Part shown: in pieces, positions 1 to 64,000 of the stretch | How the letters are laid out: each line of letters opens with the position of its first letter | How positions within the stretch are numbered: the first letter of the stretch is position 1 | Position numbers and translations under genes: made by a program | The notes under the pieces: generated by a model | What the model saw: only the letters and a program-made list of their open reading frames with translations | Told to the model about the DNA's origin: nothing | The model's database searches: none | Source: Bolinopsis microptera | Lineage: Eukaryota > Ctenophora > Tentaculata > Lobata > Bolinopsidae | Direction: 5' to 3' | DNA: 64,000 nucleotides | Assembly: GCF_026151205.1 (NCBI RefSeq) | Contig: NC_087076.1 | Span: forward strand, 10,392,902-10,456,901

Positions 1-715
1 TAATATACATTTAGCTATCACGTTCGGTAAAGCTAATACTTCTAGTTTAGAATACTTCTAGTTTATGTCCGCAGTCCGAACAGATTGAAAAGGCCATAAT
101 ATTAAACCTAGCAATTAAACCACACATGATGGTATTTATGTTAGCTGGTAGTATTTCTTATCGCTCCCTCAGCTCCCCACATGCCCTCACTCACTCCTCT
201 CCACTGCTCGTTATCCCTCAGTATTTTAATGAGCAGTGGAGAGGGCATGTGGGGATGTTTTTATTTAGTTTTTATAGAGGGACTGAGTCTTTAGGTCCAC
301 AGCAGGAAAGTATCTAGTTCTTTGCCTTCTTTAGGTTTGTCACATGAGAAAGAGGTGTTCACAAAGGAAAACAGCGTTAACGAGTAAGGAGTGCGCGGAA
401 TCAAGTGGTCAAAACATAAAACATGAGCCCTGAGTCCGTAGTTAGTCTGTGTGAGATAACAGCTGGACTAGTCCATATAATTATCAGGCTCTCTCTTTTA
501 TCTTTTACCCTCAGCAAGGTAAAATAATTGCATAGAATCCACCTAATTCAAGTGTTTAATCCACCTAAGCAACTATTTTTACTGCTGGTTCTCTCCTAGC
601 ACCGGGCACCCCATCAAATTGTCGTCTCCTGGGTTTGACTTGAAGTTCATTTGTCCGATAGGGGTTCTGTCTTCTGCCGTTAGGTGGTCCTCCTGAGTGG
701 AGAATAGTAAATTAA
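1..715. other. Intergenic; imperfect hairpin
   Basis: I see no convincing coding sequence here. Positions 173-211 and 226-256 form an imperfect inverted repeat whose outer part reads TCCCCACATGCCCTC and its complement. An 11-base bulge lies in the left arm and the loop is short. It could be a MITE fragment or a local foldback. Confidence 0.5.
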
Positions 716-1783
716 TTAAGGTAGATTGTGGTGATTGAAATCCATCAATGACTGTGGACCATTATCAAATATACTAACGTAACAAGAAATACCATCGTGT
801 ACGTACTGTTTGTTTTTAACAGTAAAATAAAAATGTGAATTATTACCTTTGCAGAAGAGTCTCAGTACCATTTGAGGAAGTTCTGTTCCAAGAAACCCCC
901 TGAAGCTTCTGACAGTCAGGCTATAAATAAAGAAGTTAGCTAGAATATTCAAGTTAATGATGCCACAAGCAACTTGGAAGTACTTCATGTGGAATGGTCC
1001 TGGTGTTACGGGATCTTTAGGCACCCAAGGCTCAGCAATACAGTACACTGCGAATGGTAACAGAGAAACACTGTAAACTATGGCTGTGAGCACGACAGTA
1101 ATGATGCCTTGCCACTTGAGACTTTCAGCCCCTTTTCCTGCCACTTTCCGTGCCTCTCTCAGCAACATGACTGTTGAGAAGACCAGTATAAAGTTAGGGG
1201 CTATTATTGTGAACACACCACTTATTGGTAGGAGAATCTTCCATATCCTTGATGAGTAACCGTGGGTGCAGACGTAGATCCTGTAGTCAAAGATAACATC
1301 ATCTTTATCCACCAGGAGATGTAGAGCCGGAACATAAAGTGAGGCTATCCAAATACCTGCACAGGCTTTATGAGCCAACCTTAAATTCCAGGTGTTTGTC
1401 TTAAACGGGTACTTGAGGAGGATCAGCTTACTTAACACCATGGTGCAGGTGAGGAGTAACGTAACAGTGTTTACAAAGTAATTCAGACAGAACCTGATGT
1501 AGATCTGAACTCTATCCATGGGGGGACTGTTAGTGATCATTGATATAACACAAGGAAGAAGATGACCGGCGGAGGTAAGCAAGTCACAAGCAGCTATGTG
1601 CTGGATAAAAGCTACTATAATCTTATGAATACGAAATGCTTTGAACTTGATGGAGGCTATAAGTATGGTAGAGTCTCCGAGGAGAGAGAATGTGATGAAT
1701 AGTGTTATCCATCCCGCGTGGAGGACCCTCTCTGATTTGTTCTTTATACCAAACATGGTGTAGTTGGAGTAGTTGTACGTCAT
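716..1783 (-). CDS. Class A (rhodopsin-like) GPCR, intronless
   Basis: A single uninterrupted reading frame of 355 residues from the ATG at 1783; the frame stays open slightly further upstream but has no other ATG. The N-terminus carries tandem glycosylation sequons (NYS, NYT). Seven hydrophobic segments follow: TM1 ends near FKAFRIHK, TM3 contains LLLTCTMVLSKLILLKYPF, TM5 includes FTIIAPNFILVFSTVMLL, TM6 has LLPFAVYC, and TM7 reads NLNILANFFIYSL. The DRY motif after TM3 is replaced by SKL and the NPxxY motif by NFFIY, as in many divergent invertebrate receptors. The protein should be a plasma-membrane receptor coupling to G proteins. The ligand cannot be told from sequence. The nearest gene is the RT element 1 kb upstream on the same strand. 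Family assignment is good, subfamily unknown. Confidence 0.85.
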   Translation of the reverse strand: MTYNYSNYTMFGIKNKSERVLHAGWITLFITFSLLGDSTILIASIKFKAFRIHKIIVAFIQHIAACDLLTSAGHLLPCVISMITNSPPMDRVQIYIRFCLNYFVNTVTLLLTCTMVLSKLILLKYPFKTNTWNLRLAHKACAGIWIASLYVPALHLLVDKDDVIFDYRIYVCTHGYSSRIWKILLPISGVFTIIAPNFILVFSTVMLLREARKVAGKGAESLKWQGIITVVLTAIVYSVSLLPFAVYCIAEPWVPKDPVTPGPFHMKYFQVACGIINLNILANFFIYSLTVRSFRGFLGTELPQMVLRLFCKGNNSHFYFTVKNKQYVHDGISCYVSIFDNGPQSLMDFNHHNLP

Positions 1784-2386
1784 CTTGCTTAGAAAGTAGG
1801 ATATCAGACATTTTACCAAGTTGGAAATTGTATCAATTAATTTATTAGCTTCAACCCAAGTGTGGGCTCAGTATGATGGACTTGTACACATGATGAAGTA
1901 TTTAAGAAAGCAAGGGAGGTCAAGTAAATGTCAAAATAATAAATCTCATACTACACTGCGTAACCAAACTAAGCTTAATTGTGTCCACCATCTAGTGTGA
2001 AGATAGTCAGATGATTAATTATGTATAAGGTTATATCGAACTGTGAACTAGCAAGGTTAACGCCTAAGTTTTGTCAAATACAGAAGTCAGTTTTCTCATT
2101 CGTTTCAATGAGCTATTTCGGTGACGAAAATGACTAATTAAGAAGAAGAATGGCCATAATTTAATATATGGTTTAATACAATCTAGGTAAACTATAGGTA
2201 AAAATATAATATTAATCATAAGCTAAAATGTACTAATCTTTGTATTCTAAATGGGGAAAAAGAAGAAACATTGTCAGTCAGTCGAGAAAATTGTCAGTCA
2301 GGCTATATGGCAGCTTTGTAGATGTTGTGACTATGCTAGTAGTGGTCCCAGGCTTGCGACTGGAATTGCGGTGTTAAATCGATTTA
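1784..2386. other. Intergenic, nothing recognised
   Basis: AT-rich sequence upstream of the GPCR. I see no ORF with protein-like composition, no repeat array and no RNA gene. It may hold the promoter of the GPCR. Confidence 0.4.
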
Positions 2387-2515
2387 ATGGTACCAACGAT
2401 CCACCTCCCACTTGTTGTTTGGTACTTAGCATTAATAGTGTTAGCTGTAGCCATTTATAGCAAGAATCTTAAAACTAAAGGGGATGACAAGGAAAAGAGG
2501 AGGGAAAAAGAATAA
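2387..2515 (+). CDS. Possible 42-residue single-pass membrane microprotein
   Basis: An ATG at 2387 opens a 42-codon frame. It has a short N-terminus (MVPTIHLP), one hydrophobic stretch of about 17 residues (LVVWYLALIVLAVAIY), and a strongly basic/acidic polar tail ending KDEK-like (GDDKEKRREKE). This is the composition of a small tail-anchored or type-I-like membrane microprotein. It is too short for ordinary ORF lists. AATAAA occurs about 65 bases after the stop at 2513-2515. I do not recognise the family. It is reminiscent of OST4/SMIM-type proteins in architecture only. It could equally be chance in AT-rich DNA. Confidence 0.3.
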   Translation: MVPTIHLPLVVWYLALIVLAVAIYSKNLKTKGDDKEKRREKE

Positions 2516-2747
2516 CGGGACAAACAATTAATTAAAGTATTTATAGGAGTATTAGATATTGTAATTACAAGCTTCAATAATAAATCACTGACTAAAACTT
2601 CTAATTAAAATGACACTTGGTACGCTCGCCCATTTTCACTGGTCAGTCTGAACTTCGGTTTAGCACGTTGTACACTTATTCACCTAAGTTTCAGAATTTG
2701 TTCAGTTTAGCAGAGTTAGTACTCGTGTTTCAATAAATCAAAAGATA

Positions 2748-4424
2748 TCAGGGGAGTTCTTTAATAATGTTACGGTCATCTAGAATACCGAACTTCCTGA
2801 AAACGTTATCATATTTCCTCAGACAACGTTTAATGCCTTTAATCAGTCTATCACGGCTATATCCTCTATCAATTAGAATTTTGAATATTTTGTGAAGATG
2901 GGAGGTAAAGATATCCAATCTAGTGCAAACATTACCATATCTAAGAACTTGACTTGAAAAAACGTTGTAGCCAACTTCGGTTGGGATGTTACTGTGAGGA
3001 AATGTAAGGGATACAACATGAAAATTAAAATCATCAGTTTTGTTATACACTGATATTTCTAGTCCTTCTGTGGAAATATTAATATTTAAATCAAGGTAGT
3101 TAATGATTTTATTATTGGAACCAGCTCGCTCCATCTCCAATGAATTAGGATAAATATCTTTAATCAATTTATGAAAGTAAAGGTAGTTAATAATAGATAA
3201 ATCGTCAACATATCGTTTATTATTGGATAATATCTTTGCTAATCCCATTTTCTTTTCCTGAAGTAAACGTTTCATATAATTAAATTCCTTTTTGCCAACA
3301 GTGAGATCAGCTATAGGGGAACTTGAATTTCCACCCATAGGAATACCCTTGGTTTGTATGAATACAATCCCACCGAAGACGACATAAGTGTTATAAATAA
3401 TAAATTTAACAGCCTCTTTTAGGTCATCTTGACTAAAGCAGGCATGAGAATCATAGGTTTTATTGGAAAAGAAACATGTATTACTGTCTCTTTTAGAAAT
3501 ACAAATATATCTATTACGGTCTGAAAATATTAAATCAACAACTTCATTAATCATATTCTCTACTTCAATCAAGTCTAATCTGGTATAAAGAGTAGTAAAA
3601 TCATATACTTGTATATTATAAACATCGCTATTTTTGATAGCTTCAAGGAATTCACTTGAGGAATCTATGCTCCAAAACATGTTTATACCGCTGTTGTTGT
3701 AGATTGCCTCGCAGTATTTCTTGAAGTATTTCCTCAAAAGTTTCAGACAACAGTTAACTTGGACGTTAAGTTGTTTCGTAACGCAAAAACGGGCACCTGC
3801 AATGAACCTCGCCTTGTAAGGGTTCTTATGAAGCTTAGGGTTCCAGAAGATGCGTGCTAGTCGCAAGTTTTTATCTTCAACTTGTACATTAAATCTCTCC
3901 TTTAGACTCTCAGATATTTTATTGACATAATGAGTCTCGTCTTCGCTACAGGGTTTATATGTATCATTACCTATACATTCTAGAGTATTAGGATCAAAAC
4001 CCATTTCATTGACAAGAGTTTTTACATAAAACTTTTTACAAATAAATGAAAAATTACCAGAAGCTTTGTCGATACTACAAATAATGTATTTACTTTTCAG
4101 CAATTTAAGACTTCTTTTAACATCATCTTTTTCCAGTGTGTTTTCTTTTATTTCAAATGTTTCAGGAAAGTTTTTCTTGTAATATTCAATACGATTGGAA
4201 ACTATTGATAACACTTTTTCCTTCCAATCGCTGAACTTTACTTCTTTTTGACAGTACTTTCTACTTTTTGATTTTATAAATTTATCGACAGCTTCGGTAA
4301 CTGACATATATATCTCATCTGGAGATTTAAATGTGGGAATCCTGTATTTACAACCGTAGGAAAGTACTTCCCTAAGTTCAACATTATCAACAATATCTAA
4401 ATTACCAGTAACTACGTATTCCGT
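2748..4424 (-). mobile_element. Penelope-like reverse transcriptase ORF, partial element
   Basis: An open frame of about 558 codons with ATG at 4307. The frame continues upstream to a stop near 4424 with sequence that still looks like the family (VLSYGCKYRIPTF), so the element is probably 5'-truncated. RT landmarks in order are the DKASGNFSF region, NPKLHKNPYKARFIAG (residues about 170-185), QVYDFTTLYTRLDL (metal-binding Asp), GIPMGGNSSSPIADL, and RYVDD (about 365) with the catalytic Asp pair. They are followed by LDLNI and the conserved NIPTEVGYNVFSSQVLR block. This resembles Penelope-like elements of the Naiad/Chlamys kind, whose GIY-YIG endonuclease is N-terminal. I find no endonuclease here. 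The RT frame itself has no stops, suggesting a recent insertion. Subfamily placement is from memory of motif style and is uncertain. Confidence 0.75.
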
Positions 4425-4426
4425 TC

Positions 4427-5080
4427 AGGGAGACCTAATTCTAACAGCACCTGTGATTTACTCTCTAACTTAACAGCTATTTCTCTCTTACCCTACTCAA
4501 TCCTCAATTTATTCAGACCCAAGTACTAATGACCATTACACTCTCATATATTAATAGATGGAATATTACGCTTAATTCCGCCTGAAATTATTCGGCCCTG
4601 TGCTAACTGATTAAGGAAATATACACTAAATAGTTCATATTTATCTGTACAACAGCCTTTCAGGCACACTACGATCCAGCTATTTTAGGAACATTTCGTG
4701 CGATCATGGTAAATGACCGGATTTTTAATAATATCCCGCCCGAAGCTACAACTGACCCTGCTACTCACGAATAAATTTCAATTCTGCGTACGTGATGTCC
4801 CCGTTAGACAGTGTTTATTATGATATACTATATTGTAATGTCCAAACTTCAATCACGTTATGAATTTCACCTTCCGTAAAGTTTAAAACTTTGTTTCTGA
4901 TCCACGTTATTTTAATATCATAGGACATTCGATATTTTATTTATTTCCATAATATGCTCCTAAAGAAAGTACAGGGTATGAGATACATCACGATAACCCA
5001 CCACTAGATGAGTAAATTGGAATCACGGCGAACTAAACATTACAATGAAACATAAAAATAAATAACCGCATTATTCACAG
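4427..5080. other. Spacer between RT element and coiled-coil gene
   Basis: No clear feature. The missing 5' exons of the coiled-coil gene that follows may lie here or further upstream, but I could not identify one with a good splice site and frame. Confidence 0.35.
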
Positions 5081-8026
5081 GACGCTGATAACCAGGAAAT
5101 ATTTGAGAAGTACCGAGAGTTGAACATGGAATGCGATAGAATAGCTCGAGAAGCTAAGATTAGTGCCGAGAACTGCCACAGCCTGCAGAAGGATCTCGCT
5201 GCAACCGCTGACGTAGGAATAATTTACTTATTTATTTATACTAGTGGGATACATATTCCTGAATCCTGGCAATCATTAAGTTTCTTGACATATGCTTTTT
5301 ACTTGTAGGGAATTATCATTATACATAATATTATAGTAACAGCTCGGGGATTAAGAAATTCATTATATTTCATCCATACATTTTAAATCTGAATGTTTTC
5401 TCCTTGTTGCTAATAAACCCCTTGCTTTGTCAGGTAAAGAACGCTCTAGAAGCCCGGCTAAAAGAACAAACCCTGGAGATACAGAAAGTTCTGGCTCACA
5501 ACGAGAATTTGGAGAATCACATTGGTGATATGGAGTCACAGGTATCTGTTCTGTATTCCGCTCTCAGCCATTTGAAGTAAATTAAGAAGTCTGTTGACAA
5601 GACAGTAAGATAGGTAACATCAATTGTATTCTCAGAGTTTAATCTCTCTTATTTGGTATTCAGGTAAATGAATACGGGAGTCTGGTAAAACAGCACGAGG
5701 AGGAAAGGAAACACATTTTACTTGATTTAGAGACTGTAAGAGAGATCAACAACAAGATAGAGGGACAGCGTGAGGCTCATGCTAGACAAGCAGCTAACAG
5801 GTCCGTTACTAAACTATTTATCATGCTTAATTGGGGGTATAAAGGCAGAAAGTATCCTACTTTTGTCACAGTCTCAGCCTACAAAGCTACAATTACAGTT
5901 TCATAATTTAGATCACGTGATAATCTTATCGCAGGAGTGTAGAAGTAGAACAACTGCAGCGTGTAATAGAGAACCTGACGTCTGACTGCGAGAGTTTAAA
6001 ACGTCAGGTTGCTGCCGAGAAGGATTGTGCTAGAAACTTGGAGTTCATCATCAAAACTGGCCGACAGCAGGTAATGTTGAAATCGTTTAATCGACCCGGG
6101 AATTGGACATTCTCTTTTCTTTTGTCTGACACTGTATATTATAAATGTTAACATGTTTGATAGTCTGAAAACCCCCGCAGTGGTGGAGGCTGGTAATGTA
6201 CCCAATCTTAATTTGATTACAAGCATTACTCATCACATATATCTTCAGGAGTATGATAACCAGTCAAAAGTCGGAGACAAGCTGATGAGGGTAAATCAGT
6301 TAGAGGCAAAGGTTCAAATAAAGGAGACTGAGCTTCACGAGGTGCGTGAGAAGTACAGAGTTGTCTGCGATGATTACGAGAGACTTAAAGAACAAAACAA
6401 GAATCTTCTGAGGAGAATAACAAACGAGCAATTTGAGAGGTTTGGATTAAAAGCTTTATACTTTAGAGCGGAAATATGGGGCGGTCACTTAGAGGTTGAT
6501 GTAACGCGCGACTTTGTGTTTGTGTGCTTGGTAGCAAAACACTGTGAGTTCTGCGTTTTTTCGCGCAATAATTAAACAAACGCGCCGAATTCTCAACGGA
6601 TTTCGAATCGATCTTGCCGCCTTAGTATAGTCAGTATTTCACCACCGATAAACATCAACGTTAGATAATAGATTTCGACTTCCTAATTACTTTGAGATTT
6701 ACGAGAAAGAGGAATCTGGTTTCAAAGTTAGACAAGTTTTAAAATTTCTCCCTCCGTAGTGGGGTCTGCAGGGCCCTTTGTTCCGCCACTGGGTACAACT
6801 CCGATTTGGTAAAGTAACACCTTCTTATTTCAGGGAGAAAGCAAAGAACGAATCGAACATTCTGCAGCATCAGCTCAAATCTCTGACTCCCAAACCACCG
6901 TCACCATCTCGACATGAGGCCCTGTTTGAGCCCAAATCAGGACCATCTGAACCCAGCAGGCCTCAGCCCGACATCCAGTCTGACTACAAGTACCGTTCAG
7001 AACCTGTGTTTTACGAGCACACTCTGTCACCCAGTGTTGTCAGGTCAAGGTCTCGTTCTGCCAGGGCCAAGAGATATATTTCATCGAATGACGAAACTGA
7101 TGATTCGATCATGAAGGAAATAAGTAAGTTTACACCATATTCCTGTAAGCTTCAAATAAGAAAATTAAATAATGTTCCTTCCTAATCAGTTACATTAACA
7201 AGTATAATAGTTTCCATATTTTGTTTATAACTAATCCGCACCTCCTGCCCAGATAGGACGATGAAAAACAAAACACCGAGCACAGTAGCGCCCTCTAACA
7301 TCAGTATCCAGGCCTCCAATATTAGCTCCATCATGACGTCCCTCACTGAAACCACCATGGACCAGTCCACCATTGATAGGAGCGAGTTGGAACGTCCTAC
7401 TGACTCTAGCTTGGATAGTATCGCCATCAAGACAAAAAGTAAGTTTTTGGGACCTTGAGTTGTTTATTTTACGTTCCATAATAAGATATATCGGTAACAG
7501 TGATTTAAGGTAGATATCCCTATCTTTTTTACATGTCCATCAACATTTATGCTAACCCAATTGTCTATTTGAATTTGATTTAGATATAATATTCATATTA
7601 AAGTCTTATTCAAGTACTTACTTTGTTACTTATTTGTAGCGTCGATGACAGAAGAAAGGAAGTCCTTTACCGCCCCTACCACTACTACCACTGAACCCTC
7701 TGATGTCTCTAGACAAAGCTCAATAGTTGTTGAGGATGATGCCGGTCATAGCGAAACGGTGAGTAAATGGAACAGTGTAATGTTCAGCGGTCTAATTGAA
7801 CCATCTTTGATTGAACTATATTTTAAACGTTAATTAATTTCATAGTATCAGTTGATTAGTGGCAGTTTAATTGGTGCCCGCTCATATACCCAATAAGTTT
7901 TAAATAAAGACATTGCAAAATGACATTATATTTAACAATTTACAGACGTTTGACGGCGATGAAGATGACAGCGTTTATCAAGCTATCAGATCCTCGCAAA
8001 GATCAAGCCGTCAATCTCAGAGATAG
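5081..8026 (+). CDS. Coiled-coil protein with Ser/Thr-rich tail (3' nine exons)
   Basis: I assembled exons at 5081-5212, 5434-5541, 5664-5800, 5935-6070, 6249-6439, 6834-7123, 7253-7438, 7640-7758 and 7946-8026. All have AG acceptors and GT donors, and phases agree at every junction. The stop is TAG at 8024-8026. The first five exons encode continuous heptad-like coiled coil rich in Glu, Lys, Gln and Leu (for example QLQRVIENLTSDCESLKRQV). Exon 6 onward is low-complexity: PKPPSPSR, RSRSRSARAKR and many Ser/Thr, ending SSQRSSRQSQR. The first listed exon starts in phase 0 with no Met, so upstream exons are missing. The architecture suits a centrosomal or ciliary scaffold (CEP135/TSGA10-like is a guess). 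No enzymatic domain is visible. Confidence 0.7.
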
Positions 8027-9175
8027 TATCTCTTAATGATATCTTCCTAATCTACTTCAACAATCTCTTCACTACAAATCTTAAGGATACCAACTTGTTT
8101 TACTTTAATAGTGCTTTCTTAGTTTCAGATTATCATACAGTATGTACTTACACTCGCTGTTAAGACGTGAATTTAAGTACAGTGAGTATGATACAATAAT
8201 ATAAAGCATGATATTTTTATTTATCAGAGTCAGAAGTAATCACATTAGAGCTTTAATGATTGTATTACAGCGGGCTGTAATTTATTATTATTAAGGGTTT
8301 CGTTACGATATCAATATGACATGTTATGGTAATAATGACTTTCATTACGATTGCCTTATTATATTTCCACATCTTTTCATTACTGAATGTTTTAACGCCA
8401 AATGTGACAAAACAAATGTTTTTCAAGTGTATTTATAATGTAAAATATAATAAATTATTCAATTTATATCATGATCAAATTTACACTCTTTTATATGCGA
8501 GATTATTAACATAATTTTCTGGGTTTACTCAGAAACCGGCGCATTATTGTGAATCACAGGTGGTAATTAACCACCTTTTTACTTTCTTTCCCCGCCAAAT
8601 CACCCTTTTCAAGGCCGTGTTTTCTGACACAACAAACATTTTAAACTTGAAATTTCCAGTTCTTGAAGCCTTTTGAATTTGTGAGGAGTTTGTCATGTCT
8701 TATTATGGTCTTGTATCACGTCGTGACCCCCATTGTCGTTTCACTAATCGTGGCGAAAGCCAACGTGTGACTAAGTGACAATTATGGTCTATATAATTCT
8801 CTGTGTTGGGTCAGAGGTCCAATCATGCAGCTAACTGGATTAAGGCAGTAAGGAAGTACATTTTCGTGAAAAGCAAGGGTGAGATGTGCCGAGAGCGGGA
8901 ATTGAATTATGGTCTATGTAATAGATTCCAAATTGTCAGCATTTCCAATCTGTTTGTCTTATTCTGCTGTAACCTACAAACTATTCACACAATGTATTTT
9001 AACACTACAAAATCGTTATCTTCTAAGTGATAATTACTCGCTAAGAGTGTTCAATACTTTGCGTCAGGCCATTATTTTGCGCAGTACTTCCCCTTTATTT
9101 GATAGCTCAATATACTATATACTACACACATTTCTATTGTAATACCCTATCTCACTACATTTCCCCCTGGGTACA

Positions 9176-9312
9176 CGTACTTAAGTTCGACACGCACTCT
9201 AGTTCGACACGTACTGTAGTTCGACAAAATCTAAAGGTCGACTTTGTCGAACTAGAGTGCGCTACCTGGACTCTAGTTCGACACGTACTAAAGTTCGACA
9301 AAAGAACTTCGA
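9176..9312. repeat. Cluster of AGTTCGACA motifs, direct and inverted
   Basis: The nonamer AGTTCGACA occurs five times on the plus strand (9184, 9201, 9218, 9275 and 9292) at near-regular spacing. It occurs once inverted (TGTCGAACT, about 9245-9253), so the centre can fold: AGTTCGACAAAATCT faces ACTTTGTCGAACT. Several copies are extended to TAGTTCGACACGTACT. It looks like a degenerate minisatellite or a piece of a foldback element. Confidence 0.6.
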
Positions 9313-9750
9313 CTGGATGAGAAAGATATTCATAAAGATAGAATTTGCAATTCAGGATATCTTTCAATTTAGTTTTTTATCGAACAACTTTGAGTCGCAT
9401 ATGAAATTTGATAACGTTCCGTGAGCCAGAAGTAACGATAATATTAGACTTAAAGGACATGATGGTCTAACTAAAAAGTCACATTCACATTGTCATTATG
9501 TAATCTTATTGGGAGCTGATTGAGACAATGGATAACATGATAACTACTTTACAATCTGATGCATAACCAACCTCGTATTCTATTGTTAGTTAGCAAAATT
9601 GTAGACTAAGCGGTGCCCCGTTTTATAGATCTAGAGTACGCTTGTAAACTTAAAGTAGGAGAATTACAATTAATATTATTGATTATACTGAATGGTTCTG
9701 AAATTTCGTGAATATTCCCCCTGATGAGGCCCAATCATCATATTATGCAA

Positions 9751-9847
9751 TGTGAACTGTCACATGTGAAGTGTCAACTGTCACATGTGAAGTGTCAACT
9801 GTCACATGTGAAGTGTCAACTGTCACATGTGAAGTGTGAATTGTCAC
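9751..9847. repeat. 21-bp minisatellite containing CACATGTG
   Basis: Four to five near-perfect copies of a 21-base unit (AACTGTCACATGTGAAGTGTC). Each copy contains the palindrome CACATGTG, an E-box core, inside a longer imperfect inverted repeat. The first and last copies are slightly diverged. Confidence 0.85.
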
Positions 9848-10572
9848 CACGGAAGAATCACCTCTGAACAATATTAAACAGTGCCTTGTGGAATGAGAGC
9901 ATGCTTTGACTTCCTTTTGCTTCGTTTTGTATACTGTTTTAGGGGCATATTAAATATTTAAACTACTAATGGTCCCCTTAATATTAATATTAATATTGTG
10001 TTAAGTAAGCGTTATAAGTTATAAAAAGACATGCCAACAGATATTAACACCTCGTACGGTTCGATTTATTAAGAAACAGTATTCAGGTAAATGTAATCGT
10101 GTACCCATCTTGTGCTTTCTTGAAAAGTTCCGTATAGTTCTTGATTCAATACGATAGAATTTGAGATAACTCATGCATATAATACAGAATCTGATCCTCA
10201 GCATACTATAAATATACATTATTCTTCATTATAGAGTGCAAGGTGTCTCCATGAAGATATATGAAATAACGTAATATTATTATTTATCATCTTATTGTCA
10301 CGCCATGTAATACATGTAGTTGTACACACTAAAAGTACACCATATACATCAGTACTCAGAGTTGGTATTTAATTTAACCCGTCTACTCATCAGACAGTGT
10401 TAATCAAGGAAGTGAACACATCACAGCTGTTACTGCAATGTTAGTGAGAATACAGCCCGACCGTTCTTCTTTAAACAATCAGTTTTAACTCAGTTTTACT
10501 CAGTTCTGTCATGCAGTACATTGTACGTGCCTCCTATAACTCGTAATAAGAACAAGTCCACCACCACACTCA

Positions 10573-11581
10573 TTACAAAGGTGGTAATCTGAGATGTCGC
10601 TGAAAGAGGGGGTTCTGTTTGGTGTGAACGAGGGTGATCATCTTGGTTTTGAGGCTGCTGTGCTGCTGGATGGGCGGCAGTTTGGTCGTCTCTACGCTCT
10701 TATCTTCCTTTAGCACGCCCAGCCCGGGTTTTACTGACCGGCCATGTAAATCTTGTTCTTGTAGCTCCTGTTGGGGGTCTTGTTATTGGATATTTTGGAT
10801 GATAACGGATTCAGTGACTTATTTTGATCGATGCCATTTCAGTATATAGTGAACATTACATTGGCTCTTCCACACTACCTCGATTGATATAAGAGGGGCA
10901 CTTGGTTCATTACTACTTATTTAATGTAGATGGTTATCAAATGATATATTCGGGGGGAAAAACTGCACATTATCAAATTCAAACGTTTTGAGATTTATGG
11001 TACAGTACCTTAATGGGTTTCTTACCTCTAATCTGTGATGATATCTGGCAGTCCGCAACACAAGCTGTGTCATAGTTCTCTCACGGCCTCTTCTCTGCTC
11101 TTCCTTCAGTGTGTCCAACACCTGGGTAACAGTATTTAGACCACTTACTAGGCGGGGTCATTAGTCATTCCAGTCATTCTAGGCATTATAATTAAAACCA
11201 ATTACTGGCGGCGTCTGGTGTCTTGGAACCAGATAATTGTACTGCATTATATTGGTGACCTCTGGATACCAAACGCACTAGGTTAAAAGATAATTGTTTA
11301 AGTTCAAATAAAGTCCGGCCTGGAAGTCCGGGATTTAAGACCCTGCAAACAATAATTTGCACTTTAAGTTTACGATCGTATGATGATGTAATTGGTATGA
11401 AGACGTCCACACGAACCTCATATAGATCAATAAACCTTGATTAGCTGGTACACAACGGCATCAAATAACAAAACTGTGATTAAAAGCTGACCTGCAGTTT
11501 CTGATCGAGAACATTCTCCAATCTTCTGTTCAGTTGTTTGGTGTTTAGGTCCAGGATTTGAGATTCTTTGGACAGCCGCAT
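10573..11581 (-). CDS. Small coiled-coil protein, three exons (novel model)
   Basis: No single ORF shows this gene. The exons are complement(11492-11581), starting ATG with an in-frame stop just upstream, complement(11026-11121), and complement(10573-10767), ending TAA. All junctions are phase 0 with canonical donors (GTCAGC, GTAAGA) and acceptors (TTACCCAG, CCCCCAACAG). The product is 126 residues. The first two exons form an amphipathic helix rich in Leu, Gln, Arg and Glu (QLNRRLENVLDQKLQVLDTL), then RTARYHHRLEELQEQ. The C-terminus is basic and non-helical, ending RHLRLPPL. I do not recognise the family. It could be the 3' part of a longer gene, but the upstream stop supports this start. 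Confidence 0.55.
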
Positions 11582-12606
11582 GATCGTCTCCCCAAATGTT
11601 TACCTCACATGCGCAATTTGATCTTTCGAGATCTAACGCCAAACAGTCGAAAATAACTATCGTAAGACAGAAAAGCAGCCGATTCTAGACTGAGGATGTT
11701 AGACTTAAGAAACGGACAATAAGCTGGTAAAGTCAGAACACTTTAACGTCAAATTACACGGTTACAACGAACAATCGGTTTCTAGCTCGAATCTAAGTAT
11801 CTTGTGCACGTTCTAGAGTTATTTCCGGACTCAGTTCGTGGTACGTGGTAATAACTTAATAACTTTCTTACCTGGAGACATTTCAGGTGGACCAGTGATT
11901 GTAGCTTCGTTAAAGTCACGTGACACGTCAATTTAATTAACTGCAGCTTGTTCGATTGTACTCAGCAAAACGCTCGAAAAATATCCGGCTACTTTCAAAC
12001 GACGGAGAGGTCATCCAGGATATATATTGAGAGTGATTATTGATGGTTGCCATGGTGATTTGTGTGGTTAAACCTATTATACATGGATGGTTGTTAAATT
12101 GATCCAGGTTTAATGGGATCTAAATCTATTTTATTCCGGTCACGTGGTACTAAGTCTATAAAGACCGGCTTGTGCTACTAATGAGTAATGATATGCATTA
12201 TGTTGTCTCATATTTATATATTACGATGGACTATTATTTGAAACTTTATGGTTTAAGTTTACTTAGGGAAATGCCTGAAATATTCTACCGTGACTTTTAT
12301 CCGTCAATTATTCGACCACGGAAAATATGACCACTTTTGTGACTTGTTGGTATTGGTAGTTATCAAGAAAGCGCCGAGTGGGTCTATCAGATCGTTTAAT
12401 TTTTTAAAGATCTGAGAATCGCCTTCAAGTAATTTTCCGTTCCAAACTTCTGCTAGAATTCCAAAGAAAAAATGTATTTTCAGATCTATCATTATCAAAG
12501 TAAATTTGAAAATTGTTTACAAATCTATATAAACAATACATATTTCTTACAAGCGAAGCTCGCATCAGTCTACCAACCCACTAACTCTAACCCACCAGAT
12601 AGCCGC
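11582..12606. other. Spacer between divergent genes; likely promoter region
   Basis: Lies between the start codons of the minus-strand coiled-coil gene and the plus-strand ACY1 exon 1, so both promoters are expected here. No further ORF or repeat recognised. The frame of ACY1 exon 1 is open back to 12472, but homology places the start at 12607. Confidence 0.4.
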
Positions 12607-12756
12607 ATGTCAGCTCCCAAGAAATCTCGGATGGAACACTCTCCAGAGGTCCAGAAGTTTGTCGAGTTCCTCAAGATACGAACTGTTCACCCTGACCCAG
12701 CGTACAAAGAATCTCGACTCTGGCTGCTGGACTATGTGGCTGATATTGGGCTTGAG
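12607..12756 (+). CDS. ACY1: Aminoacylase-1, exon 1 (N-terminus)
   Basis: Fifty codons from ATG to a GTAAGC donor in phase 0. The protein text (EVQKFVEFLKIRTVHPDPAY then LLDYVADIGLE) matches the N-terminus of aminoacylase-1, an M20 zinc peptidase that hydrolyses N-acyl amino acids in the cytosol. No other ACY1 exon follows within 27 kb. The next matching piece starts at 39983, also phase 0, and continues the alignment without gap (GLE then VVVDKEYHPGK). Together the nine exons give 405 residues against 408 in human ACY1, which argues that this is the true first exon of that gene with a very long intron. A detached gene fragment or an assembly join is the alternative. Confidence 0.8.
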
Positions 12757-13046
12757 GTAAGCGTTTATTTGAGATGCTTACTGTTATATTTTACCGTTAT
12801 ATGTTATGATCTGAATACTCTCCCTTTTGAAATCAGAGGTTTGATAGTATTTGTCATCAACTTAAATCCCCGCCTTAAGAAAGTGGAACAATAAACTTTA
12901 GTTATTGGTCAGAAATAAACAAATTATTAGGGTAACAACATGTGTAATATACTCAATTACATTAAATTAAAAAATGTACAAAATCATTCTAAGCAATACT
13001 AAACTTGTCAACATTTTAACATTCAAATTTCAACCTAACAAAAAAT

Positions 13047-13586
13047 TCAAATAAAGTAATAAGCGCGCTGTTTCGTCATGACAGAATCATCAGAAGTGAC
13101 AGGTTTGCAGGACAGCTTTCTCTTCAAACCCAGAGTACAGCCCTTCAGCCAGAACACACCACCCCTAACATTTCCAGCTCTGGTTCTCTCTGCTTGACCC
13201 CCGGTTGTGGATCTTCTCCCTTTAGAGGGTTTGGTAAACTCCTTCCTGCTGAGAGTATCCTTAGTGTTCTCGAGGTTACCCGCACTGCTTTGTATTCGGA
13301 TCAGGAAGGGTCGGAGAGATGGGGTCTTGTCAAGAGGAGCACTCTTCCTCTTCTTCTTGGTATCCAGGGAGACGTTGTGTAGTTTCATTGAAGTGGGTTT
13401 GGCAGGGAGGTTAGGCATGGAGACGTGGTGAGATTTCCTGGGGGTTGACATGGAGGTGGGGTTGAAAGGGTTGATGTTGGTGGGTTCCCTGATGTAGAAC
13501 GAGAACACACTCTTCATGTCATCTTGAGGTGAGGTGGGGTCAGAGGAGAGGGTGCCTGACAGGATGGGTGGGAAATATTGGAACAT
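13047..13586 (-). CDS. Orphan basic, Ser/Pro/Lys-rich protein, intronless
   Basis: A 179-residue frame from ATG. It is rich in Ser, Pro, Thr, Lys and Arg with little hydrophobic content. Notable short pieces are SMSTPRKSHHVSMPNLPAK, DTKKKRKSAPLDKTP (a possible nuclear localisation stretch) and SRKEFTKPSKGRRSTTGG. A repeated basic-plus-Ser-Pro pattern suggests kinase sites. No domain recognised. It lies inside the proposed first intron of ACY1, on the opposite strand. It may be a disordered nuclear protein or a chance ORF. Composition and length favour a real gene slightly. Confidence 0.45.
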   Translation of the reverse strand: MFQYFPPILSGTLSSDPTSPQDDMKSVFSFYIREPTNINPFNPTSMSTPRKSHHVSMPNLPAKPTSMKLHNVSLDTKKKRKSAPLDKTPSLRPFLIRIQSSAGNLENTKDTLSRKEFTKPSKGRRSTTGGQAERTRAGNVRGGVFWLKGCTLGLKRKLSCKPVTSDDSVMTKQRAYYFI

Positions 13587-15612
13587 TCTGGGTTGTTAAA
13601 CTGTGAAGTAGGTTCAAGTCAGAAGTACTGGTTGTGAAGTTATAGAAGTAAGAAGTGAGTAAGTGAAAGTTGGTGCTGGTACAACTATCTAGAGGTTCTT
13701 GTAGAATTATGTTCGAATCAAGGAGGTGGTAAATATTAGCTAGCAATAATTAGACAATGTTGATATTGTTTTTGCTCACATTTATACCACCCTTCTTGAT
13801 AAGATCACGTGATACAACAAGGAGTTATCAGTTATCAGATGTCAGACCGGACCTGATGATCAGCTGGCCTGAATCTCTGCAATTTGGAAGCTAGTGATTG
13901 GCTGGTGTGTCAGGTGAAACCAGCTTGTCTGATCAGATCACTTGATCTGATATTCCTCAGCTGTTTGTTTATTTCAATGTAATTCCTTACTCATTCCATG
14001 AATAACTGAATCAAGAAAGCAAATGCACTTAAATTCATGGCCTTCACAAATAATTACAAGTAGCAATTCCATACGTACCTAAAATTGCTTTGTGTGCCAC
14101 AAATTTGGCGAATTTCGGGTGATTATTTGAAACATTTGCGGCAAACATTTTGTTAACCGAATTTTGATATCAGAGGAAAACGGTGGTAAATAAATACTGT
14201 GTGTAAGTTAAACCTAGCGGGAGTAAGGTTGCATTCGTCCCATGATATTCAATTTACAACATCGGAAACATTATCAAGATGAGCTAACTGGCACTCATAA
14301 GGGGATTGTTCTTCTCAAAAGGTGACAACTGTTGGTATTTCAGGAATGTCAGTGTTTTTATATTATTATTATTGTGTGAGACTCCTGCCCCTCAATTCCT
14401 CTAGTCTCCTTTCATCTTCAATTATTCAACAAGAGCAAGTATCTAACTAATAATCCCAGAATGTGTGTTTTCTGTCTGTCTGTCTGTCTGTCTGGCTGTC
14501 TGTTTGTAATTTCCGAGCGGCTTAATCAAGAAAACGGTAAGAGTTGCGGGACTGATTTTTTCAAGAAAGTGCCGACAAAACTCTGACGAAGTTAAATGAT
14601 AAAGGTTTTTTGGGGTGAGCGTCGTCGACGTTCTGCTGAGGATCCCATAGGATTTATGCACCCTCCCGGTCCACCCAGCCGAATGCTCGAGAAATCGTGT
14701 GTGAGGGTTAAATGGGGAGCTGTGCAATATAGTACAGCGAAAAAGCAAAAACTCAATGAATGGTTACCGTAATGGGTGCCACATGCCTAGCATGAAATAT
14801 TTACCTACTTACTTACACTTGTGTAGGTCTGTAGAAGCATTAGAATCGGGCGTTGCCTGCCACAGGCTATCCCGAATTTAGAAGCTTGCTTTCATCAAAT
14901 CGGTCGTTGGTAAGTGGTTTAATTGATGGTTTTGTACCACAAATGTTACATAAAATGGCTTGGGCAGAACGGTAAGAGTTACGGGGCTCGCATATGTAGC
15001 TGCATAATTAGTGTAATTGAGTTACCCGAGTAAGATTCGCTGTCTATATTATAATCTTATTAGGGGAGGGGGCACTGTTTGGACTGCAGAGAGAGAGTTC
15101 ATACTTTCATACGACAATGTTATGCGTGTTCACAAAAATGATAGGCGGGTGTGGTGTTAAGGGTTAATTTCTATTGATTATTGTTTAAGATACTATTACT
15201 ATTGTTTAAGATACCATTGGATACGTAAGGGCACTCCGACTAGAATTGCTCACCTAATGCGGTTTTTGACTCAACGGGTAAATGCTCCTACCCTATTTAA
15301 CTGCGGCAGTGAAATCCCGGCCGAAGGCCGGGTTACACTAGTAAACAATAATAGCGTTTGCTAATAATTCTGCAGTTTGTTAATGTTCAGTTTTCACCCA
15401 CGGTCCACTCATGGTCCACAGAGTATCGATTGAACTTCAAAAATAAGGGATTTATTTGATAAATTCGATAAACTATTTTGGAGGAATAATATTGTTAACT
15501 TTGAAATCAATGCTAAACAATAACCAGCCTCGTGGTATACTGCTTATCATTGACTCAAACTCAAGACTACAATAATTTACAAAATCTAAATATATTATAA
15601 ACAGTATCTTAC
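13587..15612. other. Intronic/intergenic; TGTC microsatellite
   Basis: No gene recognised. A (TGTC)n tract lies at about 14474-14510. Around 14530 and 14970 the phrase GGTAAGAGTT is repeated in similar contexts, and 15318-15340 has a short perfect palindrome (CCCGGCC-GAA-GGCCGGG). These hint at decayed mobile sequence, but I cannot delimit an element. Confidence 0.35.
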
Positions 15613-16592
15613 TCGGTCTGACACATCTAGGACTTTCTCCAGAGAACACATAGTCAGTGCCACTAACACAGGTAGCTGTCCGTGCCCCAACATTAAGGTG
15701 TTTAAGTTTGCTACATTTGAAGGTGATAACGTCTCCTTCCTGGACCGGAATCACAGCATCGTACGTAAGACCGTCTTCCAATTGTAACCTCGCGCATTCT
15801 GAAGTCCGATATTTCAACAATTGTAGCTGTCCGATTAATTAAGGTCTGAAGGCAGATAATTTTAACCTGAGCTTGGATTTAAGAAGATTAGTGAAACTAA
15901 AAGTGGATTCGCACTATATTAGAAGCTGAACTCACAGAGAGGAAGACAATTTGGCACTTACCAATAATGCAAAGGTCTACAGTTGCATCAGTATCAAGGA
16001 GACCGTCGGGAAGGGGATTTGTAATCGTTGGTTTTCTGGTGCCGTCTATCGTTATATCAGCCTGGAAAATGTTATTAGAGACTCTAAAATCCTTTAAAGA
16101 CTTTAGCGTCGGTAGTTTTCTACTTATTGTTACTCTTGTGCTCGTCACAAAATATGTTATTTTTTCAAAATGGTCTTTTGGTGGCAGAAAAATAAATAAA
16201 GTGAAATCGGTGTACGAAGTTCGTTGGCAACATTTTTTTAGTGCCATAATGGTGATCTAGTGTTGCATTACGGTGTCGGTGAGTTCATTAATATAACAAA
16301 GTCTTATTCTAAAATCTTATCAAGATTACCTCATTGAAAAACCAGCCATCTTTTCCCACCATCCTTACAGATAAGCACTTGAACTTCCCTATGTTAGTAT
16401 TGTCAGTGAAAGTCCGCACATCTAATTTGCCTTGTTGTCTATAAGGAAAGCCTGCATCATACTCGGACGATAAACCCTCGGTTCCCACAAAAGTGTAGAA
16501 GAAGCCAGAGTTGGAGCCACCATCATTATGATTGGATGTGAGTATTGAGACTTCGTACTCATCTGAAGAACATCGCTGATTAAAGGAGTTGG
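15613..16592 (-). pseudogene. PLAT-sushi module, copy A (lacks signal-peptide exon)
   Basis: Three exons collinear with copies B and C: PLAT part 1 complement(16330-16592), PLAT part 2 complement(15962-16061), sushi complement(15613-15798). The first encodes EYEVSILTSNHNDGG, then FFYTFVGTEGL and the late PLAT strand GWFFNE. The second continues ADITIDGTRKPTITNPL. The third is one complement-control (sushi) domain from ECARLQLEDG to SPRCVRP with four Cys. Phases are 1-0, 0-1 and 1-1. The upstream homology ends near 16655, where sequence matching the 3' flank of a neighbouring copy begins, so the signal-peptide exon is missing. It is either a 5'-truncated pseudogene or a downstream module spliced from copy B, which phase would allow. 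There are no stops in any exon. Confidence 0.7.
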
Positions 16593-16867
16593 CTGACGTA
16601 CTCTTACTTAATTTTTTTAACGGATAATCTTTCTTTTTCCAAATCTTGTTTTGAGATCATATATGCTGGTGTAGAAACAATAAATGGTAAACAATAAATG
16701 GTATTTCACGCTGCACTCTGCAGTGACGAGTTCCAAAATCTCCCAACTAAAAATACACCTATGAGTCCCAAAATTTCCCGAAAAGCGCCAAATGCCAATT
16801 TTCCCTGGAACTTAAAATTTATGAGGGCTCATTGTTTTTGCGACTCCGCACCCACCCTATCTATTAT

Positions 16868-17078
16868 GGGGTCTGGACTATAGGGCGTAACACTCTAGGG
16901 CGTAAGACACTAGGGTCTTAGGGTTAGGGTTAGGGTTAGGGTTAGGGTTAGGGTTTGGGTTTGGGTTAGGGTTAGGGTTAGGGTTAGGATAAGGGTTAGG
17001 GTTAGGGTGATGGTTAGGGTTAGGGCGCCGCCCTAAAGTCTCACGCCCTAGAGTCTTACGCCCTAGAGTCCCGGACCC
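16868..17078. mobile_element. MITE-like element with telomere-like core and 9-bp target duplication
   Basis: A 211-bp insertion in the 3' flank of PLAT copy B. It is flanked by the direct repeat ATCTATTAT (16859-16867 and 17079-17087). The paralogous flank of copy C (about 19770) has only one such site and no insert, so an empty site is visible. The ends are imperfect inverted repeats of about 50 bp made of AGGGCGTAAGAC-like units (left GGGTCTGGACTATAGGG, right end complementary to GGGTCCGGGACTCTAGGG). The core, 16918-17020, is mostly (GGGTTA)n with a few variants. No coding capacity. The superfamily is unknown; a 9-bp duplication is seen with MULE-type elements. Confidence 0.75.
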
Positions 17079-17308
17079 ATCTATTATATATGTTTCCTCT
17101 GACAATAATTGTTAACAGGATATTATCAGTCTAGTCAGTAGTCGATATATCTAAAAATTAGGCAAACTATTGTGAAGAAATCATATTGGTAACTTTGAAA
17201 TCAGTGCTAAACACTAAAAATTGCCATATTATACTGCTTAGCATTGACTCCAACCCAAGACAACAGCATCATAAAAAATATAAATATATATTATAAACAG
17301 TATCTTAC

Positions 17309-18556
17309 TCGGTCTGACACATCTTGGACTTTCTCCAGAGAACACATAGTCAGTGCCACTAACACAGGTAGCTGTCCGTGCCCCAACATTAAGGTGTTTA
17401 AGTTTGCTACATTTGAAGGTGATAACGTCTCCTTCCTGGACCGGAATCACAGCATCGTCCGTAAGACCGTCTTCCAATTGTAACCTCGCGCATTCTGAAG
17501 TCCGATATTTCAAGAATTGTAGCTGTCCGATTAATTAAGGTCTGAAGGCAGATAATTTTAACCTGAGCTTGGATTTAAGAAGATTAGTGAAACTAAAAGT
17601 GGATTCACACTATTAGAAGCTGAACTTACTGAGAAGAAGACCAGTTGGCACTTACCAATAATGCAAAGCTCTACAGTTGCATGATCATCAAGGAGACCGT
17701 GGGGGAGGGGGTTTGTTATCGTTGGTTTTCTGGTGCCGTCTATCGTTATATCAGCCTGGAAAATGTTATTAGAGACTCTAAAATCCTTTGAAAACTTTAG
17801 CATTGGTAGTTTTCTACTTATTGTTACTCTTGTGCTCGTCACAAAATATACGAGTGCTGACTAGTTTTTCAAATGGATTTTTGGTGGACAGAAATCTAAA
17901 TAAATTGAAATCGGTGTATAACGTTCGTTGGCGTTGTTTTAGTGCCATAATGGTGATCCACACCATGATTATGGTTGCCTTACAATGACTTCATTAATAT
18001 AGCATAGCTCAGTTTTTAATGCTGTCGTATTCTAAAATCTCATCATTAATACCTCTTTGAAATACCATGCATCTTCTCCCTTCATTCTTATCGATAAGCA
18101 CTTCAACTTCCCTATGTTAGTATTGTCAGTGAATGTCCACACATCTATTTTGCCTTTTTGTCTATCATCATGATTAGGAATGTCTGATTCATACTCGGAC
18201 GATGAGCCCTCGGTCCCCACAAAAGTGTAGAAGAAGTCAGAGTCCGAGCCACCATGTTCAACATCGGATGTGAGAATTGAGACTTTGTACTCATCTGACG
18301 ACCATCGTTGATTAAAAATAATAACCTTTATTTTTCCAAATGTAGATTTTGAAACCGATATTGTTTTTGTGTTTTGGAATCACTGCAAAATTTATCACAA
18401 GTTAATTCTTTGGATTCTACACTTGTTTTCCAGAAATTAATCGCAATTAAAAGTATTGTACTCACGATTAGCAAGGGCCGATCCAATCATTATGACTGAG
18501 AACACTGTAATCTGTTTGATCAATATACCGGGGGATGTAATACATACCCCGACCAT
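17309..18556 (-). CDS. Secreted PLAT-sushi protein, copy B
   Basis: Exons: complement(18466-18556), signal peptide; complement(18053-18294), PLAT part 1; complement(17656-17755), PLAT part 2; complement(17309-17494), sushi. Exon 1 starts ATG and encodes a hydrophobic leader (LIKQITVFSVIMIGSALA) with a likely cleavage after ALA, ending in phase 1 at GTGAGT. Exon 2 gives EYKVSILTSDVEHGG, TFVGTEGSSSEYES, KIDVWTFTDNTNIGK and AWYFKE. Exon 4 carries the four-Cys sushi domain. PLAT is a beta-sandwich found in lipid- and protein-binding extracellular proteins. Sushi domains mediate protein contacts. Compared with copy C, exon 2 starts later because the short segment holding the upstream acceptor is deleted. 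The sushi exon ends with a phase-1 donor, so further 3' exons exist or copy A's exons are used. Confidence 0.7.
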
Positions 18557-19996
18557 TTTTGATCCGTGCCTTATTCTCTAAACAAATATTGATTAAGTAT
18601 GTTCACTTTCAGGTCTATAACGCAATGAAAAGATCATATCAGGACAAGTTAACAATAAATCATAAAATGGTCCGCTGTAACCAAAGCAAAGTAGCTCACA
18701 CAGAAATAGCCGGATGGTTGCAGATACAGTCATTATAGGCAAGAGCAGCTCTCTCAACTTGGTGAGGGGTACTATAAATTTTTACCTTTTCAAATGGCAA
18801 GCCCGTCTACACTCTACAAGCTCCTCAATTCGCTGAGAGAACAATAGGACATGGACCAAGTTATCCTCAGCAGATCTATCTAGCTCATAAGAATTGATTA
18901 TGAATGCACTAGAATTACCATAATCATTTCTGACACAGTTAGCTGGCACACATAAATCTCTCTAATGAAGCTCTGTGCTCCACAGTCAACGGAGTTATAC
19001 TCACGGTTATGAGGGGATGCAAGTAGAGCACCCTAGCAGAGCATTTTAGAAGCATTTTCACAGTCTAAAGTTGAAGTAGTGGACTAGGGAATCTTGGTAT
19101 CCCGTTGATGGTGATTGAAGGGTCGCTCTGTTAATGCACGGTTAGCGCAAACTTAGGGGTCGACTAAGGGTCGTTTAAGGGACGAACGCCGGACACTAAA
19201 GTTATCATTGACGGATGACCGATTTGCCGTACACACATTTTGGCCCTAGAAAGGTAGAAGCACTATAACCTACGGGTGCTGATCGTCAAAAGTTTCAGCC
19301 AGAACAAACAATTTAATGAACAGAGTTCTACAGAGTAGATAGTAAAGAGAGCCAGGCTCACAATAGGACGTGTCGAATATACTTGTGCTATTTTTGTATC
19401 GTTTCCTTGTAGCGTAGTATTGTTTGGCCCATTATGTGATTAAAAGGACTAGGGAGTCGCTAAGAATCTTCTCGTGTGAATCACAATACGTACATCACCT
19501 TTTCAAGATGCCAGGTTCTGTATGTGTTAGCAATTAACTTATTGTTGACTTGATGGTTACATTAATTTTATCACTATATGCTGGTGTAGAAACAATAAAT
19601 GGTAAACAATAAATGGTATTTCACGCTGCACTCTGCAGTGACGAGTTCCAAAATCTCCCAACTAAAAATACAACTATGAGTCCCAAAATTTCCCGAAAAG
19701 CGCCAAATGCCAATTTTCTCTGGAACTTTATGAAGGCTCATTGTTTTTGCGACTCCGCACCCACCCTACCTATTATATATGTTTCCTCTGACAATAATTG
19801 TTAACAGGATATTATCAGTCTAGTCAGTAGTAGATATATCTAAAAATTAGGCAAATTATTGTGAAGAAATCATATTGGTAACTTTGAAATCAATGCTAAA
19901 CACTAAACATCCCCATATTATACTGCTTAGCATTGACTCCAACCCAAGACAACAGCATCATAAAAAATATGAATATTTATTATAACATTATCTTAC
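18557..19996. other. Spacer between PLAT copies C and B
   Basis: No gene recognised. The segment from about 19570 to 19996 is a close copy of 16664-17308 (3' flank of copy B) without the telomere-cored insertion, showing that the duplicated unit includes 3' flanking DNA. The 18600-19560 stretch is unique in this window. Confidence 0.5.
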
Positions 19997-21202
19997 TCGG
20001 TCTGACACATCTTGGACTTTCTCCAGAGAACACATAGTCAGTGTCACTAACACAGGTAGCTGTCCGTGCCCCATTAAGGTGTTTAAGTTTGCTACATTTG
20101 AAGGTGATTACGTCTCCTTCCTGGACCGGAATCACAGCATCGTCCGTAAGACCGTCTTCCAATTGTAACCTCGCGCATTCTGAAGTCGGATATTTCAAGA
20201 ATTGTAGCTGTCCGATTAATTAAGGTCTGAAGGCAGATAATTTTAACCTGAGCTTGGATTTAAGAAGACTGAGCTTGGATTTAAGAAGATTGGTGAAACT
20301 GAAAGCAGAGTCGCACTGTTAGAAGCTGAACTCACTGAGAGGAAGACCAGTTGGCACTTACCAATAATGCAAAGGTCTACAGTTACATCATTATCAAGGA
20401 GACCGCCGAGAAGGGGATTTGTAATTGTTGGTTTTCTGGTGCCGTCTATCGTTATATCAGCCTGGAAAATGTTATTAGAGACTCTAAAATCCTTTAAAGA
20501 CTTTAGCGTCGGTAGTTTTCTACTTATTGTTACTCTTGTGCTCGTCACAAAATATGTTATTTTTTCAAAATGGTCTTTTGGTGGCAGAAAAATAAATAAA
20601 GTGAAATCGGTGTACAAAGTTCGTTGGAAACATTTTTTAGTGCCATAATGGTGATCTAGTGTTGCATTACGGTGAGTTCATTAATATAATAAAGTCTTAT
20701 TCTAAAATCTTATCAAAATTACCACATTGAAAAACCAGCCATCAGTTCCCACCATCTTTATAGATAAGCACTTGAACTTCCCTATGTTAGTATTGTCAGT
20801 GAATGTCCACACATCTACTTTGCCTCGTTGTCTATAAGGAGTGCTTGCATCATACTCGGACGATAAACCCTCGGTTCCCACAAAAGTGTAGAAGAAGCCA
20901 GAGTCGGAGCCACCATCACTATGATAGGATGTGAGTATTGAGACTTCGTACTCATCTGAAGAACATCGCTGATTAAAGGAGTTGGCTGACGTACTCTTAC
21001 TTAATTTTTTTAACGGATAATCTTTCTTTTTCCAAATCTTGTTTTGACACCGATTTTGTTTTTGGAATCATTAACTAGGTTAATCACAAAGGTTAAAAGT
21101 ATAGTACTCACAATCAGCAAGGACTGATCCAACCAGTATAACTGAGAACACTGTAATCTGTTTGATCAATATACCGGGGGCTGTAATACATACCCCGACC
21201 AT
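19997..21202 (-). CDS. Secreted PLAT-sushi protein, copy C
   Basis: Exons: complement(21112-21202), signal peptide; complement(20723-20985), PLAT part 1; complement(20362-20461), PLAT part 2; complement(19997-20179), sushi. Phases match (1, 0, 1) and donors are GTGAGT, GTAATT, GTAAGT and GTAAGA. The leader reads LIKQITVFSVILVGSVLA. The PLAT core resembles copy A closely (SILTSYHSDGG, FFYTFVGTEGL). The sushi exon is one codon shorter than in A and B (LNGARTATC for LNVGARTATC). The phase-1 donor after the sushi domain means the 3' end of the gene is not in these four exons. Copies A and C are the closest pair across the PLAT exons, so gene conversion or a recent duplication is likely. Confidence 0.72.
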
Positions 21203-22280
21203 TTTTGATCCGTGCCTTATTCTCTAAAGAAATAAGGTTGGATGTAACACAATGAAAGGATCAAGACAAATTAACAACAGAAAATTGTAGGAGCAGTTTC
21301 TGCGTCTGTTTTGGTGCTATGTTGGAAAAATTGGTTAAGTCGTTCGATTGATTTCAGTTGACATACGTTGCATGCCACTTTTCGCGCGCGAATATATCTC
21401 TGATATTTGGGATACGCAACTTGTATCAAGATTTCAGTTAATCTTATTTCCAATAGAATATATTTATCAGTTGTTATGTTATGAGAACGAAATGAGCCGG
21501 CAGGCGGCAAGCCTCTATTAGTAAACGTACGCACCAATGAAACGAAGCCCTATAAAATTTAATGGCAGTGTTCCTAGAGAATGTAGCAAGTTTATTCTCG
21601 GCCCAAGCGAGCTTCGCTCACACAGTACCATTTACTAATTACCATCCAAAGCTTGTCTAAACTCATGTGAATTGCACTAAGTATTGATCCATACAGTTAC
21701 ACCTATAGTGGAAAATATGTATCGTGAAAACTGAAAAACTATTAGAAAAATAGTGAGTTAACTGTATATTTTAAAGAACCACTGCCCAATAAAACATTGA
21801 AAAAGAGGTACTGCGAGATCACGGGTAATATTCGTACCTACTACATATATCGAGAACAGCGCTGTGACTAGTGGGCTGTACTGAACACTTGCTGCAATAT
21901 AACCACCAGCCCTTTTTGAAAACCATCTGAATATTCACCACATTCGCGGCGTATTTCGTTCGCTCCCGGTCCTAGACAAAGCAAGATTTAACTCTTTAGG
22001 CTAAGAATCTAACACAAAGCAAAATTTAACTCTTTAGGCCAAGAATCTAACACAAAGCAAGATTTAACTCTTTAGGCCAAGAATCTAACACAAAGTAAGT
22101 TAAGGGGGCATACACCAAAACAGGGGTTTGTGTTGGCCAACTCAAATGACCTCACAGGAAGTTCAGTGACCATCTAGCGCACCGTTTCCACACCAAAAAA
22201 TGTGGGGGGGGGTCACCATATTAAAGTATATCCCCGGGTCAAAATCGGGAAAAAAACCTACATTTTAATATACTTTAATA
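21203..22280. other. Intronic/intergenic, tandem repeat at 21976-22099
   Basis: No gene recognised; the 88-codon frame near 21271-21537 has no family resemblance. A 38-bp unit beginning ACAAAGCAAGATTTAACTC is repeated three times from 21976, followed by a partial copy. At 22215-22280 begins an AGTATATTAA-type inverted repeat shared with 23790-23860. Confidence 0.5.
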
Positions 22281-22282
22281 TA

Positions 22283-23437
22283 GGGTAAGGCACATAATTT
22301 TGTCAGGGTACCTAATTTTGTCATTTTGCTCTGAAAAACTGCCTCGGCTCGGAATTTCAGCTTGAAAGAAAAGGATTGTGTATAAAAAGAAAGCTTAGAC
22401 TTTGCTGAAACTGCTCGTACAAAGTTTAAGTTTCTAGCTCTTTTGCATCTGTGTCAAAAATGAAGGCGAAACTGTTAACCCGAAAAATAAATAAGATCCT
22501 TAAGGTTTTCTTAAGGAATTTTCAAAATTTTGATTTATTGCTATTTCAAAAGTAATTGAGCTAGCTTCATGCCATTGCATATTTCAAATATCTTCTACAG
22601 CAGAAGTATACGTACAAATTTTTAAGTCTCTAGCGCAATGATTGTTCAAGTTACAGAGGGTGACAAAATTAGGTTCGATTTTGCCAAAAGTACCTAATTT
22701 TGTCAAAAAAATCGACCTTTCTCAAATTTCTTGTAAATCACAGATTGTGTTTAAAATGGCCTTATACAACTATTCTGAAGTTTTTTTGCCCATAGGATAT
22801 GTATAAGGCACTTATAATAGCATAACACTTATAATAGCATATTTTCGCCGAGAAATATTAGGTGGATAATCTGATTTTTTCAATCTAAAATGACTAAAAA
22901 AATATTTGATGAAATTACTAAGCAAGTGATCTATCTACAGACATGAAAATTTCAACCTAGGCCTAGAACCAATCGTTTTTCAAGATGCCAGTGGTTTCAG
23001 GGGCATTTGGGGCTATTTTCTAAGATTAGATACCCAAAAAGTGTCATCTTTTCATCAAGCTACAAAACTATGAAAACATCATATCTTTGGGATTTTTGAG
23101 GTCAATGTTGGTGAAAAAGCGCTCGAATGATGCATCCAGGTAGTCTAAAATACCGAGAAACGGTTACTTTTTGCACAATCTTCAAGTGACAAAATTAGGT
23201 TCGGGGTGACAAAATTAAGTAAAGTCACCTAATTTTGTCATTTTTTCAAAATAATTTTTTTGAACATCTTCAACCCCAGCAATTTCGATCATTTTTGTGT
23301 TAGAACCTGCCTAGACTGTCTACTATAACATGGTGGAGGTTTCATCTAAATCGGAATTTCAGACGAGGTTAAAACCCATGGTTTATATCAGACAGTCGGA
23401 AAATTGCCAAAAAATGACAAAATTATGTGCTTTACCC
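22283..23437. mobile_element. Non-autonomous TIR element at a TA site
   Basis: A 1155-bp segment with 23-bp terminal inverted repeats that differ at one base (GGGTAAGGCACATAATTTT at the left, GGGTAAAGCACATAATTTT inverted at the right). TA flanks both ends. The flanks are what is expected of Tc1/mariner/pogo-type insertion. No transposase reading frame is present. A striking feature is that the subterminal motif ACCTAATTTTGTCA recurs inside at about 22310, 22685 and 23230, and inverted at about 22660, 23190 and 23205, as if the ends were reiterated internally. Superfamily assignment is inference from TA plus TIRs. Confidence 0.65.
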
Positions 23438-23690
23438 TACCTACAATTAGTAGATTTATATTTTTCGTTAGGATTTACAAGATAAGCCAGTTGTTAGTTC
23501 CCTTAACTCATACTTCATATATTTTGGCCCATAAATTGGTCAAGTTATTCTTGATCAATATCTTTGAACAAGACTAACTTTACATGAAAGGTAAATATAA
23601 TCTATACATTAGAGACCTTGAAAGAAATTAAGCGGCCAAATTTTGAATATACTTTAATATGGTTCAAAATTTTTGAATGGAGATAATACA

Positions 23691-23905
23691 AGTATATTAA
23701 AGTATATTAAAGTACATTAAAGTATATTAAAGTATATTAAAGTACATTAAAGTATATTAAAGTATATTAAAGTACATTAAAGTATATTAAAGTATATCCC
23801 CGGGTCAAAATTGAAAAAACCTACATTTTAATATACTTTAATATGATTCAACATTTTGAATGGAGATAATATAAGTATATTAAAGTATATTAAAGTATAT
23901 TTAAG
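23691..23905. repeat. 10-bp AT-rich satellite with 30-bp higher-order period
   Basis: From 23691 the decamer AGTATATTAA repeats without gaps. Every third unit is AGTACATTAA, giving a 30-bp higher-order repeat over at least three rounds to about 23800. A diverged block with the same units follows 23820-23905. The complementary form TTTAATATACT occurs at 22265, 23650, 23830 and 48370, always near the phrase AAAACCTACATTTTAA or similar, so this is the end of a dispersed foldback family. Confidence 0.8.
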
Positions 23906-24062
23906 TATTTAAATACCGAGGTGTGCCCGAGGTGTGCCCCAGGTGGTTCTGCCCGAGGTGTGCCCGAGGTTTGCTTTCTGCCCGAGATGTGCCCGAGATG
24001 TGCCCCAGGTGTGCCCGAGTTTGTGCCCGAGGTGTGCCCGAGGTGTGCCCGAGGTGTGCATC
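23906..24062. repeat. GC-rich minisatellite (CGAGGTGTGCCC)n
   Basis: About a dozen copies of a 12-bp unit around CGAGGTGTGCCC, directly adjoining the AT-rich decamer array. Some copies are interrupted (GAGGTTTGCTTTCTGCC). Short open frames across it are just repeat translation. Confidence 0.8.
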
Positions 24063-24901
24063 AGCAGATTACCGAGTTACCGTTTATTCATATCTTGAAG
24101 GCTTTATTACACTTGTCTAGCCTCCCACGCACGCTTCACTACATCAAAATATGACCCTAAACAGTTTAATCTGTTCAGGGTCAAGGTCAAATTTAAGAAT
24201 TGTGGTGTTCAGTAAAATCTGCATAGAGGCTCTGAATACATGTCATTAGCTTGGAATACTAATGCCATAACTACATTTACTAACGAGTAACGATCGTCTT
24301 ATTACCTCATACCTCATAAATCAGAACATATTTTGATGTAGTGTACCGCGTGTGAGGCTTATAGACTAGTGTAACAAAGCATTTAGGATGATGATCCTCG
24401 CTGACAATGTCAAATAAAGGTTAGATTTGGAATTGATACTTTTTTTGTTTGTTTGAAAACCAGTTTTTGCTGGTACCCATAAGGGCTTTGGAACCAATAT
24501 ATAATAAATTGTATGAATAAATCAAATCCCCGTGGGGCACGCGACATTCAAGATCTAGTTGCAAGCACATGTTATAAAACATTGTAAAATAGCCTCAAGA
24601 CCAGAACTGCATATTGCTTGGGCTTCCAGCCCAGTTTGCTCAACAGTTCGTGGCCTACTTACCTAACTTAAAACCTTAGTGCAATGCTTGCAACAACTAA
24701 AATCCTATTCTATAACTAAGTTACCCTATTACGTATAATCTAGAAGAGTGATGCAAAAAGTCAACTGATAACGCAACACAGTCTAATCATACTCTTATCA
24801 GTAGTTCCTCTAACCTCTGTTCTCAGTTATACAAAAAGTTTTAACTCCATGAAATTAACGTCACACACATACACAAATGCTTGACTTTCTCAAATAATTA
24901 G
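24063..24901. other. Spacer, nothing recognised
   Basis: No ORF or repeat that I can support downstream of the LINE ORF1-like gene. No ORF2 (endonuclease/RT) is found in this stretch. Confidence 0.4.
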
Positions 24902-25744
24902 TCACTCAGCGACACAAACTTTATTGTTTTTTATGTAATATTTCTTGCTCGGGTCCTTCTTGATTCCCTCTTTCATTTCCTGTACGAGCTTTTGGCGAGA
25001 GATTCGCTCATCCTGCGACCTGTCTGGAGATAAGTAGAGTTTGTTGTAGTTGAAATTGTAGTCTGCCACATCAACCGATTTCAAGACTTTTGCTCTGCTC
25101 AGAAATTCACGTACAATTTCAGGATCTCGCAAAGTAACTTTTATCGGCCGTGATCGAGGGCTGTCAGACTTCTTTACTCCCACTCTCTCAATGTTTGTTA
25201 TAGTCGGCCTTCCAATGAAATTCATAAAACCCCAAATATCACCCACGAGATCCCGTTCGTTCATTTCTTGCTCTTCACATTCGAGCTGTTCTGGGGCCCC
25301 GAAGATGATAAAGTTTTTCGACCGATCATCTTCTGTAATCGCCGATTTCACAGCCATTTTGATTTTAGCTGGAGAGATATCAGAAGCTACGCTGTTATTC
25401 TTCACAACATCTGTAAACAGTTTCATTTCTGTTTTCACTGTCTCCTTCACTGAAGCTAGTTTACCAGATTTGCATTGGATGAGCTCGTTCTGAGTTTTTA
25501 TCTGTTCTGATTTCTGTTGGTCAAGCGTCTCTGCTGCTGATCTCAAAACATTTCTCGATTTACATATCATAGACCCCATCTTCAAAACTATTTCGGTTAT
25601 TACATCCTTTGTAACGCCTTTTGGCTTGAACAAGTCATGAGTGAGGTCCTCTAGTTTCCTGCAATTAAGATTCGCTAAAACCGAGTCTGATAAGTCCTCA
25701 ATCTGTTTCTCCAGTTCGTGAAGTGTACTGACCGAAAATTCCAT
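24902..25744 (-). mobile_element. LINE ORF1-like RNA-binding protein, stand-alone
   Basis: A 280-residue frame from the ATG at 25744. The N-terminal half is coiled coil (TLHELEKQIEDLSDSVLANL and following). The C-terminal half has an RRM-like segment (DRSKNFIIFGAPEQ, then FIGRPTITNIERVGVKKSD) and a CTD-like block (RPIKVTLRDPEIVREFLSRA, KLYLSPDRSQDERISRQKLV). This is the coiled coil-RRM-CTD order of LINE ORF1 proteins, which bind element RNA as trimers. No ORF2 flanks it, so it is either a truncated LINE copy or a domesticated gene. The frame is intact. A decayed relative lies at 43540-44371. Confidence 0.65.
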
Positions 25745-25841
25745 ATTGTGTATACTTCGTGTATAGCAAAGCTGCACAGTAAAAGGCAGTGCAATTACCT
25801 ATTTACTGATAAGAGACAACTGATATCAACTCACAAGCGAA

Positions 25842-25965
25842 AAGATTGATTGCACACTGAAAGATTGATTGCACACTGTGATTGATTGCACACTGTGATT
25901 GATTGCACACTGAGATTGATTGCACACTGAGATTGATTGCACACTGGATTGATTGCACACTGATA
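25842..25965. repeat. Minisatellite (GATTGATTGCACACTG)n
   Basis: Seven copies of a 16-19 bp unit GATTGATTGCACACTG with one to three variable bases between units. It lies just upstream of the ORF1-like start codon. Confidence 0.85.
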
Positions 25966-26494
25966 CTGAAATTAATGTAACTTACATAATAATAGAAAGT
26001 TTATCAGTTCGTTTCAAATCCAATTCTGACATATTTGTTTGTATGTGACTGCAAGAGTGCAAGTTTTATGTGCGTGCATGTGAAGTTATGCATTCCATAA
26101 ATTAAACATTAAAAACCGCAGAAATATCTTTGAATCAAAATGTAGCCATTTTGTTTATAACGGATACTGTTTGTCTTATTATTCCAGTCCATAATGTTGG
26201 GGACCGATTACTTTTAGTTGTCTTTCTGCATGCATAAGTCTCGTTAAGTCCGGTTGTCCGGGATGGAACGACGTGACCCTTATGAAAGAAAATAACTTTC
26301 TAACTTTATTTCTGAAACTAGATCATATGAAAACAAATTGTATTGGCAAGATATTAAATACTGTCTCGTACTTTTGTAAATTCTTGTTTTTTAATCGGAA
26401 GACAGAAACTTTGTGTGATGAATATCCAGAAGAGATAAGAACATAATCCAAAAAAATCAACGATACAAAAAACTATTTCTTCGTAGTTTTAAAA

Positions 26495-28833
26495 CTAATG
26501 CCGCACAACATGCATATAATCTTTCATTTTATCTAACAGATCTAACATGTCACCATAGAATTCTGTTTGTAATGTCTCAACCCCTCTTGGGTATAAAATA
26601 ACAGAGCAGTGAACACGTGCTCTTGATATCACCAAATATAGATTAGTCAGATCTAATTTACTGAAACTTCTCATTTCGTGTATTAAAACCACTGCTGGCC
26701 ACTCAGCAGAGTAGCTGTATTTAATGCTACACGGTGAAATCTTGCGTCTTTCATTACTGTAAGGAGATCGCTTATTAACAGTTTCTTCAATTAATGTTTT
26801 CACATCATTGTAAGGAGTGCTATAATAAATTATACCTATATTAGAATTATTTAATCCTTCTAATTTGTCTAATTCTTCATTCAATATCATGCCAATAATT
26901 TCTACGTTAAAATTATCTAAAACATGCAAAACAGCCTTTGGTCCATGTATGAAATGTCCAGGTTTTTGTAGCGGTAAAATCATATCTACAATATCCATTC
27001 TACTTGAAAACAATGTAATGAATCGATCTCTTATCACAGATAAGATATTAGATATATCAAACGTATTTCTCAGATTCATTGATAATGCAGCCTTCTGATT
27101 TATCTGTAATTTTTCAGAGATAACCATGGCTAAGTTCATAATATCTCGTGTGTCCACAAAGCCGGAAGCCTGAACCATATCACAAGCTATCCAAACATTA
27201 CAATTCTCTGATAATCCTGTCAGCGTTTCCATCAAAACATCACATTCCTCCGATGTACTATAATATAACACTCTCTGTATGTCGTCTATCAACAAATTAA
27301 AACCTCTAACTGAACTGACCATGCATGTAAACTGTGTGATGTTGAGATAACCTGTTATCATCACTATGACCACCCTACATACACTCTGTGATATGAGATA
27401 AGAAACTTCAGTTGTGGTGTGATTATCTTTATCTGTCATTATCTCTTCGTATTTAACACCAGCTTTGACTAAAGCATGTTCGTAGATCCATGAGTTGTTT
27501 CCTTTTCCAGTAACCCCGAATAAAACAACTTTATTTTCCTTGTTAGATTGTATGAGCTGTATCATTTTACCGCTTAAGATAACAGTTTTTCCCACCCCTG
27601 CGGGTCCGTTGATCCACAAGAGGTTCTCGTTAGAATGAAACACCTTGTTTTGTTCTGTTGTAAGGTTTTGAACTCCAAGATAGTTTTTGATAACATTTGG
27701 AGCCTTAACAACTCCTGGATTTTTTGCACGTTTCTTCCCTCCCCTCGATTCAAAAGTGATGAGTCCCTCCTTAAGACGCCTATCAATGTTTGTTATGCAC
27801 CTGGCCAAACTACATCTCGATTGATCGCAGTTATTCTTGTCAGTAGCCCAGATAGCCAGCAACATATTTCTAACTTTTTGATGATTATCTGGCACGGAGC
27901 CAACAGGATTTTTGCTGGACATGGCTGTGCTTCTTGTTGGTCCACCCTGCGCTTTTTTGGCTGATTTTATAGCATTTGTTACGTTGTAACTCCACCAGAC
28001 ACTGAAATTAGATATGTCCCTATCTGAGCTGTTATCTGAGATGTTATCTGTACTATCACTGCCACCCAACAAACAGCCTATAAATCTGGAAAAACAATTT
28101 GGTTGAACCGATGTTTCGGTAGGTCTTGATCCCCAGAAGTTATCGTGCATGTAATTGTGACCCTGAATGTCTTCTTTAAAGATAATAGTAGATATTTCAC
28201 AATCAGTTAGATGTAATTCCGTCTTCTTGATACACTGGAATTGTCCTTTAAAATGTTTACTGAAGTTAGGATACGCTGTGAACTGCAAAATGGTTGCGTA
28301 CTCATCAATAGATTTTACCAGAGAAGCTATCTTATTTCTCTGCTCCAGTGACTTTCGAAACGTGCCAACCAATGCTCGGAACTGTTTGTCACACGCAGCT
28401 TTATCAATCACTTCCAGTTTAGGGTCAACATGTGACATGTTTTTCACTTCGATGACTACACAAAAATCCTCACCAAGAATAACGAAATCACTCTCGCCTT
28501 CCCTGTTGCATGGATTCTTGCACCCTCTGCACTTATTTTTGTCCCAAATTTGACCTCCATCACACAAACGATACTGATGGTGCGTGAACTCAAAATTATG
28601 GAGAACGATAACATTTCCATTGACTGTTTCCAAAGCCCTATAAGCCACAACTTCTGCTGCATAATCAGACTGACGTTGTAGTTCGTCTCTGAAGCTAGGA
28701 CCACACCCCAGTTGGTCCTAGTCAGGATATATGTCGATATATGTTTGATCGGGTGCTGGGGGAGCATTATGGGTTTGTTAGTGGAGCAGTATTTGTCGAA
28801 CATTTCTCCTCCATTCTTCAGGTAGTTGTCCAT
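26495..28833 (-). CDS. NERD-like nuclease plus SF1 helicase/ATPase fusion, intronless (one apparent missing base)
   Basis: The long frame (717 codons to the stop at 26495) has no ATG at its start. A second frame begins with ATG at 28833 and overlaps it near 28693-28721. One extra G in the GGGG run there joins them (MDNYLKNGGEMF... into FRDELQRQSDYAAEVVAYR). N-terminal features resemble a PD-(D/E)XK/NERD nuclease: AAEVVAYRALE, ESDFVIL (about residue 53 of the long frame) and CVVIEVKN (about 68). The C-terminal half is a P-loop helicase: Walker A INGPAGVGKTVIL (about 350), Walker B-like NLLIDDIQ (about 453; DD in place of the usual DE), CDMVQ, SMNLRNT, AEWPAVVLI (motif V-like) and YLVISRARVHCSV (motif VI). 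Residues 190-340 are Ser-rich linker and Cys/His-containing. Such fusions are common in prokaryotes and in some invertebrate families. Role unknown; nucleic-acid processing or defence is plausible. Confidence 0.65.
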
Positions 28834-30180
28834 CGTTCTATAAAAATGGTAAAATCAGTCGTCACGGTGAATCGATTGACTGCATTTTCCGGAACTTTCA
28901 ATCGACGGCACAAAGGTACGTTTCGCCACTGCCTCAAAGCCGTAAAATATTACAAATAGCCCTGAAATGCAAGTAAGAACATCGAGCTTTAAACAAGAGT
29001 GTAGAATGATGTTTTGAGAAAGGAAAATGTGTTTACTGAATTACAAGGTAACCTAATTTGTTATAAATTTTATAAATGAATTATATAAATGAATCATTGA
29101 GAACATCGAGTGTAACATCAAACTTTGGAGTGATCCACACATTCCTCAGTTATTAGTTGAGACTTATAGATCAATAGATGTAAATTCCATGTGAATTTAC
29201 ATTCTGCTATATTGTTTACGCTTTTATATGTGATCGAACGGTCCAGTGGCGTAACGACCGCCCCTGATACCCCGCTATGCATGGGAGTGGGGATTTTTCC
29301 GAATGTTAGGTATGCTTTTTTAAATATCCGATTTGTGTATTATCCCAATTCCCATTCACTTGAAAGTTCGGTTGACGCGAAAAACAATTATTGCAAAATT
29401 ACTGCCAAGGGGTGAGAAAAAGGAAAAGCCTGACTTTTTAAGATTAGAAATATTTTAGGTGGACGGCAATAAGATTTGCCGAGGTTGTTTGTGTTTGTGC
29501 ATGTTTTATCTAGTCGTAGTTTTTGTTCCAATATTCCTTTTAACTCGTTGTCTTTTAACTAAATTCCAAAGTACCAGCAGCTAGATAGATAAGTCCTTAT
29601 TCTTGAGTTGCCAACTTTTATTAAACTATAGAAAGTCGCATCATTCAGAATGTTCGAGTGTTTGTCGATACGATAATACATAAGTTTTTATCCTGTACGT
29701 GGGCGACGTGCGTTATTAAACAGTGTTTAGTAGTGAGAGCCGTTTACTTTTGCAATGTTTACATTGTAAAATGTTTACCTTACAATGTTTAGCTTGCGAT
29801 CCCGTCAACGCTTATGTCAACTTTTTGATAGTTTGTAATGTAGTTTGCTGGGTATCCATTTGAATTCTGTTTGGCTAAGGTTTAGTTTAAGTGTTCACTG
29901 TTTGTTCAAATAGCTCATCTGTGCAGGTCCATTGAATCACAGGTTTATTGCAACGGCTCAATTCTTCAGAATTTGCCTATTTGAGGTTATGATAAAGTCT
30001 GAGTCAGTGACAACATTTCTCACAGCCGTCTGAATGGAAGTTTTATTGATTCGATTAAGAAAGCCAAGTATACTCGAACAACTCTTATCTTGCTGCATTA
30101 TCTTAAATGGATTGCCATTTTGTGAGAATTTTGAATCATTGATAATTTCATAGTCGTTTTATGGACCACAATGGAGCCTT
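28834..30180. other. Spacer, nothing recognised
   Basis: AT-rich. No ORF with protein-like composition and no repeat clearly delimited. Probably includes the promoter of the nuclease-helicase gene. Confidence 0.35.
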
Positions 30181-31720
30181 GGGTCCGTTGATAAGTTGGT
30201 ATCATATTAGAGATTACTTGTTAGTTGTTAGAGCGGCCTAATTCTTCTCTAAAAAATTAGAGCGGCCTAATTCTTTACGTAGAAAAGAGGGAGTGCCGGT
30301 TTGAGATTCGCCGCATTCTAAAGAAGAAGCGTATCATATTTATCTACAATTCTATGTTCAATTTTAATGTTCACCACCTTACACACAATCTAAACGTACA
30401 GACAGTGATTTAATCTGATTTAACGTCACATTTCCAAGAAGCACCTTATCATATTTATCTCGGATGTTTAACTGAAATTCTAGACTAACTCAAACTGGGT
30501 TATAATAGCCTGGGGTCCCCAGGTAAACTCGGTTATAACTCTCCAATTTGGTTTAAGTTTGAATACTCATGATTTTCAGTTTCTCGGGGTGCGGTTATTT
30601 AAATCCTAATTACAATTGCTCCCTCAAATTAATCCTTAAAATTTTGATAGACGATAACGCTAACCTAATCGTTGCAGGTCGATGCAGGTCCTCAAATTTA
30701 CTTTTTAATCTAGTTTACTTTATTAAAATCTAGCATCACGAAGATAGGTTATCAGTTATCACAGCTGCACTGTGTACCACATTGTCTTACATCACATATC
30801 AACTCGATTACTAGGGAGACTTTTAACATATTCGCACCTGACATGTTTCTGAGTTGTATTTATTTATGTGAGGGTAGCTGACTAGCTAACTTTTTCTTGT
30901 TCCTCCACGGGCTGATCCAGCGAGGTTTTGTAGATCATGCGTATACTTTGGTCTCGTTAACTGGTTAAGTACTTTCATTATGTCAAACCAAATTAGAGAG
31001 TTATAACTCAGTTTACCTGGGGTCCCCAGGTAAACTGGGTATAACTCTCTAATTTGGTTTAAGTTTGAATGCTCATGATTTTCAGTTTCTCGGGGTGCGG
31101 TGATTGATATCCGGTTGTATCCGGTCCAGCAGCCGAAACCCCAGACCGGTCGCGGTCGGTTCCTAGTCCAAGTTTACCGTATATTATTGTGCTAGGATAG
31201 TTGAACAAGGAGGGGTGGGTACTTACTACTTATGAGTAAAGATTTAAATTCTTAAGCTAACTTAAGGCAGTGTCTTCTTTGTTTGTTGGAGCCTAATTGG
31301 GTCCGTTGATAAGTTGGTATCATATATTAGAGATTACTTGTTAGAGCGGCCTAATTCTTAGTCTTTACGTAGAAAAGAGGGAGTGCCTGTTTGAGATGCA
31401 GGTCCTCAAATTTACTTTTTAATCTAGTTTACTTTATTAAAATCTAGCATCACGTAGGTAGGTTATCAGTTATCACAGCTGCACTGTGTACCACATTGTC
31501 TTACATCACATATCAACTCGATTACTAGGGAGACTTTTAACAGATTCGCACCTGACACGTTCGTATTTACAGATCATGTTTCTGAGTTTTATTTATTTAG
31601 GTGAGGGTAGCTGACTAGCTGACTTTCTCTTGTTCCTGCACGGGCTGATCCAGCCAGGATTTGTAGATCATGCGTATACTTGGGTAGTGCGTATCGTTAA
31701 CTACTTTCATTATGTCAGTC
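30181..31720. repeat. Segmental tandem duplication with internal 375-bp difference
   Basis: Segment 30181-30990 recurs at 31299-31720. Shared landmarks, in order, are GGGTCCGTTGATAAGTTGG, AGAGCGGCCTAATTCTT, GCAGGTCCTCAAATTTAC and GGGCTGATCCAGC. The second copy lacks about 375 bp (30309-30683 of the first). That extra segment carries a palindrome-bearing piece (CCTGGGGTCCCCAGG) which is itself repeated at 31008-31035. The phrase at 31108-31240 (GCCGAAACCCCAGACCGGTC) recurs at 36840-36960. This is a patchwork of dispersed repeats, not coding. Confidence 0.7.
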
Positions 31721-31863
31721 TAAACAACTTACGTCTTAGGTAGTAGGTACCTACCTTGTATTCCATGATATATTCATGATATGGTGCAGTTATTCTTAAC
31801 TTTATTCTTGTTTCAATCTCGTGAACAAAATATGAAAGCTCTCGTCTGAAATTGTGATCTTAA

Positions 31864-33223
31864 GGGGGGGGGGCCAATGGGTATTTTTTTTGTGAAACTT
31901 GATTTCGAGATAGCAATTGACCAACAAAGTAAGACCAGTGACCGAACTTTTGAGGGGGTCCCGGACCCCAACCGCCAAACGGTGCGCGCATGGCAGCCAC
32001 GCCCATATTTGGTCCAAATTAGGCCCAATTTAGCCAAATACCCTGAACATGCCCAAAACCAAGATTTATGGTGCTCTACTTGTAGCTAGTGGTCTCCTGA
32101 ACTCGTATATGAAATTTCATCAAGATTGAACAAAAAATGACTGAGTTATGAGCCAAAAACCATATGCCCATATTTGGGCATACGCACCAAATTTGGTAGA
32201 TTTCGTCCCATAAATTGGTCAAATATCAATATTTTTGAATGAAACTTACTTTATATGAAAGGTAAGCCTAAACTACATATTATCTGTAAGTTATAGCTTT
32301 ATATCTGTTTAAATGTGGATACTAAGGCGAAAAAACCACAAAAAATGAACTAAATTGCCCATATCTCGGTTCGCGATATTTGCGGAATTGATCTCATTAA
32401 AATTGTAACAACTCAATCAGTTTTCAAAATTTTTGCATGAAATTTTCGGAATCGACTCGAAATCGCATTTCCACCTTATTTTAAATACGGATTTTTGATT
32501 TAGGCCTCCAAAAAAATTTGGCGGCCAAATTCCAAAATTATCTCACAAAAATTCAGAATTTGGCCGCCAAATTTTTTTGGAGGCCTAAATCAAAAATCCG
32601 TATTTAAAATAAGGTGGAAATGCGATTTCGAGTCGATTCCGAAAATTTCATGCAAAAATTTTGAAAACTGATTGAGTTGTTACAATTTTAATGAGATCAA
32701 TTCCGCAAATATCGCGAACCGAGATATGGGCAATTTAGTTCTTTTTTGTGGTTTTTTCGCCTTAGTATCCACATTTAAACAGATATAAAGCTATAACTTA
32801 CAGATAATATGTAGTTTAGGCTTACCTTTCATATAAAGTAAGTTTCATTCAAAAATATTGATATTTGACCAATTTATGGGCCGAAATATACCAAATTTGG
32901 TGCGTATGCCCAAATATGGGCATATGGTTTTTGGCTCATAACTCAGTCATTTTTCGTCCAATCTTGATGAAATTTCATATACGAGTTCAGGAGACCACTA
33001 GCTACAAGTAGAGCACCATAAACCTTGGTTTTGGGCATGTTCAGGGTATTTGGCTAAATTGGGCCTAATTTGGACCAAATATAGGCGTGGCTGCCCTGCG
33101 CGCACCGTTTGGCGGTTGGGGTCCGGGACCCCCTCAAAAGTTCGGTCACTGGTCTTAGTTTGTTGGTCAACTACTATCTCGAAATCAAGTTTCACAAAAA
33201 AATATCCATTGGCCCCCCCCCCC
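31864..33223. mobile_element. 1.36-kb near-perfect palindrome (foldback element) at a TTAA site
   Basis: The entire segment is an inverted repeat: two arms of about 680 bp that meet near 32545 (GAATTTGGCCGCCAAATT and its complement) with a spacer of roughly 25 bp. The arms differ at only scattered positions. The termini are G-runs followed by CCAATGG, and TTAA flanks both ends (31860-31863, 33224-33227), as in piggyBac-type insertions. No transposase is encoded; short ORFs in both arms are mirror images. A one-arm degenerate relative lies at 35640-35930, and another fragment at about 23525-23625. The transcript would be a very long hairpin. Confidence 0.8.
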
Positions 33224-33227
33224 TTAA

Positions 33228-33742
33228 CAATTTTTCAAATATATACGTCTGGCAAGACAGCTCTAGATAGCTTATTATTGACCTCTCACTTTTGATATAA
33301 TGCCCCATCCGGCCATCCTATCCCTTAATACCCGAATAAGTATTTGTATAACATACATACTACCTAATCATTGTATCACCTCACACTTATCGCCATGTTA
33401 ATTTGATTACGATCGAAGATTTTAACATACGACACGTACGTCCTTTCGTTTACTGGTCATTCTTCTGATCGTCGTCGTATTTATCTGAGGGTCACACATA
33501 TCTTAATATTCACTTTCTTGACAGTTGCATCTACTATATTCGTTGGGGTGTAGCTAGTTGTTTTTTTCCAAATATATATTTGGTGCCTATAACCATAAAA
33601 TATCGAAAGTTGATACGCACTTTGCTGTTACATGAACCTTGTTAAATTGTTTCCTTCTTCCATGGTTTGATCGATATAAACGGTATGAACATTTAATAAT
33701 AATGCTGAATTTCTTTTAGACTGACTTCAAATCCTACAGATC
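33228..33742. other. Spacer upstream of GST, probable promoter
   Basis: No ORF or repeat supported. It lies directly upstream of the intronless GST, whose ATG is preceded by a pyrimidine-rich AG (TTTCTTTTAG) at about 33719, so a 5'-UTR exon could splice in here. Confidence 0.35.
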
Positions 33743-34444
33743 ATGACAATAACTCTCACGTATTGGTCTGTTAGAGGCCTGGCTGAACCTATCAGACACA
33801 TCCTGCGATACCAAGACGAGCCCTGGGAGGAGAACACCCTACAAATAAGTAACGAGGGGTTTGGGGACTGGATGAAAATGAGAGATGCGGATGATATGCC
33901 TTTTGGAAACCTGCCTTTCATTGAGGATGACGGCAAGAAAGTAACTCAGAGCATAACTATCATGAGGTATCTCGGAAGGAAGTTTGGTATGTTTCCAACT
34001 GACCCGGATGACATTGTCCTTGCTGAGATAGTTGAACAGGAGCTATTCGACCTGCGTAACAAGATGAGCAGCGCTTGTTACAACCCTTACAATGCTTTTG
34101 GCCCTTTCCCCGGTTCAGAAATAGGCAAGTTCGACCACGAGTTCCTGAAGGGTCGATTTGCTCAGCGAGTCAGCGAGAGGGTTCCCAAGTTTAATAAGAT
34201 CCTGACCAAGCCCTTCTTGCTCGGAGACAAACCTTGTTATGTGGACTTTCTCTTGTACGAGTTTCTCGATCATCTGAAGAGTTTCGTGCCCCATACATTT
34301 GAAGGAAATGATAACGTGCTCGCCTTTATGAAGAGGTTTGAGGAACTGCCAAATCTGAAGGAATGGTTTGAAAGTGAAAAGTACAAAGAAGGGAACTACA
34401 TTAACGCTCCCATGGCAGCCTGGCATGGCGGAAAGAAAGAATGA
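33743..34444 (+). CDS. Glutathione S-transferase, Mu class, intronless
   Basis: A 233-residue protein from ATG to TGA. The N-terminal thioredoxin-like domain has LTYWSVRGLAEPIRHILRY with the catalytic Tyr at position 7, then NLPFIEDDGKKVTQS (the glutathione-binding cis-Pro and QS). The C-terminal helical domain includes MSSACYNPYN, FLLGDKPCYVDFLLYEFLD and the Mu-type ending PMAAWHGG. It conjugates glutathione to electrophiles in the cytosol. Length is slightly above the usual 218, with extra residues in the ALFDL-GPFPGSEIGK region. Lack of introns suggests either retroposition or intron loss. It sits within the proposed ACY1 first intron on the same strand. Confidence 0.93.
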   Translation: MTITLTYWSVRGLAEPIRHILRYQDEPWEENTLQISNEGFGDWMKMRDADDMPFGNLPFIEDDGKKVTQSITIMRYLGRKFGMFPTDPDDIVLAEIVEQELFDLRNKMSSACYNPYNAFGPFPGSEIGKFDHEFLKGRFAQRVSERVPKFNKILTKPFLLGDKPCYVDFLLYEFLDHLKSFVPHTFEGNDNVLAFMKRFEELPNLKEWFESEKYKEGNYINAPMAAWHGGKKE

Positions 34445-36404
34445 TAAAGATCATTTCCAAAATACTGTAATTTTTCTTGTACCATTTTCTAATTGTAACG
34501 ATTATTTGACCATAAAATTTGTTACTAAAATACTCATTGTAAGATTGTAGCCTATAAGTATAATAATTAGATTTTCATCATTATATCATCAAATATTGTT
34601 GAAAGATTGTAAAATTTTAAGCAATGTTATATGTATATTATAAAAACATCTTATTAACTCAAGATACGTAATTCTTATTTGTTGGCGATAAAGTTTTGTC
34701 GAAACATAGATAAAATTATAAATTCTAGATATATCTTCAAAACGTTGACCACGTTTGTGATTTTCTAGAAGTCAATGTCGTAGAAATATCGTTGAAATGG
34801 CATTTACAAATGGTTAACTCTGTATAACAAGAAAATTTTGGGAGGAATGTTACTTTCCCTGCTATCTGTTGGAGGCATCTTGAGACCTGATGGTTTGTGA
34901 GCAGATGATTTACCCGTTAAACTGGGCGCTCCTGGGTGAGAACAAATTCAGATCGCCTCTGTTACGCCTATAAGGGTGGTCATGAAAGTGTTTGCCTGTA
35001 AAACTTTAAGAAAGAGTGAAATCCGAGACAGCAAGAGATTAAGAAATGAGGTTGGGACTTGGGATACCACATCCAGAAAATTTCAAATTTTCTCGCAGTC
35101 CAATATTTCCACTCTAAAAAGGTCAGGTCCTCTACACATTTCCTTTTTGGCACCGAATTTCCTCTCAAATCCAAAGTTTCCTGGCAGTCAGACTGCTGTG
35201 TGACTGGATGTGGGGCCCGGTTGGGATAAATATGCTGTCCTGATGAAGTGGCTTGATGGAGTTCTCGACGTGGACGTGGTACAGTAGGTGGTTTTGCATT
35301 GGTTTCTTGAAAGGGCCGTAGCAATGAGATGAATCGGGTTATCTTAATTAGCTTAAGGAAGAGTCGACAACTTTTTACTGTTAGGGAGTACCTTACGAGA
35401 CATATTTAAAAGGTACAAAAGTCGGTGGTTTTCCGAAAAGAACACCATATTTTCGGACTACCAAAATTTAGGTCACCATATCATTTTCCCCATCATTAGT
35501 CCCAGCCTACGCCTGGGACTACACTGGAGAGAGAAACGTACCTGAACCAGTAGATGAAGATCAATAAGAAATTGACTGATTGTAACTGAAAATATTTAGC
35601 AACTGTGGGGTAATGCTACTTGCTAGCTGAGGTATTTCAATTTTAATGAGAACACTTTCGCGAATTAGGATACAGGTAATTTTGTTCATTTTTGGATTTT
35701 TGTGCTCTTTTCTGTTTTCGCCTTATTTTCCACGTTTCAATAGATATACTTATTAGAGTTATAACTCACAGAGAATGTAGAATTTAGGCTTATCTTTCAT
35801 ACAAAGTTAAGTTCATTCAAAATATTGATATTTGACTAATTTACAGGCCAAAAGCTACCAATGTTGGAGCGTACGGGCCCTAGTTTGTTGGTCAACTTCT
35901 ATTTCGAAATAAATTAAGTTTCACAAACTAACGTTATACAGTTACAACTCGTAAATTACCGCCATTGTGTCCTTCGCCCTCGTGTCCTATACCCCTATTA
36001 TAGAGCCAGATCGAACGCAAAAAACTATACTTATAGCTTAGGTAAGTTAAAACTTAAGTTCAACCGTAAATTGTTTAAGTGTCATGAGTTATTAGCCAAC
36101 TTAGTAAACGTGTGGTCGATTATAACCGCTAGTAGTTTTACTTTTTATTGTTTATTTTTCTATAGCAAGGATAACAAATAGATTCATTTGCTGAGTGCTC
36201 ATGTGCTGCTCTGCTTCGGTTACTTTTGGCGTCTACAATTGAGTTGGAAAATGGAAGACATACTTTTTTTCTGACCTTTCTCTTAGGACCTGTATAACAG
36301 AATAGTGCATATTATACCCAATGAGTTATGATCTGTCAGCGAATTTTAAAGGCCCGTTTAATTAAGATTTTGTGTAACACAAAGAAAAGAGTCAAAGCAG
36401 GTAT
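34445..36404. repeat. Spacer with one-arm relative of the palindrome (35640-35930)
   Basis: No gene recognised. 35640-35930 matches one arm of the 31.9-33.2 kb palindrome in degenerate form (ATATTGATATTTGACTAATTTA, TAGTTTGTTGGTCAACTTCT, TTTCACAAACTAACG). The rest is unstructured AT-rich sequence. Confidence 0.55.
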
Positions 36405-36620
36405 CCAGACTGATGACAAAACAATAATTTATTCATGAGCACTGCAAGCAGAGGGTGCTCACTTCCCTTATACCAAGGATTAGAACAAAGGCCATTATGC
36501 TAATAAACAACTCCAGACTGATGACAAAATAATAATTTATTCATGAGCATTGCAAGCAGAGGGTGCTCACTCCCCTTATACCAAGGATTAGAACAAAGGC
36601 CATTGTGCTAATAAACAACT
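36405..36620. repeat. Two tandem copies of a 108-bp unit
   Basis: CCAGACTGATGACAAAAC begins at 36405 and again at 36513. The two 108-bp copies differ at about six positions, so the duplication is fairly recent. No coding meaning seen. Confidence 0.9.
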
Positions 36621-37077
36621 ATGGACATAATCCTCTCTTATATCGACGCCACGAACTTGTGAGAGCTGGATTTTGGGCTTTACTTCGAGAACAATATCTA
36701 CATTTGTGTTACGCAAATCGCAGTAAATTCTTGAAATGGGCATTTTGATTTCCAGCAGTCTGAAATTCCATCTTCTTATTACCCGGTTCCGGTCCGGAAA
36801 AATCCGGCAAACCGGAAAATAAATTGATATCCGGTCGTTTCCGGTCCGGCAGCCGAAACCCCAGACCGGTCGGTTCCTAATCCAAGTTTACCGTATATTG
36901 TGTAAGAATAGTTGAACAAGGAGGGGTCGGTACTTACAGTTACTACTTATGAATAAAGATTTAGTGTCCTCTTTTATTTAGTCAAACTCACAATATATTT
37001 TTACTCTTTAAAGCTATTTGATGTTGTATGTATCTCTGCAACAGCTGCACACATAGAGAATCAGCCTATTCGACAAA
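36621..37077. repeat. Dispersed repeat and promoter region of the secreted protein
   Basis: 36785-36960 is a copy of 31108-31240 (shared CAGCCGAAACCCCAGACCGG, CCAAGTTTACCGTATATT and AACAAGGAGGGG). The rest precedes the start codon at 37078. Confidence 0.6.
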
Positions 37078-37632
37078 ATGAGGATCATCTTGATGATGGT
37101 GTTGGCAGCTTGCCAGTTAACTGGAGTTACTACTCAAGTTCAACACATTCTACCATGGTCACCAGGGGAGATATCAGCACTGAGAGTCACACAGTCGAAG
37201 ACGTTGGACAATAATCAGAAGTTTAAAGAAACCTTTGCGGTCGACAGGGATCTAATGACTGAATCAGCTGCCGAGGCAGTCGATGGAGAAGTCTGGTTCA
37301 AAGTAGAGTTCGGGAAAAGTCACTTCATTCACAAAATTGTGATCTACCAGGTTTTCTACAACGCTGACTTGTACGACAATAATTGGTGTGTGAAGACCAT
37401 GAGCAACTACATATCTTGCAAAGGCAGTCATAATAATGTAGATGTGTCACTGTACCAAGAAGAAGAACACCAGAAGTCCTGTGGAACCCTCCAAGTGACA
37501 CACGGACTAGAAATCTCAGATCAGACGTACACCTTTTTCTGTGATGTTGAAGGGGATTCTATACGACTCTCAAAGGAAAGTGGACATATTTCAGTTTTCG
37601 AGATAGTCGTGACCAGCTCACAGTGTGAGTAA
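37078..37632 (+). CDS. Secreted protein with discoidin/fucolectin-like domain
   Basis: A 184-residue frame. The N-terminus is a signal peptide (MRIILMMVLAACQLTGVTTQ). The remainder resembles a galactose-binding-like (F5/8 C or fucolectin) beta-sandwich: VTQSKTLDNNQKFKETFAVD, AAEAVDG, VWFKVEFGKSHFIHKIVIYQ, then a Cys-rich middle (NWCVKTMSNYISCKG) and ISVFEIVVTSSQC. Five Cys lie after the leader. The last codons contain a perfect donor (CAG T|GTGAGT) in phase 1, so this may be only the first exon of a longer modular protein, as in the PLAT-sushi genes where extracellular modules also end in phase 1. I could not locate a following exon. Domain call moderate. Confidence 0.65.
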   Translation: MRIILMMVLAACQLTGVTTQVQHILPWSPGEISALRVTQSKTLDNNQKFKETFAVDRDLMTESAAEAVDGEVWFKVEFGKSHFIHKIVIYQVFYNADLYDNNWCVKTMSNYISCKGSHNNVDVSLYQEEEHQKSCGTLQVTHGLEISDQTYTFFCDVEGDSIRLSKESGHISVFEIVVTSSQCE

Positions 37633-39204
37633 TTAAACCTTAAGGCTCTTCCCTGTCCCCAACTCTTCCCTACTCCTGGCTCTTCCTTATCCCTGATTCT
37701 TCCCTGTCCTCAACCCTTTCCTACTACTGACTTATCCTCGACCAAACCCCAATGCTAGACCTCAGGAATACCATACTGATTTGTCCATTGTTAATGGACT
37801 AGCCCGGCGCGCGCTACAGTACCTCGTAGCACTTGCCTCGGGCCATTTCGAGAATAAAGCGGCGCGCGCTACTTCGAAGAAATTTAGACCAGTAACATCC
37901 GTCAACATCCTGATTCCCGGATTAATTTATACTTACTTTAACTCAGATATAACAGAGTTTTTAAACTCTTCGTCATTAGATGCTTGTCCTATATAATGTG
38001 CACAGATATTGTAGGGACAGATATTATAGGGACAGAAACCACAAGTTATTACCTGATAATGTAAGTACCATTCTGGAAGGTAATACAAATAATTTGATTC
38101 ACACAATATATAGGAAGAATATCAATAACTAAAGACAAATTTTCCTCTCGTAATCATATTAATATTATCATAATCAACCATGGTGCATGTAGACCCAGAG
38201 AAAGGATCCACACTGCTGTACAGATCTTGTGTCCAAATTTTGAAGACGAGGATCCTGTTTTTAAAGGATTCTTTACTATCATGATCTTCATGGTCGTTAA
38301 AACGGCTTCTAGCAAGATAGTCACTGTACAAGCAAGCCAGCGTACATATTCCTGGAGATTACAGAAAAACTTACCCACCACCCAGCGTTAAAAAAATCAA
38401 GGCGAGAGTTTTGGAAGTACTACGAAGACTGTCTGAAGTAGATCGCAGATCGCCAAATGTTGCATAACTGCGATTACAATTCTGTGTAGTTTGATAGCTT
38501 TGTTTTGAAAGTAACTATAAGAATGATGCTGTCTCATATGAGCGATGTCAGCAAGGCTGTTAAAGTCCATAATAACAACATATTTAGCTTCACGTCGTTT
38601 CGAGTTCCATAGCGCGGCTCTTTATTTTCAGTTCCTGCTGCGCTGAACATCCAGTCGGTAGTAAAATTCTTTTCGCGTAGATTTGTGTGTACAATCAATC
38701 TGTTCATTAAAAAATAGTTAAAAAATGTAAGACAGCAAATCTCGCGTTTCCGATTTACCGGGACCATTTCCTTTACTACAAACGGAGCTTTACATACCTT
38801 GTATGGACAAGCAAAACCCAATTTACCGCGAACCCTGATTTACTGCGGCTGCCCCTTTCCCCAATTCCGTGGTAAAGTACTGTAGTCTGAATCGCCCGGT
38901 CATAGCAAGCGAAACAAAGAACAAAATTACCTATCATTTGAGAAGGAGATTACTACATTTCGCCTTTCGCTGACTGAAATTGTGTTGGAAATGGTAGATA
39001 GTTTGAGAACTCAGCTTTTCTTACTACAGGCCCCCCCCCCCCCCCCCCCCCCCTACTACACTACAACTACTTCCTCGTATTAGCACCAATATCAAACAAA
39101 TTGATGAAGATATCAGCACAATGCGGATCGATTATGCTGTTCTTTAACCACGAACAGACCCGGCCTATTATTTTCCATTGTATGTGCTGGTCAGTATAAT
39201 CCAC

Positions 39205-39263
<59 letters not shown>

Positions 39264-39982
39264 CGACTATTGTCTTGGCGAGACAGTGTGTCACTCCAGA
39301 ACACTGCTTTGCAATAAACAGATCAAAGTATGGGTTTCTAAGAAAATCATCTGATTTTTTCCTTTTCACCCTTTTGAAAAAAGGCAATAGTGAAAGGTTA
39401 CGAATGGATGTTTTTGCAGAAAAACGTGGATTTTGGAGAACGAGATAGGTGGGTTTAAATATGTCGTCAGTCCTTTCGTTAGTTACCATGCGACGAAAAA
39501 GTTGCGCGCGCGCGAGGATTGCTTGCGGAGATGTGATGTATAGATAGCCTGTGATCTAAGAATGCGCGGCGCGACTGTGTTTTAATGTATATGATGCATG
39601 TAATGTATAATATTACTATTAGGTAATACGCCCAATTTGTACGTGGCACGCGTAGTGTATTGATGTGTACACGAGTATAGTTTACCTTAGCTGATAATTT
39701 CTTGAATTACAGATACAAGTTAAGTTCTACGGCAATTGAACTGAATTTCAAGTGTTTCCCGTATTTGATGCATAATTTATCAATATTATTATCATGAAGA
39801 TTGAAGTGAGCTGATTGGAGCTTATACTTAAATTTATAGTAAATGTGAAATGGAAATCTAGCGTCCGCCAAAACGAAACAACGGGCGCAATTCTTGTTTG
39901 GGTTGTAAGGAATTTGGTTATTAGAGAAACCTACGGTTCCATTCACTTGTTCTACATCTGATAACCTTCCTCATTGCCCCAG
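37633..39982. other. Intronic region with poly-C and (TA)n tracts
   Basis: A C-run lies at about 39031-39053 and (TA)n at about 39209-39260. A minus-strand stretch at 38122-38360 opens after a good acceptor and reads in a protein-like way (FKIWTQDLYSSVDPFSGSTC), but I found no partner exons. No gene supported. Confidence 0.4.
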
Positions 39983-42900
39983 GTGGTTGTTGACAAGGAG
40001 TACCACCCTGGAAAGCCTGTTATCGTAGTCAAACTCCCCGGAACTAACCCTGAACTACCTTCCGGTTTGTACCTTATAAATTTGAGGAAATTGTGAAACT
40101 TTCTCTCCAAAGTTTCTTGTTCTCTTGTTTAGTGTTTTCACAATGTTCTTTCTGCTTTTCTGAATTATGATGTTTATTTTAAAATTGTGTTCCTTTATAA
40201 TATCAATGGCTTGCAAACAGACGATTGTGCTCCTTTATAATATCTTTGGTTGCAGTTTTGTTGAACTCCCACGTGGACGTCGTGCCAGTTGAGCAGGACA
40301 AGTGGATTGTGGACGCCTTCTCGGGCCACATCACTGACGATGGAAAGATATACGGACGAGGCACCCAAGTAAGATTTGCAAATATTATTTTGAGTGTAAT
40401 TCATACATATTTAAAATGAAACGGTAGTTTCTTGTTAACCGTACTCTTTGATTAATTTTTTCTCATAATATAGCTATATACTTTAGTTTCCATTCATAGT
40501 TAAAACAAAGTTAAGCAGTCCTATTTGACCGCGAGAAGCCGGTTAGCTCTAAATTTTAAAAGTTTAAAAGTTCTTAAACCGTCACATCTCATTTTCCATA
40601 TTACGCTGTCACTACTTTTTTCTTTCAGGACATGAAGTGTGTGTGTATACAGCATCTAGAGGCTGTTCGACGGATCAAGGATTCTGGTACTAAGTTGAGG
40701 TAAGTGTACATATTTTGCATATTCTGTATCATCAATCTGTCAATCTAAGGTACCTTCAAATTGTATTTCACCCGGAAATTTGGAAACAGGTTTTAGATTT
40801 TTGCGATTTTTTGTTCGCGTTTAAAAGTCGAGTAATTATGATACCGGTGCAACACAAAGTTGGCTTGAGCACAATATCACGGACCCAAATTGATGCTGAT
40901 ATCAGGTTAAATGTGGTTTATATCAAGAAGCTGAGCCTTTTTTTGTAGTGAATAATGGAGCATATATCATGGGATGAGGGGTAAATAAATTAAGATATTG
41001 AGTGTAGTTTCCTCACCCCAGGCGAGACCTGTACCTGTCCCTGGTGCCGGACGAGGAGATCGGGGGTATGACCGGGATGCAGTTGTTCGCACTGTCCGGG
41101 GAGTTCAAGGAACTAAATGTTGGATTGGCACTGGATGAGGGTTTGGCAAGGGAGGACGATGCTGTGACCGTGTTTTACGGAGAAAGGCACAAACAGTGGA
41201 CAAATGTAAGATCTCCTTTAGTGTTTAGATCTGAATACTGGTAGGGAAGTGAACTTTTGTTTCTGACACGTGACAGAAATTAGCCGATTAGCTTCCCTCA
41301 TTGACTAATAAAAACTCAGAATCAACGTCACGTGTTTGATATAATGCTACGTCTTCCCCGTCAGTTTTCAGATCGATAGACTAGGAGCGACCTCTATGAT
41401 AAAAAATACTATGTATGATTGATAACGTATTCCAGAGCCAATACGTTAATCATAATGCTCTGACAGCATAAGCAAAGCTTTTTAAAGATTTGACTGTATC
41501 ATGCCCCAAAAATCATTACGGTCACCATAAAGTTCGACAAAGTCATGTATAATAGATCCATACTTCAAACATTAACGCACTGCCAAATCTCAGAAATGTT
41601 GATAACAAAATTAAAATGCTACATAAACACCCACAAATCTTTCTACGACCTGAAGCATCAACAATCAACAAGGCGGCTGGTACTTTCTCTTTTATGTGCA
41701 TAATAGTTTCCCAATATTGCCTTACTTGACTTAGTGAAAGAAGGGACCGTTAAAATACTAACAATTTTGTTTTCTTCCTTCGCATACTTGCTATCTCAGT
41801 CCGAGGACTCTATTCCTGTCTTTTGTACCGGAGGATGGAGTTGGTGCAGGACATGGGATGAAATTATTAACTGAAAGTGAGGTCTTGAAGGCTAATAAAT
41901 AGGCGCTACTTTGATCTAACTCTAACGTTTTTTAAATAAAACCTGTTTCCAAAATTCCAAGAGGGCTGTCCGGATTTTTTTCAAAACCAGTTGATTTTAT
42001 GGACTTTATGTTTAAATTTTTCTGACTGTTACAATGCACTCCGTGACCAATGTGAAATTTATGATTATCAGCCAGTGGACGGGGAGTGACAGTCATTCAA
42101 AATAGGGATGTATAGTATACACTATGACAATACCCATCATTTCAAAAGTTCGGGAGGAATTAGTTCCTATTATTTCAAACACTTGGAGAGGAACTGTTCC
42201 TATCATTCCATAAAATGGAGAGGTATTTGTACCTTTCATTCTAAAAACTCAGGAGGAATTTGTATCTATCATTTGTGCCGGATGAAGAAACAGATAGTGG
42301 ACTGGGTATGGGTTTGTTGTGTCAAAGTGAGGAGTTTAAATCGTGGAATGTTGGTATGGCAGTGGATGAGGGCCTGGCCAGAGAGAACAATGATATGGTG
42401 GTCTTCTACGCAGAGAGACACTGCTACTGGACTGACGTGAGATTATTTGAAAACTTGCTGAGAGTTGTAAAGCTGTTGCTTGGTTTTGTGTTCTTTGCTC
42501 GATGTTCGTTCATTTAACATTTTGTTGTCTTTGAGGTACATCACATTAATGTGCTGTTACGCATGAAGTTTTTGGAATAGAAATCTTGAAGCGTGAAATT
42601 TGATATTTACAAGTTAAACAGGGGTACAAGAATGTTTTGGCTGCTGATAATATTGCGAGAGCTGTACTGGACAAGGACAGGATATTTGATGGTCGTTTTT
42701 AGTTGTTCAAGTGATCACGGGGACTTCGGTAATGGACGAACTGTGCATTTAATCCAAATACTGTCTATCTTGAGATGTTTATCTTGAGGTGTCGTTTCTG
42801 ATTTCCCCTCAGTAACCGACCAAGCCCTGTTTCCAAATTTCACAGTTTTACGTGATTTAGTGCGCAAACCAAGTTCCTTTGGCTGGTTACACTGACATTA

Positions 42901-45900
42901 AGCGGGACCTCTAAAACATTACCCTTTGCATACTTACTATCTTAGTTCAAGACTCTATACCTTTCTTTGTACCAGTGAAGGTGGAGGCCTTCAGGCCTTG
43001 GAATGATATTATCAACTGATTAAAATACTTAAATAGGCACAACTTTTATTTAGCCCCTTTCAAGGAGGGCCCAAGAGGTATTCGTACCTTGCATTCTAAA
43101 AACTCAGGAGGAATTTGTACCTATCATTCGTGCCGGACGAAGAGACGTACACTGGACATGGTATGGGTTTGTTGTGTCAAAGTGAGGAGTTTAAATCGTG
43201 GAATGTTGGTATGGCAGTAGATGAGGGCCTGGCCAGAGAGAACAGTGATATGGTGGTCTTCTACGCAGAGAGACACTGCTACTGGACTGACGTGAGATCA
43301 TTTGAAAACTTGCTGAGAGTTGTAAAGTTGTTGCTTGGTTTTGTGTTCTTTGCTTGATGTTGGTTCATTTAACGCATGATTGATTGAAAGCTGGACGGTG
43401 CATGAAGTTTTGTATGTTCATATGGAGCGAAAACGAGAAAAGCTAGTGCAAGGTGGTATGCATAAACATTCACCATCTTTAAAAACCGCACACGTACCAC
43501 AGCCACAACACACATCATCACTCGATTGGATTGTCTTTTGAGTGAAATGTCCCCGATCGTATGAAATGCAGTTTATCCGGTTACATTTCTCTTTTCCCCA
43601 CCAGTTCATGAACCAGGAGCCTGTCCTGAGATCGCTCTTCTTCGGAGCGATCTGGTCTCACATACACATCGTTGTAAGTCGCTGAGTGGCGCAGCTTCTT
43701 GACTTGACATAGCACTTGATGGACAGCGCTGTGACTTGATAACGAAACCTAGACTGGGCGCTTCGAATTCTCTTTACGAATCTTTCCTATTCTAGTAACC
43801 TGCAGAGTAGGTTTTACTTTTAGTCTCCTGGAATACCTCCTGTACCTGCTCTTCAACATTCTCGTCCTTCTGTTCTGGCAGTACGAATAATACAACGTTC
43901 TTGCTCCGATCCTCCTCCTGGACAACGGACTTGCTTCAGTGAAGCCGGATCTGCCAAACTATCAGTCTGGCAGACCATAACGTTCTCTGCAGCAGCTTCA
44001 CTGTATGACTTGAATTGTTCTTTCAAGTTGCAATCCACTGAAGACTTGACCAGTCACAGTCTTTACTGCGTCGATGTGCTTGTCCTTGTTGTTGATAATC
44101 TGCTCCTGTAAACTGATTACCCACGTCTGATTCTCGATTAGCTGGCTCTTGATGGAGCTCAGCTTAGCCTTCAGCTGTTTCATTTTTTCCGCCTGAAACC
44201 GCACAAAGTGGAACGATTCATAAAACAATGCGTCCTTCATCGCACGTTTACACACTGCTGACGTAACGTCAACTGGAGCAGTGCACCCGACTTGTTCCAT
44301 CGCTCTATGTATCCAAGCAGAACATTTCCCGAGCAGGTCCTCCAACTCCTTGTCGTTAACAGTAGCCATGGCTACAAGCACATGGAGTTTGTCTTGTCTT
44401 TGAGGCACATCACATTAATTTGATGTTGCGCATGAAGTTTTCAGTAAAATTTGATATATCAATAGGCTTTTCTAGAAACTTAAATGTTAAACAGAGATAC
44501 AAGAACATCTGGGCTGCTGAGTATAGTGAGTACTGGACACAGACAGGATATTTGATGGTTCCGAGCAATCTTCAGGATACAAATTACGGTCATCTTCACT
44601 TGTTCAATCCCGTGGCTTCGGTAATGGACGAACTGTGCATTTTAGGCTGGTTACACTAACTATTAGTAAAAAGTGGGACCTCTAAAACCTTATATTTTGC
44701 ATACTTGCTATCTCAGGAGGACTCTATTCCTGTCATTTGTACCGGAGGAGGAAGTTGGTGGAGGACATGGAATGAAATTGTTAACTGAAAGTGATGACTT
44801 GAAGGCTCTGAATATAGAAATAGCACTGGATGAGGGTCTTGCCAGGGAAGATGGTGCCATGACCGTGTTTTACGGCGAAAGGCATGTCTTCTGGCCTCAA
44901 GTAAGCTAAGCTTTAAGGTTGTACGAAACTTTCCGTGCCTTACAATCAACAATTTCTCCGATTGTCCTTCTTTCTCAAATCTCCGACAATGATAAATTTG
45001 GTGTGTAATATGTGGTGTTCTAAAGTCACTAATCAATGATAACTACAAATCTACTAGGATATCACAATTTGATTCAATATCTAAAAGTTGCATGGTATTG
45101 TATTGCTTAGGGCCACCGAACCCTTCAACTCCATACTAATCACTATTTAATTGGCCTCATTTTAGTCGCCTTCTTAAGTGCATATGGTCATCACTCAGCG
45201 CTGTTAGTGTTAGCTTCAGTGGCTATACAGTGGTGGTTCAAGTTTTCAATGCGGCCTGATCAACATGATTCCTTTCTGAATTTTCTAAAATATATAACTC
45301 AAGACTTATATCTCTGCTCTTTTTATTTGTATTATCATATTTGCAACCTATTTTTGTTTTAATGATATACGTCGTCAATCTGTTGTTTTATATGAAATGA
45401 AATGAATGAACATTTATTTTATAAAAATTTAAATGTAAAAGTATTCTGTTGATTTCTTGAATTGAAATATTATTGAGCTGGAGCATTTTTCTTCATTTAT
45501 TTTTCATATAAACAGCACAATTTTCTTACATATTAGATGAATGATAAAACTACACATTTTTATTTCTTTGCAGTGAATTCGACAAAATATGTAAAATCCA
45601 CAAAGCTGAAGATAGGTTTTTGAGGCTAACATTTTAGCCTTATTTATTATTATTAATATTAATATTATAAATATCTCAAGGCCCACTACAAAAGAGAAAA
45701 CATGTAACATCGATGTGCCATCAATCGTGTGTAACACAAAGTTGACTATACATATATTATCTTGATGTAACAGCTTGATCAACTCTCCAGGTGACGTTCA
45801 GTGGCAACCCTGGTCACGGTTCACGATTTATCGAGAACACGGCCGTCGAGAAGATGAGGAAGCTGGTCAACAAAGCCTTGGACTATCGTGAGAATCAGAG

Positions 45901-48669
45901 GAAGAGGTTAATGGCTGCTGTTTTTAAAAAACAGTCGAATTAAATCTGCGGTTTAATGATCTTGAAGTTTTCTTAACAAACTATTCTTGAGTAAGAATCT
46001 GGAGTTGAACCAACTCTTTTCATTTTGTTTTCCTCCCGATTTATTAAATATGATAAAACTAATCAACATCCCCCGTGCAGGTTACTAGCTGACGCGTGTA
46101 TGACTTTAGGGGAGGTGACCACAGTAAATGTGACCATGATCCACGGTGGGACTACACCTAACGTGGTTCCTAGCGAGTTTACTGTCACTCTAGACTGCAG
46201 GTTAATACTTCATGCTATCTTATATTAAAACTTGAAAAATCGTCTCCGTAGGTAGTTTTATTATTCATTATTTGTAACCAACAATTATAACCATGATCGA
46301 TATCTTAGAACGGACCTGTAACCAGGGTTTACATTTTCGGTCCAAAATATTATATTACGATAATCGATAAATGTTTAGAAATAATCGAGATATTACCGGT
46401 TATCGGTTGATAGTGTGGCCATCGAATCTGAGCTCATAAAAGCGCATATAAATATAAGCGCAGTAAACAGTCTATTTAAAGTAATGACGAACTATGACCA
46501 TGAAGAATTTATTATTTAACCTACTTTTGATTCTAAACTGCTAGATCACCTCTCAAATAAGTTGCCGTAAGAAAAATATTATTATTAGCACTAATTTTAA
46601 CCGCTATGTTTCACACAGAGTTAGTCACGAGTACGCGTTCGAAGAGTTCAAGAACCTGCTTAAATCCTGGATTGACGAAGCTGGCGGAGGGGAGATGAGC
46701 TTCATTGCTTCGTCCAACAATGACGCACTCTCCTCAATCGATCCTAAGGACAAATGGTGGAACGCCATAACTGGTTAGTGTCTCAAAACCCGAATATCTT
46801 TTTTTATGTTTTTGTTCTTAGTTGTAGTGAACGTACGGAACGTTCACTAAAAATAGTTTGTGAACGCGTTCGCTAAAAGATTTTAACGTTCGGAACATAA
46901 GGAACGTTAATTGATATGCCGGATTGGACATAGCCCAATTATCCGGCAAAGTACTAGCGTTTCCATTGCCACTTGCCGACAGGATTTACCACGTTGTAAC
47001 AGACAATCCAAATGTCAATAAATCTCTACGACGCTTAATCGAAGCTGATTATGAACACATCATAGGATCATGCTGTGTAACCCACCAGTTCGATCTACTT
47101 GCCGAGGATGTCAGGAAGTTGAGCTGGACCAAGGAGACATTGTCGAATTGTAACATATAGTTACAAATGTGAAGAATCATGACATGATTCTAAAAGTAAA
47201 AACTTTAAGAACCCATATTCATGTCAATTTGCTAAAACCAGGGGAAACTCGGTTTGCCACCCGGTTTATTATGTTAGAGAGACTGAAGGGTTCCAAGGAT
47301 ACTTTGATTAAGACTTATATTGATCCAACCCTTACTGAGTCTGTTAGCAATAAAAGTAATGCTACAAGAATTTGTTTGAGTGCGCTAAAGATTTAGTGTT
47401 TGACCCCCATTTCTGGATAGAAGTCGACTATTTATGCTCAATTCTCGAGCCGATAATAGTCTTGCTTAGATTTTCAGACAATAGTCTTAAGATTCCTGTT
47501 GGTTTCATCGGTGTAATTTATTACAAATATTATCTGTTCACCTTAAAGTTAGCAAATTTTTGATTTTGCTTTCCGCAATAGAAACCATAAAAGTGATATG
47601 GTTAGTCTTGCCAACAAAAGGTGGCTCGAGCTCCATTCCCCCTACATTCAGTAGGGTTTTGTGCTCACCCGGTTTATCAGGGATATGATCAGCACACGAA
47701 TCAGGATGTCTGGAAGGAGTTTCTAGATGTCATGGACACGTGGTGTGACGGCGCAACAAAGTAGAAGATAATTTCGCAGTACACGTTCTACCGAGAGAAA
47801 AGAGGCTTATTCTCTACTGACGCTGCCTCAAGTTTTAGCCAAGATTCTGACGATCCAGTCTCTTGGTGGAGCAACTTCGGTTGTGAGGTACCCGAACTAC
47901 AGAGTTTTGCAATGAAAGCGCTGTCGCAATCGACATCAGCCTCACCCTGTGAGACGAATTGGAGCTTGTACGACTGGGTTATAAACAAAAAAATAAACCG
48001 CCTCACAGTTGACAAGCAGCGAGACCTTATTTATGTTAACGCAAGTTTGCGTCTTATATGAACAATTCACGAATTATGGAGCAATAATTTCATTACTATT
48101 TGCTATACTTACTAGTGACTTATTTTTATTCATTATTGTCTATTTACTGTAACTTATCAAAATATTGACTAACGTTCACTAACGTTCACAAACGTTCACT
48201 ACAAAATGATTGGAACGTACGTTCAGTACGACTAAGTTCAGCGTTCACTACAACTAAGTTTTTGTTTACGTTTATTTTTCTGGGTATAATGGTTATCTTT
48301 ATTTTTCTGGGTATATTAAAGTATATTAAAATTTAGGTTTTTTGCAATTATAAATTGTTCGCCTGCGATATACTTTAATATAGTTATCCTCCCCCCACCC
48401 CCCCCCCCCCCACCTCCCTTAACCATAGAATACATCCTTCAGGTGCGTGCAAAAAGCACTCCGTCAAACTGGTCCCGGAGATATTCCCGGCCGGAACAGA
48501 CTCCAGGTACTTGAGAGCTCAGGGGATCCCTGCGTACGGGTTCTCCCCCATTAACAACACTCCCATCCTTCTCCATGATCATAACGAGTGGCTTGGTGTG
48601 GACACGTTCATGCGGGGGATTGATATTTTGGGGACAGTGATACGGGACTTAGCTAATGTTAGTGGTTAA
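39983..48669 (+). CDS. ACY1: Aminoacylase-1, exons 2-9
   Basis: Exons: 39983-40064, 40256-40368, 40629-40699, one of four exon 5 copies (41022-41205, 42253-42436, 43108-43291, 44717-44900), 45791-45906, 46081-46200, 46619-46773, 48443-48669. All junctions are in phase, and with exon 1 at 12607 the protein is 405 residues. Active-site features are all present. These are the zinc ligands in LLNSHVDVVP, the bridging Asp in DMKC, the catalytic/metal Glu pair in VPDEEIGG, the ligand region ALDEG, the dimerisation-domain His in GNPGHGSRF and the C-terminal HDHNE. ACY1 is a cytosolic M20 zinc enzyme that deacylates N-acetyl amino acids. The alternative exon 5 copies would change about 61 residues around the active site. 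An ORF1 pseudogene sits between exon 5 copies and a hAT element in the last intron. Confidence 0.9.
41800..41925 (+). pseudogene. Decayed exon 5 copy b of ACY1
   Basis: Follows an intact-looking acceptor (CTATCTCAG) with a 3-base insertion, then reads RTLFLSFVPEDGVGAGHGMK, closest to copy e. The Glu-Glu pair has become Asp-Gly and a TAG stop appears at 41900-41902, after which similarity fades. It cannot encode an active enzyme. Confidence 0.85.
42946..43040 (+). pseudogene. Second decayed exon 5 copy of ACY1
   Basis: After CTATCTTAG the sequence tracks copy b (GACTCTATACCTTTCTTTGT) but with frameshifts and loss of the Glu codons. It lies just upstream of copy d, as copy b lies upstream of copy c, so a two-exon unit was duplicated. 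Confidence 0.75.
43540..44371 (-). pseudogene. LINE ORF1-like pseudogene inserted in the ACY1 exon array
   Basis: Starts MATVNDKELEDLLGKC near 44371, continues as coiled coil (EKMKQLKAKLSSIKSQLIEN), then shifts frame near 44000. Further fragments match the ORF1-like gene at 24.9 kb: EEDRSKNVVLFVLPEQKDE near 43900 and NDVYVRPDRSEEERSQDRLL near 43640. Several frameshifts and a stop show decay. The duplicated ACY1 intron sequence (GCATGAAGTTTT) flanks both sides, at about 43400 and 44430, placing the insertion between exon 5 copies d and e after the exon duplication. Confidence 0.75.
46817..48258 (+). mobile_element. Decayed hAT transposon in the last intron of ACY1
   Basis: Bounded by inverted termini CTTAGTTGTAGTGAACG (left from 46817, right ending 48258) and an exact 8-bp target duplication TTTTTGTT (46809-46816, 48259-48266), the hAT hallmark. 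Subterminal GTTCACTAACGTTCAC motifs repeat at both ends. Inside are frameshifted pieces of a hAT transposase on the plus strand: VTDNPNVNKSLRRLI, LLKPGETRFATRFIMLERL, DPHFWIEVDYLCSILEPI, and a C-terminal dimerisation region DDPVSWWSNFGCEVPELQSF with SPCETNWSLYDWV. Stops and frameshifts make it non-functional. Confidence 0.92.
48300..48415. repeat. Short foldback of the AGTATATTAA family plus C-run
   Basis: GGGTATATTAAAGTATATTA at about 48310 faces GATATACTTTAATATAG at about 48370, forming a small inverted repeat related to the 22.2-23.9 kb arrays. A run of about 20 C (with interruptions) follows at 48391-48412. Confidence 0.65.
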
Positions 48670-49949
48670 GAGATAGTCTGATGTTTCTGGAACTATGTAC
48701 TCTGGGAAGCGGTAGCTCTGTCCGAGTTGTCCTAATGACAGAGAACTTTAAATCGAAGATTCGGATATCAACAGTACATGGTACTGAGGACATGTGGGAT
48801 AAATACCACAATTCACGGGACATATGGGACAGTACCACCCTTGACTAGGGAGATACTTTTGGATAGCTATTATGACTTTTATATTACTTATACTCTACGG
48901 CCTACGCGCAATTATTTTATTAATTTGACATCGTTCAACCTTTTTAACTCACATTTATACTTATAGCCGTGTGGCATTTATTTTAAAATTCGATTTTGAT
49001 AGAATAATGGATAATTCCTGAATGGTTTAAAAAATTAATTATTACAGAAAACAGAGGTTTTCTTTTTCCGAATTATCGAAGAATCACAACAGTAACAAAA
49101 ACAATCTCACAAATAAGCCGGAATATTAACACCTGTGAAGCACTAAGAATCAGATAACTGCATTCAGACTTCCTTATCGGACTTAATTTGGGCGGACATT
49201 ACGTGGATGGACATTATTCTGGTTGGTTATTAAATTATGAGCGCACATTTTCAACTTCAAGTTCAATACAGTTAACTGTGGAATTGTATTTTCAAACTTT
49301 AATTAACGTGATTTACATTTTACATTATGAGATTTACATTAAGTGAGAATCTCACTGTGAGATCCCAAAGCCTCGAACATGTTCCCTGACCATGGTCCTT
49401 ACCGAAACATCTAGTTTTACCAAAACATAATATGGGCATGAGTGATGAGGACGCGTGTTCAATTTTCCCCAAAACTCGAGAAGCACGCATTCTAATATTT
49501 TCTCATATGAGGGTGTTTTGGAATCTGAGTTCAAATCAGTTGATATAATATGAGAGAATTCGGCGATAAAAACGAGTAATTTTGCCTGTACTTTAATCAA
49601 GATTTATATAATTTGAGACAGCTTACATCCACGAAATGTAAAACTAAGTCCTTATTGGAAAACTTAGATCTGGATCGATATAAATTTGAAGGCCTTTTTG
49701 TAAAAAATAGCGATTCTTCATTTTAGCAAATCGTCAAAAATGTACAACAGTAACAAAAAGAATCTGACAAATGAACCGATTTCCAGCATTTAGAAAAAAG
49801 TTATTTAAAGTGTTATTATTAAACATCTACGATAAATAATCAACGCTCACATTTTAAGCATAAAAGAATTTGAATAAATTAGTAAATAAGTGCAAAGGAA
49901 ATTGCAGTTTCTTGCCAAAGATGGTCTCTGATAGCCCAACATAACAGAT
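48670..49949. other. Convergent 3' intergenic region
   Basis: Lies between the stop of ACY1 (+) and the stop of FKBP8 (-), so both 3' UTRs are here. No other gene seen. Two weakly similar stretches (ACAACAGTAACAAAAA) occur at about 49090 and 49745. Confidence 0.4.
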
Positions 49950-52900
49950 TTATCCGGTGAAGGATCTAAATCCGTTGTAAGCAGCCACAGCAAGTGCGCC
50001 GATCGTCACAGCGCCCGCCACCATCGGTATTGCACCCTGAAATTTTAAAGATAAGGAGAGTTTATCGATTTTCAGGCGATATTGATAACAAACAATTAAC
50101 GGGTACAAGATGTAAATAAAATGTATGGTCTCAAAAACGATTAAGTAAATTTTTAGACTGCTTCTTGCCGCCATCGTGAATCGTCTCAGCTTTCACATTA
50201 TATGCTTCAAAATTTTAAGCTTATGATAGCTTATGATAGATGCAACAGTGATTTCTAAGATGACCCATTGAGTTTCATTACATTTTCACCTCTCTCTCCC
50301 AATGTTTTGGCACCAAGTACCAAAATATACTCTTGCCTATACTTAACCCATTTTATGTTGTTTTTCCGTCTATTGATACTAGTAGAGACAATATATTATC
50401 GTGTTCATTGCAATACGATCTTACGTACGCCATTTCTAAGACTGTCAACAACACTGTACGTACAAAGATAGGAAGCGCTTGCGTATAAAATGACGTTTCG
50501 GGAACGCGCAGCACTAATGCTGACTTGGAAAAACGCTTTTTGTTAACAAAATTATCGATGGGATTCCGCGCCTTGGTCCTATACACTTTTTCTAGACCAA
50601 CGTCCCACGCATGTGGATGTGTACTTTCGATTATCGCTTTTGTCTCCCTCATAAAATTAGTTAACTCACACATAACAGTACATGATAACGTGACCTTATT
50701 AAGATAATTACCTCCATCCAAGTTGTCTCTTGTTCACCAAAGGAAGTCACCTTCTTTTCTTTTTCTGTCTTTTCCTCCTCCAAATTCAACATTTTTTTAT
50801 ACATCTGTTGCTCTTTTTTCTTCTGACTTGTTATCTTCTTCGTCAATTCTTTAAGGAACTGCTTACAACCCTGATAAAAATGCGAATTTATTACAAAATA
50901 AATCAAATATAAAGTTAATTTAAAACTGCAGCTGCTTCACCTAAACTATAATCCAGATAAACATATTCGTTGCATAATTGTATTATTTATATCAAACATT
51001 TAGAGCAAAGCAGGAAATTCTCATCACTGCTAAACGAAACAAAAACCCAGCAACATACCACACTGTTAGGTTCCAACTGAACAGCCAGTTTCAGAGCCTT
51101 CTCCGCTTCCTCGAGCTCCCCCTTCTGTTCGAGAAGTTTCCCCTTACGGTACAGAGCCTTTGTGTTCTTGGGGTCTACCTCTAAAGCTCTGTTAGCTGCC
51201 TGGATTCCGCTTCCTAGGTTCCCTTTCTTCAACTCTGTGAGTTAGTTAGGGATAGTTTAGTGGTTCATCATGGACTTGTTTTTGATTTGTGAGCAAATTG
51301 TAATATTTTAGGAGTGGTGGTAGCAGTGGAATCTTAAAAATAGAATGCCATGCTGGTTATGACGTTAAAAATATTTACATTTGAAATGAAATGAAATATG
51401 ATATTTGTACCCCGCCCATATTATGAGATAAAGTTTAAGAAATACAAGGGACTCGCTTTAAACATAACATTATGTAATGCAAACTTAGATAAACATGGCA
51501 ACGACTTTTGATATTAATGGTGTCGCTACTGTAAGCTGATTATTTTTATTGCAGTTACATTACGAAACAAACTGACATACATTTATCGTATTTATCGTAA
51601 CGATAAGAATGAGTGTGTTTTAAAATATAAAAATAATGAACATTTCCGTTAACTGTAACGTATAAAGATGATAATGTAGAAGGAAATGAAGAAAAAGGAT
51701 ATCAGTATGCGCTAAAAAATGTATGCATAAATACTTTTTTCACAGTGCATAATACATAATATACAAAATAAATAATTGCTGCACAGTTCTATGCTCATAC
51801 CAGAAAGAGCGAGGTTGCACCACGTCTTAGCTTGCAGATCCCTCATTTCACCACTAGGCTCTCCCGTCACTTCGTAACTTGGCGGATCTAAGTACTTACA
51901 CGCACTGTAATAATATCATGTCACTAATTTGACACATACATTGGAATGTCTTCAAATATATCAAATAACTTAAATTGCACGCTCATTGCCACGGTCACGT
52001 GACTTGAACGATTTAATGTTAACTGTCAGTTTATGTAGACTCGCAGAAGGCACATGAGAAAATTTCACCTTCATTCATGTGGGTGACATTTTCTATTTAT
52101 AGAAAATATGTATATATATCTATATATAATAGAATTGATTTACCAATATAAGCATACCCCGGTAATAGGTTAATAGGTACTATAATATTGTCATATTATC
52201 TGATTTATGTATTGATTAATTTATGCTCATCTCAGCGGCCAATTAAAAATGAGAACACTGTAAGCAGTAAGTACCTTGTGTAATTCTTTGAAGCTCTGTC
52301 GAAATCTTGTCTGGCAAAATGATCGTTACCAATCTTCCTCTTCCGGTCACTGTAATGATAAGTTAGTCACGTGATGAGGGAACATTTGTAGATCCATTTC
52401 ATAATAATATTTACAATCTCTCTCTGAGTTGTACTAGTACCATACTTGCTATAGTAGAATTGGTCATGTGACAATCTTGCAACAAACTTTACAACACCAT
52501 TTCCGATATTTCTAACTTTTCTACTCATACTAAAGTTACTTATACTCAAGTTGTACTTCCTTTTACACCCTTTTACAAGTATATTGTACAATGGAACATT
52601 TACACATAAATACAATCACTCAGAAAATTTGCAACATCAAAAGTCCGATTTACCAGTGCTGTCGTGGGAAGGAAATTATTTAATTATTCCGGTTAAAATT
52701 GGGAAATTGATTTACACTTTATAATTATACATGACTTAAATAGTTAAATACTATCACTTTCGAGAATCTGCGAAACACCTGGTATATCACGGTCTAAAAA
52801 TAAAACAATTCCGCCGTTACTCACCCAATATTAACACGTTCCAGTTCCGACATGTTGCTGATTTTAGGAGTATCCTCCGCCTGGATTATCTCTACAAGTA

Positions 52901-55117
52901 TGAGGAGTGAGGAGTTTGAACCAATGTGAGGGGGTTTGCCGAGTACTCCGTAACCGAACCGGGCATTGGCCAGCGCTTCGTACACTTCTCCTACTTTAGC
53001 CAGGTTGGCCGTCAGGTCGATTGCTGAGAGAATTGTGGTGTTACAAAATGTTAGTGATAGACATCAATTAATAATTAGAAAGTAAGCTTTTTATGACACT
53101 AAGCTGTCCCGGATTCTATATAAAAATGGATGTAGAAATGTAAAGTCGAAATGGAAAGTCGAAATTCAAAAATGTAGATAATCTTTCTTATAAAACATAA
53201 CTCGTTATAACTGGATTACAAAACGTACCGTCAATGACCTCCCCGTCACCAAGCTGAAATGTGATCTCCAAATCCTCATCCACCATCTGTCCATTTGCCA
53301 ACATCAGTGTGTATTTCATCCTCACTTGCTGGCCCTTTTCCAGGTTCTCTCCTGTTCCGTGTTTCTTGATCTGCACGATATTTGTTATTTCATGCGGTAG
53401 TAATAGGTTCAGGGTCCAGAATCAACACAATGTTGCGTTTTGGTGCATTCTAATATTATATTTTATGATGTTCTGCACAAGGATGAATATTGAAAAATCA
53501 GGAAATATTCGGGCCCAGTCGCAGCCTGTTGTTCTGTTATATTATTTAAAGCCAAATGCCTACAAATTGTATATTAGGTTGAGCATTATATAAGATAGGT
53601 AAATCCAATGCCAGAAACTAGTGTGTAAATTGGCCCGTTAAACGACTACAACATCACGATAACAAAAGGGTCTCTAAATAAAGAACTCAGGAAGAAGGAC
53701 CAACCTTCTTTTTGAGGGAATCATTTCCAAGTATTTCTATCCATTCATTTGTTTTAGTAGTTTCCTTCTCCTCCACCTCATTGGGCACAGACTCCTCTTC
53801 ATCAGCTGGGGCCTGGACCTCTGGTTTTGCAACTTCAGCTGGTGTTGCAGCCTTTTCTTCCGGGACTTCTTCAATTTTCTGAGGTGGATCGATTGGTTTG
53901 ACATCTCCTTCGGTGGTAGCAGGAGTTGAAGGTGTAGCTTCAACAATGGAGAATGTTTCTGATTCGACAATTGGTACAGGTTCAGATTCAGGCAGAAATC
54001 CGGTTGGAGATTCTTCAGCGATGACAGGTGTAGCTTCAGCCACAGGTGTAGCTTCAGCCACAGGTGCAGCTTCAGCCACAGGTGCAGCTTCCACCAAAGG
54101 TGCAGATTCGGCCTCAGGGGCAGCTTCAGCTACAGGTATAGATTCGGCCTCAGGGCTAGTTTCAGCCTCAGTGGTAGCTTCAACCACAGGTGCATCTTCA
54201 GCCACAGGTGTAGCTTCGGCAACAGGTGTAGCTTCGAAAACAGGTGGAGATTCGGCAACGGGGCTAGTTTCAGCTTCAGCGGTAGCTTCAACTTCAGGAA
54301 TTGCTTCAATGAAGTTGGCCTCTGGGACGGATTCCTCGACCATTTTAGTACCTTCATCAATCGATTCATCGATGTCATCTTTGACTGATTTATTATCATC
54401 AGCTGCTTCAGCCAGAATACTCTCACTGAACAGCCTCTGTTGAGCGATGGTATCGTTAGAGCAGGTAGACGCTGTGGACCACTGACACCACTCATCAGGA
54501 TGCATCACAGCTTGCTTGTACTTGAAAAGGTCTGCCAACTGTTTGGAGTCTGCAGGAATGTCATGTCCTAATTTAACACCAGGCACCGGAGAAGCAGGCA
54601 GAACAGGCTCTTCGTCAGCAAGGTCCTCTACTTCATCATCCCCAATCATATCAAATGAGGACGATGACCTTGGCACTTCCTCATCAAAGTTGGAAGGGTC
54701 TATTTCAACCTCCACTTCTCCACTGACATTTATAGACGGTGAATCTGACGCGGACGGAGCAACTTCTTCGACAATATTCGTTTCAGCTTCATCCTGAGAT
54801 AATGCAGATCTGGGTGTTTTGAAGTCTTCACCCTCACTTTCATCATCATGCGGTTTCTCAGCTACGTTTTGATCCGCGACCATGGTAAATGATTCCATGG
54901 TAGATGATGAGGGGTTTGTTGGATGGTTTTCAGGATGAGAAGGTTGTAATTCTGAAACTGTGTCGCTGGCAGCTTTCTCTTCTTCTTTCTCTAAGGCAAC
55001 ATCGATTCTAGGCCCTTCCATGTCTTCTAGCAGTTTTGTTTCTTTTTCTTGCTCTTCTGACGTTAATACAGATATGCTTGTATCATCCTTGGACATCCGA
55101 CCTACAAGATTAGACAT
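49950..55117 (-). CDS. FKBP8: FKBP8-type membrane-anchored immunophilin
   Basis: Exons (complement): 53705-55117, 53229-53370, 52825-53023, 52275-52349, 51801-51904, 51059-51234, 50712-50870, 49950-50036. All phases fit; the product is 784 residues. The start is the ATG at 55117. Exon 1 encodes a long acidic disordered region with Ala/Pro/Glu/Val repeats ([12 protein letters not shown]-like), ending [14 protein letters not shown]. The FKBP domain follows ([19 protein letters not shown], then [10 protein letters not shown]). Next come TPR helices ([39 protein letters not shown]), a charged coiled coil and a C-terminal transmembrane anchor ([18 protein letters not shown]). FKBP8 is a chaperone-like protein of the mitochondrial outer membrane and ER. 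Human FKBP8 has 412 residues; the extra length is almost all in exon 1. Confidence 0.92.
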
Positions 55118-55431
55118 TATGATATTATGATATCGATACAATTTTGATAACTCTGAATTAAAATTATTGCTTTACCTTTTTACTCTCAAAAGCAGACAAA
55201 ATTATTCACCCTTGAAGTAAGTGTGCTGAGTATTGCTTCGATTTTGTGTACTATAATATATAAGGTTTCAAATCAGAAAAGATTAAAACAACCAGCCCAG
55301 ATAGAATAAAGTTAAAATGTAAGAATGTCAATAAATTAATAAAAATTCACAGCACAGTGACATTAAGACTTTCTGTAAATAATTTAGTAAAAGAACCCAG
55401 ATATATCACGGATAATCTCGATCTAAAAATT

Positions 55432-57734
55432 TCAAACCTCAGATAATTTCATCCTATCCCATGTATATTGTAAAAATGTAGATTGTTGTTGAAGCTTAGT
55501 TAATCGCTCAAAATGACGTTCAGTATACGGGATGAGAGCTTCCCAATGCACTCTTAGTTTAGGGTTACTCGCAAAAGAGCGACTTTGTCCACCACTTAAC
55601 AAGGCAAACAAAACATTCTGCGCAATTATGGTATGCTTGGAATTTGTGTTCCAAGTCGCCAAATATTCTAAAAGAGATTCAATCTGATCCATCTGAAGAT
55701 TTTCGATAAGATTTCTAAGTTGAGTGGTGCCATCGTCAAGTTCAAGAATCTTCTGTGCCACACCTAGGCATTTATAAGGCATATTCAGAGCCAGGGATAA
55801 AGAAAATGCAGCAGCCAATTTTCCATCAAACAGTAAGTTTCTGAGTTCCTGTTGCTGTTCGCTCTGGAACTGCTCCTCTTTTATTTCCTCATCCTCTTCT
55901 TCGGCAGTAACATCCCTCCAGAAACACAACAAAGAGTCTGCAGCCCCTGAAACAATCCTATCTTCAGTTACCAGTAGTGCCCAACATTTATCAGCATGCC
56001 CATCCAGTGTGGTGACACATTCCGAGGTCTGAGTGTTCCATACCTTTATCAAACCATCAGCACAACATGATACTAGCTGTCTACCGTACGAGGTGAACTG
56101 ACAGTTTAACACGGACGAAGAGTGTCCTTCGTATGTTCTGATACAGCTAAAGTCGGATAACCTCCACAGCTTGACCAAGGCGTCTCCTGAACTGGTCAAC
56201 ACACATTGATCAACAGGACTGAACCTAACAGACCAGATTCCTCTCTTGTGACCCCTCAGAACACCCAACAAGTTCCCTTTATCTGACGACCAAACCTTAG
56301 CTGTTTTGTCCAGGGAGCCCGTTATGATAAACTTGTCATTGGGCGACACAGTCACACAGTTTATGTCTTTCTCGTGAGCCTTTATGGTGTACACACACTT
56401 GGTCTTATGAAGCTTGTCCACATTACCTTTGGCTGGTTGCCAGAGTTTAAGAGTAAGATCACTACTGACACTCACCAGGAGGATGTTTTCAGGAAGATGA
56501 GACCAAGCCACCCCACTTACAGCACTGGTGTGTCCTGTTAGAGTAGCTACTTGAGTGTAGCTGCCCTCATCACACTTCCAGATGATGACAGAGCAGTCCT
56601 TGCTGCTGCTGGCGAGTAGGTTGTGTTCAGGGTTTGTGTCTATGGAGAGGACTGTTCCGGAGTGACCTGAAAGGATGCTGGTAGCGAGGGAGTCTTGGTT
56701 AACAATTCTTATTTGTTCTGAGTTTGTTGCGAGAGCAAGATGACCCTCAAATGCTGACTTAATGTCAATTATCTCATCATTGTAACCTATCAAATTCTTC
56801 TCGACCTCAAGTTCTTTGTTGTAGATGAGAATGTTCTGATCGAAAGTAACAGCAAGTATCCCAGATTTATACGAAATAAGGTTCACAAACTCTCTTTTCA
56901 AAGCAGGAGGATCCTGTTGCTGAACACACTTATTACTGGCCTTGTCCCATGCACGAAGTACTCCCTTATCACCAGCTGTAACAACAAGTCCTCACACAGA
57001 GCCATACCCTCAATAACCTCAAACACAGGAAGTGTCTCCTTCAGCTTACCAGATGTTAGGTCCCAAGTGTTAAGGACCTTGTCACGTCCCCCGGAGATCA
57101 TGGCTGTTTCACTGGGAAACACGAGAGAGGTGACTGGACTAACGTGCCCTTTCAGGTCGTGAATCAGGGTGGAAGTCTCCAGATCCCAAATCTTGACCAG
57201 TAGGTCGTCGGATGAGGAAAAGAGATGTAGTTTGTTAGGATGGAACTGTAGGAGGGTGACCACACCTTTACTTCCCTTAAACTGGTGGGTACAGTAGTTG
57301 TTCTCTATATCCCATACTCTGATGACACTGTCAGTAGCTCCACTAGCCAGCAGTGAGTATGTTGAATCCATAGACATGGACGTTACCGGGACTGGGTGAG
57401 CTTTAAACGATCTGACCAGTGCCTCATCTCCAGAACTCTTCCATTTCCACTGTTTTATCAACAGCGAGGCTCGGTGAGCTGTGAACAAGAGCTCGTTATT
57501 ACCACAGATGGTGATAGCAGCATCCTCCTCGTCACCAAAACACTGAACAGCTTGCCCGGTGGAGATTTCAACCACTTTGACGAGATTTTCACAGTGACAG
57601 AACAAGTACTCCTGATCCGGACTGAGGTGGAGCCCACCCCCTGTGTAAAATGGTTCCAGTTTCTTGTCGATTTTAAAACTCTTCTTCATTTTCACCTCCG
57701 TGCCACTGTCGTCGAATATTTTGCCCTTTACCAT
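55432..57734 (-). CDS. TBL3: TBL3/UTP13, WD-repeat ribosome biogenesis factor, intronless (one apparent missing base)
   Basis: Two overlapping frames make one protein of about 768 codons. From the ATG at 57734, WD repeats run to LPVFEVIEGMALCE. The frame then breaks near 56990 and continues as GLVVTAGDKGVLRAWDKA in the other frame through to the stop at 55432. The total length is one base short of a multiple of three, and one extra G at GAGGAC would join the two. Two propellers of WD repeats are visible (ATDSVIRVWDIE, DLLVKIWDLET, SLDKTAKVWSSD, ALVKLWRLSD, GLIKVWNTQ), followed by the Utp13 C-terminal helical domain (WNTNSKHTIIAQN, LIPYTERHFERL, TWDRMKLSEV). It acts in the nucleolar SSU processome (UTP-B) in 18S rRNA maturation. 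It ends 315 bp from the FKBP8 start, on the same strand. Confidence 0.9.
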
Positions 57735-59153
57735 CCTTTAAACGAACCTGAAGTTTGAAATGTTTCGTTAAATTGCAACCTCGGGAAATCAATTATTGCA
57801 GATCTAGAGTGCTGAGCGTTTAAATCGTACGAAAATGTCAAATGTAGTAAAATGCAAATGTTTGCTTCTTCACTGATAGTCGAATAATTCGAGATTAGTA
57901 AAAAGCGAGAAAGCAATAAAGGACATGTTTTGTAAAAGTTAAAATATTACTTTTTCATTAACAAATAGTCTCATTTCATTATAAGATTATTATATTAGTT
58001 TTACGGGTAAAGTTTATATTTTCATCACATTAACATTATCATCATAATATATAATATCACTATTCACATTCAAACCTAATTATATTACACAATATTAAAG
58101 TTTTACAGAATATAATACGTCTAAGATCAATTATGTATGATTGAACATGCATGATAATGCAGTGAGTAAAAAGTTTCTACTTTTTGTAAGAAAACACGTA
58201 CACAACATTCCATATCAATGATGACGATCGATTTAAAAGTTAAGTTCATACAATAGATTAAAAATACAAAGTGTACCTTAAATTTGATAACACTGTACTA
58301 AAAACATTATACACTACACAGCACCTATCAAAATAAACAAGTAAAATAAGACAATAGAAATTAAAATACAATACATTTCGTGTGCACGTGACAGCAGGCA
58401 AACTCCGAACTTCACCAAGTTTTACTAAATCATATAAATTGTAATTTTTACCGGCAGTAACCGGCAGTATAAGTTCTACATCAAGCTTAGTTCTAATTTG
58501 GTCCAGAGTTCGGTGTTTAACAATCAAGTGCAAAGAATTTAACTTTCTACAAATTTTATGTACAAAATGTCTGTTCTGATTAATGATATTAAACATGAAA
58601 TAATCGAAACCCACATTTTATGCAATTATGAACTATTATATTCTGATCGCTTTAGTTGCTCACCAAACATGGAATAACCAAACAAAACGTTATTGACAGG
58701 ATTAGAATAAAACCACGAAGATGGTTGGTAAAAATATGCTAAAGTTTACTATAAAGAAATTATGTTTAAAATGTTGCCTCGAACTTAAATCGGTACATAC
58801 TATGTATTATATTATAATATTGTATGTATGTATATTGTATAAGAGTGTTATCTAACAGTAAAATAATGTAAACAGGTGATCAAATTCAAAATTTCAGAAA
58901 TAATGGCTTACACTCATTACAAGCTAAGTCAAATAAGTAGGTAGTAAAATTGGGGATTTCAAATATATTAATAACGATGCATTATCTTGAAGCTTTTTGT
59001 TCCTTTATCGAGTGAAATATATAATAATTACAAATTCAAAATTTGAAATATATTCAAGTTCTTATTTTGGTCCCCGGCAATGCTTTAATGATTATTACAT
59101 CTTTCTCTTCTATAAAAACGGGGGGATTTCTGAACACAAATTTACCAATACAG
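57735..59153. other. AT-rich spacer, nothing recognised
   Basis: Between the TBL3 start and the stop of the first cAMP-receptor-like GPCR. Very AT-rich. The 118-codon frame at 58258-58614 has no family resemblance. It probably includes the TBL3 promoter and GPCR 3' UTR. Confidence 0.4.
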
Positions 59154-60164
59154 CTATTCCATCTCTCCGAAACTCTGTTCAGCATCGTTCGTAACAGGTG
59201 GCTTCTCGTCCTTCACCGTGTACTCCAGGTTTTTAGCTCTAGTATCAACCGACTTTGTGAATGTGAAGTTTGTCCTGGTCCACTGTCGCAGTTCCTGCCA
59301 GAAAGTAACAGGATGGAGTTGCTTCAGGGTCTCCTTGTTAAGAAGGAAGACAAGCGCGTTGACAAACCCCCACAACGGGGACACGATGGAGTGGAGAAGT
59401 GCCAGCTCAAAAACAGGGTTCCCAGGATTAGCCCAGTTCTGGATCCTGTTAGCAGTAGATATGCTCGCTAACACTAGATCCACTATGGGGTAGAGCAGCA
59501 GCGGTCTGATGCTCTTCTTGTACTGTGCCTTGCTGCGTTCCGTTTCTGGATTGTACGTTCCGTCGTATGAGTTGATCTTCTTCATGACCTTGTACACGAT
59601 GTAGATGTAGATAACTCCCCCACCGAACACGAGTAACATTAACCAAAGGTAGTAACAAATAACTCTCAGGACATTCTCGTAGTCACTACCTCCTTTTATC
59701 CAGCACCAGAGTCCAGCGTGCCCGTAGTGGTTACCAATCAGAGGAATTATACTCAGCACTAAAGCTCCTCCCCATACAACGCCGTGGTAGATTTTCTCCA
59801 AGTGTTGTTGCCGCCCATTTTTCAACATGACTATAAGGAGATGAATGTCAATGCAGATGATCCACAGATTTTGTGAAACACCCGCAAAGTTCCGAAAGAA
59901 ACCTTTAGCTGTGCAACCAGGACTGTCACCAGCAAGGTTGTGCAGACTTAACAAAGCAATCAGCATACAAGAGCAAAGCATGTACATGACGAGACGCTGG
60001 GTAAAGAACCTGAACTTTTTGTAAACAATAATAACAAGGAGAGCTAGAAGACACCCCACAAGGGACAAAGATGCTGCGATCAGACGGCCTGTGCGGATAG
60101 CAGAGCAACGGTAATCGTCATTGTCCTTGTTATCGTCGGTACACAGATGCAACCACGACGACAT
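59154..60164 (-). CDS. cAMP-receptor-like (Dictyostelium CAR type) GPCR, copy 1, intronless
   Basis: A 336-residue frame with ATG at 60164. The N-terminus is short with Cys (CTDDNKDNDDYRCSAI). TM1 is LIAASLSLVGCLLALLVIIVY, followed by the basic loop KKFRFFTQRLVMYML. Later come NLWIICIDIHLLIV (TM3), HGVVWGGALVLSIIPLIG (TM4), then GLWCWIKGG with the conserved Trp-Cys-Trp of the CAR/secretin-like extracellular loop. TM5 is VICYYLWLMLLVFGGGVIYI. The C-terminal half has RPLLLYPIVDLVLASIS and SPLWGFVNALVFLLNKETL. The cytoplasmic tail is Lys/Thr/Glu-rich. Family: class E/cAMP-type receptors, which also occur in some animals. Ligand unknown. A paralogue lies immediately upstream. Confidence 0.85.
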   Translation of the reverse strand: MSSWLHLCTDDNKDNDDYRCSAIRTGRLIAASLSLVGCLLALLVIIVYKKFRFFTQRLVMYMLCSCMLIALLSLHNLAGDSPGCTAKGFFRNFAGVSQNLWIICIDIHLLIVMLKNGRQQHLEKIYHGVVWGGALVLSIIPLIGNHYGHAGLWCWIKGGSDYENVLRVICYYLWLMLLVFGGGVIYIYIVYKVMKKINSYDGTYNPETERSKAQYKKSIRPLLLYPIVDLVLASISTANRIQNWANPGNPVFELALLHSIVSPLWGFVNALVFLLNKETLKQLHPVTFWQELRQWTRTNFTFTKSVDTRAKNLEYTVKDEKPPVTNDAEQSFGEME

Positions 60165-60841
60165 TTTAAATGAGCAGTCTGTTAGTCAGCAGTGGGTTTT
60201 TGTCAGGTTAAGTTCCTGTTGAAGCCATATACCTGAGTGGGAGGATTTATTAAGTACTTCCTTGAATGTAATTAAATGGCGGCAGAATCAGCTGTGCTAT
60301 TTTATCTTACAAATTATAAGGCACACTATGTTTCTTACGTTTATAGACATTTGAATAATACTAATTGTAAGAAAAAAAGGATCAAAAACTGTATCAAATA
60401 TCAAATCTACAGAGTACAAACAAAAATAATTAACTGTAAAATTTATGTTTTAATCAAATGCCACACCTAGTCTGAAGTCAAAATATCAACTGATAGTGCA
60501 AAAATAATATTTTAATGATACCGTACCTGGATATTAAAGTATTAACCTATTAATTAAGTTCAAAATACAAAAGCACAATCAAATTCTTCCCGTTATAAAA
60601 CAAATCACTAAACATTTTAAAACCGTTAAATTGGCAGACCAGAGGAAAGACAAACATCTAACACACAAAAAGTCTTGCTGCGAGTGTAACATAACATAGT
60701 TTTGGCAATTTAACACCACAATATTATGACTAGACACCTCGGTATGTATAATGCAATGTTCATGCTGTAGTGTCTGTTATTATAACATTGGTAGTATTTT
60801 ATAAAAATACAATCTTATGAACAAAACCAATGATTATTTTG
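60165..60841. other. Spacer between tandem GPCRs
   Basis: AT-rich. No ORF supported. It holds the 3' UTR of copy 2 and the upstream region of copy 1. Confidence 0.4.
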
Positions 60842-61927
60842 CTAATGGTGAAGTGACTCCATATCACTTTCAGATGTGTTCATCTCTCCCGAAAGTACAG
60901 CGGAAGTATTCGCATTTACCAAATTGGAGTCAGCAGCATAATGTTCGTCAACATATTGAAAATCCCCTGTTTGAGTACTTGACGGCTCTAGAGATGCTGT
61001 GTTCCTAGTCCAGGAGGTCAAGATCTCGTCCAAAATAGCACATGGATGAAGCTGGCGCAGTGTATCCTTGCTCATAAAGTACATGACAGCATTACAGAAT
61101 CCCCAGAGTGGATACAGAGTACAGTGAAGGAAGTACAATCCAAACATTGGACTATCCGGGCTTATCCAGTTTTGGAACCGGTTAACAGATACTGGAACTG
61201 CTACCACAAAGTTTACTAAAGGGTAAAGCAAGAGAGGGTAGACGTATTTTCTGTACAGCCGTTTCTTTTGAGTCCTCATCATGGAACAGTAGCCATCAGA
61301 ACGGAATTGCTTTAACTGCAAGTGTATCTTGGATATGACCATAGCAAAGAACACGATGTCTATGAGGACAGACATTATGAGCCACAAATAAAAGCAAAGG
61401 AGCCTCAGCAAATTCTCGTACGGTGTCTCATTTTTTATCCAGCACCATGTACCTGCAGCACCATAGTGATGACCATATATGGGAATGATGCTCATACATA
61501 GCGAGAACGGCCATACTACCGAATGAAAAATCAATTCAAGATGTTTCGGTCTTTTCTCATAAATGGTAAAGACAAGAAGATGGATAACAATACAGAGAAT
61601 TAGTAAACGTTGAGAAAGAGTACAGAAATTGTCAAGAAACCCGGAGACTTCACAATAAATTCCTGTCCTATTGATGTTATTCTGATATGAGTAAACCGAA
61701 GAAATCACAATGGTTGGAAACAAAACAGATATGATCATTCTGTGAGTAAAATTCCGGTATTTTCTGTAGATAACAATCATGAAGAGCACCAGGCAACAAC
61801 CAGCAATAGACAAAGAGGCAGCAACAGTCCTTCCATAGAAGATAGCGAGACACCGGTAGTCATTATAATAGGCTGGGTTTGTTGTGTTGGTGCAGTTTGT
61901 CAGCCAAGTTTTTTCAATTTCAGTCAT
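60842..61927 (-). CDS. cAMP-receptor-like (CAR type) GPCR, copy 2, intronless
   Basis: I choose the ATG at 61927 (MTEIEKTWLTNC, good AAAATGA context), which matches the start of copy 1. The frame is open to another ATG at 61999, which would add 24 residues. The product is 361 residues. The N-terminus has sequons (NCT, NTT). TM1 VAASLSIAGCCLVLFMIVIY is followed by RKYRNFTHRMIIS. TM3 is QRLLILCIVIHLLVF and the extracellular loop reads GAAGTWCWIKNE. The C-terminal half is PLLLYPLVNFVVAVPVSVNR and LYPLWGFCNAVMYFMSKDTL, nearly the same layout as copy 1. The tail is Ser/Thr-rich with several sites for phosphorylation. The two genes are tandem paralogues on one strand. Confidence 0.85.
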   Translation of the reverse strand: MTEIEKTWLTNCTNTTNPAYYNDYRCLAIFYGRTVAASLSIAGCCLVLFMIVIYRKYRNFTHRMIISVLFPTIVISSVYSYQNNINRTGIYCEVSGFLDNFCTLSQRLLILCIVIHLLVFTIYEKRPKHLELIFHSVVWPFSLCMSIIPIYGHHYGAAGTWCWIKNETPYENLLRLLCFYLWLIMSVLIDIVFFAMVISKIHLQLKQFRSDGYCSMMRTQKKRLYRKYVYPLLLYPLVNFVVAVPVSVNRFQNWISPDSPMFGLYFLHCTLYPLWGFCNAVMYFMSKDTLRQLHPCAILDEILTSWTRNTASLEPSSTQTGDFQYVDEHYAADSNLVNANTSAVLSGEMNTSESDMESLHH

Positions 61928-62600
61928 TTTATACTGGGGGGGTCCAACCCGATCAATTCCGATCATTCCGATCCCGATTTTGGCCTTATCAACCCTCATA
62001 TCGGAAAAATCGGGAAAATTTAAATCTTCCCTCTGAGGTTTCTAGGCGATATAGGTAGCTATTTCTGTACTTAAATATGACAAGAAATCGATTGGTGGTG
62101 GTCCCAGAACCCCAAAACGGTATCTTGTTCCAAACAAGAATCGTTTCGTCCGAAAAACAACACAATGTCGTACCAACTCTTGTTTGACAGAAACATCCAC
62201 CCCGGTCCACAATTGAAAGAGGTACGGTTGGTAATAACAATCGTAACAAATAGCGAACGCTTTAGTAACTTTTGATTTAAATTGTCTCCACAATTTGTAA
62301 CAGGCTATCTGCAGAAATGGGTAGCACGGTTAATGACTATGGTCCTTTCTCAAACTTCCAATCCTCAGTTAGATACAAAGAATAGTCTACACAATTTTCA
62401 ATAACATTAAAAGGGATGAAAATCACTTTATTTATCAAAATCTTTATTTATCATGTAACAACTTTTCCATAGTACTGGAGAGTAAAACTCTGTTAAACAA
62501 AAAAATTCTCGGGCACATTTTGAGTCAGTAACAGTAACATGTCAATATGTTACAGACTCAAATGCGTTTAAAAACATTTTAGTAACAATAAATTGTGTAA
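61928..62600. other. Spacer upstream of GPCR copy 2
   Basis: Probable promoter and 5' UTR region. Short frames at 61989-62293 are unlike any family and I do not call them. Confidence 0.4.
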
Positions 62601-62602
62601 AC

Positions 62603-64000
62603 TGATGAGGAGGAGGAGAGGACTGAGGAGAAGGAGGACTGAGGAGGACAGAGGAGGAAGACTGAGGAGGACCAGGACGAGCACTAGGAGGATGAGGACG
62701 AGGACTAGGAGGATGAGGACGAGGACTAAGGACGATGAGGACGAGGACTAAGGACGAGGAGGAGGACGACTGAGGAGGAGGACTGATTAGGAGGAGGACT
62801 GATAGGAAGAGAAGAAGGAGGAGGAGGATGAGGAAGAGAAATGAGGAGGAGGAGGAAAAGGAGGAAGACTGAGGAGAAAGAGGAGGACCGAGGAGACCTG
62901 AGGAGGAGGAGGACTGAAGAGGAGAGGGAGGACTGAGGAAGAGGAGCAGGATTGGTGTGGAGGAAGACGAGAAGGAGGAGGACGAGAGCGAGGACGAGGA
63001 GGAAGACTGAGGAGGAGGACTGTTAAAAAGGAGAAGGACGAGGACTGAGGAGGAGGACTGAGGATGAGGAGAAGAAGGACTGGGGGAGGACTAAGGACGA
63101 GGAGGACTGAGGAGGAGGACTGAGGATGAGGAGGAGGAGAAGGAGGACTAGGGAGGACTGAGGAAGAGGAGGACTTAGGGAGGACTGAGGAGGAGGAGGA
63201 CTGAGGAGGATGATGAGGAGGAGGACTGAGGATGAGGAGGAGGAGAAGGAGGACTGGGGGAGGACTGATGAGGAGGAGGACTGGGGGAGGACTGAGGAGC
63301 AGGAGGATGACTTAGGAGTAGGAGGAGAAGGAGGAGAAGGAGGAAAAGGATGAGAGGGAGGAGGAGGACTGAGGAGGAGGAGGAGGACTTAAGAGTAGGA
63401 GGAGAAGAAGGAGAAGGAGGACTGAGGAGGACAGAGGAGGAAGACTGAGGAGGACCAGGACGAGCACTAGGAGGATGAGGACGAGGACTAGGAGGATGAG
63501 GACGAGGACTAAGGACGATGAGGACGAGGACTAAGGACGAGGAGGAGGACGACTGAGGAGGAGGACTGATTAGGAGGAGAAGGAAGAGAAGAAGGAGGAG
63601 GAGGATGAGGAAGAGAAATGAGGAGGAGGAGGAAAAGGAGGAAGACTGAGGAGAAAGAGGAGGACCGAGGAGGCCTGAGGAGGAGGAGGACTGAAGAGGA
63701 GAGGGAGGACTGAGGAAGAGGAGCAGGATTGGTGTGGAGGAAGACGAGAAGGAGGAGGACGAGAGCGAGGACGAGGAGGAAGACTGAGGAGGAGGACTGT
63801 TAAAAAGGAGAAGGACGAGGACTGAGGAGGAGGACTGAGGATGAGGAGAAGAAGGACTGGGGGAGGACTAAGGACGAGGAGGACTGAGGAGGAGGACTGA
63901 GGATGAGGAGGAGGAGAAGGAGGACTAGGGAGGACTGAGGAAGAGGAGGACTTAGGGAGGACTGAGGAGGAGGAGGACTGAGGAGGATGATGAGGAGGAG
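62603..64000. repeat. Polypurine GGA-rich tract with 783-bp higher-order repeat
   Basis: Nearly 1.4 kb of A/G on the plus strand, built from GGAGGA, GAGGACTGAGGAGG and GGACGAGGACTAGG pieces with occasional T and C. A long stretch starting GAGGACAGAGGAGGAAGACT at 62644 recurs at 63427 with very few differences and the same internal order, so the period is 783 bp; the second copy runs past the end of the window. There is no open frame of note. Such tracts can form triplex DNA and are prone to unequal exchange. Confidence 0.9.

Follow-up and report, generated by a model that had tools for sequence, protein, structure and literature searches.

The ACY1 gene of the ctenophore Bolinopsis microptera contains four intact versions of the exon that encodes part of its catalytic core, which raises the question of whether a single gene could make several aminoacylases and, if so, how one version would be chosen for each transcript. 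As mapped here, the gene comprises nine coding exons on the + strand (12607-48669 of the window, the whole 64,000-nt stretch of DNA that was analysed; Table 1). Intron 1 is 27.2 kb long. When the copy-A isoform alone was scanned, it matched TIGR01880 (Aminoacylase-1) with 476.8 bits against a curated cut-off of 338.6, and the NCBI model P0001 ("isoform X1") is identical to our gene model with copy A; the label given to it hints at further isoforms. The protein has its enzyme family and catalytic residues in common with human ACY1 (1q7l). Residues E147, E148 and E175 (numbered after chain 1q7l_A), which we take to be the catalytic base and metal ligands, are retained in every exon 5 copy and in 119 of 119 aligned relatives.

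Table 1. Exons, exon relics and candidate pairing elements of the Bolinopsis microptera ACY1 gene (positions within the window).
Feature	Position	Strand	Remarks
ACY1 exon 1, coding part	12607..12756	+	Start codon to donor gtaagc; tblastn match and sequence; residues 1-50 of NCBI model P0001
ACY1 exon 2	39983..40064	+	Agrees with P0001
ACY1 exon 3	40256..40368	+	
ACY1 exon 4	40629..40699	+	Final constitutive exon 5' of the array, ending in phase 2
Candidate docking site	40774..40795	+	75 nt 3' of the exon 4 donor; sequence pairing; 17-mer twice and 15-mer four times genome-wide
Alternative exon 5, copy A	41022..41205	+	Used in NCBI isoform X1
Relic d1, D-type exon	41803..41893	+	Lacks the catalytic EE, the 3' half and the donor
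Candidate selector 5' of copy B	41937..41958	+	Pairs 21/22 with the docking site
Alternative exon 5, copy B	42253..42436	+	EETDSG, AVDEG
Candidate selector 5' of copy C	42822..42841	+	Upstream of relic d2; 16 consecutive docking-site pairs
Relic d2, D-type exon	about 42945..43019	+	Stops break the exon frame; edges approximate
Alternative exon 5, copy C	43108..43291	+	EETYTG, AVDEG
Alternative exon 5, copy D	44717..44900	+	EEEVGG, ALDEG
ACY1 exon 6	45791..45906	+	First constitutive exon 3' of the array
ACY1 exon 7	46081..46200	+	
ACY1 exon 8	46619..46773	+	
ACY1 exon 9	48443..48669	+	Includes the stop codon

A first, sequence-only reading had described four intact exon 5 copies of 184 nt each, with common splice borders and phase, and all four were recovered where it had placed them, together with the residues that it named. 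Every copy has an ag/G acceptor and a donor (gtaaga, gtgaga, gtgaga and gtaagc in A, B, C and D, respectively), is entered in phase 2 and left in phase 0, and by itself joins exons 4 and 6 in frame, giving a protein of 405 aa whichever copy is used. Pairwise, the copies agree at 34-58 of 62 residues, so that chance is not the explanation for them. DNA identity among A, B/C and D is 60-65%, and B and C form a 94% identical pair within a 300-bp duplication. Two further D-type exons in the array, d1 and d2, are relics that the earlier reading had missed.

Such an arrangement could in principle arise if the assembly had fused several complete ACY1 genes or placed alleles in tandem. The exon 1 region has an inverted copy of 4.5 kb about 0.24 Mb away, which indicates that duplication does occur near ACY1. 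However, a genome-wide protein search returned exons 2-4 and 6-9 once each and exon 5 in four copies, the 60-65% identity is far past allelic difference, and the intron sequence between the copies is mostly different. A collapse of separate genes, against which the sequence-only reading had cautioned, is rejected on the single matches of the flanking exons, and we regard an assembly or allelic origin of the array as extremely improbable.

The reading frame itself points to the use of one copy at a time. Skipping all copies places a stop one base inside exon 6, and each of the 11 combinations of at least two copies, taken in genomic order, meets a stop 500-913 nt 5' of the last junction, so that all 12 non-single combinations are prematurely terminated, as had been proposed from the exon length. 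Lying in tandem between constitutive exons, the homologous copies agree in length and phase, as in a mutually exclusive cluster. Mutual exclusivity, the part of the earlier interpretation that stood, is well supported by this frame and stop-codon logic together with the intact splice sites, the purifying selection on the copies, the relics d1 and d2 as internal controls, the single-match flanking exons and the docking/selector pairing described below.

Divergence among the copies was compared at silent and replacement sites. Between A and D, dN is 0.32 and dS 2.6; between B and D the values are 0.32 and 2.2; the B-C pair gives 0.031 and 0.248 (dN/dS about 0.12), and dS is saturated for A-B, A-C and C-D. 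These comparisons show purifying selection on the exon 5 copies, and they bear on the possibility that copy A alone is in use, with B, C and D being decaying remnants of exon duplication like d1 and d2. The sole model seen, P0001, does use A, dead copies are present, and among 20 near-invariant columns, defined from relatives that were retrieved with copy A and hence biased toward it, four are changed in B/C and two in D but none in A. Against this, B, C and D retain open frames, splice sites and catalytic residues despite saturated or nearly saturated silent divergence from A, dN is well under dS even for the B-C pair, and decay of the d1/d2 type is absent from them. We judge use of copy A alone to be improbable.

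Whether the copies would make different enzymes is a separate matter. The Gly-Gly replaced in B/C is kept, for its two residues, in 115 of 118 and 118 of 119 relatives, and the departures of B/C from four of the 20 near-invariant columns could mean lost activity. A different substrate choice among the isoforms, as put forward in the sequence-only reading, is plausible, since the changes lie next to the two catalytic Glu residues and this conserved Gly-Gly is replaced in B/C. Three of the four residue changes between B and C lie within the four codons directly 3' of the EE pair (P about 0.019 in a post hoc test); the nucleotide differences are also clustered, with 10 of 12 inside 40 nt (P about 0.0001, likewise post hoc), and recombination between copies therefore explains the B-C pattern as well as selection does. 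In a 22-row tree of the 62-residue exon region, whose bootstrap was not settled, copies A-D group with P0002-P0007, presumed to be ctenophore proteins, and this tree does not resolve how A, B/C and D branch among themselves. A protein search with the B exon region returned nothing at E <= 0.001, in a database where any isoforms more than 90% identical to P0001 would be hidden in its cluster. According to PMC10232365, Iso-Seq data have been generated for Bolinopsis, and RNA-seq data are mentioned there as well.

In the Dscam1 exon 6 cluster of insects, 48 exons are governed by a docking site and selector sequences (PMC6071210, PMC11802352). A search of the ACY1 introns for pairs of this type, which the sequence-only reading had suggested, gave candidates for B and C and none for D. 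The docking site, like the relics, had gone unnoticed in that reading. When ten intron pairs were compared by ungapped score, the top two results were helices of 22 nt (intron A-B) and 20 nt (intron B-C), and both share one docking site. Shuffled sequences matched these scores in 1/1000 (intron A-B) and 6/1000 (intron B-C) cases, and with the docking probe held fixed none of 200 shuffles was as good in either intron. Among 14,214 overlapping windows on both strands, the trivial self-match excluded, the B and C selectors rank first and third. In 264.65 Mb of genome, the docking 17-mer recurs once, reversed and within intron A-B, and the 15-mer recurs three times, including a reversed occurrence in intron B-C. 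The two remaining 15-mer sites, on contig C10, are both in a single duplicated segment. The 101-136 bp around the docking and selector words match only themselves in the genome. An origin of these words from a repeat element was judged unlikely on their rarity and their self-matching flanks, an exclusion that falls short of full proof because the genome DNA search passes over very common words. Rfam gave no match in 38000-49000.

The same docking bases are used by both selectors, and the predicted fold switches with length, so that in silico one pairing forms at a time: minimum-energy folds of 40640-42000 and 40640-42440 contain the B helix (21/22), whereas that of 40640-42900 contains the C helix (16/20), these folds having no shuffle control and ending 5' of exon C. 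It is possible, nevertheless, that the array is mutually exclusive but that nothing but frame-dependent decay and splicing factors settles which copy is used, the complementarity being accidental or the fossil of an inverted duplication. The C selector sits 5' of the dead exon d2 and not directly 5' of C, two of 156 real segments elsewhere in the window reach the B-C score, the wrong-strand control for that intron gave 35 versus 39, and position 38719, outside the array, is a slightly stronger partner of the docking site than the C selector (-26.6 versus -25.1). The k-mers counted in the genome were, moreover, chosen after the local match had been noticed. Copy D, too, has no selector: none was found for the site at 40774-40795 (47/200 shuffles as good), and candidate selectors stand by B and C only rather than by each variable exon as in Dscam exon 6. 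What speaks for pairing is that two introns are complementary to one and the same 20-nt stretch, with the position and orientation known from Dscam exon 6, that the words are rare and their flanks unique, that the fixed-probe shuffles twice gave 0/200, and that the fold switches between the two helices. On balance, a choice by decay and splicing factors alone appears rather unlikely to us.

Other pairings were sought for the remaining copies. No strong docking-site partner lies between the docking site and copy A, the best listed near A reaching -20.5. For the intron between D and exon 6, a 3' docking site is not supported, as 11/60 to 51/60 shuffles were as good; scans of other intron pairs, carried out with no controls, went down to -27.0 kcal/mol, including in this intron. 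The segment 40923-40937 has its strongest + strand partner in the window at 43688-43702, in the C-D intron (-25.3, the next other place being -19.6); over the whole C-D intron this pairing is not significant (226/1000 shuffles and 20/74 real segments as good), and it is a weak lead.

Taken together, we hypothesize that the ACY1 cluster provides four mutually exclusive exons for one 61-residue part of the catalytic core, containing the general base and two metal ligands, and that every productive mRNA would hold exactly one of them. The docking site 3' of exon 4 would pair with one selector at once, favoring B or C, and the helix may loop out the upstream copies and bring the chosen acceptor near exon 4. 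Copy A, the nearest to exon 4, would be the likely default, and mis-spliced products would be cleared through nonsense-mediated decay. We consider it probable that the array is mutually exclusive, swaps part of the catalytic core and relies in part on competing RNA pairings for the choice of B and C. The way in which D would be selected, and isoforms that would differ in substrate or rate, are the least certain parts of this model.

The likeness to Dscam1 lies in a docking site 3' of the constitutive exon before the cluster, in ACY1 recognized by sequence alone, and in selectors by the variable exons, competing pairings and one exon per mRNA, all predicted in ACY1. Unlike Dscam1, ACY1 encodes an enzyme and not an adhesion molecule, belongs to a ctenophore and not an insect, and has four variable exons instead of 48, with selectors for two. 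Among enzymes, coq-2 of helminths, annelids and mollusks has mutually exclusive exons 6a and 6e that remodel the enzyme core and change the substrate (PMC7434440), a function shown for coq-2 and proposed for ACY1. In mammalian ACSL6 and ACSL1, of another enzyme class, a mutually exclusive exon pair alters a short fatty-acid gate motif (PMC1543647). Mutually exclusive exons are also present in ctenophores, in Mhc2 of Mnemiopsis leidyi, a myosin with two copies; docking and selector sequences find no mention in the available part of that report (PMC3912159). For ACY1 itself, the sequence-only reading knew of no exon array, and our literature searches likewise found no report.

Ctenophores have been argued to form the sister group of all other animals. 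Whether a Dscam-type docking/selector RNA switch sets which catalytic core a metabolic enzyme receives in such an animal is, in our judgment, evenly balanced. If it does, exon choice by competing pairings would be either ancient in animals or invented independently, and the pairing evidence makes ctenophores a further place to look for exon choice by RNA switches. The combination of an exon array with introns that resemble an RNA switch means that one aminoacylase gene could be the source of several enzymes. The compared enzyme cases with a swapped active part, coq-2 and ACSL, have two versions each; the four of ACY1 would be a naturally occurring series of active-site variants that share a scaffold.

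In the lobate ctenophore Bolinopsis microptera, the ACY1 gene, which encodes aminoacylase-1, was modelled with the exons listed in the table, and splicing with one copy of exon 5 gives a protein of 405 aa. The copy-A model corresponds, with a 100% match, to P0001, the NCBI protein model 'aminoacylase-1-like isoform X1 [Bolinopsis microptera]', and its protein reached 476.8 bits when scanned against the TIGR01880 family model, whose cut-off is 338.6. The label 'isoform X1' implies that ACY1 has other annotated isoforms besides the copy-A model; the protein cluster of P0001 comprises 6 sequences, and a protein search restricted to the copy B region returned one candidate and zero matches. Intron 1 (12757-39982) is 27.2 kb long and holds a nested glutathione S-transferase open frame (33743-34444, +), a 717-aa open frame (26495-28648, -) with P-loop/helicase matches below the Pfam cut-offs, a 184-aa open frame (37078-37632, +) without a Pfam match that is secreted-looking on visual inspection, and a long inverted repeat, also seen by eye, at 32000-33200. 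PMC8527503 describes nested intronic genes as numerous in another ctenophore.

Features of the ACY1 gene and its exon 5 array (window positions)
Feature	Position	Strand	Remark
Exon 1 (coding part)	12607-12756	+	spliced model
Exon 2	39983-40064	+	spliced model
Exon 3	40256-40368	+	spliced model
Exon 4	40629-40699	+	spliced model
Candidate docking site	40774-40795	+	complementarity to A-B and B-C introns
Exon 5 copy A	41022-41205	+	
Relic d1	41803-41893		decayed D-type exon
Candidate B selector	41937-41958	+	A-B intron; pairs with 40774-40795, 22 nt, one mismatch
Exon 5 copy B	42253-42436	+	
Candidate C selector	42822-42841	+	B-C intron; pairs with 40775-40794
Relic d2	about 42945-43019		decayed D-type exon
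Exon 5 copy C	43108-43291	+	
Exon 5 copy D	44717-44900	+	
Exon 6	45791-45906	+	spliced model
Exon 7	46081-46200	+	spliced model
Exon 8	46619-46773	+	spliced model
Exon 9	48443-48669	+	spliced model

The four 184-nt copies of exon 5 described by the sequence-only reading were confirmed to the nucleotide, together with the phase assigned to them (2 in, 0 out). Each copy is preceded by an AG acceptor, and the donors after A, B, C and D are gtaaga, gtgaga, gtgaga and gtaagc. When all 16 combinations were computed with the copies kept in genomic order, 4/4 single-copy transcripts reached the normal stop; skipping exon 5 put a stop just one base inside exon 6, with 390 nt left to the last junction, and 11/11 multiple inclusions stopped 500-913 nt upstream of that junction. 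The earlier claim that one copy is required thus holds, as 12/12 other combinations (the skip and 11 multiple inclusions) stop prematurely, and the usual rule marks all 12 for nonsense-mediated decay. At 42131-42274, four repeat units with 33-nt spacing and 64-76% identity extend through the copy B acceptor into the start of the exon, and a similar unit is also present at copy C.

Such copies could also belong to separate ACY1 genes collapsed in the assembly. When P0001 was compared with all six frames of the 264.65-Mb assembly (E <= 0.001), 14 matches were obtained, 12 of them at this locus, where exon 5 was found four times and each other exon once. One further match is a second exon 1, in reverse orientation elsewhere on the contig of this locus: the exon 1 region (window 10449-15000) has an inverted copy at C5:10644000-10648500 (C5 being the contig that holds the window), about 0.24 Mb off, with 96.8% identity across the entire 4.5 kb fetched and a length of at least 4.5 kb, and ACY1 exons other than exon 1 had no match there. 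The last match (C3:3519027-3519359; 39% identity, residues 68-179, within a 508-aa open frame) is a distant relative and the sole one outside C5 at this threshold. The same search yielded no second match for exons 2-4 and 6-9, and the collapse of separate genes was rejected because each of these exons matches the genome once.

A Glu-Glu pair in exon 5 and differences between copies near the active site had also been proposed, and both stood up to comparison. In the numbering of chain 1q7l_A, where exon 5 spans residues 137-197, E147, E148, D174 and E175 are present in 4/4 copies and in 119/119 relatives (the best 120 of 2,382 matches to the copy-A protein, minus P0001); E147, E148 and E175 are the residues with catalytic roles. 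Among these relatives, 20 exon 5 columns are at least 95% conserved, and departures from them number 0 in A, 4 in B and C (150, 151, 173, 189) and 2 in D (164, 170), a comparison somewhat biased to A, with which the relatives were retrieved; outside exon 5, the protein departs from 2/81 such columns. Gly occupies position 150 in 115/118 and 151 in 118/119 of the relatives (again from the best 120 of 2,382), and these two residues, adjoining E147/E148, are Asp-Ser in B and Tyr-Thr in C; human ACY1, outside the 119-relative set, has Ser at 189. On these alignments, B and C retain the predicted metal ligands and alter the residues adjoining them.

Between A, B/C and D, 34-38 of 62 residues are common and dN is 0.31-0.36, with synonymous change saturated for A-B, A-C and C-D and at 2.2-2.6 for A-D and B-D; B and C differ at 12/184 nt (dN 0.031, dS 0.248). 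Relic d1 matches D with 90% identity in an alignment of 115 positions and lacks the EE pair, the 3' half and the donor, and in the D-type relic d2 stops break the exon frame. Judged by sequence, d1 and d2 serve as examples of how disused copies decay in this array, and B, C and D lack such decay. Local similarity in the array links B with C, d1 and d2 with D, and 42520-42750 with 44389-44642, a pattern that suggests past duplication of units with one B-type and one D-type exon, followed by losses; in the exon-region tree, the position of the exon 5 duplications was unplaced. Ten of the 12 B-C differences lie within 40 nt round the EE codons (42265-42304 in B, 43120-43159 in C; P about 0.0001), where C equals A at some sites and D at others, as if the copies exchange short patches. 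In the C-D intron, about 1 kb (43374-44388) has no similarity to other array introns, carries a 136-aa open frame (-) with no Pfam match and is possibly an inserted element.

The intron search for docking/selector pairs suggested by the sequence-only reading was run as ungapped complementarity between five introns (ten pairs), and one candidate docking site is complementary to both the A-B and B-C introns: the two strongest pairs both involve the intron after exon 4, at this one site. The docking-C helix has 16 consecutive pairs, one mismatch and three further pairs. In a first shuffle test, 0/60 reached the A-B or B-C pairing; among 1000 dinucleotide shuffles, 1 reached the A-B and 6 the B-C score, and the C-D pairing was unremarkable (226/1000). 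Real segments elsewhere in the window reached these scores in 0/102 (A-B), 2/156 (B-C) and 20/74 (C-D) cases, and wrong-strand controls scored 27, 35 and 29 versus 45, 39 and 32 observed. With the docking 22-mer fixed, 0/200 shuffles matched the A-B intron and 0/200 the B-C intron, and 47/200 equalled the best C-D segment. Among 14,214 overlapping positions tested on both strands of the window, the B and C selectors ranked first and third as docking partners, the trivial self-match set aside, and 38719, in intron 1, ranked second. In the genome, the 17-mer TTTGGAAACAGGTTTTA has 2 sites, the docking site and, reversed, the B selector (control word 0), and the 15-mer AAATTTGGAAACAGG has 4, the docking site, the reversed C selector and two on contig C10 that share one duplicated segment (control word 1). 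Under random placement, one such match in the proper intron has a chance of about 4e-6 (17-mer) and 8e-6 (15-mer), for words picked after the match was seen; their flanks (101-136 bp) had no genome match beyond themselves. Uncontrolled minimum-energy folds of parts of the array predicted 21/22 docking-B pairs at 1361 and 1801 nt; at 2261 nt, which reaches the C selector, the docking-B pairs were gone and 16/20 docking-C pairs formed. A weak second pairing, of 40923-40937 with 43688-43702 in the C-D intron, is a lead only as to the choice of D.

In the mechanism that seems most likely, the default would be copy A, which lies 322 nt from exon 4; a helix with the B selector would exclude A by looping it out, and one with the C selector would do so for both A and B. 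The C selector sits shortly before relic d2, and its segment (42751-42877) has no counterpart before D at 44642; originally it may therefore have been the selector of a D-type exon, and at present it may act in the choice of C. Alternatively, the C selector may leave C and D in competition. According to PMC6071210, competing selectors are proposed to arise by duplicating one intronic stem-loop arm together with the exon, and such an origin would fit the array.

In Dscam1 exon 6, as two reports describe it, the docking site follows the preceding constitutive exon and selectors lie by the variable exons (PMC6071210, PMC11802352), a geometry common to the ACY1 array; the Dscam rule of a selector per exon differs from ACY1, with candidates for two of four exons. 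In the literature searched, where subscription journals were thinly covered, we found no earlier report of an exon array or exon duplication in ACY1/aminoacylase, nor of ctenophore selector sequences. Mutually exclusive exons are not in themselves new for ctenophores, because a two-exon cluster was predicted in Mnemiopsis Mhc2, according to PMC3912159, and exon switching is described for the enzyme core of coq-2 (PMC7434440) and the gate motif of ACSL genes (PMC1543647). At the level of predicted pairing, two of the four ACY1 exon 5 copies follow the scheme of Dscam exon 6, and the residue changes of B and C may alter substrate, rate or regulation.
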